Origin: Oscillospiraceae bacterium
GTDB taxonomy: Bacteria > Bacillota > Clostridia > Oscillospirales > Ruminococcaceae
Direction: 5' to 3'
NCBI GenBank assembly: GCA_021202155.1
Contig: JAJQDP010000042.1
Span: 1-40,904 of the forward strand
DNA length: 40,904 bases
Below, in pieces: positions 1 through 40,904 of this stretch. Numbering within the stretch: the first letter of the stretch is position 1; every line of letters begins with the position of its first letter. The translations under genes were made by a program, and so were the position numbers. The notes beneath the pieces were generated by a model. The model had not been told where the DNA came from. It worked only from the letters and a program-made list of their open reading frames with translations, and did no database searches.

Positions 1-49
1 CCCCGCTTTAGTTGACTTTGTTGCCAATTTCGCTTAAGTGTACGCGTAT

Positions 50-202
50 GCCCTTCGGGGGAGGCTATAACTGCCGGAGGATAACTTCTGGCTAAGGCAC
101 AACTTTTAAATTACAATCCCTTCCTTCAGCAAGAGGCATCCTTGAGCTGAAAAAGCCTCCCCCGAAGGGGGAGGGGGACCGCGCGAAGCGCGGTGGAGGG
201 GT
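50..202. repeat. palindromic intergenic repeat, family 1, copy 1
   Basis: A GC-rich outer arm (CCTTCGGGGGAGGCT, then its partner AGCCTCCCCCGAAGGGGGAGG) encloses an A/T-richer core of about 85 bp. It ends in a small hairpin (CGCGCGAAGCGCG) and GGTGGAGGGGT. Similar units occur at 1908-2112, 3258-3436, 34686-34928 and 35381-35517. The repeat stops directly before the AGGAGG ribosome binding site of the next gene. Function is unknown; it resembles a short non-autonomous palindromic element. Confidence 0.75.
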
Positions 203-215
203 CAGGAGGATTAAA

Positions 216-443
216 ATGGAAATCACAAAAGACACTATGATTTACGACATCGTCGCTTATGACAGCGGGTGTGCGGATTTGTTTATGGAAATTGGTATGC
301 ACTGCTTCAGTTGCCCGGCGGCTCTTTTCGAGACCGTCGACGAGGCTTGCGCGGTGCACGGAGTCGACACCGAGGACTTTTTGGAGGAGCTGAAGGCTTA
401 CTTTGCGGAAAATCATCCTGAGGACGGAAACAATGCTGAGTAA
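216..443 (+). CDS. DUF1858 domain protein (CxxC small redox-type protein)
   Basis: A 75-residue protein that starts after a perfect AGGAGG (204-209). It matches the DUF1858 / hybrid-cluster-associated disulfide domain pattern: an N-terminal 'ITKDTMIYDIV' segment, then 'GMHCFSCP' with a CxxC pair near residues 29-32, and a helical 'TVDEACAVHGVD' stretch. It is probably cytoplasmic. Its biochemical role is not established; a thiol-redox or metal role is inferred from the cysteines. The last 11 bases overlap the start of trmK, so the two are probably co-translated. The family call is fairly safe, the function is not. Confidence 0.85.
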   Translation: MEITKDTMIYDIVAYDSGCADLFMEIGMHCFSCPAALFETVDEACAVHGVDTEDFLEELKAYFAENHPEDGNNAE

Positions 444-1113
444 GAGGCTTCTTTGCTGTGCGGAGATGGTCAAAGGCTCGGTTATCGCGGACATAGGGAC
501 TGATCATGCAGGGCTTCCGATTTATCTTGTGAAGAACGGCATCTGCGAGAGGGCTTACGCCTGCGACATCGCCGAGGGTCCGCTCTCTTTCGCTGAGAAG
601 AACATCGCGAAAGCAGGGCTTGAGGGCAGGATTTCCACTGTCCTGTCGGACGGCTTTGAGAGGCTCACGGACGACAGCATTTCTGATGTCGTCATCGCCG
701 GGATGGGCGGAGAGATGATCCGGGATATTCTTGCGAACGGTCAGGAAAAAGTGAGGCGCGCGAACCTTGTCTTACAGCCGAACACCCGGGCGTGGGAGCT
801 CATAGACTGGCTCAGCCGGAACGGCTACGGAGTTTTGGAACAGAGAGCCGTGGCAGACGGGAAGTTTATTTACCCGGTGATCAATGCGAAATATTCGGGC
901 TTAATAAAGGCTTTTTCTCAGGCTGAATGCCTGGTGGCAGGGCTGAATCTGAGCGAAGACATTTCAAGAGAATACCTGGTGGCACAGATAAAGCGGCTGA
1001 GAGACGCCGCAAACGGCATGAAAAAAGGTTCATACGCGGATAATGACGATATAAGTGAGCTTGAATCGACCGCTGATGAGATAGAAAAGCTTCTGAAGGA
1101 GGCTACAAAATGA
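433..1113 (+). CDS. trmK: tRNA (adenine-N1) methyltransferase TrmK, m1A22
   Basis: A 226-residue SAM-dependent methyltransferase. The class I fold signature 'VIADIGTDHAGLPIYL' lies near residues 18-33 and 'VVIAGMGGEMIRDIL' near 85-99, both typical of the TrmK/YqfN family that methylates A22 of tRNA in Gram-positive bacteria. The ATG at 433 gives the usual family length; an upstream in-frame start at 403 would lie inside DUF1858 and adds residues absent from the family. The stop overlaps the next start (ATGA at 1110), the conserved trmK-Nif3 coupling of Bacillota. An rpoD gene often precedes this pair, but the window begins too late to see it. Confidence 0.93.
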   Translation: MLSKRLLCCAEMVKGSVIADIGTDHAGLPIYLVKNGICERAYACDIAEGPLSFAEKNIAKAGLEGRISTVLSDGFERLTDDSISDVVIAGMGGEMIRDILANGQEKVRRANLVLQPNTRAWELIDWLSRNGYGVLEQRAVADGKFIYPVINAKYSGLIKAFSQAECLVAGLNLSEDISREYLVAQIKRLRDAANGMKKGSYADNDDISELESTADEIEKLLKEATK

Positions 1114-1898
1114 CTACAGTCAGGGACATTTACAATTACATCGACAGCTTTGCGCCGTATCAGACGCAGGATAGCTGGGACAATTCGGGACTGTTGGTAG
1201 GTGACGGGGATGAACCGGTCACAAAGGCTCTCTGCGCCTTGGATGCCTCTATTCCGGCGATTTTAGAGGCGGAAAGGCTCGGCTGTCAGCTCATCCTGAC
1301 CCACCATCCGATCATTTTCGACCCGCTCAAGAGCCTTGATTCAACAGTTCCGGCGGCTCTACTATTTAAAAAGGGAATCGCCTGCATTTCGTCTCACACA
1401 AACCTTGACAGTGCGGAGTATGGTATCAGTGACATGATGGTGGATAAGCTTGGGCTCAAGAACCTTCACAGGATGGTCGATGTGAACCGTGCTGACCCAG
1501 TCACCGGCAGAGCTGTCGGCTATGGAGCAATCGGTGAGTGCGAGATTGAACTGACTCCCGATGAGCTTGCAAGGCTCTGCAAGAAGAGCTTTAACTGCAT
1601 CGCGATCAAGTATGTCGCGGGCGGTCGGAATATAAAAACAGTCGGCATGATTTCGGGAGCAGGCGGCTCGTACGTCACCGATGCATATAACATCGGCTGT
1701 GACGCCTACGTTTCGGGAGACGTCAAACAGCAGGACTTCATCGAGGCAGAACGCCTCGGAATCACTCTCATCGACGCCGGACACTTTGAGACAGAGCATA
1801 TTGCGATGGGGTATCTCAAAGAGAAGCTTTCGGGAAAGTTCCCGGAAGTTGAGTTTACGGTGGCGGAGGAGAGCTTTTTGGGGAGGACTGTCGGCTAA
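1110..1898 (+). CDS. Nif3-like dinuclear metal centre hexameric protein (YqfO family)
   Basis: A 262-residue NIF3/YbgI/YqfO family protein. Metal-site motifs are visible: 'LTHHPIIF' near residues 64-71, 'SSHTNLD' near 95-101 and 'DAGHFETEH' near 223-231. It is the compact form without the inserted PII-like domain found in some Firmicutes, where the protein is about 370 residues. A role as metal-dependent hydrolase or GTP cyclohydrolase-like protein has been proposed for the family but is not settled. Start ATG overlaps the trmK stop. A copy of the family 1 repeat follows immediately. Confidence 0.92.
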   Translation: MTTVRDIYNYIDSFAPYQTQDSWDNSGLLVGDGDEPVTKALCALDASIPAILEAERLGCQLILTHHPIIFDPLKSLDSTVPAALLFKKGIACISSHTNLDSAEYGISDMMVDKLGLKNLHRMVDVNRADPVTGRAVGYGAIGECEIELTPDELARLCKKSFNCIAIKYVAGGRNIKTVGMISGAGGSYVTDAYNIGCDAYVSGDVKQQDFIEAERLGITLIDAGHFETEHIAMGYLKEKLSGKFPEVEFTVAEESFLGRTVG

Positions 1899-1907
1899 CG
1901 CCGAGCT

Positions 1908-2112
1908 ATTTTCGGCAACGCCGAAAGTAGCACCTCTCAGTCGGCTTCGCCGACAGCTCCCCTTAAAAAGGGGAGCCAGTAGTATTCTTTCAAAAACTTC
2001 CAAAGAAGCACAAAGTTTTGCCAGTCTCAAAAAGGCTCCCCTGAAAGGGTGAGCGCATCAGTTCGGCGAAGCCGAACTGAGAGAGTTGCTTCGCAACTCT
2101 GACTGAGGGGTT
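1908..2112. repeat. palindromic intergenic repeat, family 1, copy 2
   Basis: Variant of the family 1 element: 'CTCAGTCGGCTTCGCCGACAG', AGCTCCCC / GGCTCCCC arms around a core of about 60 bp, then 'AGTTCGGCGAAGCCGAACT' and 'GAGTTGCTTCGCAACTC' hairpins, ending CTGAGGGGTTTCC. It fills the gap between the Nif3-like gene and the GH5 gene and ends about 20 bp before the latter's start. Confidence 0.75.
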
Positions 2113-2132
2113 TCCTCAGGAAAGGACACACC

Positions 2133-3257
2133 ATGAAAAAATTACTATCCCTCACAACCTGCCTTATTCTCGTCCTCGTGTTCTTCACCGGTTGCGGTGA
2201 CGGGGACATTGCCATCAACTATACCGACGAGATGAGAGACATCACTTCTATGGAGCTTGTCTCGGAGATGGGGATTGGGTACAATCTTGGAAACTCTTTG
2301 GACGTCTGTAATGCGGATAGAGACGGCGATGGAGAGATTGACGAAAGCTCAGACAGCGTCGATGAGACACTCTGGGGAAATCCCGTTGTCACAAAAGAGC
2401 TCCTGGAGTTTGTGAAGGAGTCGGGGTTCAACTCCGTAAGAATCCCCGTCACCTGGCGCGACCATATTGATGAAGATTACAATATAGACGAAGAGTGGAT
2501 GGACAGGGTTCAGGAAGTCGTCGACTATGCCTATGACCTGGGACTTTACGTCATCATAAATGTCCATCACGACGGCGGCGGAGACCCCGAGTTCGGAGCA
2601 TGGATTCGGAACGCATCCACAGATTATGACGGTGTCTTAGAGAAATACTTAGCCATCTGGCAACAGATTTGCCTGAGATTTGAGGACTACGGCGATCGGC
2701 TCATCTTTGAGTCGATGAATGAGGTCGGCTTTGACGACCTGGACGAGTGGCAGGCATACGAGACCTTGAACAGCCTCAACCAGGCTTTTGTTGACCTTGT
2801 CCGCTCAAGCGGCGGAAACAATCCCGAGAGGCACCTGCTTATCGCAGGATATTGGACGGACATCGCCATGACCTGCAGTAGCTACTTTGAAATGCCGGAC
2901 GACCCGATGGACAGGTGCATATTATCCGTGCACTACTACACCCCGTGGCAGTTCTGCACGACGAATCAGCAGTACGAATGGGGCACTGACGAGGAAATCT
3001 CGTTGATGGAATCCAAGATTGAACAGCTAAAGTCGTATTATGTGGATAAGGGCGTCCCGGTCATCATCGGAGAGTACGGGACATGCCTCGGCAACGACGA
3101 GGATTCAAGAGTGCTTTTCTGCAAGACGCTGGTCAGCCTATGCTCAGATGCGGGAATACCCACATATATCTGGGATGACGGAAGCCTTCTTGACAGAGAG
3201 AATCTTGAGTGGCAGAATGAAAGTATGATTAAGGCGATTAGGAAGGCGGGGAAGTAG
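2133..3257 (+). CDS. GH5 family endoglucanase-like lipoprotein
   Basis: A 374-residue secreted glycoside hydrolase. A lipoprotein signal with lipobox 'FTGC' places the lipidated cysteine at residue 21. GH5 hallmarks are 'GYNLGNSLD' (49-57), 'VRIPVTW' (102-108), 'VHHDGGG' (144-150), acid/base Glu197 in 'ESMNEV', 'HYYTPWQF' (267-274) and nucleophile Glu314 in 'IGEYGT'. It probably cuts beta-1,4-glucan or related plant polysaccharide while anchored to the outer face of the membrane. Residues 62-74 ('DRDGDGEID' onward) resemble an EF-hand type calcium loop inserted early in the barrel. No carbohydrate-binding module or dockerin pair is present. Substrate within GH5 cannot be set from motifs alone. 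Confidence 0.92.
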   Translation: MKKLLSLTTCLILVLVFFTGCGDGDIAINYTDEMRDITSMELVSEMGIGYNLGNSLDVCNADRDGDGEIDESSDSVDETLWGNPVVTKELLEFVKESGFNSVRIPVTWRDHIDEDYNIDEEWMDRVQEVVDYAYDLGLYVIINVHHDGGGDPEFGAWIRNASTDYDGVLEKYLAIWQQICLRFEDYGDRLIFESMNEVGFDDLDEWQAYETLNSLNQAFVDLVRSSGGNNPERHLLIAGYWTDIAMTCSSYFEMPDDPMDRCILSVHYYTPWQFCTTNQQYEWGTDEEISLMESKIEQLKSYYVDKGVPVIIGEYGTCLGNDEDSRVLFCKTLVSLCSDAGIPTYIWDDGSLLDRENLEWQNESMIKAIRKAGK

Positions 3258-3436
3258 TCGCGCTTCGCGCGACGCGACCCCTGCGGGGTCGCACCCCTCC
3301 ACCACCGACTTCGTCGGCGGTCCCCCTCCCCTTTCAGGGGAGGCTATAATTGCTTCTATCAGAAGCTTGTGAGAGAAGGAAAATAGGCTCCCCTGAAAGG
3401 GGAGCTGTCACGCGAAGCGTGACTGAGGGGTTTCCA
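3258..3436. repeat. palindromic intergenic repeat, family 1, copy 3
   Basis: Starts with hairpins 'CGCGCTTCGCGCG' and 'GCGACCCCTGCGGGGTCGC', then 'CACCCCTCCACCACC', 'CCCTCCCCTTTCAGGGGAGGCT', a core of about 45 bp and 'GGCTCCCCTGAAAGGGGAGC', ending CTGAGGGGTTTCC. It lies flush against the GH5 stop codon and ends just before the rqcH ribosome binding site. Confidence 0.8.
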
Positions 3437-3448
3437 AGGGAGGAATTT

Positions 3449-5221
3449 ATGGCATTAGACGGCGTATATTTAAGCCTTATTCGGCAGGAGATGGCTCGGG
3501 TGCTCATTGGAGCGCGGGTGGATAAGATTCACCAGCCATCGCGGGACAATTTAATAATAGCTTTCAGAACCATGTCGAGCGGAAATGTGAAGGTTCTCTT
3601 CTCGGCGAACGCGGGGACTGCAAGGGTGCATCTGAGCAAAAGCGAGCTTGAAAACCCGAAGGTTCCACCGATGTTCTGTATGCTCCTCCGGAAGCACTTG
3701 GGCTCTGCAAAGCTCATCGACATCCGGCAGGACGGGTTCGAGAGAATCCTCAATTTCGACTTCGAGGCTACCGACGAGTTCGGCGACAGGGTTGTGCTGA
3801 CTCTTGCCGCGGAGATTATGGGGCGGTGCTCGAACGTCGTCCTCATCAATCAGGATGGCAGGGTCATCGACTCAATCAAGCGGGTCAGCGAGGACATGTC
3901 GAGCGTCCGGCTCGTCCTCCCCGGAATTGCCTATTCGCTCCCGCCAAGGGACTCAAGAATGAGCCTTTTTGAGGTTGATAAAGAGGTTTTGGAGGATGGC
4001 ATGCGCTCCTCCTCCCAGAAAGACCCGTCGAAAACCTTGGTTAGACTCATCGAGGGAATCTCGCCGGTGTTCGCAAGGGAAGCGGTCTTCTACGCTCTTC
4101 GGGGCGACGAGAAGCCGGCGAGCGAATTCTCGGATGACGAGATGCAAAGGCTTGCATTCTATCTCAATAACGCCGCAAGCGACATCAAAGCCGGGAAGAA
4201 TAAGTACGTGATTCTGAAAGACAGAAGCGGCTTGATGAAGGATTTCTGCTTCGTGGACATCCACCAGTACGGAAACCTGATGGTTTCGAGGGAGTTCGAC
4301 AGCCCTTCGGAGCTCCTTGACAGCTTTTACCGGGAGAGAGACACCGCGCTTCAAACAAGACAGCGTGCGCAAGACCTCTTCAAGCTTGTCATGAGCCTGA
4401 GTGAGAGGACTGAGCGGCGTGTTGCGGCGCAGAAATTGGAGCTCAGGGAGTGCGAGAACCGGGACGAGCTCCGAATCAAGGGCGACCTCATTATGGCGAA
4501 CCTATATCGTATAGAGAAGGGCGACGGGAGCGTCACTTTGGAGAATTTCTACGACGAGAATTGCCCCACGGTCACAATCGCCCTTGACCGAAGGCTCACC
4601 CCAGCGCAGAATGCACAGCAGTACTATAAAGAATACCGCAAAGCGGACACCGCTGATAAAAAGCTACGGGAGCTGATAGCTTCCGGCGAGAGCGAGATGA
4701 AGTATCTTGAATCGGTTTTCGATTCGCTGAGTCGTGCTTCTTCCGAAGGAGAATTGGCGGAGATAAAGGCGGAGCTTGCCGCTGAAGGCTATGTCCGGCT
4801 GTCGCGCTCGAAGGGAAAGGACGCGAAACCGCTTCCTCCGATTGAGTATCGCTCGTCGGACGGGTTCAGAATCCTTGTCGGCAGAAACAACCGGCAGAAC
4901 GACCAGCTCACCCTCAAGACCGCCGAGAAGACGGACATCTGGCTACACGTTAAAGACTTTACCGGCTCGCACGTCATTATTTCGACTCGCGGCGGGGACG
5001 TCCCCGAAAAGACCATCGAGGAGGCGGCACTGATTGCGGCTTATAACTCCTCGGCGAGAAATTCGTCGCTTGTTCCGGTTGACTATACACTTGTGAGATT
5101 CGTTAAGAAGCCCTCGGGCGGCAAGCCGGGAATGGTCATCTTCACAAACCAAAAGACCCTCTACGTCACCCCCGACGAGGAGACGGTAGAGGCACTTAAA
5201 ATCGACAGAAAGCAGGCATAA
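3449..5221 (+). CDS. rqcH: RqcH (NFACT family) ribosome-associated quality control protein
   Basis: A 590-residue NFACT protein, older name fibronectin-binding protein A. Order seen: NFACT-N domain from 'MALDGVYLSLIRQEM', a helix-hairpin-helix/coiled-coil middle (charged residues about 300-450), and the C-terminal NFACT-R (DUF814) domain with 'ILVGRNNRQNDQLTLK' and 'DIWLHVKDFTGSHVII'. RqcH binds stalled 50S-peptidyl-tRNA complexes and recruits tRNA-Ala to add alanine tails. The start at 3449 follows GGGAGGA; an in-frame ATG at 3350 lies inside the repeat and is rejected. The position of the Asp-Arg pair known in B. subtilis RqcH reads Glu-Arg ('GFERIL') here. Confidence 0.92.
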   Translation: MALDGVYLSLIRQEMARVLIGARVDKIHQPSRDNLIIAFRTMSSGNVKVLFSANAGTARVHLSKSELENPKVPPMFCMLLRKHLGSAKLIDIRQDGFERILNFDFEATDEFGDRVVLTLAAEIMGRCSNVVLINQDGRVIDSIKRVSEDMSSVRLVLPGIAYSLPPRDSRMSLFEVDKEVLEDGMRSSSQKDPSKTLVRLIEGISPVFAREAVFYALRGDEKPASEFSDDEMQRLAFYLNNAASDIKAGKNKYVILKDRSGLMKDFCFVDIHQYGNLMVSREFDSPSELLDSFYRERDTALQTRQRAQDLFKLVMSLSERTERRVAAQKLELRECENRDELRIKGDLIMANLYRIEKGDGSVTLENFYDENCPTVTIALDRRLTPAQNAQQYYKEYRKADTADKKLRELIASGESEMKYLESVFDSLSRASSEGELAEIKAELAAEGYVRLSRSKGKDAKPLPPIEYRSSDGFRILVGRNNRQNDQLTLKTAEKTDIWLHVKDFTGSHVIISTRGGDVPEKTIEEAALIAAYNSSARNSSLVPVDYTLVRFVKKPSGGKPGMVIFTNQKTLYVTPDEETVEALKIDRKQA

Positions 5222-5223
5222 GC

Positions 5224-5586
5224 ATGGAAAGATTTGAAAAGACATTGACATATTTTATCGTGATGATAGTATTTTTCTATGCTATGCCGATAATCGTTAT
5301 TGCGATAGCGGGCAACATGGGCGAGGAGCAAAGCGCGGCTCTTGGCTCAATTTACAACATGATTCCGGCGTTAGACCTCTGCTGTGGCTTGGTTGTCGGC
5401 TTCTTCTACGGGAGAAACAATGGTAGCGACTGGCTCGTGGCACTTGAAGCAGGAGTGGCGTTCATCCCGTGCGTCTACATCTTCTTCAACACCACTGCGT
5501 GGATTTATGTCATTCTGATTGCACTTGCAACCATGCTCGGGATCGCCATTGGAAAGGTGTTCGGCGACAGGTTCGGGAGGAGATGA
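5224..5586 (+). CDS. small multi-pass membrane protein, unknown function
   Basis: A 120-residue protein starting two bases after the rqcH stop, so it is probably in the same transcript. Hydrophobic stretches lie near residues 8-32, 50-65 and 75-110, suggesting three or four membrane spans, with a basic tail ('GDRFGRR'). No motif allows a functional call. The spacing suggests translational coupling to rqcH, but no functional link is known. Confidence 0.75.
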   Translation: MERFEKTLTYFIVMIVFFYAMPIIVIAIAGNMGEEQSAALGSIYNMIPALDLCCGLVVGFFYGRNNGSDWLVALEAGVAFIPCVYIFFNTTAWIYVILIALATMLGIAIGKVFGDRFGRR

Positions 5587-5601
5587 GTCTGAAAAATCAG
5601 G

Positions 5602-5630
5602 TTGACATTTGAAGAATTACATGATATAAT
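5602..5630 (+). promoter_or_regulatory. promoter of type I toxin mRNA (module 3)
   Basis: TTGACA (5602-5607), 17 bp spacer, TATAAT (5625-5630): a consensus vegetative promoter that would start near 5637 and drive the toxin reading frame at 5683. Confidence 0.85.
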
Positions 5631-5682
5631 TCCTTCTGGTGAGAGACAGTTGCTCTTTCCTCGCGAGAGGAGGTGGAGCCCG

Positions 5683-5772
5683 ATGGAGATTATAACCGTA
5701 GTCTTGCAGTTCGCAATGTCCCTCATGACTGCCTTTAGCATAGGTTACGCCGTTGGTAAAGACAAGAAATAA
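5683..5772 (+). CDS. small hydrophobic peptide, probable type I toxin (module 3)
   Basis: A 29-residue peptide starting 'MEIITVVLQFAM', with one hydrophobic segment and a lysine-rich end ('GKDKK'). It has an excellent GAGAGGAGGTGG ribosome binding site 8 bases upstream. A consensus promoter precedes it, and a second consensus promoter faces it from downstream (5878-5906, minus strand). This arrangement is the hallmark of type I TA loci of the Fst/TxpA/holin-like classes, where a membrane peptide is silenced by an overlapping antisense RNA. The peptide is not evidently similar to the toxins at 30979 and 31729. The toxin call rests on architecture and composition. Confidence 0.7.
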   Translation: MEIITVVLQFAMSLMTAFSIGYAVGKDKK

Positions 5773-5871
5773 CTGTGCCTGATTAATTCAGCCACAGTCA
5801 TTCATAACATAATCTAAAAATTGTGGAAAGAGTGACCGTTGCCTGAATTCCCGTTCAGGCAACCTCTCACC
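5773..5871 (-). ncRNA. candidate antitoxin antisense RNA (module 3)
   Basis: Predicted to start near 5871 from the minus-strand promoter at 5878-5906 and to run towards the toxin 3' end. It contains a 10-bp hairpin (GTTGCCTGAA / TTCAGGCAAC, 5838-5863) with a 6-base loop, then an A/T-rich tract and a second imperfect hairpin (CTGTGGCTGAA...CACAG, 5773-5797) that could end it. The 3' end is a guess. Confidence 0.5.
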
Positions 5872-5877
5872 ACCTTT

Positions 5878-5906
5878 ATTATATCCCAATCCGGTTGTTT
5901 TGTCAA
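5878..5906 (-). promoter_or_regulatory. antisense promoter of type I TA module 3
   Basis: On the minus strand: TTGACA (5906-5901), 17 bp spacer, TATAAT (5883-5878). It points into the toxin transcription unit from downstream. Confidence 0.8.
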
Positions 5907-5974
5907 CAGCTTTTTTGCGACTTTATTGATACGGGCGGATTTTCCTTAGCATTTGCTTGATCCTTAAAAAAGGC

Positions 5975-6003
5975 TTGACAACCTTGATTTCTTGTGATAT
6001 ACT
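5975..6003 (+). promoter_or_regulatory. promoter of tRNA-Leu
   Basis: TTGACA (5975-5980), 17 bp, TATACT (5998-6003), about 14 bp before the mature tRNA. Confidence 0.85.
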
Positions 6004-6016
6004 CTAATTTGTGCCT

Positions 6017-6103
6017 GCCGGTGTGATGGAATTGGCAGACGTGCTGGACTCAAAATCCAGTGGTAGAGATACCGTACCGGTTCGACCCCGGTCACCGGCA
6101 CCA
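6017..6103 (+). tRNA. tRNA-Leu (anticodon CAA)
   Basis: The acceptor stem GCCGGTG pairs with CACCGGC, the T arm reads GGTTCGACCCC, and the anticodon loop CTCAAAA gives anticodon CAA between CTGGA and TCCAG. The variable arm is long, as expected for class II tRNA-Leu, and the CCA end is encoded. A Rho-independent terminator follows at once. Confidence 0.96.
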
Positions 6104-6104
6104 T

Positions 6105-6131
6105 GAAAAAGCACCCGAAGGGTGCTTTTTC
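6105..6131 (+). terminator. terminator after tRNA-Leu
   Basis: Perfect 12-bp stem GAAAAAGCACCC / GGGTGCTTTTTC with a GAA loop and a T run. Confidence 0.93.
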
Positions 6132-6132
6132 A

Positions 6133-6247
6133 ATTAAATCCGTCCTGCGGACTGGGAGCACACGGTCTTCGACGTGGAAATCGCTTCGCGATGAAATCCG
6201 GCTTCGCCGGGAGTGGCGAAACTCTCACCACTGGTGAGAGAATTGAT
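6133..6247. repeat. palindromic intergenic repeat, family 2, copy 1
   Basis: A chain of short hairpins joined by 'AAATC' units: 'AAATCCGTCCTGCGGAC', 'GAAATCGCTTCGCGATGAAATC', 'CCGGCTTCGCCGG', then 'CTCTCACCACTGGTGAGAG'. The related element at 22197-22366 also abuts a tRNA terminator (tRNA-Ser, opposite orientation). No coding potential. Between here and the rpsL promoter at 6333 nothing else is recognised. Confidence 0.65.
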
Positions 6248-6332
6248 TTCTGACCAAGCTATTTGCACGAAAATAACAGTTTTGACGGATTCGCCTTGCG
6301 CAAATTCGTCGCTTTTTTCTGAAAAATATTTC

Positions 6333-6361
6333 TTGACATTTTCCTACGTTACAAGTATAAT
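6333..6361 (+). promoter_or_regulatory. str operon (rpsL) promoter
   Basis: TTGACA (6333-6338), 17 bp, TATAAT (6356-6361). A perfect 8-bp hairpin, TGCGAGTG / CACTCGCA (6371-6390), sits right at the predicted 5' end of the mRNA, before the AAAGGAGAG ribosome binding site of rpsL. It may protect the transcript end or regulate it. Confidence 0.88.
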
Positions 6362-6418
6362 TAAATAGTCTGCGAGTGTGCGCACTCGCACCTAAAATCT
6401 TACGAAAGGAGAGAAGAT

Positions 6419-6841
6419 ATGCCTACCTTTAACCAGTTGGTTCGCAAGGGAAGAGAAGTTTCTGTCTACAAGTCCACCGCTCCGGCTCTTCAGAAGATTT
6501 ACAACTCCAAGAAGAAAGTCAGCGTTGATTTGTCCTGCCCTCAGAAGAGAGGCGTTTGCACTGCTGTAAAGACCCAGACTCCTAAGAAGCCTAACTCAGC
6601 TATGAGAAAGATCGCAAGAGTTCGTCTTACAAACGGCACAGAAGTCACTGCTTACATCCCCGGAATCGGACACAACCTTCAGGAGCACAGCGTTGTTCTC
6701 ATCAGAGGCGGCAGAGTCAAGGACCTCCCTGGTGTTCGTTACCACATCATCAGAGGAACTTTGGATACTCAGGGCGTTGCCAAGAGAATGCAGGCTCGTT
6801 CCAAGTACGGCGCAAAGAGACCGAAGGCTGCCAAGAAGTAA
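6419..6841 (+). CDS. rpsL: 30S ribosomal protein S12
   Basis: A 140-residue S12 protein of the decoding centre. Family landmarks are '[12 protein letters not shown]' at the start, 'CPQKRGVC' near 40-47, '[11 protein letters not shown]' near 54-64 (the loop hit by streptomycin resistance mutations, with the sensitive-type lysine present), the conserved '[11 protein letters not shown]' and '[16 protein letters not shown]'. Length fits the clostridial form. It is first gene of the rpsL-rpsG-fusA-tuf cluster and has a consensus promoter of its own. Confidence 0.98.
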
Positions 6842-7072
6842 TCAGTAACCGAGTCCGCAAATATCCGGACGAGAAAAAATCGAAAATCCACCACAGTCTG
6901 TGGGGTTAACATATATATGGCGTGGGCATCCGTAAGGGCGCACTGTGCCGAACTATTTAACCTCTTTGGACTGACGGGGTCACTGCGGGAAGGCTTCGAG
7001 GCTATTCCGACAGCATTCTCGGGTGAAAACGAGTACCCATGATAACATTTTATAATGAAGGAGGGAAGCGAA

Positions 7073-7543
7073 GTGCCAAGAAGAGGTAATATTGCAAAAC
7101 GTGATGTTTTGGAAGATCCGGTGTATAATTCTAAGCTCGTCACTCGTCTCATAAACAACATTATGGTTGACGGTAAGAAGGGTGTAGCTCAGAAGATTGT
7201 GTACGACGCATTTGAAATTGTAGAAACAAAGTCCGGTAAGCCGGCTCTCGAAGCTTTCGAGCAGGCTATGGAAAACGTAATGCCGAACCTTGAGGTTAAG
7301 GCTCGCCGTGTCGGCGGTGCTACCTACCAGGTTCCTATGGAAGTACGTCCGGCAAGAAGACAGACATTGGGACTTAGATGGATAGTCAAGTATTCACGTG
7401 ACAGACATGAGAAGACCATGAAGGAGAAGCTTGCAGGTGAAATCATGGATGCCATGAACGGTACTGGCTCTGCTGTCAAGAAGCGTGAGGACACTCACAA
7501 GATGGCTGAGGCAAACAAGGCGTTTGCTCACTTCCGTTGGTAA
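7073..7543 (+). CDS. rpsG: 30S ribosomal protein S7
   Basis: A 156-residue S7, the primary 16S rRNA binder that organises the 30S head. The start is GTG at 7073: AAGGAGGG lies 8 bases upstream, and translation from there gives the family start '[12 protein letters not shown]' and the usual 156 residues. The ATG at 7055 would add six odd residues. Seen motifs are '[14 protein letters not shown]', '[16 protein letters not shown]' and 'AHFRW' at the end. The 231 bp before it hold a small hairpin (GTCCG / CGGAC, about 6852-6869) but no recognised regulator. Confidence 0.97.
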
Positions 7544-7726
7544 TTTCCGACGGTGTGCACGGAGGGTATGGATGCGCATTTATGCGCGTGTGTATCTGTC
7601 TGTGAAGCTGTTTATAAGAAGTATTTCGCAAAAGAATATTTTCTTTTGTCGGTCTGCTTTTGGGTTGGGCAGACAGCACTGAAGTGCAGGTAAAAAAGCC
7701 CTCACAAAGGGGCATGGAGGATTTGT

Positions 7727-9811
7727 ATGGCAAGAGATGTATCTTTGTCGATGACCCGAAACATCGGAATTATGGCTCACATCGACGCCGGCAAGACGAC
7801 CACAACCGAGCGTATTCTCTACTACACGGGAATCAACCACAAGCTCGGCGAGGTTCACGACGGCGCGGCAACGATGGACTGGATGGAGCAGGAGCAGGAG
7901 AGAGGTATTACCATCACCTCTGCCGCTACCACTGCATACTGGAAGGGTCATAGAATCAACATCATCGACACCCCCGGTCACGTTGACTTTACCGTTGAGG
8001 TTGAGCGTTCTTTAAGAGTTCTTGACGGTGCGGTAACAGTTCTTTGTGCCAAGGGAGGCGTTGAGCCGCAGACCGAGACTGTTTGGAGACAGGCGGACAA
8101 GTATAATGTTCCCCGTATGATTTACGTCAACAAGATGGACATCATGGGCGCGAACTTCTACCACGTCATCGACATGATTCACCAGCGTCTCAAGGCAAAC
8201 GCTGTTCCAATACAGCTTCCTATCGGAAGCGAAACCTTCTTCAAGGGAATCATAGATCTCCTTGAGATGAAGGCATATGTTTACTATAACGAACTCGGAA
8301 CCGACATCAGGGTCGAAGAGATTCCTGAGAACATGGTCGAAGAGGCTGAAAAGTACCATTCTCAGATGGTCGAGTCGGTAGCCGAGCTTAACGACGACCT
8401 TATGGAGAAGTATCTTGACGGCGGCGAGCTTACAATCGATGAACTCAAGGCTGGAATAAGAGCGGCGACAATTGCAAACAAGATGGTTCCTGTTGTCTGC
8501 GGAACATCCTATAAGAACAAGGGCGTTCAGAAGCTCCTTGACGCGATTGTTGACTATATGCCCGCTCCTACAGATATTCCCGACATCAAGGGAGTCAACC
8601 CCGAGACAGGCGAGGAGGAGACAAGACCCTCCGACGACAACGCTCCGTTCGCAGCACTTGCTTTCAAGATTGCTACAGACCCGTTCGTCGGAAAGCTCTG
8701 CTTCTTCAGAGTTTACTCGGGTACACTCAACGCAGGCGAAACGGTTCTGAACTGCACCAAGGACGCTAACGAAAGAATGGGACGTGTCCTTCAGATGCAC
8801 TCAAATCACCGTAAGGACATCGACACCTGCTACGCTGGAGACATCTATGCGGTAGTCGGCGTCAAGAATACAACAACCGGTGACACGCTTTGTGACGCCA
8901 AGCACCCGATCATTCTTGAATCTATGGAGTTCCCCGATCCGGTTATCCAGCTCGCTATCGAGCCGAAGACAAAAGCCGGTCAGGAAAAGATGGCAATCGC
9001 TCTTAACAAGCTTGCCGAGGAAGACCCGACATTCAAGACATGGACGGATGAGGAGACAGGTCAGACCATCATCGCCGGAATGGGCGAATTGCACCTTGAA
9101 ATCATCGTTGACAGAATGCTCCGTGAATTCAAGGTTGAGGCGAATGTAGGCGCACCTCAGGTTGCCTACAAGGAAACTGTCAGAAAGCTTTCGGATGTCG
9201 AGTGCAAGTACGCTCGTCAGTCTGGTGGTAAGGGACAGTATGGTCACGTCAAGATCAGGCTTTCTCCGAACGAATCCGGCAAGGGCTACGAGTTCACCAA
9301 CGCTATCGTCGGCGGTGCTATTCCGAAGGAATTCATCCCGGCTGTAGACAAGGGTATTCAGGGAGCCATGAAGTCAGGCGTCTTAGCAGGTTATCCTGTT
9401 GTTGACGTCAAGGTTGAGCTTTATGACGGATCGTATCACGAGGTTGACTCCTCCGAAACCGCATTCATGATCGCCGGTTCTATGGCGTTCAAGGATGCTA
9501 TGAAGAAGGCAGACCCGGTAATACTCGAACCTATCATGAAGGTAGCCTGCATTGTTCCGGAGGAGTATATGGGAACCGCTATCGGCGACCTCAACTCTCG
9601 CCGCGGACAGATTTTAGGACAGGAGATCAATACCGGTGTCGCTCAGATAGACGCACTTGTACCGCTCTCCGAGATGTTCGGTTATTCAAACGACCTGCGT
9701 TCAAAGACTCAGGGCAGAGGACAGTACACGATGGAGCCGCACAGCTACACCGATGTTCCGAAGTCAGTTGCCGAGAACATTATGTCTACACGCAAGCACG
9801 CGAACGACTAA
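7727..9811 (+). CDS. fusA: elongation factor G
   Basis: A 694-residue translocase EF-G. GTPase motifs: G1 '[13 protein letters not shown]' near residues 16-28, switch region '[12 protein letters not shown]', G3 'DTPGHVDF' near 81-88 and G4 'NKMD' near 135-138. Later domains carry '[14 protein letters not shown]' and the domain IV/V segments '[11 protein letters not shown]' and 'LNSRRGQI'. Full length, with a normal context between rpsG and tuf. The 183 bp before it contain a GTCTGC / GCAGAC hairpin (about 7652-7674) but no clear promoter, so it is probably read from upstream. Confidence 0.98.
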
Positions 9812-9856
9812 GCGCAAGTTTTCACAAAACTTTTTCAGTGGAAATGCAAATTTCTC

Positions 9857-9885
9857 TTGCATTTCGCTCAGTAATCTGTTAATAT
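9857..9885 (+). promoter_or_regulatory. possible internal tuf promoter
   Basis: TTGCAT (9857-9862), 17 bp, TAATAT (9880-9885), 36 bp before the tuf start. It is weaker than other promoters here. tuf can also be read through from fusA. Confidence 0.4.
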
Positions 9886-9921
9886 TAGAGTACCAAACAA
9901 ATTTTAAGGGAGGAAATTCCA

Positions 9922-11121
9922 ATGGCAAAGCAAAAATTTGAAAGAACAAAGCCCCACGTTAACGTAGGTACCATCGGACACGTTGACCACGGCAAGACCA
10001 CTCTTACTGCTGCTATCACCAAGGTTTTAGCTATGAAGGGTCAGGCAAAGTTTGAGGCTTACGATATGATCGATAAGGCTCCTGAGGAGAGAGAGCGTGG
10101 TATCACCATCAACACCGCTCACGTTGAGTATGAGACTGACAACCGTCACTATGCTCACGTTGACTGCCCCGGTCACGCTGACTATGTAAAGAACATGATC
10201 ACCGGTGCTGCTCAGATGGACGGCGCAATCCTCGTTGTTGCAGCTTCTGACGGACCTATGGCTCAGACCAGAGAGCACATCCTTCTTGCTCGTCAGGTTG
10301 GCGTTCCTGCAATCGTTGTTTTCATGAACAAGGTTGACCAGGTTGACGACCCTGAGCTTCTTGAACTCGTTGAGATGGACATCCGTGACCTTCTCAGCTC
10401 TTATGAGTTCCCGGGCGACGACATTCCGATTATCCAGGGTTCTGCTCTTCAGGCACTTGAGTCCACCTCTACTGATCCTAACGCTCCCGAGTATGCTTGC
10501 ATCAGAGAGCTCATGGACGCTGTAGACTCCTATATTCCTACTCCTGACCGTAAGGCTGATCTTCCGTTCCTTATGCCTGTTGAGGACACCATGACCATCA
10601 CCGGACGTGGTACCGTTGCAACCGGTAGAGTTGAGCGTGGACAGGTTAAGCTCGGCGACGAAGTTGAGATCATCGGTCTCACCGAGGAGAGAGCTAAGAC
10701 CGTTGTTACCGGTCTTGAGATGTTCAGAAAGACCCTTGACTATGCAGAAGCTGGCGACAATATCGGCGCACTTCTCAGAGGTGTTCAGAGAAAGGACATC
10801 GAAAGAGGACAGGTTCTCTGCAAGCCCGGTTCTATCCATCCTTTGACCAAGTTCAAGGGACAGGTTTACGTTCTTAAGAAGGAAGAGGGCGGACGTCATA
10901 CTCCGTTCTTCACCAACTACAGACCGCAGTTCTACTTCAGAACCACCGACGTTACCGGCACAATCACCCTTCCTGATGGAAAGGAAATGTGCATGCCTGG
11001 TGACAACGTTGAGATCAGCGTTGAGCTTATCACCCCGATTGCTATCGAGAACGGACTCCGCTTCGCTATCCGTGAAGGCGGCAGAACCGTAGGTTCCGGC
11101 GTTGTTATCGCAACCGAATGA
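9922..11121 (+). CDS. tuf: elongation factor Tu
   Basis: A 399-residue EF-Tu that delivers aminoacyl-tRNA to the ribosome. G1 'GHVDHGKT' is at 19-26, switch I '[15 protein letters not shown]' follows, then G3 'DCPGHADY' and G4 'NKVD', with domain II '[15 protein letters not shown]' and a C-terminal '[12 protein letters not shown]'. The start at 9922 follows AAGGGAGGAAA. Codon choice is strongly biased, as expected for a highly expressed gene. It is followed by a strong hairpin. Confidence 0.98.
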
Positions 11122-11154
11122 TAAAGACATTTTCTTGACCCCTTTGTTGACCGG

Positions 11155-11186
11155 AGGCGCAGACGCTCGAAAGAGTGTCTGCGCCT
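11155..11186 (+). terminator. terminator after tuf
   Basis: A long stem AGGCGCAGACGCTC / GAGTGTCTGCGCCT (one G-T pair) with a GAAA loop 34 bp after the tuf stop. The T tract is poor, but the stem is the strongest structure here. Confidence 0.75.
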
Positions 11187-11209
11187 TCGGGGTTTCGGGG
11201 GATTTTTTT

Positions 11210-11280
11210 GTAGGGGCGGATATCATCCGCCCGAACCCTGCGGTCAGCACTACAACGGGCGGATAATATCCGCCCCTACA
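11210..11280. repeat. inverted repeat GTAGGGGCGGAT..ATCCGCCCCTAC
   Basis: Outer arms GTAGGGGCGGATAT and ATATCCGCCCCTAC bracket about 40 bp that contain a second GGGCGGAT / ATCCGCCC pair. It resembles the short GC-rich palindromic repeats common between genes in Clostridia. No coding content. Confidence 0.6.
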
Positions 11281-11313
11281 CATTTTGGACTTTAGAAAAT
11301 TTTCCGCAACCCC

Positions 11314-11342
11314 TTGACAGCTCTCGTTCAATGTGATATGAT
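11314..11342 (+). promoter_or_regulatory. promoter of the SPFH/ribbon-helix-helix unit
   Basis: TTGACA (11314-11319), 17 bp, TATGAT (11337-11342). Confidence 0.8.
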
Positions 11343-11365
11343 AGTAATATCAAAATGATATTACT
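11343..11365. promoter_or_regulatory. perfect inverted repeat over the transcription start: probable operator
   Basis: AGTAATATC / GATATTACT, 9 bp arms with a 5-bp spacer, starting one base after the -10 box. The position suits a repressor site. The ribbon-helix-helix protein encoded at 12498 is a natural candidate to bind it; this is inference. Confidence 0.6.
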
Positions 11366-11408
11366 TTGAAGCGCGTTCGGTAGTATCACAGAAAGGACGG
11401 AATATGTT

Positions 11409-12480
11409 ATGCAGAATATTGAAGTGAAGAATGCCATGGTTGATGGCGAGATTAAGGAGATTCCTGTTAGGAATGTGAAGCCGGGTATGCCGGTGTTACT
11501 TGCGACTATCTTAGAGATGATTTTGTCAGTGCTGGTGATTATCGCTGGCGGAGTGCTTCTTGAAGAGGGGAGAGATGTACTCGGAACTGTGCTGTTGGTT
11601 GTTGGGATTATCTGGTGCTGTGTTGGCTGGATTCCGGTGATGGGTCTGAAAGTGCTTAAGCCGCAGGAGGCGAGAGTTCTCACTCTCTTCGGTAAGTACG
11701 TCGGCACTCTCAAGGGCGACGGATTCTACTATGTCAACCCGTTCTGCGTTTCCTTCAACCCGGCGGCAAAGACGAAGCTCAGCCAGTCAGGAGACGTTGC
11801 CGGGTCGCGGAACACTACTGCTTCTCAGATTTTCCTCAATGCGACCACCGGTGAGATTGGCGTCAACCCGAACGAGACGAAGATTTCCCTCAAGATTATG
11901 ACCCTCAACAACTCCCGGCAGAAGATCAACGACTGCCTCGGAAACCCGATTGAGATTGGAATTGCGGTTATGTGGCGGGTTGTCGACACCGCGAAGGCGG
12001 TCTTCAACGTCGATAACTACAAGGAATATCTCTCGCTCCAGTGCGATTCGGCATTAAGAGAGATAGTCAAGATGTATCCCTACGACGTTGCTCCGAATGT
12101 CGACACCACCGGCGACGGAATTGCCGATGAGGGAAGCCTCCGCGGTTCGAGCGAGATTGTCGCCGCAAGAATCAAGGACAGAATTCAGCAGAGGGTAGAC
12201 GATGCAGGTCTTGAAATCGTCGAGGCGAGAATCACATACTTAGCATATGCTCCCGAGATTGCGGCTGTAATGCTTCAGCGTCAGCAGAATTATCGACGCA
12301 AGAAAGATGATAGTTGACGGTGCCGTCGGCATGGTTGAGATGGCACTTGAGAGAATCAATGAAGGCGGACTCGTGGACTTGGACGACGAGAGAAAAGCGG
12401 CAATGGTCTCGAATCTCCTCGTAGTTCTCTGCGGCAACCACGATGCTCAACCGGTTGTGAATTCCGGCAGTTTGTACTAA
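11409..12480 (+). pseudogene. SPFH/band 7 domain protein, frameshifted near the C terminus
   Basis: The first frame gives 302 residues: N-terminal basic stretch, two adjacent hydrophobic segments (about 25-75), then an SPFH/band 7 domain ('EARVLTLFGKYVGTLKGDGFYYVNPF', shown in part here: 'FGKYVGTLKGDGFYYVNPF'). It ends abnormally after '[14 protein letters not shown]'. From about 12289 another frame continues without break as '[20 protein letters not shown]' to a stop at 12480, the normal end of this family (expected '...RQQAxAIIDARxMIVDGAV'). A small deletion of about 8 bp near 12288 or a sequencing error explains it. SPFH proteins organise membrane microdomains. The next gene, a ribbon-helix-helix protein, is its usual partner in related genomes. 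Confidence 0.85.
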
Positions 12481-12497
12481 ATTAGGATGATGGATAG

Positions 12498-12707
12498 ATG
12501 GCTGGTAAAAAAGCAGTACCTTTAAGGATTTCGGAGAAGCTCTATAGCGACCTCGCCGCCTGGGCTGAAGACGATTTCCGCTCCCTCAACGGGCAGATTG
12601 AATACCTCCTGACAGAATGCGTCCGGCAAAGAAAGAAGACCGGAGGCTACGTTGGGAAGGATATTGATAAGCCGCTGGAGATTGAATTGGAAAATACTAA
12701 AAAATAA
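12498..12707 (+). CDS. Arc-type ribbon-helix-helix protein, copy 1
   Basis: A 69-residue basic protein starting '[16 protein letters not shown]'. The pattern beta strand ('VPLRIS'), helix ('[14 protein letters not shown]'), '[18 protein letters not shown]' matches Arc/MetJ ribbon-helix-helix DNA-binding proteins, which bind short palindromes as dimers. It lies 17 bp after the SPFH gene and is probably cotranscribed with it, with a terminator at its end. A second copy lies at 14110-14331, about 95% identical over 165 bp, so the duplication is recent. Confidence 0.85.
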
Positions 12708-12732
12708 TGAGATTTCGGTCTCATTATTTTTT
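12702..12732 (+). terminator. terminator after ribbon-helix-helix copy 1
   Basis: Stem AAATAATGAGA / TCTCATTATTT with loop TTTCGG and a T run; it overlaps the stop codon. Confidence 0.9.
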
Positions 12733-12733
12733 A

Positions 12734-12762
12734 TTGACAGTGAAAAGTGATTGTCATACAAT
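12734..12762 (+). promoter_or_regulatory. promoter of the lipoprotein gene
   Basis: TTGACA (12734-12739), 17 bp, TACAAT (12757-12762). Confidence 0.85.
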
Positions 12763-12800
12763 AGACATAGTTAAAATTTAATTCAGAAGGGATAGCCATA

Positions 12801-14120
12801 ATGAAAAAATTATTAATCTTTGCAACGATTATCACACTCTGTCTCAGCCTTTTTGCAGGCTGTGCAAGCGGAACAGTAGATGGTGATGTTTCGGCAGATA
12901 ATGGTTCGCAGAACAGTTCGACTGATAACAGCTCCAAAGGCGACGATGCTGAGGAATCTATAGACGATGAAGAGCTTGAAGAATCCGATGAAGTCGTAGA
13001 GGAAACGGGATTGGTTTTCGGGGATATTGACAGTCTAGGAAACAACCCCAACAATTTGGTTCAGTGCCCGGCGGGTATGGTATTCGATGATGATTATATT
13101 TACTTTGCAGATCACTCTGCGGGATCAAACTCCATAAGCCGCATTCATTACGATGGAACCGGTTATGAAGTTCTCCCTATTTCAGACGCTATCTCTTTCA
13201 GTTCACACGACAGCAATATGTTCTTGAATCTTAAGGACGGGTATCTTTACTATTGTGCGCAGGGAAGGAATATAAACAGATATGAACTTGCGACCGGCAA
13301 TACTGAGACCGTCCTGTCAGTGACGACTTCGTACGACATCAACAACATGTTAGTTGTTGATAGTTATCTCTATGTTTCGATAGACATGAGCCCGGATGTG
13401 GGTGCATATAAAGCTGCCAAAAATGCTGAGGTAATCGTTGTCAATCTCGAAACTTTGGAGGAAAAATGCATTTGTACTTTGGATGAAATCGCAAATGCTC
13501 CAGTTATCACTTCAAACGGAAAAGATGTTTATTTCGTATGCAGCAGTTCGTCAGTAAGATTTTACTCTGTGGATGTGTCGGCAATCCAAGAGAGCTTTTC
13601 AACCGGGGTCGAGGCGGAAAGTTATGTTGAAAAAATCACTCTCGGAGCGGGTAGCAATAACTATCTGACACGAGTCATAGCACTTGCCAAAAACGGATTC
13701 ATCTTGCTGACAACGGATAAGTCCAAGGCACTCTTATGTACTGAAGCCACGGGAGTTTACTATTCAACCGGAGAAAGCCTCGGCATTCTCGGTAGCTTCG
13801 GGGATGATACGACATACAACACCGACTATGCTACTGGTATAGGAAGACGGTTTGTTATTGGAAATAGCTACATTCTTCTTGCAATTGCCACTGTTGATGG
13901 GACACGGACATCCTCCGTCCACGAAATCGTGATATATAAGGATATGGATTTAGAGAATCCTGAAACCGTTTATACAACTGAGGGATATTGGGACTATTGT
14001 ACGTTCGGTGTGCATGACGACACCCTCTACTTTATTGAATTCGAGACTAAAGATGGTCCGCTTAACCTGATCAGTGTGAACGAGGATGGAGCGATAACAA
14101 GTATCGCAATTGGCGGATAA
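12801..14120 (+). CDS. secreted lipoprotein, probable beta-propeller (DUF5050-like)
   Basis: A 439-residue protein with a lipoprotein signal (lipobox 'LFAGC', Cys about 21), a Ser/Asp/Glu-rich linker (about 25-70) and a body of repeated strand patterns such as '[17 protein letters not shown]', '[17 protein letters not shown]' and '[12 protein letters not shown]'. These resemble the propeller blades of DUF5050-type clostridial surface proteins. It probably sits outside the membrane; the ligand is unknown. Its last codons lie inside the duplicated segment: the stop overlaps the TTG start of the second ribbon-helix-helix copy, so its native C terminus may have been altered by the duplication. 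Confidence 0.8.
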
Positions 14121-14331
14121 GAAAAAAGCAGTACCTTTAAGGATTTCGGAGAAGCTCTATATCGACCTTGCCGCTTGGGCTGAAGACGATTTCCGCTCCC
14201 TCAACGGGCAGATTGAATACCTCCTGACAGAATGCGTCCGGCAAAGAAGAAAGACCGGAGGCTACGTTGGGAAGGATATTGATAAGCCGCTGGAGATTGA
14301 TTTGGGTGATACGAAAAACAAGAAAGAGTGA
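14110..14331 (+). CDS. Arc-type ribbon-helix-helix protein, copy 2 (TTG start)
   Basis: A 73-residue near-copy of the protein at 12498. The homology to copy 1 begins only at '[13 protein letters not shown]'. The original ATG is missing, and the best start is TTG at 14110, 11 bases inside the preceding lipoprotein gene. There is no good ribosome binding site, so expression would rely on translational coupling. Differences from copy 1 include Ser to Ile after 'EKLY' and a longer 'GDTKNKKE' tail. It may be functional, or a by-product of the duplication. Confidence 0.7.
14121..14306 (+). repeat. direct repeat (second copy of 12509-12694)
   Basis: About 185 bp nearly identical to 12509-12694, running from 'AAAAAGCAGTACCTTTAAGG' through 'GATAAGCCGCTGGAGATTGA'. 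The two copies are in the same orientation and flank the lipoprotein gene and its promoter, making a 1.4-kb interval that homologous recombination could delete or amplify. Confidence 0.9.
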
Positions 14332-14354
14332 GCCGGTTTTGGCTCACTCTTTTT
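14323..14354. terminator. bidirectional terminator
   Basis: Stem AAAGAGTGAGCC / GGCTCACTCTTT with loop GGTTTT. It overlaps the end of copy 2 and, on the other strand, lies 3 bp beyond the Fic stop. Confidence 0.9.
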
Positions 14355-14356
14355 GG

Positions 14357-15400
14357 CTAATTTCTTGTGTAGAAGGTTCCTTTGCCTTTGCCGTGACGAG
14401 TAAGATAGCCCTCCTCGACAAGCTTTTTGAGGGAGCTTTCAATTGACGAGCTTTTCAGGATTGGTACAAGCTCCATAATCTCGCTTTTTGTGAATTTGCC
14501 TATCTTCTCGTTTGTTGCATTTCTGACAAGCTCAATTGCCGGAAGCTTTTTCTCTACCAACGAAACTCGGCTTTCAAAATCTCTGTAAGCAGATAGGATA
14601 ATTCCCAGGATATATTTGATGAATGGCGTCGAATCGTTTTTGCCTTCGTGCCAGCCGATTCCCGACTGCTCGAGCACATCGTAATACTTTGATTTGGTCT
14701 TCTCAATCTTGCTTTCAAGGCTGATATATCTGCCCACAACATATCCACAACGGTACAGGAGAAGTGTTGTGAGAAGCCTCGACATTCTGCCGTTGCCGTC
14801 GTTGAACGGGTGTATGCACAGAAAATCATTTATAAATGTGGGAATCAGAATGAGAGGATCTACCGTGCACGAGTCGATAGTTTTGTTGAAGCTATCGCAA
14901 ATCATATCGATAGCTTCTGGCGTTTCGTATGGCTCAAGAGGCATGAAGCGGACAAACTGCGTTCCGTCTTCACGGATTTCGGCAATATAGTTCTGGGTGT
15001 TCTTGAACCTTCCACCTATTGAACGTTCGGAGTACTTATATAAATCCCTGTGAAGCTGTAGAATATATGAGGCGCGAATCGGGATATATTCATAACTTTC
15101 ATGAATAGTGTTGAGAACGCCACGATAGCCAAGAATCTCTTCTTCATCACGGTTTCGGGGAGTTGTTTTCTCCTGGCACAGCTGCATAATTCGATTTTCA
15201 GTTGTTACGATTCCTTCAATCTTGTTTGAAGCCTCGGTACTCTGAATTTTTGCAATTTCAACGAGTTTATCCAAAACAGCGGGCTTTTGCTTGAGAAACA
15301 TTTCCTGCCTGCCCTTGAACTCGTGAATCTGGGCGACCAAGCCAAGGATTTCGTTGTCCCAATGGCGATCAGCAAGTGTGGAATAGTCAAAAGTTCTCAT
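14357..15400 (-). CDS. Fic family protein (adenylyltransferase) with C-terminal winged helix
   Basis: A 347-residue class II Fic protein. The Fic active-site motif 'HPFNDGNGRMSR' has its catalytic His at 197. An N-terminal inhibitory helix 'SNKIEG' (58-63) fits the [S/T]xxxE[G/N] rule, with Glu62 expected to block ATP binding. The C terminus ('KFTKSEIMELVPILKSSSIESSLKKLVEEGYLTRHGKGKGTFY') in shorter view is a winged helix: 'SSIESSLKKLVEEGYL' then 'GKGKGTFY'. Fic enzymes transfer AMP to hydroxyl side chains of target proteins. Here the DNA-binding tail suggests autoregulation through the operator array at 15423-15525. Transcribed from the minus-strand promoter at 15431-15459. Confidence 0.9.
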   Translation of the reverse strand: MRTFDYSTLADRHWDNEILGLVAQIHEFKGRQEMFLKQKPAVLDKLVEIAKIQSTEASNKIEGIVTTENRIMQLCQEKTTPRNRDEEEILGYRGVLNTIHESYEYIPIRASYILQLHRDLYKYSERSIGGRFKNTQNYIAEIREDGTQFVRFMPLEPYETPEAIDMICDSFNKTIDSCTVDPLILIPTFINDFLCIHPFNDGNGRMSRLLTTLLLYRCGYVVGRYISLESKIEKTKSKYYDVLEQSGIGWHEGKNDSTPFIKYILGIILSAYRDFESRVSLVEKKLPAIELVRNATNEKIGKFTKSEIMELVPILKSSSIESSLKKLVEEGYLTRHGKGKGTFYTRN

Positions 15401-15422
15401 TAGAAAATCTCCTTTCTTTTCT

Positions 15423-15525
15423 TTCTCCCAATTATATCACTGCTTTGGGAGAAAGTCAAGACGTTTGGGAGAATAATCTCCCAAGTTCACTGTATATTTG
15501 GGAGAAACATTTTTTGCTGGGAGAA
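15423..15525. promoter_or_regulatory. array of six TTGGGAGAA operator-like boxes around the Fic promoter
   Basis: Nine-base boxes at 15423-15431 (inverted), 15445-15453, 15465-15473, 15476-15484 (inverted, one mismatch), 15498-15506 and 15517-15525 (one mismatch). Start-to-start distances are 22, 20, 11, 22 and 19 bp, close to multiples of a DNA turn. One box lies within the promoter spacer and one directly downstream of the -10 box, so bound protein should repress Fic. The likely binder is the Fic winged helix (inference). Confidence 0.75.
15431..15459 (-). promoter_or_regulatory. Fic promoter
   Basis: Minus strand: TTGACT (15459-15454), 17 bp, TATAAT (15436-15431), about 30 bp before the Fic start. 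Confidence 0.8.
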
Positions 15526-15560
15526 TACAATATGAGTATGTCCGATTCGCAGACAAATAT

Positions 15561-15600
15561 CCCACTCCGGAAAAGTGCTATAAAATGCATTTTCCCGGAA
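15561..15600. repeat. flanking repeat A of the DUF4143 ATPase gene
   Basis: CCCACTCCGGAAAA, then GTGCTATAAAATGCATTTTC and CCGGAA, directly touching the ATPase stop codon. It is almost identical over 40 bp and in the same orientation to repeat C at 16931-16976. Confidence 0.8.
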
Positions 15601-16839
15601 TCATAAATCAAGGCTATTCTGATTCAGAAGGAAATCGAACACGTTCATGATGAGAATTCCATCGTCGGTATAGTAGGTAGAGGTGTTGTCGTGTACGATG
15701 ATTATTTTCTTGAAGAAGTCACCGGTGTATTCAAGGGAGCATTGCTCTTGCTTGAGCTTTTCCTGGTCGGGAAGTGAATAAGCGGACTGGATATAGTAAC
15801 GCTTGGAAGCTAAGTTACAGACGAAGTCTACTTCAAGTTGTTTGCGGGTGCCGTTTTCGCTTATCGGAACTACTCCGACATCGACATTGAAGCCTCGCAC
15901 TAAGAGCTCGTTGTAGATGATATTCTCCATTATATGAGTCACTTCCTGCTGGCGGAAGTTGAGCTGGGCATTTCTGAGTCCAATATCAGTGAAGTAGTAC
16001 TTGAACGGAGAGGAAACGTATTTCTTGCCCTTGATGTCAAATCGCTCGGCACGGTTAATGAAAAATGCATCGATAAGGTAGCCGATATAGCTCGCTATAG
16101 TCTTGTCAGTGGCGGAGATGCCGTTGCTTACAAAAGTATTTGCAAGCTTTGTTGGATTGGTGAGAGACCCGATTGAGGAGGCAAGAATCTTCACGAGAGC
16201 TTCCATAACCTGGTCGCCCCTGAGATTATTTCTGTCCTCGATGTCTTTGAAATAAAGCTCGTGGCAGAGACTCTGGAGATATTGTGACTTTAGTTCCGGC
16301 TTTTGCATACTGAGAACCCTTGGGAGACCGCCATAGGTGCAGTAGTCCCGCCAGGCGTCGTATCTGTCGCCGTGATATGCGGACAGGTATTCGGAGAAAG
16401 ACAGGGGATATACCCGAACTTCGTCGCCGCGCCCGCGAAATTCGGTCAGAATATCTGTCGAGAGAAACTTTGAGTTACTCCCGGTGACGTATATGTCAAG
16501 GTTTTCCCGACGATTGAGACCGTTAAGCACGCCCTCAAATCCCTGGCAAAGCTGAACCTCGTCCAAAAATACAAACCAACTGCCATCATCACTCAGCCGC
16601 TCTTTTATATATGCACTGAGATTTTCGCTCTTTCGGAGACTTTTATAGTCGTCGTCATCAAGGGGAATCCGGAGGATTCTCTCGGCAGGAACACCCGAGC
16701 TGATGAGATAGTTGTAATAAAGATTGAATAGCAGATACGACTTTCCGCATCTGCGGATTCCGGTTATGACCTTTATAAGCCCGTTTTCGCGACGGTCAAT
16801 GAGTCTCTGAAGATATAAATCGCGTTTAATCTGTTCCAT
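15601..16839 (-). CDS. AAA-type ATPase with C-terminal DUF4143 domain
   Basis: A 412-residue P-loop ATPase. Walker A is 'GIRRCGKSYLL' (about 27-37), Walker B 'WFVFLDEVQ' (about 90-98), then 'VYVTGSNSKFLS'-like sensor region ('DIYVTGSNSKFLS'), 'VYPLSFSEYL', and the C-terminal DUF4143 part with 'EVDFVCNLASKRYYIQSAYS', which resembles a PD-(D/E)xK-like core. The family is common and multi-copy in gut anaerobes. Its role is unknown. The gene is bounded by three copies of a palindromic repeat, two of them direct repeats, so it may have moved as a cassette. Confidence 0.88.
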   Translation of the reverse strand: MEQIKRDLYLQRLIDRRENGLIKVITGIRRCGKSYLLFNLYYNYLISSGVPAERILRIPLDDDDYKSLRKSENLSAYIKERLSDDGSWFVFLDEVQLCQGFEGVLNGLNRRENLDIYVTGSNSKFLSTDILTEFRGRGDEVRVYPLSFSEYLSAYHGDRYDAWRDYCTYGGLPRVLSMQKPELKSQYLQSLCHELYFKDIEDRNNLRGDQVMEALVKILASSIGSLTNPTKLANTFVSNGISATDKTIASYIGYLIDAFFINRAERFDIKGKKYVSSPFKYYFTDIGLRNAQLNFRQQEVTHIMENIIYNELLVRGFNVDVGVVPISENGTRKQLEVDFVCNLASKRYYIQSAYSLPDQEKLKQEQCSLEYTGDFFKKIIIVHDNTSTYYTDDGILIMNVFDFLLNQNSLDL

Positions 16840-16851
16840 GGTAACCTCCTA

Positions 16852-16884
16852 TTCCGGAAAATTGCATTAAAATGCATTTTCCCG
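16852..16884. repeat. palindrome B upstream of the ATPase gene (possible operator)
   Basis: TTCCGGAAAATTGCATT / AATGCATTTTCCCG: a near-perfect palindrome of the same family as repeats A and C, centred about 30 bp before the ATPase start. It could act as operator or as a repeat end. Confidence 0.6.
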
Positions 16885-16930
16885 TAACAATAGTATACCC
16901 GATTTTGCACGAAATGTCAACATAAAAATG

Positions 16931-16976
16931 CCCCACTCCGGAAAAGTGCTATAAAATGCATTTTTCCGGAGTGGGA
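16931..16976. repeat. flanking repeat C of the DUF4143 ATPase gene
   Basis: CCCACTCCGGAAAA and its exact inverse TTTTCCGGAGTGGG (14-bp arms) enclose GTGCTATAAAATGCAT. It is the full palindrome of which repeat A is a near copy. Confidence 0.85.
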
Positions 16977-16993
16977 TTTATTATATGCGTGGA

Positions 16994-17173
16994 TCAGTAC
17001 CAATCATGCTTTTCGTTTCTGTTTAATGAATTGATGGCGTCCATCTCTTCAACTGTAGTTTCTGTCGCTCCGCTGACGGTGTCGGTTTGCTCCTCCGAAA
17101 CGGTTTCCGAACCGCAGGAGGTCAGGCTAAAAAGCATAAGTGCTGATAAGATAATTGCGGTGAGTCTCTTCAT
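16994..17173 (-). CDS. small lipoprotein, unknown function
   Basis: A 59-residue protein: 'MKRLTAIILSALMLFSLTSCG' (read in two parts: signal 'MKRLTAIILSALMLFS', lipobox 'LTSC'), then an acidic Ser/Thr/Glu tail ending 'NRNEKHDWY'. The ATG at 17173 shares a base with the alcohol dehydrogenase stop (TGATG), so it is probably the second gene of that transcript. It is too short for a functional domain. Confidence 0.65.
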   Translation of the reverse strand: MKRLTAIILSALMLFSLTSCGSETVSEEQTDTVSGATETTVEEMDAINSLNRNEKHDWY

Positions 17174-18345
17174 CACAAGCACATCCTGTAAATCTCTTCT
17201 ACATCTGCGGGAGTCAGGTTCTTGAGTCCGGTGATGACTCCTCCGGCGCAGGCGTGCTCTGCCATATCCTTAAAGTGGGTGGTGTCAATGCCTAAATCGC
17301 TGAGATTTGGCTTGAGACCGAGGGCTTCAAAGCAGAATTTCGAGCAGGCTTCAATTGCCTTCTTTGCGCCGTCCATCGGGAAAAGTCCGCCCTCGACTCC
17401 GAAAACTGTTACACCGAAACGATAGATTGCGGGAGCGGTCTCTTCGTCCAGGATATAGGTCAGCCAGCGGGGAGTGAGAATCGCCAAGCCGTGACCGTGG
17501 GTGATGTCGTAGTAGGCGGAGAGCTCGTGCTCCATCATGTGGCAAGCACAGCCGTGGACTGTTCCGCCATCTAAAATTGTGTTAAGTGCCATCGAGGACG
17601 ACCACATCAGATTAGCCCTTGCTTCGTAATTCGTGGGCTCATTCATAGCTATAGGTGCCCACTTTACGACTGTGCGCATGACCGCTTCCTGCATCTCAAG
17701 TAAGAGATCAAAAGTGGCGTCGCCGGCGAGATAGTAGTTGTCCAAGACGTGGTTGAAGATGTCGAACGCTCCGCAGGCGGTCTGATAGGAGGGGAGGGTG
17801 TAGCTGTACTCAGGATTCTCGAAAGCGACCTTCGGAATAAGTGCCGAGCCGCCGAGACCGATTTTCTCGTTTGTGTCCATGTTTGAGATGACTGCCCAGG
17901 CGTCCATTTCCGAGCCGGTCGCGGCGTTCGTTAAAATCGCGACGATAGGGAGGGCTTCAGTCACCCAGACTCCGCCGGAAACGAGCTTCCAGACGTCGCC
18001 ATCGGGAGTCATAGCCGCCGCGGCGACGCCCTTTGCACAGTCGATGGTTGAGCCGCCACCTGCCGCTAAAACAACGTCGATGCCTTCACGCTTGCAAATC
18101 TCCGCACCTTTGTTGGCGGTAGAGTGTCTCGGGTTCGGCTCAACTCCGGAAAGCTCGTACAGCTCGATGCCGCTCTGGTTGCAGAGGGATACTATTTCGT
18201 CATAAAGACCATTTTTCTTGATAGAGCCTCCGCCGTAGACAAGAAGAACTTTATTGCCGAACTGCTTTAGCTCCTCCGGCAGATTCTTAAGATGACTCTT
18301 GCCGAAGTAGACTTTGTCGGGATTGTGGAAAATAAAATCGTTCAT
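17173..18345 (-). CDS. iron-containing alcohol dehydrogenase (butanol dehydrogenase/YqhD type)
   Basis: A 390-residue group III alcohol dehydrogenase. Nucleotide-binding 'VLLVYGGGSIKKNGLYD' and 'VLAAGGGSTIDCAKGVA' are typical of BdhA/YqhD-like NAD(P)H-dependent enzymes, and the metal ligand region carries 'HMMEHELSAYYDITHGHGLA'. It probably reduces aldehydes to alcohols in fermentation or detoxification. The ATG at 18345 follows ACGGAGGTTT; a 48-residue upstream extension runs through the divergent promoter and is rejected. It is divergent from a LysR regulator, which is the likely controller. Confidence 0.93.
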   Translation of the reverse strand: MNDFIFHNPDKVYFGKSHLKNLPEELKQFGNKVLLVYGGGSIKKNGLYDEIVSLCNQSGIELYELSGVEPNPRHSTANKGAEICKREGIDVVLAAGGGSTIDCAKGVAAAAMTPDGDVWKLVSGGVWVTEALPIVAILTNAATGSEMDAWAVISNMDTNEKIGLGGSALIPKVAFENPEYSYTLPSYQTACGAFDIFNHVLDNYYLAGDATFDLLLEMQEAVMRTVVKWAPIAMNEPTNYEARANLMWSSSMALNTILDGGTVHGCACHMMEHELSAYYDITHGHGLAILTPRWLTYILDEETAPAIYRFGVTVFGVEGGLFPMDGAKKAIEACSKFCFEALGLKPNLSDLGIDTTHFKDMAEHACAGGVITGLKNLTPADVEEIYRMCL

Positions 18346-18384
18346 TATAAAAACCTCCGTATTTAAATTTTTTGGGTCAACTTT

Positions 18385-18413
18385 ATTATAGCACGGCACT
18401 CGCTCAATATCAA
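18385..18413 (-). promoter_or_regulatory. alcohol dehydrogenase promoter
   Basis: Minus strand: TTGATA (18413-18408), 17 bp, TATAAT (18390-18385). Confidence 0.8.
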
Positions 18414-18440
18414 ATATGCATATTATATTGCAAGATATAC

Positions 18441-18469
18441 TTGAAAAGTATGGATAAGTGTGATAGAAT
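18441..18469 (+). promoter_or_regulatory. LysR regulator promoter
   Basis: TTGAAA (18441-18446), 17 bp, TAGAAT (18464-18469); the predicted start falls only about 13 bp before the start codon. Between the two divergent promoters lies A/T-rich DNA with dyads (ATATGCATAT) suited to LysR binding. Confidence 0.6.
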
Positions 18470-18488
18470 GGACCCAGGAGGGATGGCA

Positions 18489-19370
18489 ATGGACATACGG
18501 TCGCTTCAATATTTTTTAGCTGTGGCTCGGGAAGAGAGTATCACAAAAGCCGCAGAGACGCTTCACATGACACAGCCGCCGCTTTCACGGGCTATCAGGG
18601 ACTTGGAGGACGAGCTTGGCAAGCAGTTATTTGTCCGCGGGAGCAGGAAGGTTACTCTGACAGATGACGGATTGATTTTAAGAGGTCGCGCAGAAGAGCT
18701 GATTGAGCTCATGGAGAAGACGAAAAACGAGATCATTTCCTCCGATTATGATATAAGCGGCGATGTCTACATCGGCGGAGGGGAGTCGGAGGCGATTTCC
18801 TACTTAGCCGATGCCGCCTGTGAGCTACAGAAAAAGTACCCGAATATCCACTACCACATCTACGCCGGCGACGGCGAGCAGGTCGCAGAAAAGCTCGACA
18901 AGGGTCTTATTGATTTCGGGCTTCTGGTTGCCGAGCCGATTGGGATTGAAAAATACGACTATATCAGGCTTCCGATAAAGGACACTTGGGGAGTTCTGAT
19001 GCGGGACGACAGCCCACTCGCGGGGAAGGACTATATAACAGCAGAAGACCTCTGGGACAAGCCGCTGATTGTCTCGCAACAGGCTTCAAAAATCGGTGCG
19101 TTGTTCCGATGGCTGAAGCGTAGTGAGGACGAGCTTAACATCGTACTCAAATACAACCTGATTTACAATGCTTCGCAGTTCGTGAAGAGCGGCTTCGGGT
19201 ATCTCATCGGGCTTGATAAGCTTATAAACACCTCTGGCGACAGCGGACTCTGCTTCAAGCCGGTAAGCCCCGCATGGGAGTCGGATTTGTACTTTGTCTG
19301 GAAGAAGTATCAGGTCTTTTCGAGGGCGGCGGCGGAGTATTTAAAGTGCATACAGTCACAGAGTGACTGA
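18489..19370 (+). CDS. LysR family transcriptional regulator
   Basis: A 293-residue LysR-type regulator. The N-terminal helix-turn-helix reads 'MDIRSLQYFLAVAREESITK' then 'AAETLHMTQPPLSRAIRDLE', followed by a substrate-binding domain ('GDVYIGGGESEA', 'GLIDFGLLVAEP'). The ATG at 18489 has AGGAGGG 6 bases upstream; earlier in-frame starts lie within the promoter. It is divergent from the alcohol dehydrogenase gene, so control of that gene by an aldehyde-type or redox signal is likely (inference). Confidence 0.93.
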   Translation: MDIRSLQYFLAVAREESITKAAETLHMTQPPLSRAIRDLEDELGKQLFVRGSRKVTLTDDGLILRGRAEELIELMEKTKNEIISSDYDISGDVYIGGGESEAISYLADAACELQKKYPNIHYHIYAGDGEQVAEKLDKGLIDFGLLVAEPIGIEKYDYIRLPIKDTWGVLMRDDSPLAGKDYITAEDLWDKPLIVSQQASKIGALFRWLKRSEDELNIVLKYNLIYNASQFVKSGFGYLIGLDKLINTSGDSGLCFKPVSPAWESDLYFVWKKYQVFSRAAAEYLKCIQSQSD

Positions 19371-19403
19371 CACTCAACTCAACACAAAATTAAATCCGTG
19401 TCG

Positions 19404-19432
19404 TTCAGTTCCTGCGGGAAATCTCCTATAAT
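19404..19432 (+). promoter_or_regulatory. promoter of the 19478-21096 gene group
   Basis: TTCAGT (19404-19409), 17 bp, TATAAT (19427-19432). The -35 box is weak. A small GCCGAGGC dyad follows in the leader. Confidence 0.55.
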
Positions 19433-19477
19433 AAAATCATCAGCCGAGGCTGAAATTAATGTTTAGGAGACTTTGAA

Positions 19478-19837
19478 ATGAACACAGACAAAATTGTTGC
19501 GGAATCAATAGCGAAGGACTATGCGCCTAAGGACACATCGAAAATCGTCGCACTTAAAAAGCTTGACCACAAGGCTCGGGCAAAGGCGGAGATTTTCGGA
19601 TACACTTTCGGGGTTATCATGACGCTTGTTTTCGGTACAGGACTTTGCCTTGCTATGGGAGTCATCGGCGGCGGAACAGTAGCCATGATGGTTCTTGGAA
19701 TCGTAATTGGAGTTGTCGGAATTGTCGGCGTGAGCGTCAACTATCCCATCTACAAAAAGCTTTTGGAGAGCGGGAAGAAGCAGTATGCTTCGGATATTCT
19801 CAGGCTTGCAAAAGAGATAAGCGACAAGGCGGAGTAA
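19478..19837 (+). CDS. small two-span membrane protein (often annotated as dihydropteridine reductase-like)
   Basis: A 119-residue protein starting 'MNTDKIVAESIAKDYAPKDT', with a basic amphipathic N-terminal part, two close hydrophobic spans (about 45-65 and 68-90) and a cytoplasmic tail. Homologues in Firmicutes carry the label dihydropteridine reductase, for which I see no catalytic motif. The start has AGGAGA 9 bases upstream. It lies 27 bp before the TetR gene and is probably cotranscribed with it. Confidence 0.75.
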   Translation: MNTDKIVAESIAKDYAPKDTSKIVALKKLDHKARAKAEIFGYTFGVIMTLVFGTGLCLAMGVIGGGTVAMMVLGIVIGVVGIVGVSVNYPIYKKLLESGKKQYASDILRLAKEISDKAE

Positions 19838-19864
19838 AGTTTTTTCGGAAAGGGCGGCGAGACC

Positions 19865-20449
19865 ATGAACAAATCGGAAAGCAAGTATTTCAATACCGCC
19901 CTTCTCATGGACGAGGCTTTGCTTCAACTTTTAGAGAAGAAAGATTTGGAGTTTATAACGGTAAAAGAAATCTGCGAGCGGGCAGGCGTCAACCGGTCGA
20001 CGTTCTATCTTCACTACGAGACCATTTCGGATCTGCTTGACGAAACTGCGGAGATGATAGACCGCAGGTTTTCGCAGTATCTCGGCGAGGACAGCCACTT
20101 CTCCGAAAAGATTCCCGGCAAGGAGCTTAGCGAACTGGTTCTGATCAACGAGGAGCAGTTATTGCCGTATCTCCGGTTTATAAAAGACAACAAGGCTGTA
20201 TATCGGGCGACCTTCCGAAATCCCAATGCCGTTCGTGCTGACGAAAAATATGAGTACCTGAAAAATCGGGTTATCGAGCCGATTCTTATGAGATTCGATA
20301 TTCCAAAGGAACGCCACAGATACTATATCAACTACTACATAGAAGGCATCATGGCGATAGTCAAGCGTTGGCTGATGAATGACTGCCGGGATTCTGTTGA
20401 GGAGATAGCCGCTGTGATTGAGGACTGCGTGCTGCCAAGGGGAGCGTAG
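19865..20449 (+). CDS. TetR/AcrR family transcriptional regulator
   Basis: A 194-residue TetR-type regulator. The N-terminal helix-turn-helix is 'ITVKEICERAGVNRSTFYLH' followed by 'YETISDLLDETAEMI'. The C-terminal half ('RHRYYINYYIEGIMAIVKRW') matches the TetR_C_7-like domain common in Clostridia. The next gene begins 2 bp after its stop, so it probably controls its own transcript and the membrane partner. Confidence 0.9.
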   Translation: MNKSESKYFNTALLMDEALLQLLEKKDLEFITVKEICERAGVNRSTFYLHYETISDLLDETAEMIDRRFSQYLGEDSHFSEKIPGKELSELVLINEEQLLPYLRFIKDNKAVYRATFRNPNAVRADEKYEYLKNRVIEPILMRFDIPKERHRYYINYYIEGIMAIVKRWLMNDCRDSVEEIAAVIEDCVLPRGA

Positions 20450-20451
20450 GT

Positions 20452-21096
20452 ATGGGAAATAGGTTTATTGAAAAGTACCGCACCGACTATGAATTCAGGA
20501 CCTTTTCCGGGGCATGGCTGTCGCTTGGGATAACCGTGCTGTTCGCCGCGTATAACGGCTATCTTGGGATAGCCTCGCTGTCCCTCTGGCACGGGAGTAT
20601 CGCGGTTTACTACATACTTTTAGCCGTAATACGGGGGATAATTCTTCTTTCGGAGTGGAAAATCAGGACGCAGGAGAGTAAGAACAAAGCGAGATTCAGG
20701 ACTTTTCGGATAAGCTCGGCGTTTTTATTGCTTCTCAATATCGCCCTCATCTGCCCGATTGCGCTCATGGTTACATTCGAGAAGCCGGTTCAGATGTCCC
20801 TCATCCCGGCGATTGCGATGGCGGCGTATACCACATATAAGATAATCATGGCTTCAGTGAATTTCGGGAGCAAAAAGAAGAAGCTCTCGGGAAATATCCT
20901 TATCTCGGAGCTTCGGGCGATTAGCCTTATCGATGCGATTGTGTCGGTGCTGTCCTTGCAGAACACGCTTATAATGGTTGAGGGCGATACTGAAAACATG
21001 CTCCGGCTCTCAGCCGCAACCAGTGGGGCGATGTATGCGCTGGTTCTCGTGATTACAATCAGGCTTCTTATGGCAAAAATATCCCGCGCGGGTTGA
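20452..21096 (+). CDS. multi-pass membrane protein, partner of the TetR regulator
   Basis: A 214-residue protein with five or six hydrophobic segments (about 20-40, 45-65, 80-105, 112-130, 155-175, 180-205). No transporter motif is recognised. It starts 2 bp after the TetR stop. Function unknown. A pairing of a TetR gene with a membrane gene often means efflux or envelope response, but the sequence does not prove it. Confidence 0.75.
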   Translation: MGNRFIEKYRTDYEFRTFSGAWLSLGITVLFAAYNGYLGIASLSLWHGSIAVYYILLAVIRGIILLSEWKIRTQESKNKARFRTFRISSAFLLLLNIALICPIALMVTFEKPVQMSLIPAIAMAAYTTYKIIMASVNFGSKKKKLSGNILISELRAISLIDAIVSVLSLQNTLIMVEGDTENMLRLSAATSGAMYALVLVITIRLLMAKISRAG

Positions 21097-21114
21097 GACC
21101 TACACGGGATTTTC

Positions 21115-21627
21115 TTATGCGATTTTTATCTGGCAGACTGCCATCGCCTTAAGGGCATTTTCGTGGCTTTCAGGGCTCACGCCGGCACAGCAGGAGGAGT
21201 CAACCGTTATCGGAACTTCGGGGAACGCGGCTTTCAGAATCATCGCGTTCGAGATGACGCAGATGTCGGTGCAGAGCCCGACGAGCTCGATTGATTCGAG
21301 GTTGGGGATTTCAGCAAGAATTTTTGGCAGTTCAGTCGACCCGAACGACGGCTTGTCGACGATCTGGCATCCGTCCACATAGATTCCGTCCGCAATCTCC
21401 CAGCCGGGAGTGCCTTTGATGCAGTGGACAACCGGCAGGTTTCTGCCCTCTTGGGTCGAAAGATAATCTTCGGTGTGAGTGTCTCTGGTATAAATACCCG
21501 TCCCGCCGGCGGCAAGGTGCGCCTGAATTTTCTTTTTGACGTTCGGAACGATCAAGACTGCCTCGGCAGTGCCTAAAGCTCCGTCGATGAAGTCGTTTTG
21601 CATGTCGATTACTATTAGTGCTTTCAT
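21115..21627 (-). CDS. isochorismatase-family cysteine hydrolase (nicotinamidase-like)
   Basis: A 170-residue hydrolase starting 'MKALIVIDMQNDFIDGALG'. Catalytic triad expected at Asp8, Lys92 ('DKPSFGST') and Cys123 ('LCTDICV'), with possible metal ligands Asp49 and His51 ('TRDTHTEDY'). The layout matches nicotinamidase/pyrazinamidase-like enzymes; other isochorismatase-fold amidases remain possible. It lies 10 bp downstream of the RelE-type toxin gene on the same strand and may share its transcript. Confidence 0.88.
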   Translation of the reverse strand: MKALIVIDMQNDFIDGALGTAEAVLIVPNVKKKIQAHLAAGGTGIYTRDTHTEDYLSTQEGRNLPVVHCIKGTPGWEIADGIYVDGCQIVDKPSFGSTELPKILAEIPNLESIELVGLCTDICVISNAMILKAAFPEVPITVDSSCCAGVSPESHENALKAMAVCQIKIA

Positions 21628-21637
21628 TTTGGTTCTC

Positions 21638-21904
21638 CTATCTGTAAACTTCCCGGCGGTGACCGATGCTGAGGGCGAGGATGATGAGTTCGTTATCGTT
21701 GATGTCGCACAAAAGGCGGTAGTCGCCGATGCGGTATCGCCAGATGCCTTTCAGGTCGCCGGTGAGAGCCTTACCGTGGGTATGTGGGTCAGAGCATCCT
21801 TCTAAGTTCTTCTCAATCCAGTTTACTATCAACTTTTGAGTGTATTTGTCCAGGTTTCCGAGCTCTTTGCGCGCTCGTTTCGAGAAAGCCACAGTGTATT
21901 TCAT
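21638..21904 (-). CDS. RelE/ParE superfamily type II toxin
   Basis: An 88-residue basic protein. Seen are 'YTVAFSKRARKELGNLD', 'GIWRYRIGDYRLLCDI' and the terminal 'GHRREVYR', all typical of RelE-like mRNA interferases that cut mRNA in the ribosomal A site. Its start overlaps the antitoxin stop by 4 bases (ATGA type), the usual coupling in these operons. Confidence 0.93.
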   Translation of the reverse strand: MKYTVAFSKRARKELGNLDKYTQKLIVNWIEKNLEGCSDPHTHGKALTGDLKGIWRYRIGDYRLLCDINDNELIILALSIGHRREVYR

Positions 21905-22119
21905 ACTCCGAGACTCTTTCTGACCTCGTCAAGGCTGTATGTCTTCGGGTCTTTTTGATATTCAGAATAAGCTTCCTCGGCGACAACCACGTCGTACTCG
22001 TCCTCAATTTTCTCAAAGAGAGCACGCTTGAAAGCCTCACCTACGGAAACGCTGTGGAGTTTGGCATAGCTTTCGGCTAAGCTCTTCTCGCTTTCGGATA
22101 AGCGGATGGAAAAGGTCAT
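21901..22119 (-). CDS. RelB/DUF6290-type antitoxin
   Basis: A 72-residue protein with an N-terminal ribbon-helix-helix ('MTFSIRLSESEKSLAESYAK', then 'SVSVGEAFKRALFEKIED') and an acidic C-terminal toxin-binding tail ('YQKDPKTYSLDEVRKSLGV'). First gene of the pair, with an AGGAGAC ribosome binding site. It is expected to repress its own promoter with the toxin. Confidence 0.92.
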   Translation of the reverse strand: MTFSIRLSESEKSLAESYAKLHSVSVGEAFKRALFEKIEDEYDVVVAEEAYSEYQKDPKTYSLDEVRKSLGV

Positions 22120-22135
22120 AGTGGGGTCTCCTTTC

Positions 22136-22188
22136 TGTGTTACAATGTGTTACAGATGTATTATAGCATATGCGAGAGGAGGTGTCAA
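22136..22188 (-). promoter_or_regulatory. promoter and tandem operator of the RelBE-type module
   Basis: Minus strand: TTGACA (22188-22183), 17 bp, TATAAT (22165-22160). Just downstream lie two tandem copies of TGTAACACA (plus strand TGTGTTACA at 22136-22144 and 22146-22154), 10 bp apart, a good ribbon-helix-helix operator. Confidence 0.82.
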
Positions 22189-22196
22189 GGGTAGAT

Positions 22197-22366
22197 ATGA
22201 TGAAATCCTCGCTCCGCTCGGATGAAATCTGCGACGAGGTCGCAGGTGAAATCGTTTGCTTTGCAAACGATGAAATAAATCCGTCCTTAATCCGCCGCAG
22301 GCGGATTTCATCCCGATAGGGATTTCATCGCGTCAGCGATTTATTCCGTCCGCAGGACGGATTTAA
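22197..22366. repeat. palindromic intergenic repeat, family 2, copy 2
   Basis: A chain of short palindromes each framed by GATGAAATC/GATTTCATC words: 'CTCGCTCCGCTCG', 'TGCGACGAGGTCGCA', 'CGTTTGCTTTGCAAACG', 'ATCCGCCGCAGGCGGAT', 'CGCGTCAGCG', 'CCGTCCGCAGGACGG'. It ends against the tRNA-Ser terminator, the mirror of copy 1 at tRNA-Leu. No coding content. Confidence 0.75.
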
Positions 22367-22368
22367 TT

Positions 22369-22396
22369 GAAAAAGTGCCCGAAAGGGCACTTTTTC
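22369..22396 (-). terminator. terminator after tRNA-Ser
   Basis: Perfect 12-bp stem GAAAAAGTGCCC / GGGCACTTTTTC with a 4-base loop. Confidence 0.92.
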
Positions 22397-22397
22397 A

Positions 22398-22490
22398 TGG
22401 CGGAGAAGGAGGGATTCGAACCCTCGATGAGCTATCAACCCATACACGAGTTCCAGTCGTGCGCCATAAACCGGGCTAGGCGACTTCTCC
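22398..22490 (-). tRNA. tRNA-Ser (anticodon GGA)
   Basis: Minus strand: acceptor GGAGAAG pairs with CTTCTCC, the anticodon loop CTGGAAC between CACGA and TCGTG gives GGA, the variable arm is long, the T arm GGGTTCGAATCCC is intact and CCA is encoded (22400-22398). Promoter at 22528-22556. It is the left neighbour of the phage-derived cassette, but the cassette lies on the 5' side of the tRNA, not the 3' side where integrases usually act. Confidence 0.95.
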
Positions 22491-22527
22491 ATAACACTGA
22501 TTTATCTGTTCGCTTGCGAACTATGAC

Positions 22528-22556
22528 ATTATACGCTATTTTCGGCTCGATGTCAA
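22528..22556 (-). promoter_or_regulatory. promoter of tRNA-Ser
   Basis: Minus strand: TTGACA (22556-22551), 17 bp, TATAAT (22533-22528). Confidence 0.88.
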
Positions 22557-22586
22557 GCCCTTTTTTGCAAAAAATGCGAGTTTTCC

Positions 22587-22625
22587 TCCCGGAGTCCGCA
22601 AATTCGGACTGCGGGAAATTTTTTT
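22587..22625 (+). terminator. terminator-like hairpin before the phage cassette
   Basis: TCCCGGAGTCCG / CGGACTGCGGGA (one mismatch) with loop CAAATT, followed by AAATTTTTTT. It would insulate the cassette promoter at 22637. Confidence 0.7.
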
Positions 22626-22636
22626 GAAATTTAGGG

Positions 22637-22664
22637 TTGACAAATCAAAAATCAGGAGTATCAT
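22637..22664 (+). promoter_or_regulatory. promoter of candidate RNA and phage cassette
   Basis: TTGACA (22637-22642), 16 bp, TATCAT (22659-22664). It is the only good promoter seen upstream of the packaging genes. Confidence 0.65.
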
Positions 22665-22670
22665 TAGATT

Positions 22671-22835
22671 CAGAACAAAAGTTCAGAACGAAAGTTTCAG
22701 GGTGGCTGGGGAAGCTTGAGCTCGGGAGGTGTTTTGAGAACTGGCAGGAAGTGAACACTCCTAAGACAAGCGAAGACGCCGGATCGAGCGAGGTTTCCAC
22801 AGAATGAACAAAGCCGCCCCGGAGGACGACTTTGT
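22671..22835 (+). ncRNA. candidate structured non-coding RNA upstream of the packaging cassette
   Basis: The segment has no long reading frame but folds by eye into a long interrupted hairpin. CTGGGGAAGCTT (22706-22718) pairs with its complement near 22790-22803, GCTCG near 22720 with CGAGC near 22785, and an apical arm GGAG-TGTTT / GAACA-CTCC spans 22726-22761. A last hairpin AACAAAG / CTTTGTT (22807-22836) could end it. The shape recalls 6S-like rod RNAs, but I cannot assign a family. It may be an independent RNA or a long leader of the cassette. Confidence 0.5.
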
Positions 22836-22872
22836 TTCAAAGATTGGAAAAGAAAAAAGGAGAAATAAAAAT

Positions 22873-22977
22873 ATGAATGTTATCAAAAACACACAACTGT
22901 GTTATAGCAAGCTTTCTCCGATTTGTCAAGTGCTTTTTTCAGAAATATATGAAATTTGGAGGGATGAATTTGGGTAG
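22873..22977 (+). CDS. short reading frame overlapping the small terminase start
   Basis: A 34-codon frame starting 'MNVIKNTQLCYSKLS', with AAAGGAG about 10 bases upstream, a better signal than that of the next gene. It ends 7 bases after the TTG start of the terminase gene, in another frame, so it could couple translation to it. An early AACAC / GTGTT hairpin lies within. There is no homology clue; it may be only a translated leader. Confidence 0.35.
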   Translation: MNVIKNTQLCYSKLSPICQVLFSEIYEIWRDEFG

Positions 22978-23365
22978 CGGTAAAATAAGCGATTTCGAGA
23001 GGATCAGAATGATTGTCGACTATCTCGAAACGGGGAGTGCTCAGGAGGCGGCGGAAAGGAATAGTGTCAGCGAAACGACCGTGAGACGGGCTATTCGGGA
23101 CAGAAAGCGGCTTTCCTGTATAGTTTCCGGCGAGGATGACTCGCGGAATCGTCAGGCGGCGAGCGGGATTGTCGCGAAGTGTCTTGAAATCTTGGGCGAC
23201 GAGGAAAAGCTCAGAGGTGCGACCGTCTCTCAGCTCACAAGCGCGATTTCGTCTTTGTCGGACAGCTTTCTTTCGGAAGGCGAATCGGGTGGCGGGGAGG
23301 ACGACCCTCTCAGCAGGAGCATTCTTGAAATGGCGAAAGACCTGAAGAGCGACAAGCCGCAGTAG
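22970..23365 (+). CDS. phage terminase small subunit (TerS)
   Basis: About 131 residues. The N-terminal segment 'ISDFERIRMIVDYLETGSAQ' then 'EAAERNSVSETTVRRAIRDR' is a helix-turn-helix, followed by helices ('ATVSQLTSAISSLSDSFLSE') and a tail rich in Gly/Glu/Asp. This plus the TerL gene 13 bp downstream supports TerS, which recognises DNA for packaging. I prefer TTG at 22970 because GGAGG lies 7 bases before it; the ATG at 22964 is almost on top of that site. A still longer frame from 22877 has no ribosome binding site. Confidence 0.8.
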   Translation: MGSGKISDFERIRMIVDYLETGSAQEAAERNSVSETTVRRAIRDRKRLSCIVSGEDDSRNRQAASGIVAKCLEILGDEEKLRGATVSQLTSAISSLSDSFLSEGESGGGEDDPLSRSILEMAKDLKSDKPQ

Positions 23366-23378
23366 AGGGGGTGGGAGC

Positions 23379-24599
23379 TTGCTCAGTGAGAAGCAGAAAA
23401 AGATTTTCGCGTTTGCGGAGTCGGATTACGACGCGCTTATTTGTGACGGCGCGATCCGCTCCGGCAAAACCTCGGTGATGACGGTCGCGTTTGTCGACTG
23501 GGCGATGGCGAATTTCACGGGACAGCGGTTCGGAATCTGCGGGAAGACGGCGGACGGAGCGATCAAGAATATCATCCTCCCGTTCATGTCGATGAGCTAT
23601 CCGACTAAAAAGTATCACATCAGGTGGAAGCTGTCGACGAAGGTGATGGAGGTCTCCGACGGAACCGCCCGGAACATTTTCGAGGTTTTCGGCGGCAAGG
23701 ACGAGTCAAGCTTCATGCTGATTCAGGGAAGGACTTTTGCGGGAGCACTTATCGACGAGGTCGCACTCATGCCGAAGTCGTTCGTTTCGCAGGCGGTTGC
23801 AAGATGCTCGGTCGAGGGATCAAAGCTGTGGTTCAGTTGTAATCCCGAGTCGCCGGAGCACTGGTTCTATCGGGAGTGGATCTTAAAGGCTGATGAGCGC
23901 AACGCCATCTATCTGCACTTTTGCTTGGAGGACAACCCGTCCCTCTCAAAGAGAATCATCGACCGCTACAAGAGCTACTACTCGGGTGCTTTCTATGAGA
24001 GATACATCGAGGGCAGATGGGTTCTGGCGGAGGGATTGGTCTATGAGATGAGCGAGGACTACCTGACAGACGAGATCCCGACGCACGGCGAGTACTACAT
24101 CTCCTGCGACTACGGGACGATGAACCCTTGCTCAATGGGGCTGTGGTGCATAAGTAATGGAGTCGCGACGAGAATTTCGGAGTACTACTATGACGGAAGA
24201 GCCGAGAAGAAACAGCTCACCGACGAGGATTACTACCTGGCACTTGAAGCCTTGGCGGGAGACCTTCCCATAAGATACGTGATAGTCGACCCGTCTGCGT
24301 CAAGCTTCATCACTCTCATCCGCAAGCGCGGGAAGTTTCGGGTTAAGAAAGCGGACAACGACGTTATGAACGGAATCCGGCTGACGGCTGGGTTTATGAA
24401 GTCGGGAAAACTCAGGATTCACAGAAGCTGTAAGAACGCTCTGCGCGAATTCTCGCTCTACCGCTGGGACGACAAGTCCGGAAACGACAAGGTGGTGAAG
24501 GAAAATGACCACGCGATGGACGAGATAAGGTATTTCTCGTCGACAATACTTGCAAAGAAAAGAAATGAGCAGGAGCTGACAGGGCTCAGACTGCTCTGA
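23379..24599 (+). CDS. phage terminase large subunit (PBSX/Terminase_3 type)
   Basis: A 406-residue packaging motor. ATPase: Walker A 'GAIRSGKTS' (about 24-32), Walker B 'GALIDEVALM' (about 121-130), coupling motif 'SCNPESPEHWFY'. Nuclease domain acidic residues in 'SCDYGTMNP' (about 236), 'VIVDPSASS' (about 295) and 'HAMDEIRYF' (about 385). All key residues are present, so it looks active. The start is TTG with GGGGGTGGGAG upstream. SPP1/PBSX-type relatives package by a headful mechanism, relevant if the particle packs chromosomal DNA. Confidence 0.94.
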   Translation: MLSEKQKKIFAFAESDYDALICDGAIRSGKTSVMTVAFVDWAMANFTGQRFGICGKTADGAIKNIILPFMSMSYPTKKYHIRWKLSTKVMEVSDGTARNIFEVFGGKDESSFMLIQGRTFAGALIDEVALMPKSFVSQAVARCSVEGSKLWFSCNPESPEHWFYREWILKADERNAIYLHFCLEDNPSLSKRIIDRYKSYYSGAFYERYIEGRWVLAEGLVYEMSEDYLTDEIPTHGEYYISCDYGTMNPCSMGLWCISNGVATRISEYYYDGRAEKKQLTDEDYYLALEALAGDLPIRYVIVDPSASSFITLIRKRGKFRVKKADNDVMNGIRLTAGFMKSGKLRIHRSCKNALREFSLYRWDDKSGNDKVVKENDHAMDEIRYFSSTILAKKRNEQELTGLRLL

Positions 24600-24612
24600 G
24601 GAAAGGAGAAAT

Positions 24613-25902
24613 ATGTTTACATTTCAGGATTTGGAGAAGGCAAAGAAAGGGGAAAGGTGGGAGCAGAAGTTTCTTCCGAGTGCGGTCTCAGACTACAAGA
24701 CATCGAAGACCTATCGCGACACTCTTGACGCTCTCGCCTACTGGCGGAACGAGAACCCAACCATCACGAAATACCGGAAGCTTCTCTACACCGTTTCCGG
24801 CAGGGCTGTTCCCGACAACTACTCGGCGAACTTCCGGCTCGCTTCAAACGTCTACTTCCGGTTCGTAACTCAGACGGTGCAGTATCTTCTTGGGTACGGC
24901 GCAAGGTTCGAGAACCCGGAGACAAAGAAGCTCTTAGGTGGGAACGGCTTTGACCACGCCTTGCAGGAGGCTCTTACTGACGCCTTGAACGGCGGCGTTG
25001 CGTATGGCTTCATGAATAATGACCGGGTCGAGATTTTCGGCGCGGAGGAGTTCGTTCCTCTGTATGACGAGGAGACGGGCGAGCTCAAGGCGGGAATCAG
25101 GTTCTGGCAGTTAGATATTGACAAGCCATTGCGGCTCACGCTTTTTGAAGAAGACGGCTACACCGAGTATATCAGGCGTCGCGGAGAAGAGCTTTCGGTC
25201 ATGAAGCCGAAGAGGGCGTATAAGCGGATAGTTATCAGCTCTGACTATATGGATGAAATCACGGCTGAGGAGAACTATGACAGGCTTCCGATAGTTCCGC
25301 TCTACTCGCCGAGGAAGCAGTCGGGAATTGTGGGACTGCGCAGGCAGATTGACTGCTACGACCTCATCGAGTCGGGCTTTGCGAACGACATTGACGACGC
25401 GTCGATGATTTACTGGACAATCTCGAACGCCGGCGGCATGGACGACATCGACCTCGCCCGGTTCGTTGAGCACATGAAGACGGTCAAGGCGGCGGTCATC
25501 GAGGACGACGGAGCGCAGGCAGAGTCCCACACGACAGATATTCCCTACGCAAGCCGCGAAGCGATGCTCACAAGGCTTGAAAACGAGATGTACCGCGACT
25601 TTATGGTGCTGAACCTTGACACAGTAGCCGGCGGAAATTCGACTGCAACCGCAATCAAGGCGGCATACGAGCCGATGAACCTCTATTCAAATATGCTCGA
25701 ATACGCAGTTCTCAAGTTTGTTCACGGCTTACTCTCTCTTATCGGAACAGACGACACCTGCACCTTCAAGCGTGACACCATCGTAAACGAGCATGAAAAG
25801 GCACAGACTGAACGCGAAAGAGTGGAGACAGCACTGATGCTGAGAGGCTTATTCGACGACGAAACAGTAAAGGCACTCTGTGCGGAAGCACTGGGCATAT
25901 AA
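24613..25902 (+). CDS. phage portal protein (SPP1 gp6-like)
   Basis: A 429-residue protein of the SPP1-type portal family. N-terminal 'NPTITKYRKLLYTVSGR', the 'LASNVYFRFVTQTVQYLLGYGARF' core in part ('FVTQTVQYLLGYG'), 'IVPLYSPRKQSGIVGLRRQI' and 'LNLDTVAGGNSTATAIKAAY' in shorter pieces fit the family. Portals form the dodecameric ring through which DNA enters and leaves the head. It follows TerL by 13 bp with AAAGGAG. The gp7/MuF-type minor head gene that normally follows is absent. Confidence 0.92.
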   Translation: MFTFQDLEKAKKGERWEQKFLPSAVSDYKTSKTYRDTLDALAYWRNENPTITKYRKLLYTVSGRAVPDNYSANFRLASNVYFRFVTQTVQYLLGYGARFENPETKKLLGGNGFDHALQEALTDALNGGVAYGFMNNDRVEIFGAEEFVPLYDEETGELKAGIRFWQLDIDKPLRLTLFEEDGYTEYIRRRGEELSVMKPKRAYKRIVISSDYMDEITAEENYDRLPIVPLYSPRKQSGIVGLRRQIDCYDLIESGFANDIDDASMIYWTISNAGGMDDIDLARFVEHMKTVKAAVIEDDGAQAESHTTDIPYASREAMLTRLENEMYRDFMVLNLDTVAGGNSTATAIKAAYEPMNLYSNMLEYAVLKFVHGLLSLIGTDDTCTFKRDTIVNEHEKAQTERERVETALMLRGLFDDETVKALCAEALGI

Positions 25903-25938
25903 ATCGTATCAAAGTAACTATACGAGAAAGGAAAAACT

Positions 25939-26517
25939 ATGGCACTGACAAGAAAGATGCTCAAGGAAATGGGCATTACGGGTGAAAATGCGGATGCGAT
26001 TTTCAACGCTCACTGGAAGACTGTCGAGGCTCTGCAAGGCTACAAAGCCGAGGTGGAGAAATTGACCGGTCTTAAGAGTGAGCTTGAGAATGCAAAGAAC
26101 GCGATGCTCGACTATCAGACGAAATACGAGACTCTTGAGAGGGAGTACGGAGACTATCGGGAGGGAATCTCGAAGGAGAAGTCTTTGCAGGCTAAAAGAC
26201 TTGCAGTGACGGAAATGTTAAGAGAACTTCACATCCCGGAGGATTGTGTGAACCCTATTTTACATGTCACGGATTTCGATAAGATAGCTCTTGATGAGAG
26301 CGGCGCGCTTTTGGAAGAGGAGGCTGTGAGGAGCGGCATAAGCGAGCTCTGGTCGGGATTCATCCCGAAAAGGTACTGCTACGGCTCTGAAACGGCAAAT
26401 CCGCCCGCAAATTCATCTGGAAGAAGCTACTCGGCGGAGGATATAAGAAGAATGTCTCCCCGTGAAATCAACGAAAACTATCGGGCGATAAAAGAGTCGC
26501 TCAAATCTATCGACTAA
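25939..26517 (+). CDS. phage scaffold / minor structural GP20-like protein
   Basis: A 192-residue, strongly helical, charged protein. 'ALTRKMLKEMGITGENADAI' opens the GP20 scaffold pattern, then a coiled coil covers about residues 33-80 ('LKSELENAKNAMLDYQ', 'YETLEREYGDYREG'), and a basic/polar tail ends 'YRAIKESLKSID'. Position directly before the capsid gene supports an internal scaffold that guides head assembly. No protease domain is seen, so release must occur without self-cleavage or with a host enzyme. Confidence 0.87.
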   Translation: MALTRKMLKEMGITGENADAIFNAHWKTVEALQGYKAEVEKLTGLKSELENAKNAMLDYQTKYETLEREYGDYREGISKEKSLQAKRLAVTEMLRELHIPEDCVNPILHVTDFDKIALDESGALLEEEAVRSGISELWSGFIPKRYCYGSETANPPANSSGRSYSAEDIRRMSPREINENYRAIKESLKSID

Positions 26518-26535
26518 GAAAGGAAAGATAAAATT

Positions 26536-27375
26536 ATGGCAATCAATTCGTTTATACCTGAGCTCTGGAGTGCGAGACTCCTTGACGCTCTTGAAAAGGC
26601 TCACGTTGCGGGAAACATCGTAAATCGCGACTATGAGGGTGAAATCAAGCAGTGCGGCGCGTCCGTCAGAATCAACATGATTGGCGACATCACCGTTTCC
26701 GACTACATGAGGGGTTCTGAGATTTCTGACCCGGAGGAGCTCTCGACTACCGACGCTACCCTCGAAATCTCTCAGGCAAAGTATTTCAACTTCCAGATTG
26801 ATGACGTGGATGCGGCACAGGCGGCAGGAGACCTCATGGACAAGGCTATGCAGAGAAGTGCCTATGCGCTCAATGATGTCGCGGATGCATATATCCTTGA
26901 AACCATCGCTTCTGACGTGAGTGAGGATAATGTCATCGGTGCGGATTCGCCTGTCGCTCTCACAGCCGACAACGTCTATAGCTATATCGTTCAGCTAAGA
27001 CTCATCCTGGACAAAAACAACGTCCCGCACGAGGGCAGAAGCATAGTGCTTCCTCCCGAGGTCTATGCACTTCTTCTGCAGGATTCGAGATTCACAGGAG
27101 CAGGCACGATGGGTGAGGAGACCTCCAGAAGCGGCTTCATCGGAAGAATCGCAGGCTTTGACATCTATGAGTCGAACAACTGCTATGGCGATGGAGAGAC
27201 ATACTACGTCACGGCACAGGTTCCCTCTGCCTGCAGCTATGCGGAGCAGGTTTTGGAGACCTCGGCATATCGTCCCGAAAAGAGATTTGCCGACGCTGTC
27301 AAGGGACTCCACGTCTACGGTGCAAAGGTCACCGACCCGACAAGAATCGCCGCGCTCGTCTGCACGGTGGAATGA
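26536..27375 (+). CDS. phage major capsid protein (P22 coat-like)
   Basis: A 279-residue protein starting 'MAINSFIPELWSARLLDALE', with 'GNIVNRDYEGEIKQCGASVR' and 'INMIGDITVSDY', a central 'FQIDDVDAAQAAGDLMDKAM' and 'EGRSIVLPPEVYALLLQD'. These are typical of P22 coat/N4-gp56-type HK97-fold capsid proteins in Clostridia phages. It follows the scaffold gene by 18 bp with a good AAAGGA site. Intact and full length. Confidence 0.92.
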   Translation: MAINSFIPELWSARLLDALEKAHVAGNIVNRDYEGEIKQCGASVRINMIGDITVSDYMRGSEISDPEELSTTDATLEISQAKYFNFQIDDVDAAQAAGDLMDKAMQRSAYALNDVADAYILETIASDVSEDNVIGADSPVALTADNVYSYIVQLRLILDKNNVPHEGRSIVLPPEVYALLLQDSRFTGAGTMGEETSRSGFIGRIAGFDIYESNNCYGDGETYYVTAQVPSACSYAEQVLETSAYRPEKRFADAVKGLHVYGAKVTDPTRIAALVCTVE

Positions 27376-27431
27376 TAGCTTTTTTCCGGGCGGGAGCTTT
27401 CTCGCCCGGAAGAGATTGAAAGGAGAAAGGC

Positions 27432-27830
27432 ATGATTGAAGCTGTTTGCAGGCACATAAAAAACTACTTTATTACTGATGTTTATGCAGGAAAATTTACC
27501 ATTTCCGGCGGAGAGGTAATAGACACAGATTTCATGCGGGACGGCTACTATCTCATCTGGGGAAGTAAGTATAACGACGCGGTTCACCTCTATCCCGACG
27601 ACGTCCTCACAGATGAGGAGTTCGACGGCGACATCGCGCTTATGAACCCGCCGGAGGATTTCCTGGCACTCTGCACGGAAATAGAAGACTATATGGCGTC
27701 CGACATGGCGTCGCCATCGCCCTACAAGAAGGAGAGCTTTGGCGGATATTCCTATGAAATGAACGATTCCGGGTCGAACAGATGGCAGAAGATATTTGCC
27801 TCCAGACTCAACCAATGGAGGAAGCTATAA
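27432..27830 (+). CDS. probable head-tail connector/adaptor protein
   Basis: A 132-residue protein starting 'MIEAVCRHIKNYFITDVYAG', with a strand-rich middle ('GYYLIWGSKYNDAVHLYPDD') and a helical end ('SRWQKIFASRLNQWRKL' in part: 'IFASRLNQWRKL'). Its position right after the capsid gene and its size fit a gp15/gp6-type connector that docks under the portal. Similarity is by pattern and position only. The stop shares a base with the next start (TAATG). Confidence 0.65.
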   Translation: MIEAVCRHIKNYFITDVYAGKFTISGGEVIDTDFMRDGYYLIWGSKYNDAVHLYPDDVLTDEEFDGDIALMNPPEDFLALCTEIEDYMASDMASPSPYKKESFGGYSYEMNDSGSNRWQKIFASRLNQWRKL

Positions 27831-28540
27831 TGAGCCTTATAGACCTGTTTTCGACACAGTTTACAAAACTCACCGTCACCACCGAGACCGATTCACTCGG
27901 GAACACGCTCACAAGTCTTAGCGACGATGTGACCTTCACAGGAGCGTTGGTTCTGGACAGTTCATCCGAGTCGGATTCCCGGCTTGTAAGAAAGTACACG
28001 CTTACCGTTTCGCCTGAAGTAGACCTAGGTTATGGCGACATTTTCAGAAGGGATTCTGACGGGGAAGTTTTTGAGATTACCGGCGAGGACACGGGCGAGT
28101 CGCCTGAGATGGCAACCTTCTCCTTCCGGCAGTTTATAGTCAAGGACTATGAGGGTTCAACTACAGTTTCCGGTTCGCTCGTCATAACAGACGGCAGTTC
28201 GACAGTTATCCTGTCACTCGGAACTGACTATACTATCACAAAGTCGCGAATCGGAAGTACCGCCACAGCCTCTGACGGGACGACAGTTCTGGATGTCATC
28301 GGCTGTAAGGTGACACTGAGCGTGAGCGATGCCGAGCTTTCGAGGGAGATGGCATCGGCACTTGTCGGGATGATTGAGGCTTCGCCGTTTCTGAGTGTGA
28401 CTTACCCGGACATTTCGGGAAGCGTCACGACTGATTTTCTCTTTGACATTCCGAAGCTTGAAGCAAGAGAATTCGATTCTGATGGAGTCTGCACCTGGTG
28501 CGCGGTGACTCTCACGGCGACAGGAAAGGAAGTGGAATAG
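27830..28540 (+). CDS. phage structural protein, stopper/tail-adaptor-like (possible two-domain)
   Basis: A 236-residue, strand-rich protein. The first half ('LGYGDIFRRDSDGEVFEITG', then 'EMATFSFRQFIVKDYEG') resembles head-closure/stopper proteins of the SPP1 gp16 type. The second half ('SPFLSVTYPDISGSVTTDFL') resembles small tail components that follow them in gut phages. The two may be fused here, which would shorten the path from head to hub. The ATG at 27830 is chosen because it overlaps the previous stop; the earlier in-frame ATG at 27782 lies within the connector gene. Confidence 0.55.
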   Translation: MSLIDLFSTQFTKLTVTTETDSLGNTLTSLSDDVTFTGALVLDSSSESDSRLVRKYTLTVSPEVDLGYGDIFRRDSDGEVFEITGEDTGESPEMATFSFRQFIVKDYEGSTTVSGSLVITDGSSTVILSLGTDYTITKSRIGSTATASDGTTVLDVIGCKVTLSVSDAELSREMASALVGMIEASPFLSVTYPDISGSVTTDFLFDIPKLEAREFDSDGVCTWCAVTLTATGKEVE

Positions 28541-29587
28541 ATGAAGGATTTTTCGGAAGATTATGACCCGGATGCCGTGCTCAGACAGATTGGTGTGAAA
28601 ATAGAGCTCCTCGGCGACTATGAGGGGCTTGAGATGGAAACCGGGGACATAATCAGCCTGGAGCTCACCGAAAGCCTTGACATTACCGGCGAAACCTTCC
28701 CGTCGCGCTCCCTCAGGCTCAAGGCTATTGACAGCCTTGGACTCTCGTTCGCCTCTCAGACAGCCGACTATAGCGGAGTGCAGTTTGAAGTGCTGATTGG
28801 AATCAATGGCGAGTATATTTCGGTGGGAAAGTACTACATTGACGAGATTGAAACTGAGGACCTGGGACTCACCGTCACAATCGAGGCGTCAGACCAGGTC
28901 AAAACCCGAATGGATAAGCACATGACCGGCTTGTATACCAGCTCGGCTATAAGTATGTCAACGCTTATTAACTATCCATCGGGAGCACTTACGGGGCTTG
29001 ACCTCTACTGTGACGAGGACACGCTTTCCGCGATGGTCTATCCTGATATGCTGACAACCGTTGATTCCCAGCGCGACTGCCTTCTCAAGCTTTCGCAAGC
29101 CGCAGGAATGGCTTCAATCTGGGTGGACAGAGAGGAAACGGTCCACATGGAGAGAATCGCCGGAAGAACCGGTTACTCTGCGACTATTTCGCCAAGCGAA
29201 ATCTTGGAGTATTCCAGCCTGAAGCTCGGAAGTCACACCGACTATGTCGAGGTGACGGGTGAGAACGCGGACGGAACGACCTTCGACTCGACAAGCGGAA
29301 CATACACTGTGGGCTGTCTTGCGGAGTTTTTAGAGAACGATTTCGTTTTCAGCGGGTTTGCGATGATTGTGGCGACCAACTATTTAGAGTCGAAAAACCA
29401 GCGGTTCGGGCTCACTCTTAAGACGAGATGCAACCCGGCATTGGAGCCGGGAGACAGAGTTCTTGTCCTGAAACCGGACGGAAGCGAAACAGGCGAATTC
29501 ACGCTCACGTCCCAGACAATTCACTTTGACGAGGACGGGCTGTACTCGAGACTTGAGCTCTGTGCCCCGTCTCCTACAGACGGCTAA
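28541..29587 (+). CDS. phage tail hub/baseplate-like protein
   Basis: A 348-residue protein. 'PSRSLRLKAIDSLGLSFA', 'FEVLIGINGEYISVGKYYID' and 'TVTIEASDQVKTRMDKHM' show the strand pattern of tail hub proteins of siphophages and of prophage-like gene clusters, and the C-terminal half ('LEPGDRVLVLKPDGSETGEF') has the late beta domain of such hubs. Starts directly at the previous stop. There is no tail tube or tape-measure gene before it, which is very unusual for a hub of this kind. No receptor-binding or fibre domain is seen. Confidence 0.7.
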   Translation: MKDFSEDYDPDAVLRQIGVKIELLGDYEGLEMETGDIISLELTESLDITGETFPSRSLRLKAIDSLGLSFASQTADYSGVQFEVLIGINGEYISVGKYYIDEIETEDLGLTVTIEASDQVKTRMDKHMTGLYTSSAISMSTLINYPSGALTGLDLYCDEDTLSAMVYPDMLTTVDSQRDCLLKLSQAAGMASIWVDREETVHMERIAGRTGYSATISPSEILEYSSLKLGSHTDYVEVTGENADGTTFDSTSGTYTVGCLAEFLENDFVFSGFAMIVATNYLESKNQRFGLTLKTRCNPALEPGDRVLVLKPDGSETGEFTLTSQTIHFDEDGLYSRLELCAPSPTDG

Positions 29588-29596
29588 GGAGGTAAA

Positions 29597-29857
29597 ATGG
29601 CTGATATGATAATAAAGACCGCTTCGGTCATCTCGGCACTTACCGTTGCGGCAGGCGCGGCGGTATCAATCGTGAAGTGGTACTTAAGCCAGAAGAAGCA
29701 GGCGGCGGAGATCCTCAGAATAAAAGAAGAGAACACGCTCATCTGCTTCGCACTCTCCGCCTGTCTTGACGGCTTGGGTCAGCTTGGAGCAAATCACACC
29801 GTCACAACCGCCAAGGACAAGCTTGACAAGTACCTCAACCAGCAGGCACACAGGTAA
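29597..29857 (+). CDS. holin-like phage membrane protein
   Basis: An 86-residue protein with one N-terminal membrane segment ('VISALTVAAGAAVSIVKWYL'), then a charged helix with 'EILRIKEENTLICFALSACL' and 'DKLDKYLNQQAHR'. Near-identical patterns occur in Clostridia prophages just before lysozyme genes, where database names are often misleading (permease). A holin or holin accessory role is inferred from place and topology. Confidence 0.72.
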   Translation: MADMIIKTASVISALTVAAGAAVSIVKWYLSQKKQAAEILRIKEENTLICFALSACLDGLGQLGANHTVTTAKDKLDKYLNQQAHR

Positions 29858-29864
29858 ACCTGAG

Positions 29865-30122
29865 ATGAGAAAGCGCGACAAAAAGCCTCTTGGGACGATA
29901 GACAGGATTCTTGTCATTTTGGGAGGCTTCATGGGACTATTCACAATAGTGATGATTGTGACATTTTATATAAAGGACGCCGTGCCGGACACCCTCATCA
30001 CCTGCGTAATGGGTTGCGGCGGAGTTGAGGGAATCCTCACGGCGGCGATAACCATTTCAAAACAGATTACAAAAGGCAATTCTAATCAAGATACAAATGA
30101 CGAACAGGAGGATTACAAATGA
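29865..30122 (+). CDS. small phage membrane protein next to the endolysin (holin candidate 2)
   Basis: An 85-residue protein starting 'MRKRDKKPLGTIDRILVILG', with two membrane spans (about 13-35 and 45-66) and a polar tail. The pattern is common beside phage lysozymes of gut Firmicutes. The stop overlaps the endolysin start (ATGA). The start at 29865 is chosen because translation upstream runs inside the preceding gene. Confidence 0.68.
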   Translation: MRKRDKKPLGTIDRILVILGGFMGLFTIVMIVTFYIKDAVPDTLITCVMGCGGVEGILTAAITISKQITKGNSNQDTNDEQEDYK

Positions 30123-30754
30123 GCGAATACAAAGGCATAGACGTTTCAAAATATCAATCGCCCGCAAAGATGGACTATAAGGCACTGAAAGACCTCGGCT
30201 ACAGCTTCGTTATTGCGAAAGCCGGAAGCCTGAAAGCAAAGGATTCTGCGTTCGACACACACTACACCAAGGCTCGTGCCGCCGGCTTGTCGGTGGGAGC
30301 ATATCTCTACAGCTATGCCACCACTGAGGATGAAGCCTCAAAAGAAGCCAAGCTTATGCTCTCGTGGATAAAGGGCAAGAAGCTCACCCATCCGATAGTC
30401 TACGACATCGAGAACAGCACACAGAAAGCTCTCGGCAGGGAGAAGTGCACCGACATCGCGCTGAGATTCTTAACAGAAATCGAGGACGCCGGCTGTTATG
30501 CGATGCTCTATTCCTACGCAAACTTCATCAAGAACTATCTCAATATGGATAGACTCAAGCATTTCGACGTCTGGCTCGCGTGTTATACAACTGAAGAGCG
30601 TAGAAGAGCACTCTACACTTATCCCATTTTAGGCATCTGGCAATACTCCTCTTCGGAAATTCTCGAAGGAGTATATCCGTCAAGGCTCGACCAGGATATT
30701 GCATACAAAGACTATGCCAGGATAATCAAGACTAAGGGCTTAAATGCGGTTTGA
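30119..30754 (+). CDS. GH25 lysozyme (endolysin)
   Basis: A 211-residue single-domain GH25 muramidase. 'YKGIDVSKYQSPAKMDYKAL' carries the first active-site Asp, 'PIVYDIENST' the catalytic Asp/Glu pair, and 'IWQYSSSEILEGV' plus 'RLDQDIAYKDY' close the barrel. It cuts peptidoglycan glycan chains. It has no signal peptide and no cell-wall-binding domain, so release through the adjacent holin-like proteins is expected. It is the last gene of the cassette, followed by a terminator. Confidence 0.95.
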   Translation: MSEYKGIDVSKYQSPAKMDYKALKDLGYSFVIAKAGSLKAKDSAFDTHYTKARAAGLSVGAYLYSYATTEDEASKEAKLMLSWIKGKKLTHPIVYDIENSTQKALGREKCTDIALRFLTEIEDAGCYAMLYSYANFIKNYLNMDRLKHFDVWLACYTTEERRRALYTYPILGIWQYSSSEILEGVYPSRLDQDIAYKDYARIIKTKGLNAV

Positions 30755-30759
30755 ATCAA

Positions 30760-30786
30760 GAAAGCTGTCCAAAAGGGCAGCTTCTT
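30760..30786 (+). terminator. terminator of the phage cassette
   Basis: Stem AAAGCTGTCC / GGGCAGCTTC (with T-G pairing) and loop AAAA, 5 bp after the endolysin stop. Confidence 0.8.
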
Positions 30787-30809
30787 CAATATAAAGATAT
30801 AGAATTGTG

Positions 30810-30838
30810 TTGACAAAAGCCAAATTATCATGTACAAT
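30810..30838 (+). promoter_or_regulatory. toxin mRNA promoter, module 1
   Basis: TTGACA (30810-30815), 17 bp, TACAAT (30833-30838). About 140 bases of leader follow before the toxin start, including a GGAGCAGT-T-ACTGCTCC hairpin (30912-30928). Confidence 0.85.
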
Positions 30839-30862
30839 TACAATGACAGAGAAGTGAGGATT

Positions 30863-30886
30863 ATGAGCAGGTGCACATACTCGTGA
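30863..30886 (+). CDS. seven-codon leader frame MSRCTYS, module 1
   Basis: ATG to TGA, with GTGAGGA 2 bases upstream. The copy in module 2 (31917-31940, minus strand) encodes the same seven residues while differing at two third-codon positions (AGC/AGT, TCG/TCA). Synonymous-only change hints at translation, but the sample is tiny and an RNA hairpin (GAG..CTC) overlaps it. Confidence 0.35.
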   Translation: MSRCTYS

Positions 30887-30978
30887 TCCAATATGGTCGA
30901 CCTCTTCCTGAGGAGCAGTTACTGCTCCGGTAGTTTCTGCTCCGCAGAGATTACATAAAATAAGGAGAGTCGATAAAT

Positions 30979-31071
30979 ATGACAACTTCCGAAGTTTTAT
31001 TGCTTCTCAGTTTAATATTTACAGTTGTTTTCAAGCTGTTCGACGTCTGGTCAGACAGCCATAAAAAATAA
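30979..31071 (+). CDS. type I toxin, holin-like family (module 1)
   Basis: A 30-residue peptide starting 'MTTSEVLLLLSLIF', with one membrane span, then 'FDVWSDSHKK'. This matches the small 'putative holin-like toxin' family of Bacillota type I systems (TxpA/BrnT-unrelated, Fst-like topology). AAGGAGAG lies about 9 bases upstream. Expected to insert in the membrane and depolarise it when free of its antisense RNA. The long leader and hairpin suggest delayed translation, as in other type I toxins. The minus-strand promoter at 31192-31220 faces it. Confidence 0.85.
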   Translation: MTTSEVLLLLSLIFTVVFKLFDVWSDSHKK

Positions 31072-31074
31072 CCG

Positions 31075-31186
31075 CCCGGTAACTTAACACGAGCAGGGAC
31101 GGTCACTTTCCACATATAGTGTAGGATTCTCATCCACACATTTTGGGGTCGACTCGGAACTGTTAGCCGCGGTTCCGCTTCTCTGT
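31075..31186 (-). ncRNA. candidate antitoxin antisense RNA, module 1
   Basis: Predicted from the promoter at 31192-31220 to run leftwards over the 3' part of the toxin transcript. It includes GCGGAACC-GCGG-type and GTGGAAAGTGACCGTCCCTG segments and CCGGGCGGTTATTTTT near the toxin stop, which could serve as terminator. The 3' end is inferred. Confidence 0.6.
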
Positions 31187-31191
31187 CATCT

Positions 31192-31220
31192 ATTATAACC
31201 CATTCTCGCCGTTTTGTCAA
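31192..31220 (-). promoter_or_regulatory. antisense promoter, module 1
   Basis: Minus strand: TTGACA (31220-31215), 17 bp, TATAAT (31197-31192). Confidence 0.88.
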
Positions 31221-31337
31221 CGGCTTTTTTTGCGCCTAAGAAAAAATAACTTCATTCGAGGTTCGTTCCGAACGGATTTTGTGCAAATGTCACAGTTCAG
31301 CCGCAAATATAGCCTGAATATTCGGATGATTTACCAC

Positions 31338-31364
31338 TTGCGGGGGGCGATTGTGTGATATAAT
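31338..31364 (+). promoter_or_regulatory. probable promoter of the enclosed peptide gene
   Basis: A good TATAAT (31359-31364) with a weak TTGCGG (31338-31343) at 15 bp. Start would be near 31371. Confidence 0.5.
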
Positions 31365-31394
31365 GACGTAAAGATTTGATATGGAGGCATCTTT

Positions 31395-31529
31395 ATGAAA
31401 TACAATAAGTCTGTAATGGAAATAACCTTGTTCGCCGAAATGGATACTTTCGTAGCGGCAGAATTGGATGGTTCAGGTGGTAAGGTTGATCCTGGCGAGG
31501 TTGGCGGCGGCAGTACGCCTGACGATTGA
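31395..31529 (+). CDS. 44-residue peptide enclosed by the two TA modules
   Basis: Starts 'MKYNKSVMEITLFAEMDTFV' and ends in a Gly/Pro/Asp-rich tail ('GEVGGGSTPDD'). GGAGG lies 7 bases upstream, a promoter-like site precedes and a terminator follows, so it looks like a real, independent gene. The 'MKYxKxxMEI' opening is shared by many short orphan peptides of gut Clostridia; their function is unknown. A modified or secreted peptide is possible from the leader-plus-Gly-rich-tail layout, but no maturation genes are nearby. Confidence 0.7.
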   Translation: MKYNKSVMEITLFAEMDTFVAAELDGSGGKVDPGEVGGGSTPDD

Positions 31530-31541
31530 AACCGAAGAAAA

Positions 31542-31568
31542 AATCCTCGTAAATTGCGGGGATTTTTC
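31542..31568 (+). terminator. terminator of the peptide gene
   Basis: AATCCTCG / CGGGGATT stem (one T-G pair), loop TAAATTG, followed by a T run. Confidence 0.85.
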
Positions 31569-31579
31569 ATGAGAAGCCG

Positions 31580-31608
31580 TTGACAACACGGCTTTTTTGC
31601 GCTATAAT
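31580..31608 (+). promoter_or_regulatory. antisense promoter, module 2
   Basis: TTGACA (31580-31585), 17 bp, TATAAT (31603-31608), facing the module 2 toxin on the minus strand. Confidence 0.88.
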
Positions 31609-31614
31609 AAATGA

Positions 31615-31728
31615 CAGAGAAGCGGAACTGCCGCAAACGGTTCCGAGTCGACCCCAAAATGTGCGGATAAGAATCCTACACTATAAGTGGAAAGTGACCG
31701 TTCCTGTTTGGTTTAAGTAGCCGGGCGG
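31615..31728 (+). ncRNA. candidate antitoxin antisense RNA, module 2
   Basis: Predicted from the promoter at 31580-31608 and running into the 3' end of the minus-strand toxin gene. It carries GCGGAACTGCCGC and GTGGAAAGTGACCGTTCCTG, matching module 1 RNA with changes. The CCGGGCGGTTACTTCTTTTT end could terminate it. Differences from module 1 RNA may set specificity. Confidence 0.6.
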
Positions 31729-31824
31729 TTACTTCTTTTTATTGTTGTCCGACCAAATGTCGAACAAACGGAAGATAACCGAAAACACTAGCTCAAGAAG
31801 CAATAACACTTCAGTAAGAGTCAT
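31729..31824 (-). CDS. type I toxin, holin-like family (module 2)
   Basis: A 31-residue peptide starting 'MTLTEVLLLLELVF', with one membrane span, then 'FDIWSDNNKKK'. It is a clear paralogue of the module 1 toxin: the 'TEVLLLL', 'LFDxWSD' and terminal lysine features are kept. AAGGGAGG lies about 9 bases upstream on the minus strand, stronger than in module 1. The two toxin genes converge towards the enclosed peptide gene. Confidence 0.85.
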   Translation of the reverse strand: MTLTEVLLLLELVFSVIFRLFDIWSDNNKKK

Positions 31825-31916
31825 GTTTATCGACCTCCCTTCTTTTGTGCAATCTCTGCGGAGCAGAAACTACCGGAGCAGTAACTGCTCCTCAGGAAGA
31901 GGTCGACCATATTGGA

Positions 31917-31940
31917 TCATGAGTATGTGCACCTACTCAT
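31917..31940 (-). CDS. seven-codon leader frame MSRCTYS, module 2
   Basis: Same peptide as the module 1 leader, differing only at synonymous third positions. Lies between the module 2 toxin promoter and the toxin frame. Confidence 0.35.
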   Translation of the reverse strand: MSRCTYS

Positions 31941-31964
31941 AATCCTCACTCCTCTGTCACCGTA

Positions 31965-31993
31965 ATTGTACACCATAAAATGATTTTTGTCAA
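31965..31993 (-). promoter_or_regulatory. toxin mRNA promoter, module 2
   Basis: Minus strand: TTGACA (31993-31988), 17 bp, TACAAT (31970-31965). Confidence 0.85.
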
Positions 31994-32088
31994 CACAATT
32001 CCACATTCTGATAGTCAAAATCTGCCTTTTGGCGGATTTTTTGTTTCCATCAATTCCGCATTCCGAATTAAGAATTCCGAATTGTCTA

Positions 32089-32118
32089 TTGACATCTCCC
32101 CTTTTGATGTATTATAAT
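32089..32118 (+). promoter_or_regulatory. glycogen phosphorylase promoter
   Basis: TTGACA (32089-32094), 18 bp, TATAAT (32113-32118). Short AATTCCG direct and inverted words lie just upstream (32050-32085). Confidence 0.82.
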
Positions 32119-32124
32119 AAGCAA

Positions 32125-32244
32125 GGCTGTATAAGTCGCAGGTTGCGATTACAGCTTGTGACCCGAAATCAACAAGGGGAACGGGGTCTCCGGGCTCTTG
32201 TTCGCCGATACTCTATTAAAATCTATCAATTTGGAGGGATTATT
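32125..32244 (+). promoter_or_regulatory. structured 5' leader of glgP
   Basis: The 120-base leader holds two hairpins. The first spans 32126-32155, with outer stem GCTGTA / TACAGC and inner GTCGCA / TGCGAT, and begins at the predicted mRNA start. The second spans 32171-32202 with stem AACAAG / CTTGTT and a GC-rich inside (GGGAACGGGGTCTCCGGG). No known riboswitch pattern is recognised. Confidence 0.5.
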
Positions 32245-34656
32245 TTGCCAAAGGTTACTAACAAGCGTTACACAAAGGATGGTCTTAAAGAGGAAATTAT
32301 CAACGTCTTAGACGTCAAGTACGGTATTTCTCCTGAATTAGCTTCCGACAAACAGCTCTATGAGGCACTTGCCTTCATCATCACAAGAGAGCTCTCTGAC
32401 AAACGTCATAAGTACATCACTAAAGTCCATTCAGAGGGCAAAAAGCAGGTTTACTACATTTCGATGGAATTTCTGATGGGAAGGTCGCTCAAGACCAACC
32501 TCTATAACTTGGGCATGGTTAAGGCGGCTCAGGGCGCACTCAAGGATTTGGGCGCGAACCTCGAATCCATCTACGACCAGGAGCCCGATGCAGGTCTCGG
32601 AAACGGAGGACTCGGCAGACTTGCCGCTTGCTACCTCGACGGTCTTGCAACAGACGGTTACCCGGCAACCGGATATTCGATTCTCTATGAGTACGGAATC
32701 TTCCGCCAGAAGCTTGAGAATGGCTGGCAGGATGAACTCCCCGACAACTGGCTCCCCGGCGGCAAGTGCTGGCTCGTTGAGCACTCTGAATCCCAGATTG
32801 AGGTTCACTTTGACGGCGTCCTTAAGGAATACTGGGACAATCAGTATCACCACGTAAATCTCGAAAATTACACAACCGTTATCGCCGAGCCGTATGACCT
32901 CTATGTCTCCGGCTATGACAGCGACGCTGTCTCAAAGCTGAGACTCTGGAAGGCTATCAGCCCGTCGTTCGATATGAATAAGTTCAACTCCGGAAACTAT
33001 GCCGCGGCTCTCGGACAGAATATTACCGCTCAGGCTATCTCAAAGGTTCTCTATCCTAACGATAACCATAACGACGGAAAGTCGCTGAGACTTCGCCAGC
33101 AGTACTTCATGTGCGCGGCGTCCATCGCAGACATTGTCAACCACCACATGGCGACATACGGCACTCTTGACAACTTGGCTGACAAGGTCGCAATCCAGAT
33201 TAACGACACCCACCCGACCCTCGCTATTCCCGAGCTTATGAGAATTTTGCTCGATGACTGCGGCTACACCTGGGACGACGCATACAGAATTGTCCAGGGT
33301 TGCTTCGCCTACACAAACCACACGGTTATGGCTGAGGCTCTTGAAAAGTGGGACAGCGACCTCATCAAGACGGTTATTCCGAGAATCTTCTCCATCATCG
33401 TCGAGATTAACAACCGCTACTGCGCAGACCTCTGGGAGAAGTATCACGACCACCAGAAGGTCACCTCGATGTCTATCATCCAGAACAACAAGGTTCACAT
33501 GGCAAAGCTCTGTGTTGCAGTCTGCCACCACGTCAACGGCGTTTCTCAGATTCACTCGGAGATCATCAAGCGCGATGTCTTCGCGAACGAATACGAGAAC
33601 ACCCCCGAAAAGTTCACCAACGTCACCAACGGTATCGCCTACCGCAGATGGCTCTATCAGTCGAACCCCGAGCTCTGCAAGCTCCTTGACGACACAATCG
33701 GCAAGGGCTACTTAAAGGACGCAAACGAGCTCAAGAAGTTCGAGAAGTTCGCGGATAATGAGGAAGTTCTCCAGCGTCTCGCGGAGGTCAAGAAGAAGAA
33801 CAAGGCAAGCTTTGCCAAGAAGGTCAAGGCGGACACCGGAATCGTCATCAACCCCGACACCCTCTTTGATGTTCAGGTCAAGAGACTTCACGAATACAAG
33901 AGACAGCACCTTAATGCTCTCAACATCGTTTCCGAGTATCTTAGACTTCTTGAGAACCCCGACCTCGACGTCCAGCCGAAGACCTATATCTTTGCGGCAA
34001 AGGCGGCTCCCGGCTACTATCTTGCAAAGCAGATTATAAAGCTCATCTGGTCGCTGGGTGAAGAGATAAAGAAGAACCCGAAGATTCACGAGAAGCTTTC
34101 TGTAGTCTTCCTTGAGAACTATAACGTTACACTTTCAGAGCTCCTGATGCCCGCGTCCGAGGTTTCCGAGCAGATTTCCCTCGCGGGAACAGAGGCGAGC
34201 GGAACTGGAAACATGAAGTTCATGCTGAACGGTGCGGTTACACTCAGCACCAAAGACGGCGCGAACATCGAAATTGGTGAAGCGGCAGGAGCTGACAACA
34301 TAATCAACTTCGGCATGACCGTCGATGAGGTCGAGAACCTCAAACGCAGCGGCTATCGTCCCGAACAGCTCTATAACTGCGACCCCGTCATCAAGGCGGC
34401 AGTCGACAAGGTTGCAAATGGCATAAACGGCAATCACTTTGACGACGTCGTTTCCTCCTACAAGCACTCTGACCCGTACATGGTTTTGGCGGACTTTGAG
34501 TCATACAGAGCCGCTCAGGCAGAGGTGTCGAAGGCTTATCAGGATACCCTCAGATGGCAGAGAATGTCTCTTATGAACATCGCGAACGCCGGCAGATTCT
34601 CCGCCGACCGCTCGGTTGACGAGTACGCGAAGAATATCTGGGGACTGACGAAATAA
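32245..34656 (+). CDS. glgP: glycogen/starch/alpha-glucan phosphorylase
   Basis: An 803-residue GT35 enzyme that releases glucose-1-phosphate from glycogen. 'QVYYISMEFLMGRSL', 'DAGLGNGGLGRLAACYLDGL', 'INDTHPTLAIPELMRILLDD' and the pyridoxal phosphate lysine in 'GTGNMKFMLNGAVTLSTKDG' are in place. The start is TTG at 32245, with GGAGGG 6 bases upstream and family-like sequence beginning there; earlier in-frame starts run through promoter and leader. It stands alone, without other glycogen genes in the window. Confidence 0.96.
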   Translation: MPKVTNKRYTKDGLKEEIINVLDVKYGISPELASDKQLYEALAFIITRELSDKRHKYITKVHSEGKKQVYYISMEFLMGRSLKTNLYNLGMVKAAQGALKDLGANLESIYDQEPDAGLGNGGLGRLAACYLDGLATDGYPATGYSILYEYGIFRQKLENGWQDELPDNWLPGGKCWLVEHSESQIEVHFDGVLKEYWDNQYHHVNLENYTTVIAEPYDLYVSGYDSDAVSKLRLWKAISPSFDMNKFNSGNYAAALGQNITAQAISKVLYPNDNHNDGKSLRLRQQYFMCAASIADIVNHHMATYGTLDNLADKVAIQINDTHPTLAIPELMRILLDDCGYTWDDAYRIVQGCFAYTNHTVMAEALEKWDSDLIKTVIPRIFSIIVEINNRYCADLWEKYHDHQKVTSMSIIQNNKVHMAKLCVAVCHHVNGVSQIHSEIIKRDVFANEYENTPEKFTNVTNGIAYRRWLYQSNPELCKLLDDTIGKGYLKDANELKKFEKFADNEEVLQRLAEVKKKNKASFAKKVKADTGIVINPDTLFDVQVKRLHEYKRQHLNALNIVSEYLRLLENPDLDVQPKTYIFAAKAAPGYYLAKQIIKLIWSLGEEIKKNPKIHEKLSVVFLENYNVTLSELLMPASEVSEQISLAGTEASGTGNMKFMLNGAVTLSTKDGANIEIGEAAGADNIINFGMTVDEVENLKRSGYRPEQLYNCDPVIKAAVDKVANGINGNHFDDVVSSYKHSDPYMVLADFESYRAAQAEVSKAYQDTLRWQRMSLMNIANAGRFSADRSVDEYAKNIWGLTK

Positions 34657-34685
34657 TGCGTAATTCGTAATGCGTAATGCGTAAT
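34657..34685. repeat. short tandem repeat of TGCGTAAT units
   Basis: Three or four imperfect copies of GCGTAAT/TCGTAAT directly after the glgP stop. Related AATTCCG-type runs lie before glgP at 32045-32085. Probably simple-sequence debris. Confidence 0.6.
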
Positions 34686-34928
34686 TGTCGCCGGCTTTGC
34701 CGGCGACGCGCCTCCGAGGGAGGCGCACCCCTCCACCACCGCCTTCGGCGGCGGTCCCCCTCCCCTTGACAGGGGAGGCTTTTCTGCCTCTATGCAAGAA
34801 CCTGCAAGAGGGAAATTATGGCTCCCCTGATAAGGGTGAGCGCATTAGTTCGGCTTTGCCGAACTAAGAGAGTTGCTTCGCAACTCTGACTGAGGGGTGC
34901 GCGACCAAAGGGGAGCGCAGGGGGTGGA
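34686..34928. repeat. palindromic intergenic repeat, family 1, copy 4
   Basis: Longest copy: 'GTCGCCGGCTTTGCCGGCGAC', 'CACCCCTCCACCACCGCC', 'CCCTCCCCTTGACAGGGGAGG', a core of about 45 bp, 'GGCTCCCCTGATAAGGG', then 'GTTCGGCTTTGCCGAAC' and 'GAGTTGCTTCGCAACTC' hairpins and CTGAGGGGTGCGC. It fills the gap between glgP and the secG promoter. Confidence 0.8.
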
Positions 34929-34969
34929 GGTGCGATTCCTGAGATTCGCAAATTTTTCTCCCTAACCTA

Positions 34970-34998
34970 TTGCATTTTCTCGCCGGACATGTTATAAT
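34970..34998 (+). promoter_or_regulatory. secG promoter
   Basis: TTGCAT (34970-34975), 17 bp, TATAAT (34993-34998). Confidence 0.75.
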
Positions 34999-35039
34999 CT
35001 TTTAGAATGCTATTTCTATCGGATTGGAGGGCAAAAAGG

Positions 35040-35291
35040 ATGACTGTTGTCAATATAATCAGCGGAATCATACTGCTTATCTGCAGTATTGCTATAGTTC
35101 TTATCATCATGTTTACCGACACTGACAGTGCAAGAATGAGCTCTGCTATTGGCGGAGGAGGAGATTCCTTCTACGGAAGAAACATGAAGAACACTCGCGA
35201 GGCAAGACTTAATCTCGTTACGAAGATTGTCGTCGGACTTCTCTATGTTGTATGCATAGTTGTAAACATCATAGCGCGCTTCGCAGGCTGA
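35040..35291 (+). CDS. secG: preprotein translocase subunit SecG
   Basis: An 83-residue protein with two membrane spans ('IISGIILLICSIAIVLIIMF' and 'IVVGLLYVVCIVVNIIA') joined by the SecG hallmark 'MSSAIGGGGDSFYG' and a basic 'KNTREARLN' stretch. SecG supports SecYE-driven export. The ATG at 35040 follows GGAGG by 9 bases; an upstream in-frame ATG at 35007 is too close to the promoter. Confidence 0.85.
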   Translation: MTVVNIISGIILLICSIAIVLIIMFTDTDSARMSSAIGGGGDSFYGRNMKNTREARLNLVTKIVVGLLYVVCIVVNIIARFAG

Positions 35292-35380
35292 GTCGGACAT
35301 GACCGGCATCTGCCGGAAATTTGATTTGACGTTGCCGCTCGACCGGTTTTTCTGCGTCGGGCGGCAGTTTGTTTAGTGGA

Positions 35381-35517
35381 AACCCCTCAGTCAGCTTTGC
35401 TGACAGCTCCCCTTTCAGGAAAGCCTATATCTGCCTCTATCAAGGCTTTTGAGAGATGCAGTATAAGCCTCCCCTGAAAGGGGAGGGGGACCGCCGAAGG
35501 CGGTGGAGGGGTTTCCG
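35381..35517. repeat. palindromic intergenic repeat, family 1, copy 5
   Basis: Begins AACCCCTCAGTCAGCTTTGC, with CAGCTCCCCTTTCAGG, a core of about 50 bp, then 'GCCTCCCCTGAAAGGGGAGG' and 'CCGCCGAAGGCGG', ending TGGAGGGGTTTCC. It stops 15 bp before the next start codon. Confidence 0.8.
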
Positions 35518-35531
35518 AAAAGGAGACCATC

Positions 35532-35633
35532 ATGAAAAAGAAACCCATCATTGCAAGGATATTTGTCATCCTGATAGTCGTGTTTATGATAGCGGCTATC
35601 GTTTACTCCTCGCTCTATAGCCTGTTTATCTGA
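35532..35633 (+). CDS. small single-span membrane protein (DUF4044-like)
   Basis: A 33-residue peptide starting 'MKKKPIIARIFVILIVVFMI', one membrane span with a basic N terminus, AAGGAGA 8 bases upstream. Size and composition fit the DUF4044 group of small Firmicutes membrane proteins, often near secG. It ends 1 bp before the ung start, so it is probably cotranscribed with it. Unrelated in sequence to the type I toxins, and no antisense promoter is seen. Confidence 0.6.
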   Translation: MKKKPIIARIFVILIVVFMIAAIVYSSLYSLFI

Positions 35634-35634
35634 T

Positions 35635-36306
35635 ATGGTAGTCATCGGTAATGACTGGGACGAGGTAATCGGCGGGGAATTTTCAAAGGATTACTATCTC
35701 AAGCTCCGCGACTTTCTTAAAACGGAGTATTCGAGCGGCACTATCTACCCCGACATGTATCACATATACACAGCCCTGAAGCTGACGCCCTATCACTCGG
35801 TCAAGGTGGTAATTTTCGGGCAGGATCCCTATCACGAGCCCGGGCAGGCGCATGGGCTCTGCTTCTCTGTTCAGAACGGAACGGCTCTCCCACCGTCTCT
35901 CAGGAACATCTATAAAGAGCTTGAGACCGACCTCGGAATCCCGCCGGCTGAGACGGGGGATTTGACATCCTGGGCGGAGCAGGGAGTTTTGCTTCTCAAC
36001 ACCGTCCTCACCGTCCGCCGCGGTCAGGCTAATTCCCATAAGGGAAAGGGCTGGGAGATTCTGACGGATGAGATCATCCGCAAGCTCAACGAGCGCGAAA
36101 ACCCGATGGTTTTCATCCTCTGGGGCGCGAACGCGCGCAGTAAAAAGGCACTGATAACCAACCCCCAGCACCTGATAATAGAATCCGCCCACCCGAGCCC
36201 GCTTTCAGCCGGGGGTGGCTTCTTCGGCTCGCGCCCGTTCTCAAGAACGAACCAGTTCTTAGCGGAAAACGGCGAGGTGCCGATTAATTGGGAAGTGGGA
36301 AAATAG
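35635..36306 (+). CDS. ung: uracil-DNA glycosylase, family 1
   Basis: A 223-residue enzyme that removes uracil from DNA. Water-activating Asp64 lies in 'GQDPYHEPGQAHGLCFSV', the leucine-loop motif in 'SAHPSPLSAGGGFFGSRPFS', and 'VLLLNTVLTVRRGQANSHKG' is the usual middle segment. Start ATG at 35635 gives the usual length. It is the last core gene before the restriction-modification cassette. Confidence 0.96.
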   Translation: MVVIGNDWDEVIGGEFSKDYYLKLRDFLKTEYSSGTIYPDMYHIYTALKLTPYHSVKVVIFGQDPYHEPGQAHGLCFSVQNGTALPPSLRNIYKELETDLGIPPAETGDLTSWAEQGVLLLNTVLTVRRGQANSHKGKGWEILTDEIIRKLNERENPMVFILWGANARSKKALITNPQHLIIESAHPSPLSAGGGFFGSRPFSRTNQFLAENGEVPINWEVGK

Positions 36307-36320
36307 TTTACGGTTTAACA

Positions 36321-36339
36321 TGGTTCCAAAATGGAACCA
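36321..36339. promoter_or_regulatory. palindrome before the restriction-modification genes
   Basis: TGGTTCCA-AAA-TGGAACCA, perfect 8-bp arms, 48 bp before the dam start. It could be an operator that times methylase and nuclease expression. No controller (C) gene is seen in the cassette. Confidence 0.5.
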
Positions 36340-36386
36340 ACTCACAGGATGATTTAGTTGTGAATGGTAAGAAAGGACTTGAGACA

Positions 36387-37286
36387 ATGACTAAAAAGGC
36401 TTTAAAACCGATTGTAAAATGGGCAGGTGGCAAGGGTCAACTCATTGGAGAAATCTCATCTCTATACCCAAAAGGATTGGGCACGTCTATAAAGAGGTAT
36501 GCCGAGCCTTTTGTTGGCGGTGGTGCGGTTTTGTTTGATATTCTTTCTAAGTACGATATGGATGAAGTTTACATAAGCGATATAAATGCAGAGCTTATAA
36601 ACATGTATTGCAAAGTCAAAACGGAGGCGAGTGAGTTAGTTTCGCTTCTTTCGACTTTACAGGAACAGTTTATTCCACTCAGCGATAGTGAAAGAAAGAT
36701 TTACTACTATGAGAGAAGAAGCAGGTACAACGGTCTGATTTTAAGCGGGAAAAGTGAAGATAGCCTCGAATCGGCGGCGTTGTTTATATTTTTGAATCGG
36801 ACTTGCTTCAATGGATTATATCGTGTAAACAGCAAGGGATTATATAATGTTCCTATGGGTGCATACAAGAATCCTCAAATCTGTGATGCGGATAATATAA
36901 TGGCGGCTTCGGAAGCATTACAGAACGTTGAAATAGTTTGTGGTGACTATAAGGAATCGGAAAAATTCATAGATAAAAATACTTTTGTATACTTTGATCC
37001 GCCATACCGCCCGCTGAACGCTACTTCAAACTTCACTTCTTATACCGAGAATGATTTTGGTGATAAGGAACAGGTTGAGTTATCTGAGTTTGCGGGAAGA
37101 ATGCGAAAAAAGGGTGCTCAGATTGTTTTGAGCAATTCCGACCCGAAAAATACCAATTCAGAAGATGAGTTTTTTGATAAGATATATTCCTCTTATATCA
37201 TCCGAAGAGTGGAAGCGACCAGAATGATTAATTGCAATAGTGCCTCAAGAGGCAGAATAAAAGAATTGCTCATATCGAATTATTGA
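36387..37286 (+). CDS. DNA adenine methylase, DpnM/Dam type (GATC)
   Basis: A 299-residue alpha-class N6-adenine methyltransferase. SAM-binding motif I 'KWAGGKGQLI' lies near residues 11-20, 'AEPFVGGGAVLFDIL' follows, and catalytic 'YFDPPYRPL' near 204-212. The D12/Dam family and the DpnII-type nuclease next door point to GATC specificity. The ATG at 36387 is preferred (AAGGA upstream, family-like start); an in-frame ATG at 36288 lies in ung. Base composition is clearly more A/T-rich than ung or the gene at 39499, suggesting acquisition. Confidence 0.93.
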   Translation: MTKKALKPIVKWAGGKGQLIGEISSLYPKGLGTSIKRYAEPFVGGGAVLFDILSKYDMDEVYISDINAELINMYCKVKTEASELVSLLSTLQEQFIPLSDSERKIYYYERRSRYNGLILSGKSEDSLESAALFIFLNRTCFNGLYRVNSKGLYNVPMGAYKNPQICDADNIMAASEALQNVEIVCGDYKESEKFIDKNTFVYFDPPYRPLNATSNFTSYTENDFGDKEQVELSEFAGRMRKKGAQIVLSNSDPKNTNSEDEFFDKIYSSYIIRRVEATRMINCNSASRGRIKELLISNY

Positions 37287-37297
37287 CGGTGGTAGAC

Positions 37298-38161
37298 ATG
37301 GAAAAGAGAGATTTCAGAAAGTGGTTGTCCGAATTTCGAGATAGTATAGCCGATTATAGCTACTATATCGATTTCGGAAAGGTTTACCGCAATGTAGACA
37401 ATATTAAGATTGAGTTGAATATACTGAACTCACTCGTGGGGTCAGCCAGTATTGAGAACGATTTCAGAAATATTCTGAAAAAGTATCCAGAAGTTCTGAA
37501 ATGTATCCCTATACTATTAGCTGTTCGTTCTGACGAAATAGAAGCTATGGACGAGGACGGGAGTTTTTCGTATGATTTCGGTCATAATACGCTTTCTGTG
37601 GAGCAGTATATTGTATTCATGCACAAAACAGGTTTGTTTGACCTTATTTCAAATCATATTGTCAGCAATCTTGTCGATTATGTGACGGGTGTTGAAACTG
37701 GACTTGATTCCAACGGTCGAAAAAATAGGGGCGGACATCTGATGGAAAATCTGGTTGAGAGTTTCATTCAAAAAGCTGGTTTTATAAGGGAAGAAAGCTA
37801 TTTCAAAGAGATGTACATTCATCAGATTTCCGAGAAGTGGGGGCTTGATCTTTCTGCAATTTCCAATCAGGGCAAAATGGAAAAAAGATTTGATTTCGTG
37901 GTCAAAACTCCTTCTACGGTTTACGGGATAGAAACGAACTTCTATGGAAGTGGTGGGAGCAAGCTGAATGAGACTGCAAGGAGCTACAAGACTTTGGCTC
38001 TTGAATCGAAAACTGTCGATGGGTTTAAGTTTGTATGGTTTACAGATGGAAAGGGTTGGATGAGTGCGAGAAATAACCTTGAGGAAACCTTTGATGTAAT
38101 GGATGAGGTTTATAACATCAATGATTTAGAAAACGGCATCATCGAAAAAATAATGAAGTAA
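37298..38161 (+). CDS. type II restriction endonuclease, DpnII/MboI family (GATC)
   Basis: A 287-residue protein, about the length of DpnII. 'EKRDFRKWLSEFRDSIADY', 'LNILNSLVGSASIENDF' and 'PILLAVR' open the family; 'GLDSNGRKNRGGHLMENLVE' and 'KRFDFVVKTPSTVYGIETNF' contain the likely PD-(D/E)xK-type acidic residues (Asp in RFDF, Glu in GIETN). It should cut unmethylated GATC. The ATG at 37298 lies 11 bp after the methylase stop; a TTG at 37283 overlapping that stop is the alternative start. Confidence 0.9.
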   Translation: MEKRDFRKWLSEFRDSIADYSYYIDFGKVYRNVDNIKIELNILNSLVGSASIENDFRNILKKYPEVLKCIPILLAVRSDEIEAMDEDGSFSYDFGHNTLSVEQYIVFMHKTGLFDLISNHIVSNLVDYVTGVETGLDSNGRKNRGGHLMENLVESFIQKAGFIREESYFKEMYIHQISEKWGLDLSAISNQGKMEKRFDFVVKTPSTVYGIETNFYGSGGSKLNETARSYKTLALESKTVDGFKFVWFTDGKGWMSARNNLEETFDVMDEVYNINDLENGIIEKIMK

Positions 38162-38170
38162 GGATTCCGC

Positions 38171-38707
38171 ATGACAAATAAAATATTTAAGTATAACGTA
38201 AATCTTGTTCCGTTAAGCATAAAGAATCGGAAGCAAAATGCCTTCAGGGACGAATTAAACAATATTCCGTATTTGCTTTATGAGGTCGAAACTTTGGCAA
38301 CCGGAGAGAAAATAGCCATCAATAAGCCGGGAGGAAAGAGAAATTTCGGCAGACTGTCGAGAGACGATTTCATGGTGTTCATTTACAACCCCGAGGAGCA
38401 AAGTCTTTGGTTGATAAGCCATGGCGAGATCAGTGATGACATTGCTGAAAAGTATGATTACAACAGAGAGCAGGCTACTACTCTGATTAAAGCTCTTTAC
38501 AAGGTTTGTTGTGGTGAAGAGCCTGATGACGTAATTTCCGAATTACGGATAGTTGATACTGTGGGAATCCAAGTGGAGACAATACTTAAAGCTTACAAGT
38601 GGATTTGGGGACAGGAAGATTGCAACTATCCGAGTAAAGAAGGGCGTTGGCTTTCTATGAATGCGTTGCTTGAGAGGTTTAATCTGACGGCAGAGGATTG
38701 TAAGTAA
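38171..38707 (+). CDS. unknown protein inside the restriction-modification cassette
   Basis: A 178-residue soluble protein. Seen: 'LYEVETLATGEKIAINKPGG', 'LSRDDFMVFIYNPEEQSLWL' and a helical C-terminal half ('EQATTLIKALYKVCCGEEPD', 'VETILKAYKWIWGQEDCNYP'). I see no nuclease or methylase motif. It starts 9 bp after the nuclease gene and its stop overlaps the next start (TAATG), so it is cotranslated with the second methylase. A role as partner of that methylase, or as a second nuclease of unrecognised type, is possible. Confidence 0.8.
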   Translation: MTNKIFKYNVNLVPLSIKNRKQNAFRDELNNIPYLLYEVETLATGEKIAINKPGGKRNFGRLSRDDFMVFIYNPEEQSLWLISHGEISDDIAEKYDYNREQATTLIKALYKVCCGEEPDDVISELRIVDTVGIQVETILKAYKWIWGQEDCNYPSKEGRWLSMNALLERFNLTAEDCK

Positions 38708-39462
38708 TGCCTGAGAAGAATATAAAAAAATGGGAGCCTGACGACTTTGAACTTGAAATGACCACTCATTGGTCTTTTCCCGACAGAGGAAGTTGGGCGA
38801 CTCACGACGCCAAATGGCGTGGCAACTGGTCACCATACATTCCACGAAATGTGATTCTGAGATATTCAGAAGAGGGAGACACAGTTCTCGATCAGTTTGC
38901 CGGCGGGGGAACTACATTAGTAGAAGCAAAGCTCCTGAACCGAAATATAATCGGAGTTGATGTCAACGATGTTGCTCTCAATCGTTGCAGAGAGAAGACC
39001 GCTTTTGAACATGAGGGTGCGAACGGTAAGGTTTATATCGAAAAGGGAGATGCAAGAAATCTTGACTTTGTCCTCGATGAAAGCATTGACCTTATTTGTA
39101 CTCATCCCCCATATGCCGACATAATTCATTACAGTGAAGGTGATAGTATTCCGGAAGACTTGTCCAACTGCAACGTAAAAGAATTCCTTGGAGAAATGAA
39201 AGCGGTTGCAAGGGAAAGTTATCGTGTTTTGAAGAAAGGCAAATTTTGTGCTGTTCTCATGGGAGATACCCGACAAAAAGGACATGTTATTCCGCTCGGC
39301 TTTAACGTGATGAAAGTATTTACGGATGCGGGATTCAGTCTCAAAGAAATTGTCATCAAGGAGCAACATAATTGTCGGGCAACGGGCTATTGGAAAACAA
39401 ACAGTGTAAAATATAATTTTTTATTGATTGCTCATGAATACCTATTTATATTTCATAAATAG
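38707..39462 (+). CDS. second DNA amino-methyltransferase (N4-cytosine/N6-adenine type)
   Basis: A 251-residue methylase. 'TTHWSFPDRGSWATHDAKWR' at the start, motif I 'VLDQFAGGGTTLVEAKLLNR' near 63-82, and a catalytic 'THPPY' near 136-140 in place of DPPY/TSPPY. The motif order (I before IV) differs from DpnA, the usual second methylase of DpnII loci, so this is a different enzyme. Its target is unknown; with the preceding gene it may form a second system or protect another site. Confidence 0.85.
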   Translation: MPEKNIKKWEPDDFELEMTTHWSFPDRGSWATHDAKWRGNWSPYIPRNVILRYSEEGDTVLDQFAGGGTTLVEAKLLNRNIIGVDVNDVALNRCREKTAFEHEGANGKVYIEKGDARNLDFVLDESIDLICTHPPYADIIHYSEGDSIPEDLSNCNVKEFLGEMKAVARESYRVLKKGKFCAVLMGDTRQKGHVIPLGFNVMKVFTDAGFSLKEIVIKEQHNCRATGYWKTNSVKYNFLLIAHEYLFIFHK

Positions 39463-39463
39463 G
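39441..39463 (+). terminator. hairpin at the end of the restriction-modification cassette
   Basis: CCTATTTAT / ATAAATAGG, 9-bp stem with loop ATTTC, overlapping the methylase stop and followed by ATTTTC. A weak terminator. Confidence 0.55.
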
Positions 39464-39498
39464 ATTTTCAGGCGAACGTCATGACACAGGAGGTCACA

Positions 39499-40512
39499 AT
39501 GTCCCAGAAAGAAAAAGACGGTAAGATTTTGAACAGCGGTGTGGATGACATTCCGGACACCTTGGCTGGCGAGGGCGAGGCGGAGTCTTTGGAGGGCGAA
39601 ATCCACCCATCCGAAATGCCCGACAAGCCGAAGACTGACGTTATGCTTTACCTTGACGAGGAGGTCAAGGCACGCGAAGAGGCGTCAAAAGAGGACAGAG
39701 CGGCTCGGGCTCAGCACGAGAAGGAGCTCCAGGAGAAGAAAATCGAGCTTACAAAGCTCAAGATGGGCGTAATCGACGAGTCGGACACCATTAAAGAAGT
39801 CCACGAGGAGACGCCGGAGCTCACGTTTAAAGAAAAAATCGAGAATGTCTGGTATCGGTCGAAGTGGATAATCCTTTTTGTCGTGTTCTGCGTGGTCGCT
39901 GGCGGGTACATCATCTACTCCCAGGTGACGAGCGAAAAGGCGGATATGACCGTGCTCGTCGTCATGGAGAACAACTCCCTCTATGCAAGAACCGAGGAGG
40001 TCGAGGAGTTTTTGGAGCAGTACTGCGACGATCTTGACGGCAACGGCTATGTCCACGTTTTGGTCTACAACATCATTCTCAGCGACCTTGAGGATGCGAC
40101 CAGCTCCACCTCTGCGCAGGCTCAGATAATGACTCAGCTTATGACCGGCGACAATATTATGATTATTTCGGACGGAACTACGGAGTTTGAGGTTCACGAC
40201 TTCACGGCTGACGAGGGCTATGATGACGACTGCATGACCGAGTACGGAATCAGGCTACGCTGTGATCTGACGACCGATGAGCTCAGGTGGCAGGCAATGC
40301 CGGACGAGCTCTACATTGGTATGCGCCAGCCACAGGAGCTCAGCGGCACAAAGCTTGAGGCGATGCAGGAGAATTTCGACGAGCTACTCCCGATGTTCAA
40401 CCGTATCTATGAGGCGATAAGTGCCAGCGAGTACACTCCTTTGACTTCTGATACAGAAGACTCTGAGGCTGAGGAAGCCACAGCAGAGGTCACCGAGAGT
40501 GTCACAGAATAG
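39499..40512 (+). CDS. single-pass membrane protein, unknown function
   Basis: A 337-residue protein: acidic N-terminal region, a charged helix about residues 45-85 ('EEVKAREEASKEDRAARAQH') likely to form a coiled coil, one membrane span about 118-138 ('WIILFVVFCVVAGGYIIYSQ'), then an extracytoplasmic domain ('MTVLVVMENNSLYARTEEVE', 'LLPMFNRIYEAISASEY') and an acidic tail. No known domain is recognised. The ATG at 39499 has AGGAGGT 4 bases upstream; an in-frame ATG at 39481 precedes that site and is rejected. GC content returns to the core level here. Confidence 0.8.
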   Translation: MSQKEKDGKILNSGVDDIPDTLAGEGEAESLEGEIHPSEMPDKPKTDVMLYLDEEVKAREEASKEDRAARAQHEKELQEKKIELTKLKMGVIDESDTIKEVHEETPELTFKEKIENVWYRSKWIILFVVFCVVAGGYIIYSQVTSEKADMTVLVVMENNSLYARTEEVEEFLEQYCDDLDGNGYVHVLVYNIILSDLEDATSSTSAQAQIMTQLMTGDNIMIISDGTTEFEVHDFTADEGYDDDCMTEYGIRLRCDLTTDELRWQAMPDELYIGMRQPQELSGTKLEAMQENFDELLPMFNRIYEAISASEYTPLTSDTEDSEAEEATAEVTESVTE

Positions 40513-40591
40513 TTGCAAATGGCTTCCCTGCGTGGGTTAGCTGACTTCACGCCCCGCGGGGAAGATTTCAAAAAAATTTTTAAAAAAGGGC

Positions 40592-40620
40592 TTGACAAAT
40601 CGCCCGGGGCGATATATAAT
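40592..40620 (+). promoter_or_regulatory. promoter of the tRNA array
   Basis: TTGACA (40592-40597), 17 bp containing a CGCCCGGGGCG dyad, TATAAT (40615-40620). Confidence 0.88.
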
Positions 40621-40671
40621 ATACAAGTCGCTTCAAGAGAGGCTGGTTCGCTTTTGGCGAAGCGTACATAC

Positions 40672-40747
40672 GGGAGCATAGCTCAGCTGGGAGAGCATCT
40701 GCCTTACAAGCAGGGGGTCATAGGTTCGAGCCCTATTGTTCCCACCA
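40672..40747 (+). tRNA. tRNA-Val (anticodon TAC)
   Basis: Acceptor GGGAGCA pairs with TGTTCCC (one G-T), the anticodon loop TTACAAG between CTGCC and the CAGGG side gives TAC, the T arm reads AGGTTCGAGCCCT, and CCA is encoded. Confidence 0.95.
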
Positions 40748-40752
40748 TATAC

Positions 40753-40829
40753 GGCCCGGTAGTTCAGTTGGTTAGAACGCTAGCCTGTCACGCTAGAGGT
40801 CACCGGTTCGAGCCCGGTTCGGGTCGCCA
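40753..40829 (+). tRNA. tRNA-Asp (anticodon GTC)
   Basis: Acceptor GGCCCGG pairs with TCGGGTC (G-T pairs), the anticodon loop CTGTCAC between CTAGC and GCTAG gives GTC, and GCCA ends the gene. Confidence 0.95.
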
Positions 40830-40851
40830 TTCCCTTTTTCGGGGATGCGAT

Positions 40852-40904
40852 GCCTCTGTAGCTCAGTTGGTAGAGCAGGGGACTGAAAATCCCCGTGTCA
40901 TTGG
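40852..40904 (+). tRNA. tRNA-Phe (anticodon GAA), cut by the window end
   Basis: GCCTCTGTAGCTCAGTTGG opens the tRNA; the anticodon loop CTGAAAA between GGGGA and TCCCC gives GAA. The T arm and acceptor 3' side lie beyond the window. Confidence 0.9.

Follow-up and report, generated by a model that had tools for sequence, protein, structure and literature searches.

A probably domesticated phage head-and-lysis operon in an Oscillospiraceae bacterium that may work like a gene transfer agent

Introduction

What purpose could a compact set of phage head and lysis genes serve in a bacterial chromosome if it lacks an integrase? Such a cassette lies in a 40,904-nt stretch of DNA from an Oscillospiraceae bacterium (GCA_021202155.1, contig JAJQDP010000042.1, positions 1 to 40,904), which was analyzed as a whole and is referred to as the window. 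The original prediction offered three readings: a domesticated particle resembling a gene transfer agent (GTA), a capsid-forming satellite, and a minimal short-tailed phage remnant. GTAs are known from few lineages. We compared 31 genomes, comprising 11 species with the same cassette (group A, including the species of the window), five in group B, 14 in group C, and one with only a TerL fragment; all 17 named records matched were labelled as metagenome-assembled genomes (MAGs) or uncultured.

Results

Gene content of the cassette

The open reading frames and family matches bore out the predicted arrangement of eleven intact, tightly packed genes on one strand, extending from the small terminase TerS to a GH25 lysozyme (22964–30754; Table 1). 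The neck, hub, and lysis genes were all contained within this 7.8-kb operon. The GC content of the cassette, about 0.50–0.54, fell inside the range of the window and was as unremarkable as had been stated. The key residues of the large terminase TerL were likewise retained; inspection by eye revealed what we take to be the Walker A (GAIRSGKT), Walker B (ALIDEVAL), and nuclease acidic motifs. The membrane-type protein matching phrog_1009 was 93–97% identical among the group A loci possessing it. The tRNA-Ser(gga) gene was located directly upstream in all 11 group A loci and adjoined two of the four readable group B cassettes.

Table 1. Positions of the features of the cassette and its surroundings in the window.
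Feature	Position	Strand	Remarks
tRNA-Ser(gga)	22398..22490	-	landmark immediately upstream of cassette
sigma-70-type promoter	22637..22664	+	TTGACA-16-TATCAT; 11 of 12 consensus score; kept in 11/11 group A species
tandem LexA/SOS-type operator	22673..22697	.	GAACAAAAGTTC (22673-22684) and GAACGAAAGTTT (22686-22697)
conserved 5' leader	22802..22900	+	83/99 columns invariant, 11 species
upstream ORF, 34 codons (MNVIKNTQL...)	22873..22977	+	overlaps TerS start; taken from sequence
TerS (small terminase)	22964..23365	+	weak HTH match only; N-terminal HTH kept
TerL (large terminase)	23379..24599	+	phrog_2, E 1.7e-45
portal (SPP1 gp6-like)	24613..25902	+	SPP1_portal, E 1.9e-31
scaffold	25939..26517	+	Phage_scaffold, E 1.5e-7, slightly under Pfam cut-off
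major capsid protein (P22-coat-like)	26536..27375	+	phrog_267, E 5.8e-73
head connector	27432..27830	+	phrog_1236, E 4.4e-5
neck/tail-end fusion, 236 aa	27830..28540	+	N-terminal half is a siphophage stopper, C-terminal half a tail-end domain of 124 aa
tail-tip hub	28541..29587	+	T4 gp27/Mu gp44/VgrG fold
small membrane-type protein	29597..29857	+	phrog_1009
holin-like membrane protein	29865..30122	+	phrog_38777; start taken from sequence
GH25 lysozyme (endolysin)	30119..30754	+	family match, E 2.3e-32

As predicted, no integrase or replication genes were found in the cassette, which thus combines phage-derived head and packaging genes with the absence of these functions, as expected of a GTA. 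Phage genes elsewhere in the genome of the window were sought with TerL, PF00589, and PF10145. Its three tyrosine recombinases (PF00589) were all encoded on contigs other than that of the window, and, when used as queries, they had no relative in the window or in 40 fetched loci; the tape-measure family PF10145, the only one tried, was absent from the whole genome. A temperate prophage is characterized by an integrase, a repressor, replication genes, and a complete tail, a set that the cassette does not have, in contrast to the prophages L199 and L200. Capsid-forming phage-inducible islands (cf-PICIs) are defined by an integrase and their own mobility and regulation module; the contig of the window carries no integrase.

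Conservation and selection among relatives

The cassette, its gene order, and its chromosomal site were shared by the species of the window and ten related species, one of the 11 loci being split by contig ends, and a homologous cassette was present in the five group B species. No internal stop was found in any of the 121 group A cassette genes. The omega values of the cassette genes were 0.03–0.22, far below 1 and without relaxed selection, and the median dS was mostly equal to or higher than that of the flanking genes. Given its occurrence at one site in ten further species, the lack of internal stops in all 121 genes, and these omega values, the cassette is not decaying. TerL was among the most constrained genes (0.047; portal, 0.066), which suggests that DNA packaging matters.

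Agreement between the cassette and host trees was expected and was found only in part: the trees of the cassette genes had just 1–3 of 8 splits in common with the flanking-gene tree, so that parts of the cassette were exchanged between species. The pattern is one of vertical maintenance at one site in 11 species under purifying selection, with some interspecies exchange.

These results bear on the two non-domesticated readings. If the cassette were a minimal short-tailed phage, or what is left of a cryptic or decaying prophage, this would explain why every gene is of phage type and why fully tailed siphophage relatives (L087 and L088) exist. However, strong purifying selection without internal stops in 11 species contradicts this reading, and no full cassette or hub match was found among the 80 viral contigs covered, out of 113 with a related capsid (many of the 80 short or cut). 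Two of these species also have true prophages, which differ and keep a tape measure. We therefore regard this as the least probable explanation, one that fails on conservation. A self-spreading satellite that builds heads of its own and takes its tails from helper phages, as cf-PICIs do, would fit the presence of head genes with few tail genes, and the TerS of the window and of group B, which bears a helix-turn-helix (HTH), could recognize the DNA of such an element. It is only marginally less improbable, since no integrase, mobility gene, regulator, or replication gene was recognized in the cassette, the site is fixed in 11 species, and the cassette retains its own hub, neck, holin-like gene, and lysozyme. 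Of the three readings originally offered, the domesticated, GTA-like one has good support and the other two lack it.

Reduction of the tail

The cassette had been described as tail-poor, which is correct, but some tail genes remain, since it encodes a stopper, a tail-end domain, and a hub with the gp27 fold. When tape-measure and tube proteins of phages were used as queries, nothing in the window matched, consistent with the predicted lack of both. Neither a fibre nor a receptor-binding protein was identified. The siphophages L087 and L088 (IMGVR_UViG_3300031760_000447) have homologous portal, scaffold, connector, and stopper proteins, and the L088 capsid is 61% identical to that of the cassette; unlike the cassette, both keep tail completion, tube, tape-measure, and tip genes. 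Four of the five group B loci had a tube and none had a tape measure, and in two group B loci (L042 and L043) the 124-aa tail-end domain is a separate gene. In group A, the neck and tail-end proteins are fused and adjoin the gp27-like hub. The tail was thus reduced stepwise, from phage through group B, mostly with a tube and without a tape measure, to the group A fusion and hub.

The predicted structure of the fusion protein was poor (pLDDT 52). Assignment of its tail-end domain as a Dit protein received no sequence support from profile comparison, and the domain is named by its position.

Promoter, operator, and leader

The upstream promoter that had been predicted was found (Table 1). Each of the 15 readable group A and B cassettes follows a promoter that has a LexA-type operator immediately 3′ of it. 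The strict operator motif occurred only nine times in the 2.25-Mb genome, and six of these occurrences fell within long reading frames. The same type of operator marks Y-family polymerase genes and a ynzC-type locus in genomes of the genus; ynzC and Y-family polymerases are linked to SOS. The GAAC-N4-GTTC motif at the promoter thus also occurs at SOS-type genes within the genus, and the cassette is apparently under DNA-damage (LexA/SOS) control. Contrary to expectation, the LexA-type box was absent at lexA and recA of this genome.

The conserved leader contains a hairpin (22806–22838) followed by a Shine-Dalgarno sequence, GGAGAAA (22859–22865), which is complementary to TTTCTCC at 22913–22919. 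The downstream terminator that had been claimed was not recovered; the terminator scan gave no entry at 30760–30790, where there is only a hairpin without a T run.

The DNA-binding domain of TerS

No DNA-binding domain is reported to be detectable in the TerS of any known GTA (PMC11841831). The TerS of the window departs from this rule in that it retains an HTH, as indicated by a match to HTH_23 (E 7e-4, below the Pfam cut-off) and by alignment with group B TerS. In the alignment, the 150-nt block encoding the HTH (23008–23157) was missing in all ten group A relatives, and an HTH profile scan of TerS from one of these gave no match. Such a loss has been reported for known GTAs and favors the GTA-like reading. 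Packaging by the TerS of the window could still be sequence-specific, because its HTH is kept.

A second type of cassette in the genus

The head module of the 14 group C genomes was a different one that had a related TerL. Both group C TerS proteins tested matched the common phage family Terminase_2. An interpretation of these loci as ordinary prophages was dropped, as they read as cassettes of 6.4–7.4 kb, several with flanks in common. The group C hub aligned weakly with the A/B hub (34%, 262 columns), which is suggestive only. The idea that a 250-aa group C protein is a tail-completion/tail-end fusion as in L045 gained no support, with a profile comparison probability under 1%.

Discussion

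The evidence favors, with a probability of roughly 0.65, a head-and-lysis operon of phage origin that has been domesticated, passed on vertically, and functions as a GTA does. Weighing against it are the HTH kept in the TerS of the window, the Terminase_2 matches of the two group C TerS proteins, the limited agreement of cassette and flanking-gene trees, the lack of an identified fibre or receptor-binding protein, the absence of the LexA-type box at lexA and recA, and the position of six of the nine strict motifs within long reading frames. Its intact conservation at a single site in 11 species, together with apparent DNA-damage control, makes it a likely vehicle for the bacteria's own genes. 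Among the alphaproteobacterial GTAs, RcGTA resembles a siphovirus and has a full tail, unlike the cassette. PBSX of Bacillus subtilis has a long tail, whereas tube and tape measure are both missing from the cassette; both come from Gram-positive bacteria and are domesticated, the cassette probably so.

The closest published system is FpGTA of Faecalibacterium (Borodovich et al. 2026, PMC12946183), with which the cassette is compared by gene content and order. Both are compact chromosomal operons with the order TerS-TerL-portal-scaffold-capsid in neighboring Clostridia lineages; FpGTA likewise has no replication genes, makes use of lysis genes, and likely forms a podovirus-like particle. FpGTA was found in all 12 Faecalibacterium genomes examined by its authors, who called it, in January 2026, the first GTA with podovirus-like morphology. 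According to the same report, packaging was seen in Onthomonas and Gemmiger, among other taxa, and MAGs of these were searched, yet a strong operon candidate was obtained in Faecalibacterium only. FpGTA consists of two operons about 125 kb apart (given for one circular genome), the second with baseplate, fibre, receptor-binding, and lysis genes, whereas the cassette holds neck, hub, and lysis genes in one operon under a LexA-type box. The TerS of FpGTA is described as lacking an obvious DNA-binding domain, unlike that of the window. By analogy, FpGTA offers a precedent that supports the GTA reading of the cassette.

An operon domesticated for a purpose other than gene transfer is an appreciable but unlikely alternative. 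PBSX packages 13.4-kb host fragments and acts as a tailocin without injecting its DNA, according to the FpGTA report (PMC12946183), whose authors allow that FpGTA too might have such a role. A particle of this kind, induced by the SOS response for lysis or killing and with packaged DNA left undelivered, would rest on the same genomic evidence as the GTA-like reading, and the cassette has no identified receptor-binding gene. Neither a sheath or long tail nor a bacteriocin module was recognized, which counts against it, as does the strong constraint on TerL and portal, which points to packaging.

If the cassette does work like a GTA, DNA damage sensed by LexA would release LexA from the operator, which lies over the promoter start. 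The cell would then produce terminase, portal, scaffold, capsid, neck, and a stub tail ending in the gp27-type hub, with the holin-like protein and lysozyme made along with the head genes. The terminase would load the small heads with DNA, and lysis would release the particles for delivery to recipients. The packaged DNA would be host DNA, probably taken at random, rather than the cassette itself, since integrase and replication genes are missing and the TerS of the ten closest relatives has no DNA-binding domain.

At the level of the genus, we tentatively propose, at somewhat less than even odds, that every species has one, and no more, of two or more unrelated mini-capsid systems without a tape measure, one of them LexA-controlled, and that these represent a new stub-tailed GTA lineage derived from siphophages by stepwise removal of the tail, the species of the window having a TerS form that still contains the DNA-binding domain.

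The locus supplies gene sets to search for in other lineages and, at a single site, a natural pair of TerS forms with and without the DNA-binding domain. It also provides a series of intermediates between a long-tailed phage and what may be a stub-tailed host tool, with which this change is directly testable.

Gene content and surroundings of the cassette

By ORF reading and family matches, eleven cassette genes were identified in the window. None of them was recognised as coding for an integrase, a repressor, a replication protein, a tail tube, a tape measure or a fibre. The cassette was flanked upstream by tRNA-Ser(gga) and downstream by a gene that, by eye, was assigned to glycogen phosphorylase (glgP). 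The source genome of the window encodes three tyrosine recombinases, all on contigs other than that of the window, and the PF10145 tape measure was not found anywhere in this genome by profile search, which gave a match in 7 of 14 control genomes.

Several other features were observed nearby. The ParE-type toxin gene adjoins tRNA-Ser. The convergent peptide copies sit in 82–85% inverted repeats with strong promoter-like sites and resemble a type I toxin-antitoxin pair; the 44-aa ORF between them is possibly a modified-peptide precursor. The DpnII-type island has a uracil-DNA glycosylase gene on one side and tRNA genes on the other.

Features of the window and of loci from related genomes
Feature	Position	Strand	Content
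ParE-type toxin	21638-22119	-	with small antitoxin-like ORF upstream
Promoter	22637-22664		
First operator box	22673		GAACAAAAGTTC
Second operator box	22686		GAACGAAAGTTT
Conserved leader part	22802-22900		
Leader region	22802-22977		
Cassette	22964-30754	+	TerS, TerL, SPP1-type portal, scaffold, P22-like capsid, connector, neck/tail-end fusion, tail hub, two small membrane-type proteins, GH25 lysozyme
Helix-turn-helix (HTH) block of TerS	23008-23157		150 nt, in frame
Convergent peptide copies	30785-32018		small hydrophobic peptide (MTTSEVLLLLSLIFTVVFKLFDVWSDSHKK) and reverse-strand relative
44-aa ORF	31396-31530		MKYNKSVMEITLFAEMDTFVAAELDGSGGKVDPGEVGGGSTPDD
DpnII-type restriction-modification island	36288-39462		D12 methylase, DpnII nuclease, N6/N4 methylase
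Promoter region, source genome	L171:1501-1545		two LexA-type boxes
Tandem capsid genes, relative	L199:9345-11046		two genes in a siphoprophage
Tandem capsid genes, relative	L200:8907-10604		two genes in a siphoprophage

Conservation of the cassette at one site

In the TerL search, each of the 30 further genomes of the genus gave a match. Ten of these 30 relatives, which together with the window form group A, had the cassette genes in an identical order and at an identical site; the arrangement sought by the original prediction is therefore not confined to one strain. The nicotinamidase side of the site was seen in all ten and the glgP side in eight; the other two contigs stop before glgP, and in one of these two relatives the cassette is divided between contigs. 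tRNA-Ser(gga) was directly upstream of the cassette at all 11 group A loci, including the window.

The median omega values (NG86; 11 species, 55 pairs) of TerS, TerL, portal, scaffold, capsid, connector, fusion, hub, small protein, holin-like protein and lysozyme were 0.15, 0.047, 0.066, 0.21, 0.13, 0.08, 0.10, 0.12, 0.031, 0.22 and 0.059, respectively, and those of four flanking host genes were 0.04–0.13 (9–11 species each). TerL, portal and capsid, for which a dN/dS check had been proposed, were not near 1, and the absence of the broken genes usual in decaying prophages, noted originally in the window, extended to 121 cassette genes from 11 species, none of which had an internal stop. The cassette is not decaying. 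Median dS was 0.45–1.9 for the cassette genes, with 10 of the 11 at least 0.8, and 0.78–1.15 for the flanks, some pairs being saturated; the cassette thus looks about as old at the site as its neighbours.

Distribution of cassette types

The window-type capsid was found in 16 of the 31 genus genomes, namely the eleven of group A and five species with a homologous cassette (group B). TerL, portal and capsid of group B were 61–71% identical to those of the window, and the group B loci were without the group A flanking genes. tRNA-Ser(gga) directly adjoined two of the four readable group B cassettes and lay 9.4 kb upstream of a third.

In the remaining 15 genomes, TerL was approximately 49–54% identical. 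Fourteen of these loci could be read (group C) and contained TerL, their own portal, capsid, 125-aa, 250-aa and hub-like genes within 6.4–7.4 kb, with a clustered TerS in 11 and an extra 280-aa gene in seven; an ABC-transporter gene was directly downstream in seven, and argS, read by eye, upstream in six. The fifteenth genome (76% complete) had a TerL stretch of 94 residues only. One cassette, of type A/B or type C, was consequently present in 30 of 31 genomes and a fragment in one; two genomes had a second, weak TerL match (25%). Profile comparison revealed little in common between groups A and C beyond TerL; the portal and capsid of the group C cassettes (L046-L059), which occupy the other species of the genus, are unrelated to those of the window. 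No lysis gene was recognised by eye in these cassettes, so the group C lysis genes may lie elsewhere.

Outside the genus, the hub-like cluster was present at nine of 11 loci read. In a 295-genome sample of the order, it occurred in four genomes of the family and two of the genus, and the window-type portal (E<=1e-60) in two genomes besides the source genome. A portal scan of named genomes yielded 17 loci, all labelled MAG or uncultured, mostly Oscillospiraceae/Ruminococcus. Separately, ordinary siphoprophages of two relatives each carry two tandem capsid genes 56–58% identical to the window capsid.

Putative operator and leader

The promoter is followed by two boxes of the LexA type. The strict LexA-type motif, GAAC-N4-GTTC, occurred only 9 times in the source genome, compared with 136 occurrences of a reversed control pattern. 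One-mismatch matches were not enriched within the window (15 observed, 20 expected), so that its position and its conservation are what argue for an operator. All 11 group A cassettes and all four readable group B cassettes had the motif upstream of TerS; in group B it took the form GAACATATGTTC and closely followed a -10 of the TATTAT type. At 25 other TerL loci (14 in the genus, 11 outside; some with short upstream sequence), the 1.5 kb preceding TerL contained no such motif.

Of the other eight strict sites in the source genome, six were within long reading frames and two in one promoter region (L171). This region precedes a short-chain dehydrogenase gene, seemingly unusual in an SOS-type operon; genes for a Y-family polymerase (PF00817) and, judged by eye, a YolD-like protein come next. 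Of the 31 genomes of the genus, 8 contained GAACATATGTTC, with 15 sites in total: four cassette promoters, one directly at a Y-family polymerase gene, eight at a ynzC/WYL-type locus and two others (gene names read by eye; one ynzC/WYL-type site, at a contig end, assigned from shared neighbours). Y-family polymerases and ynzC are linked to the SOS response. A near-match of the box adjoins ynzC of the source genome, found by profile. This genome encodes LexA with its protease core (by eye), and no box was found at its lexA or recA. The data strongly suggest, rather than demonstrate, SOS control of the cassette.

In the 5′ leader, 83 of 99 columns were conserved, compared with 97 of 200 in the C-terminal part of TerS. 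Within the leader region lie a hairpin and a ribosome site, the latter complementary to part of an upstream ORF of 34 codons, as well as a T run whose frame relation to TerS varies among species; the alifold energy of the leader was matched by 1 of 100 column shuffles. This arrangement looks like translational control.

TerS alleles and exchange between species

An N-terminal HTH is present in the window TerS, a protein of 133 aa (weak Pfam matches, E 7e-4). It can be aligned with the HTH of four group B TerS proteins, of which the one scanned matched HTH_28 (E 2.3e-6). The block with the HTH was missing from all ten group A relatives, and the remainder aligned. Two group C TerS proteins scanned matched Terminase_2 and had no sign of HTH loss. 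In a tree of the common C-terminal part, the window branched before the ten relatives (moderate support, 88/87), whereas in the flanking-gene tree its species was sister to one of them (100/100). This conflict indicates either a spread of the shortened allele through exchange or a regain of the long allele by the window.

Cassette trees had 3, 1 and 2 of 8 splits in common with the flank tree; of 2000 random trees, 1477 had no common split and 7 had three or more. The small number of common splits counts against strict vertical descent: pieces of the cassette have been exchanged between species.

Relation to gene transfer agents

The nearest known system is the gene transfer agent (GTA) of Faecalibacterium, FpGTA, described in PMC12946183 as an element of two operons that is likely podovirus-like; its 40-nm particles contain 8.4–8.9-kb host fragments. 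Searches of open-licence literature found no further FpGTA paper by name and, by title and abstract start, no description of the cassette, operator or TerS series among the GTA papers listed.

Sherlock et al. proposed loss of the TerS DNA-binding domain as the mark of GTA-type TerS (PMC6854486), and a review states that the putative TerS of all known GTAs is without this domain (PMC11841831). In contrast, the window TerS keeps its HTH. Because its TerS departs in this way from a feature attributed to known agents, and because DNA packaging by it is putative, the cassette is a candidate GTA; it likely works like a gene transfer agent.
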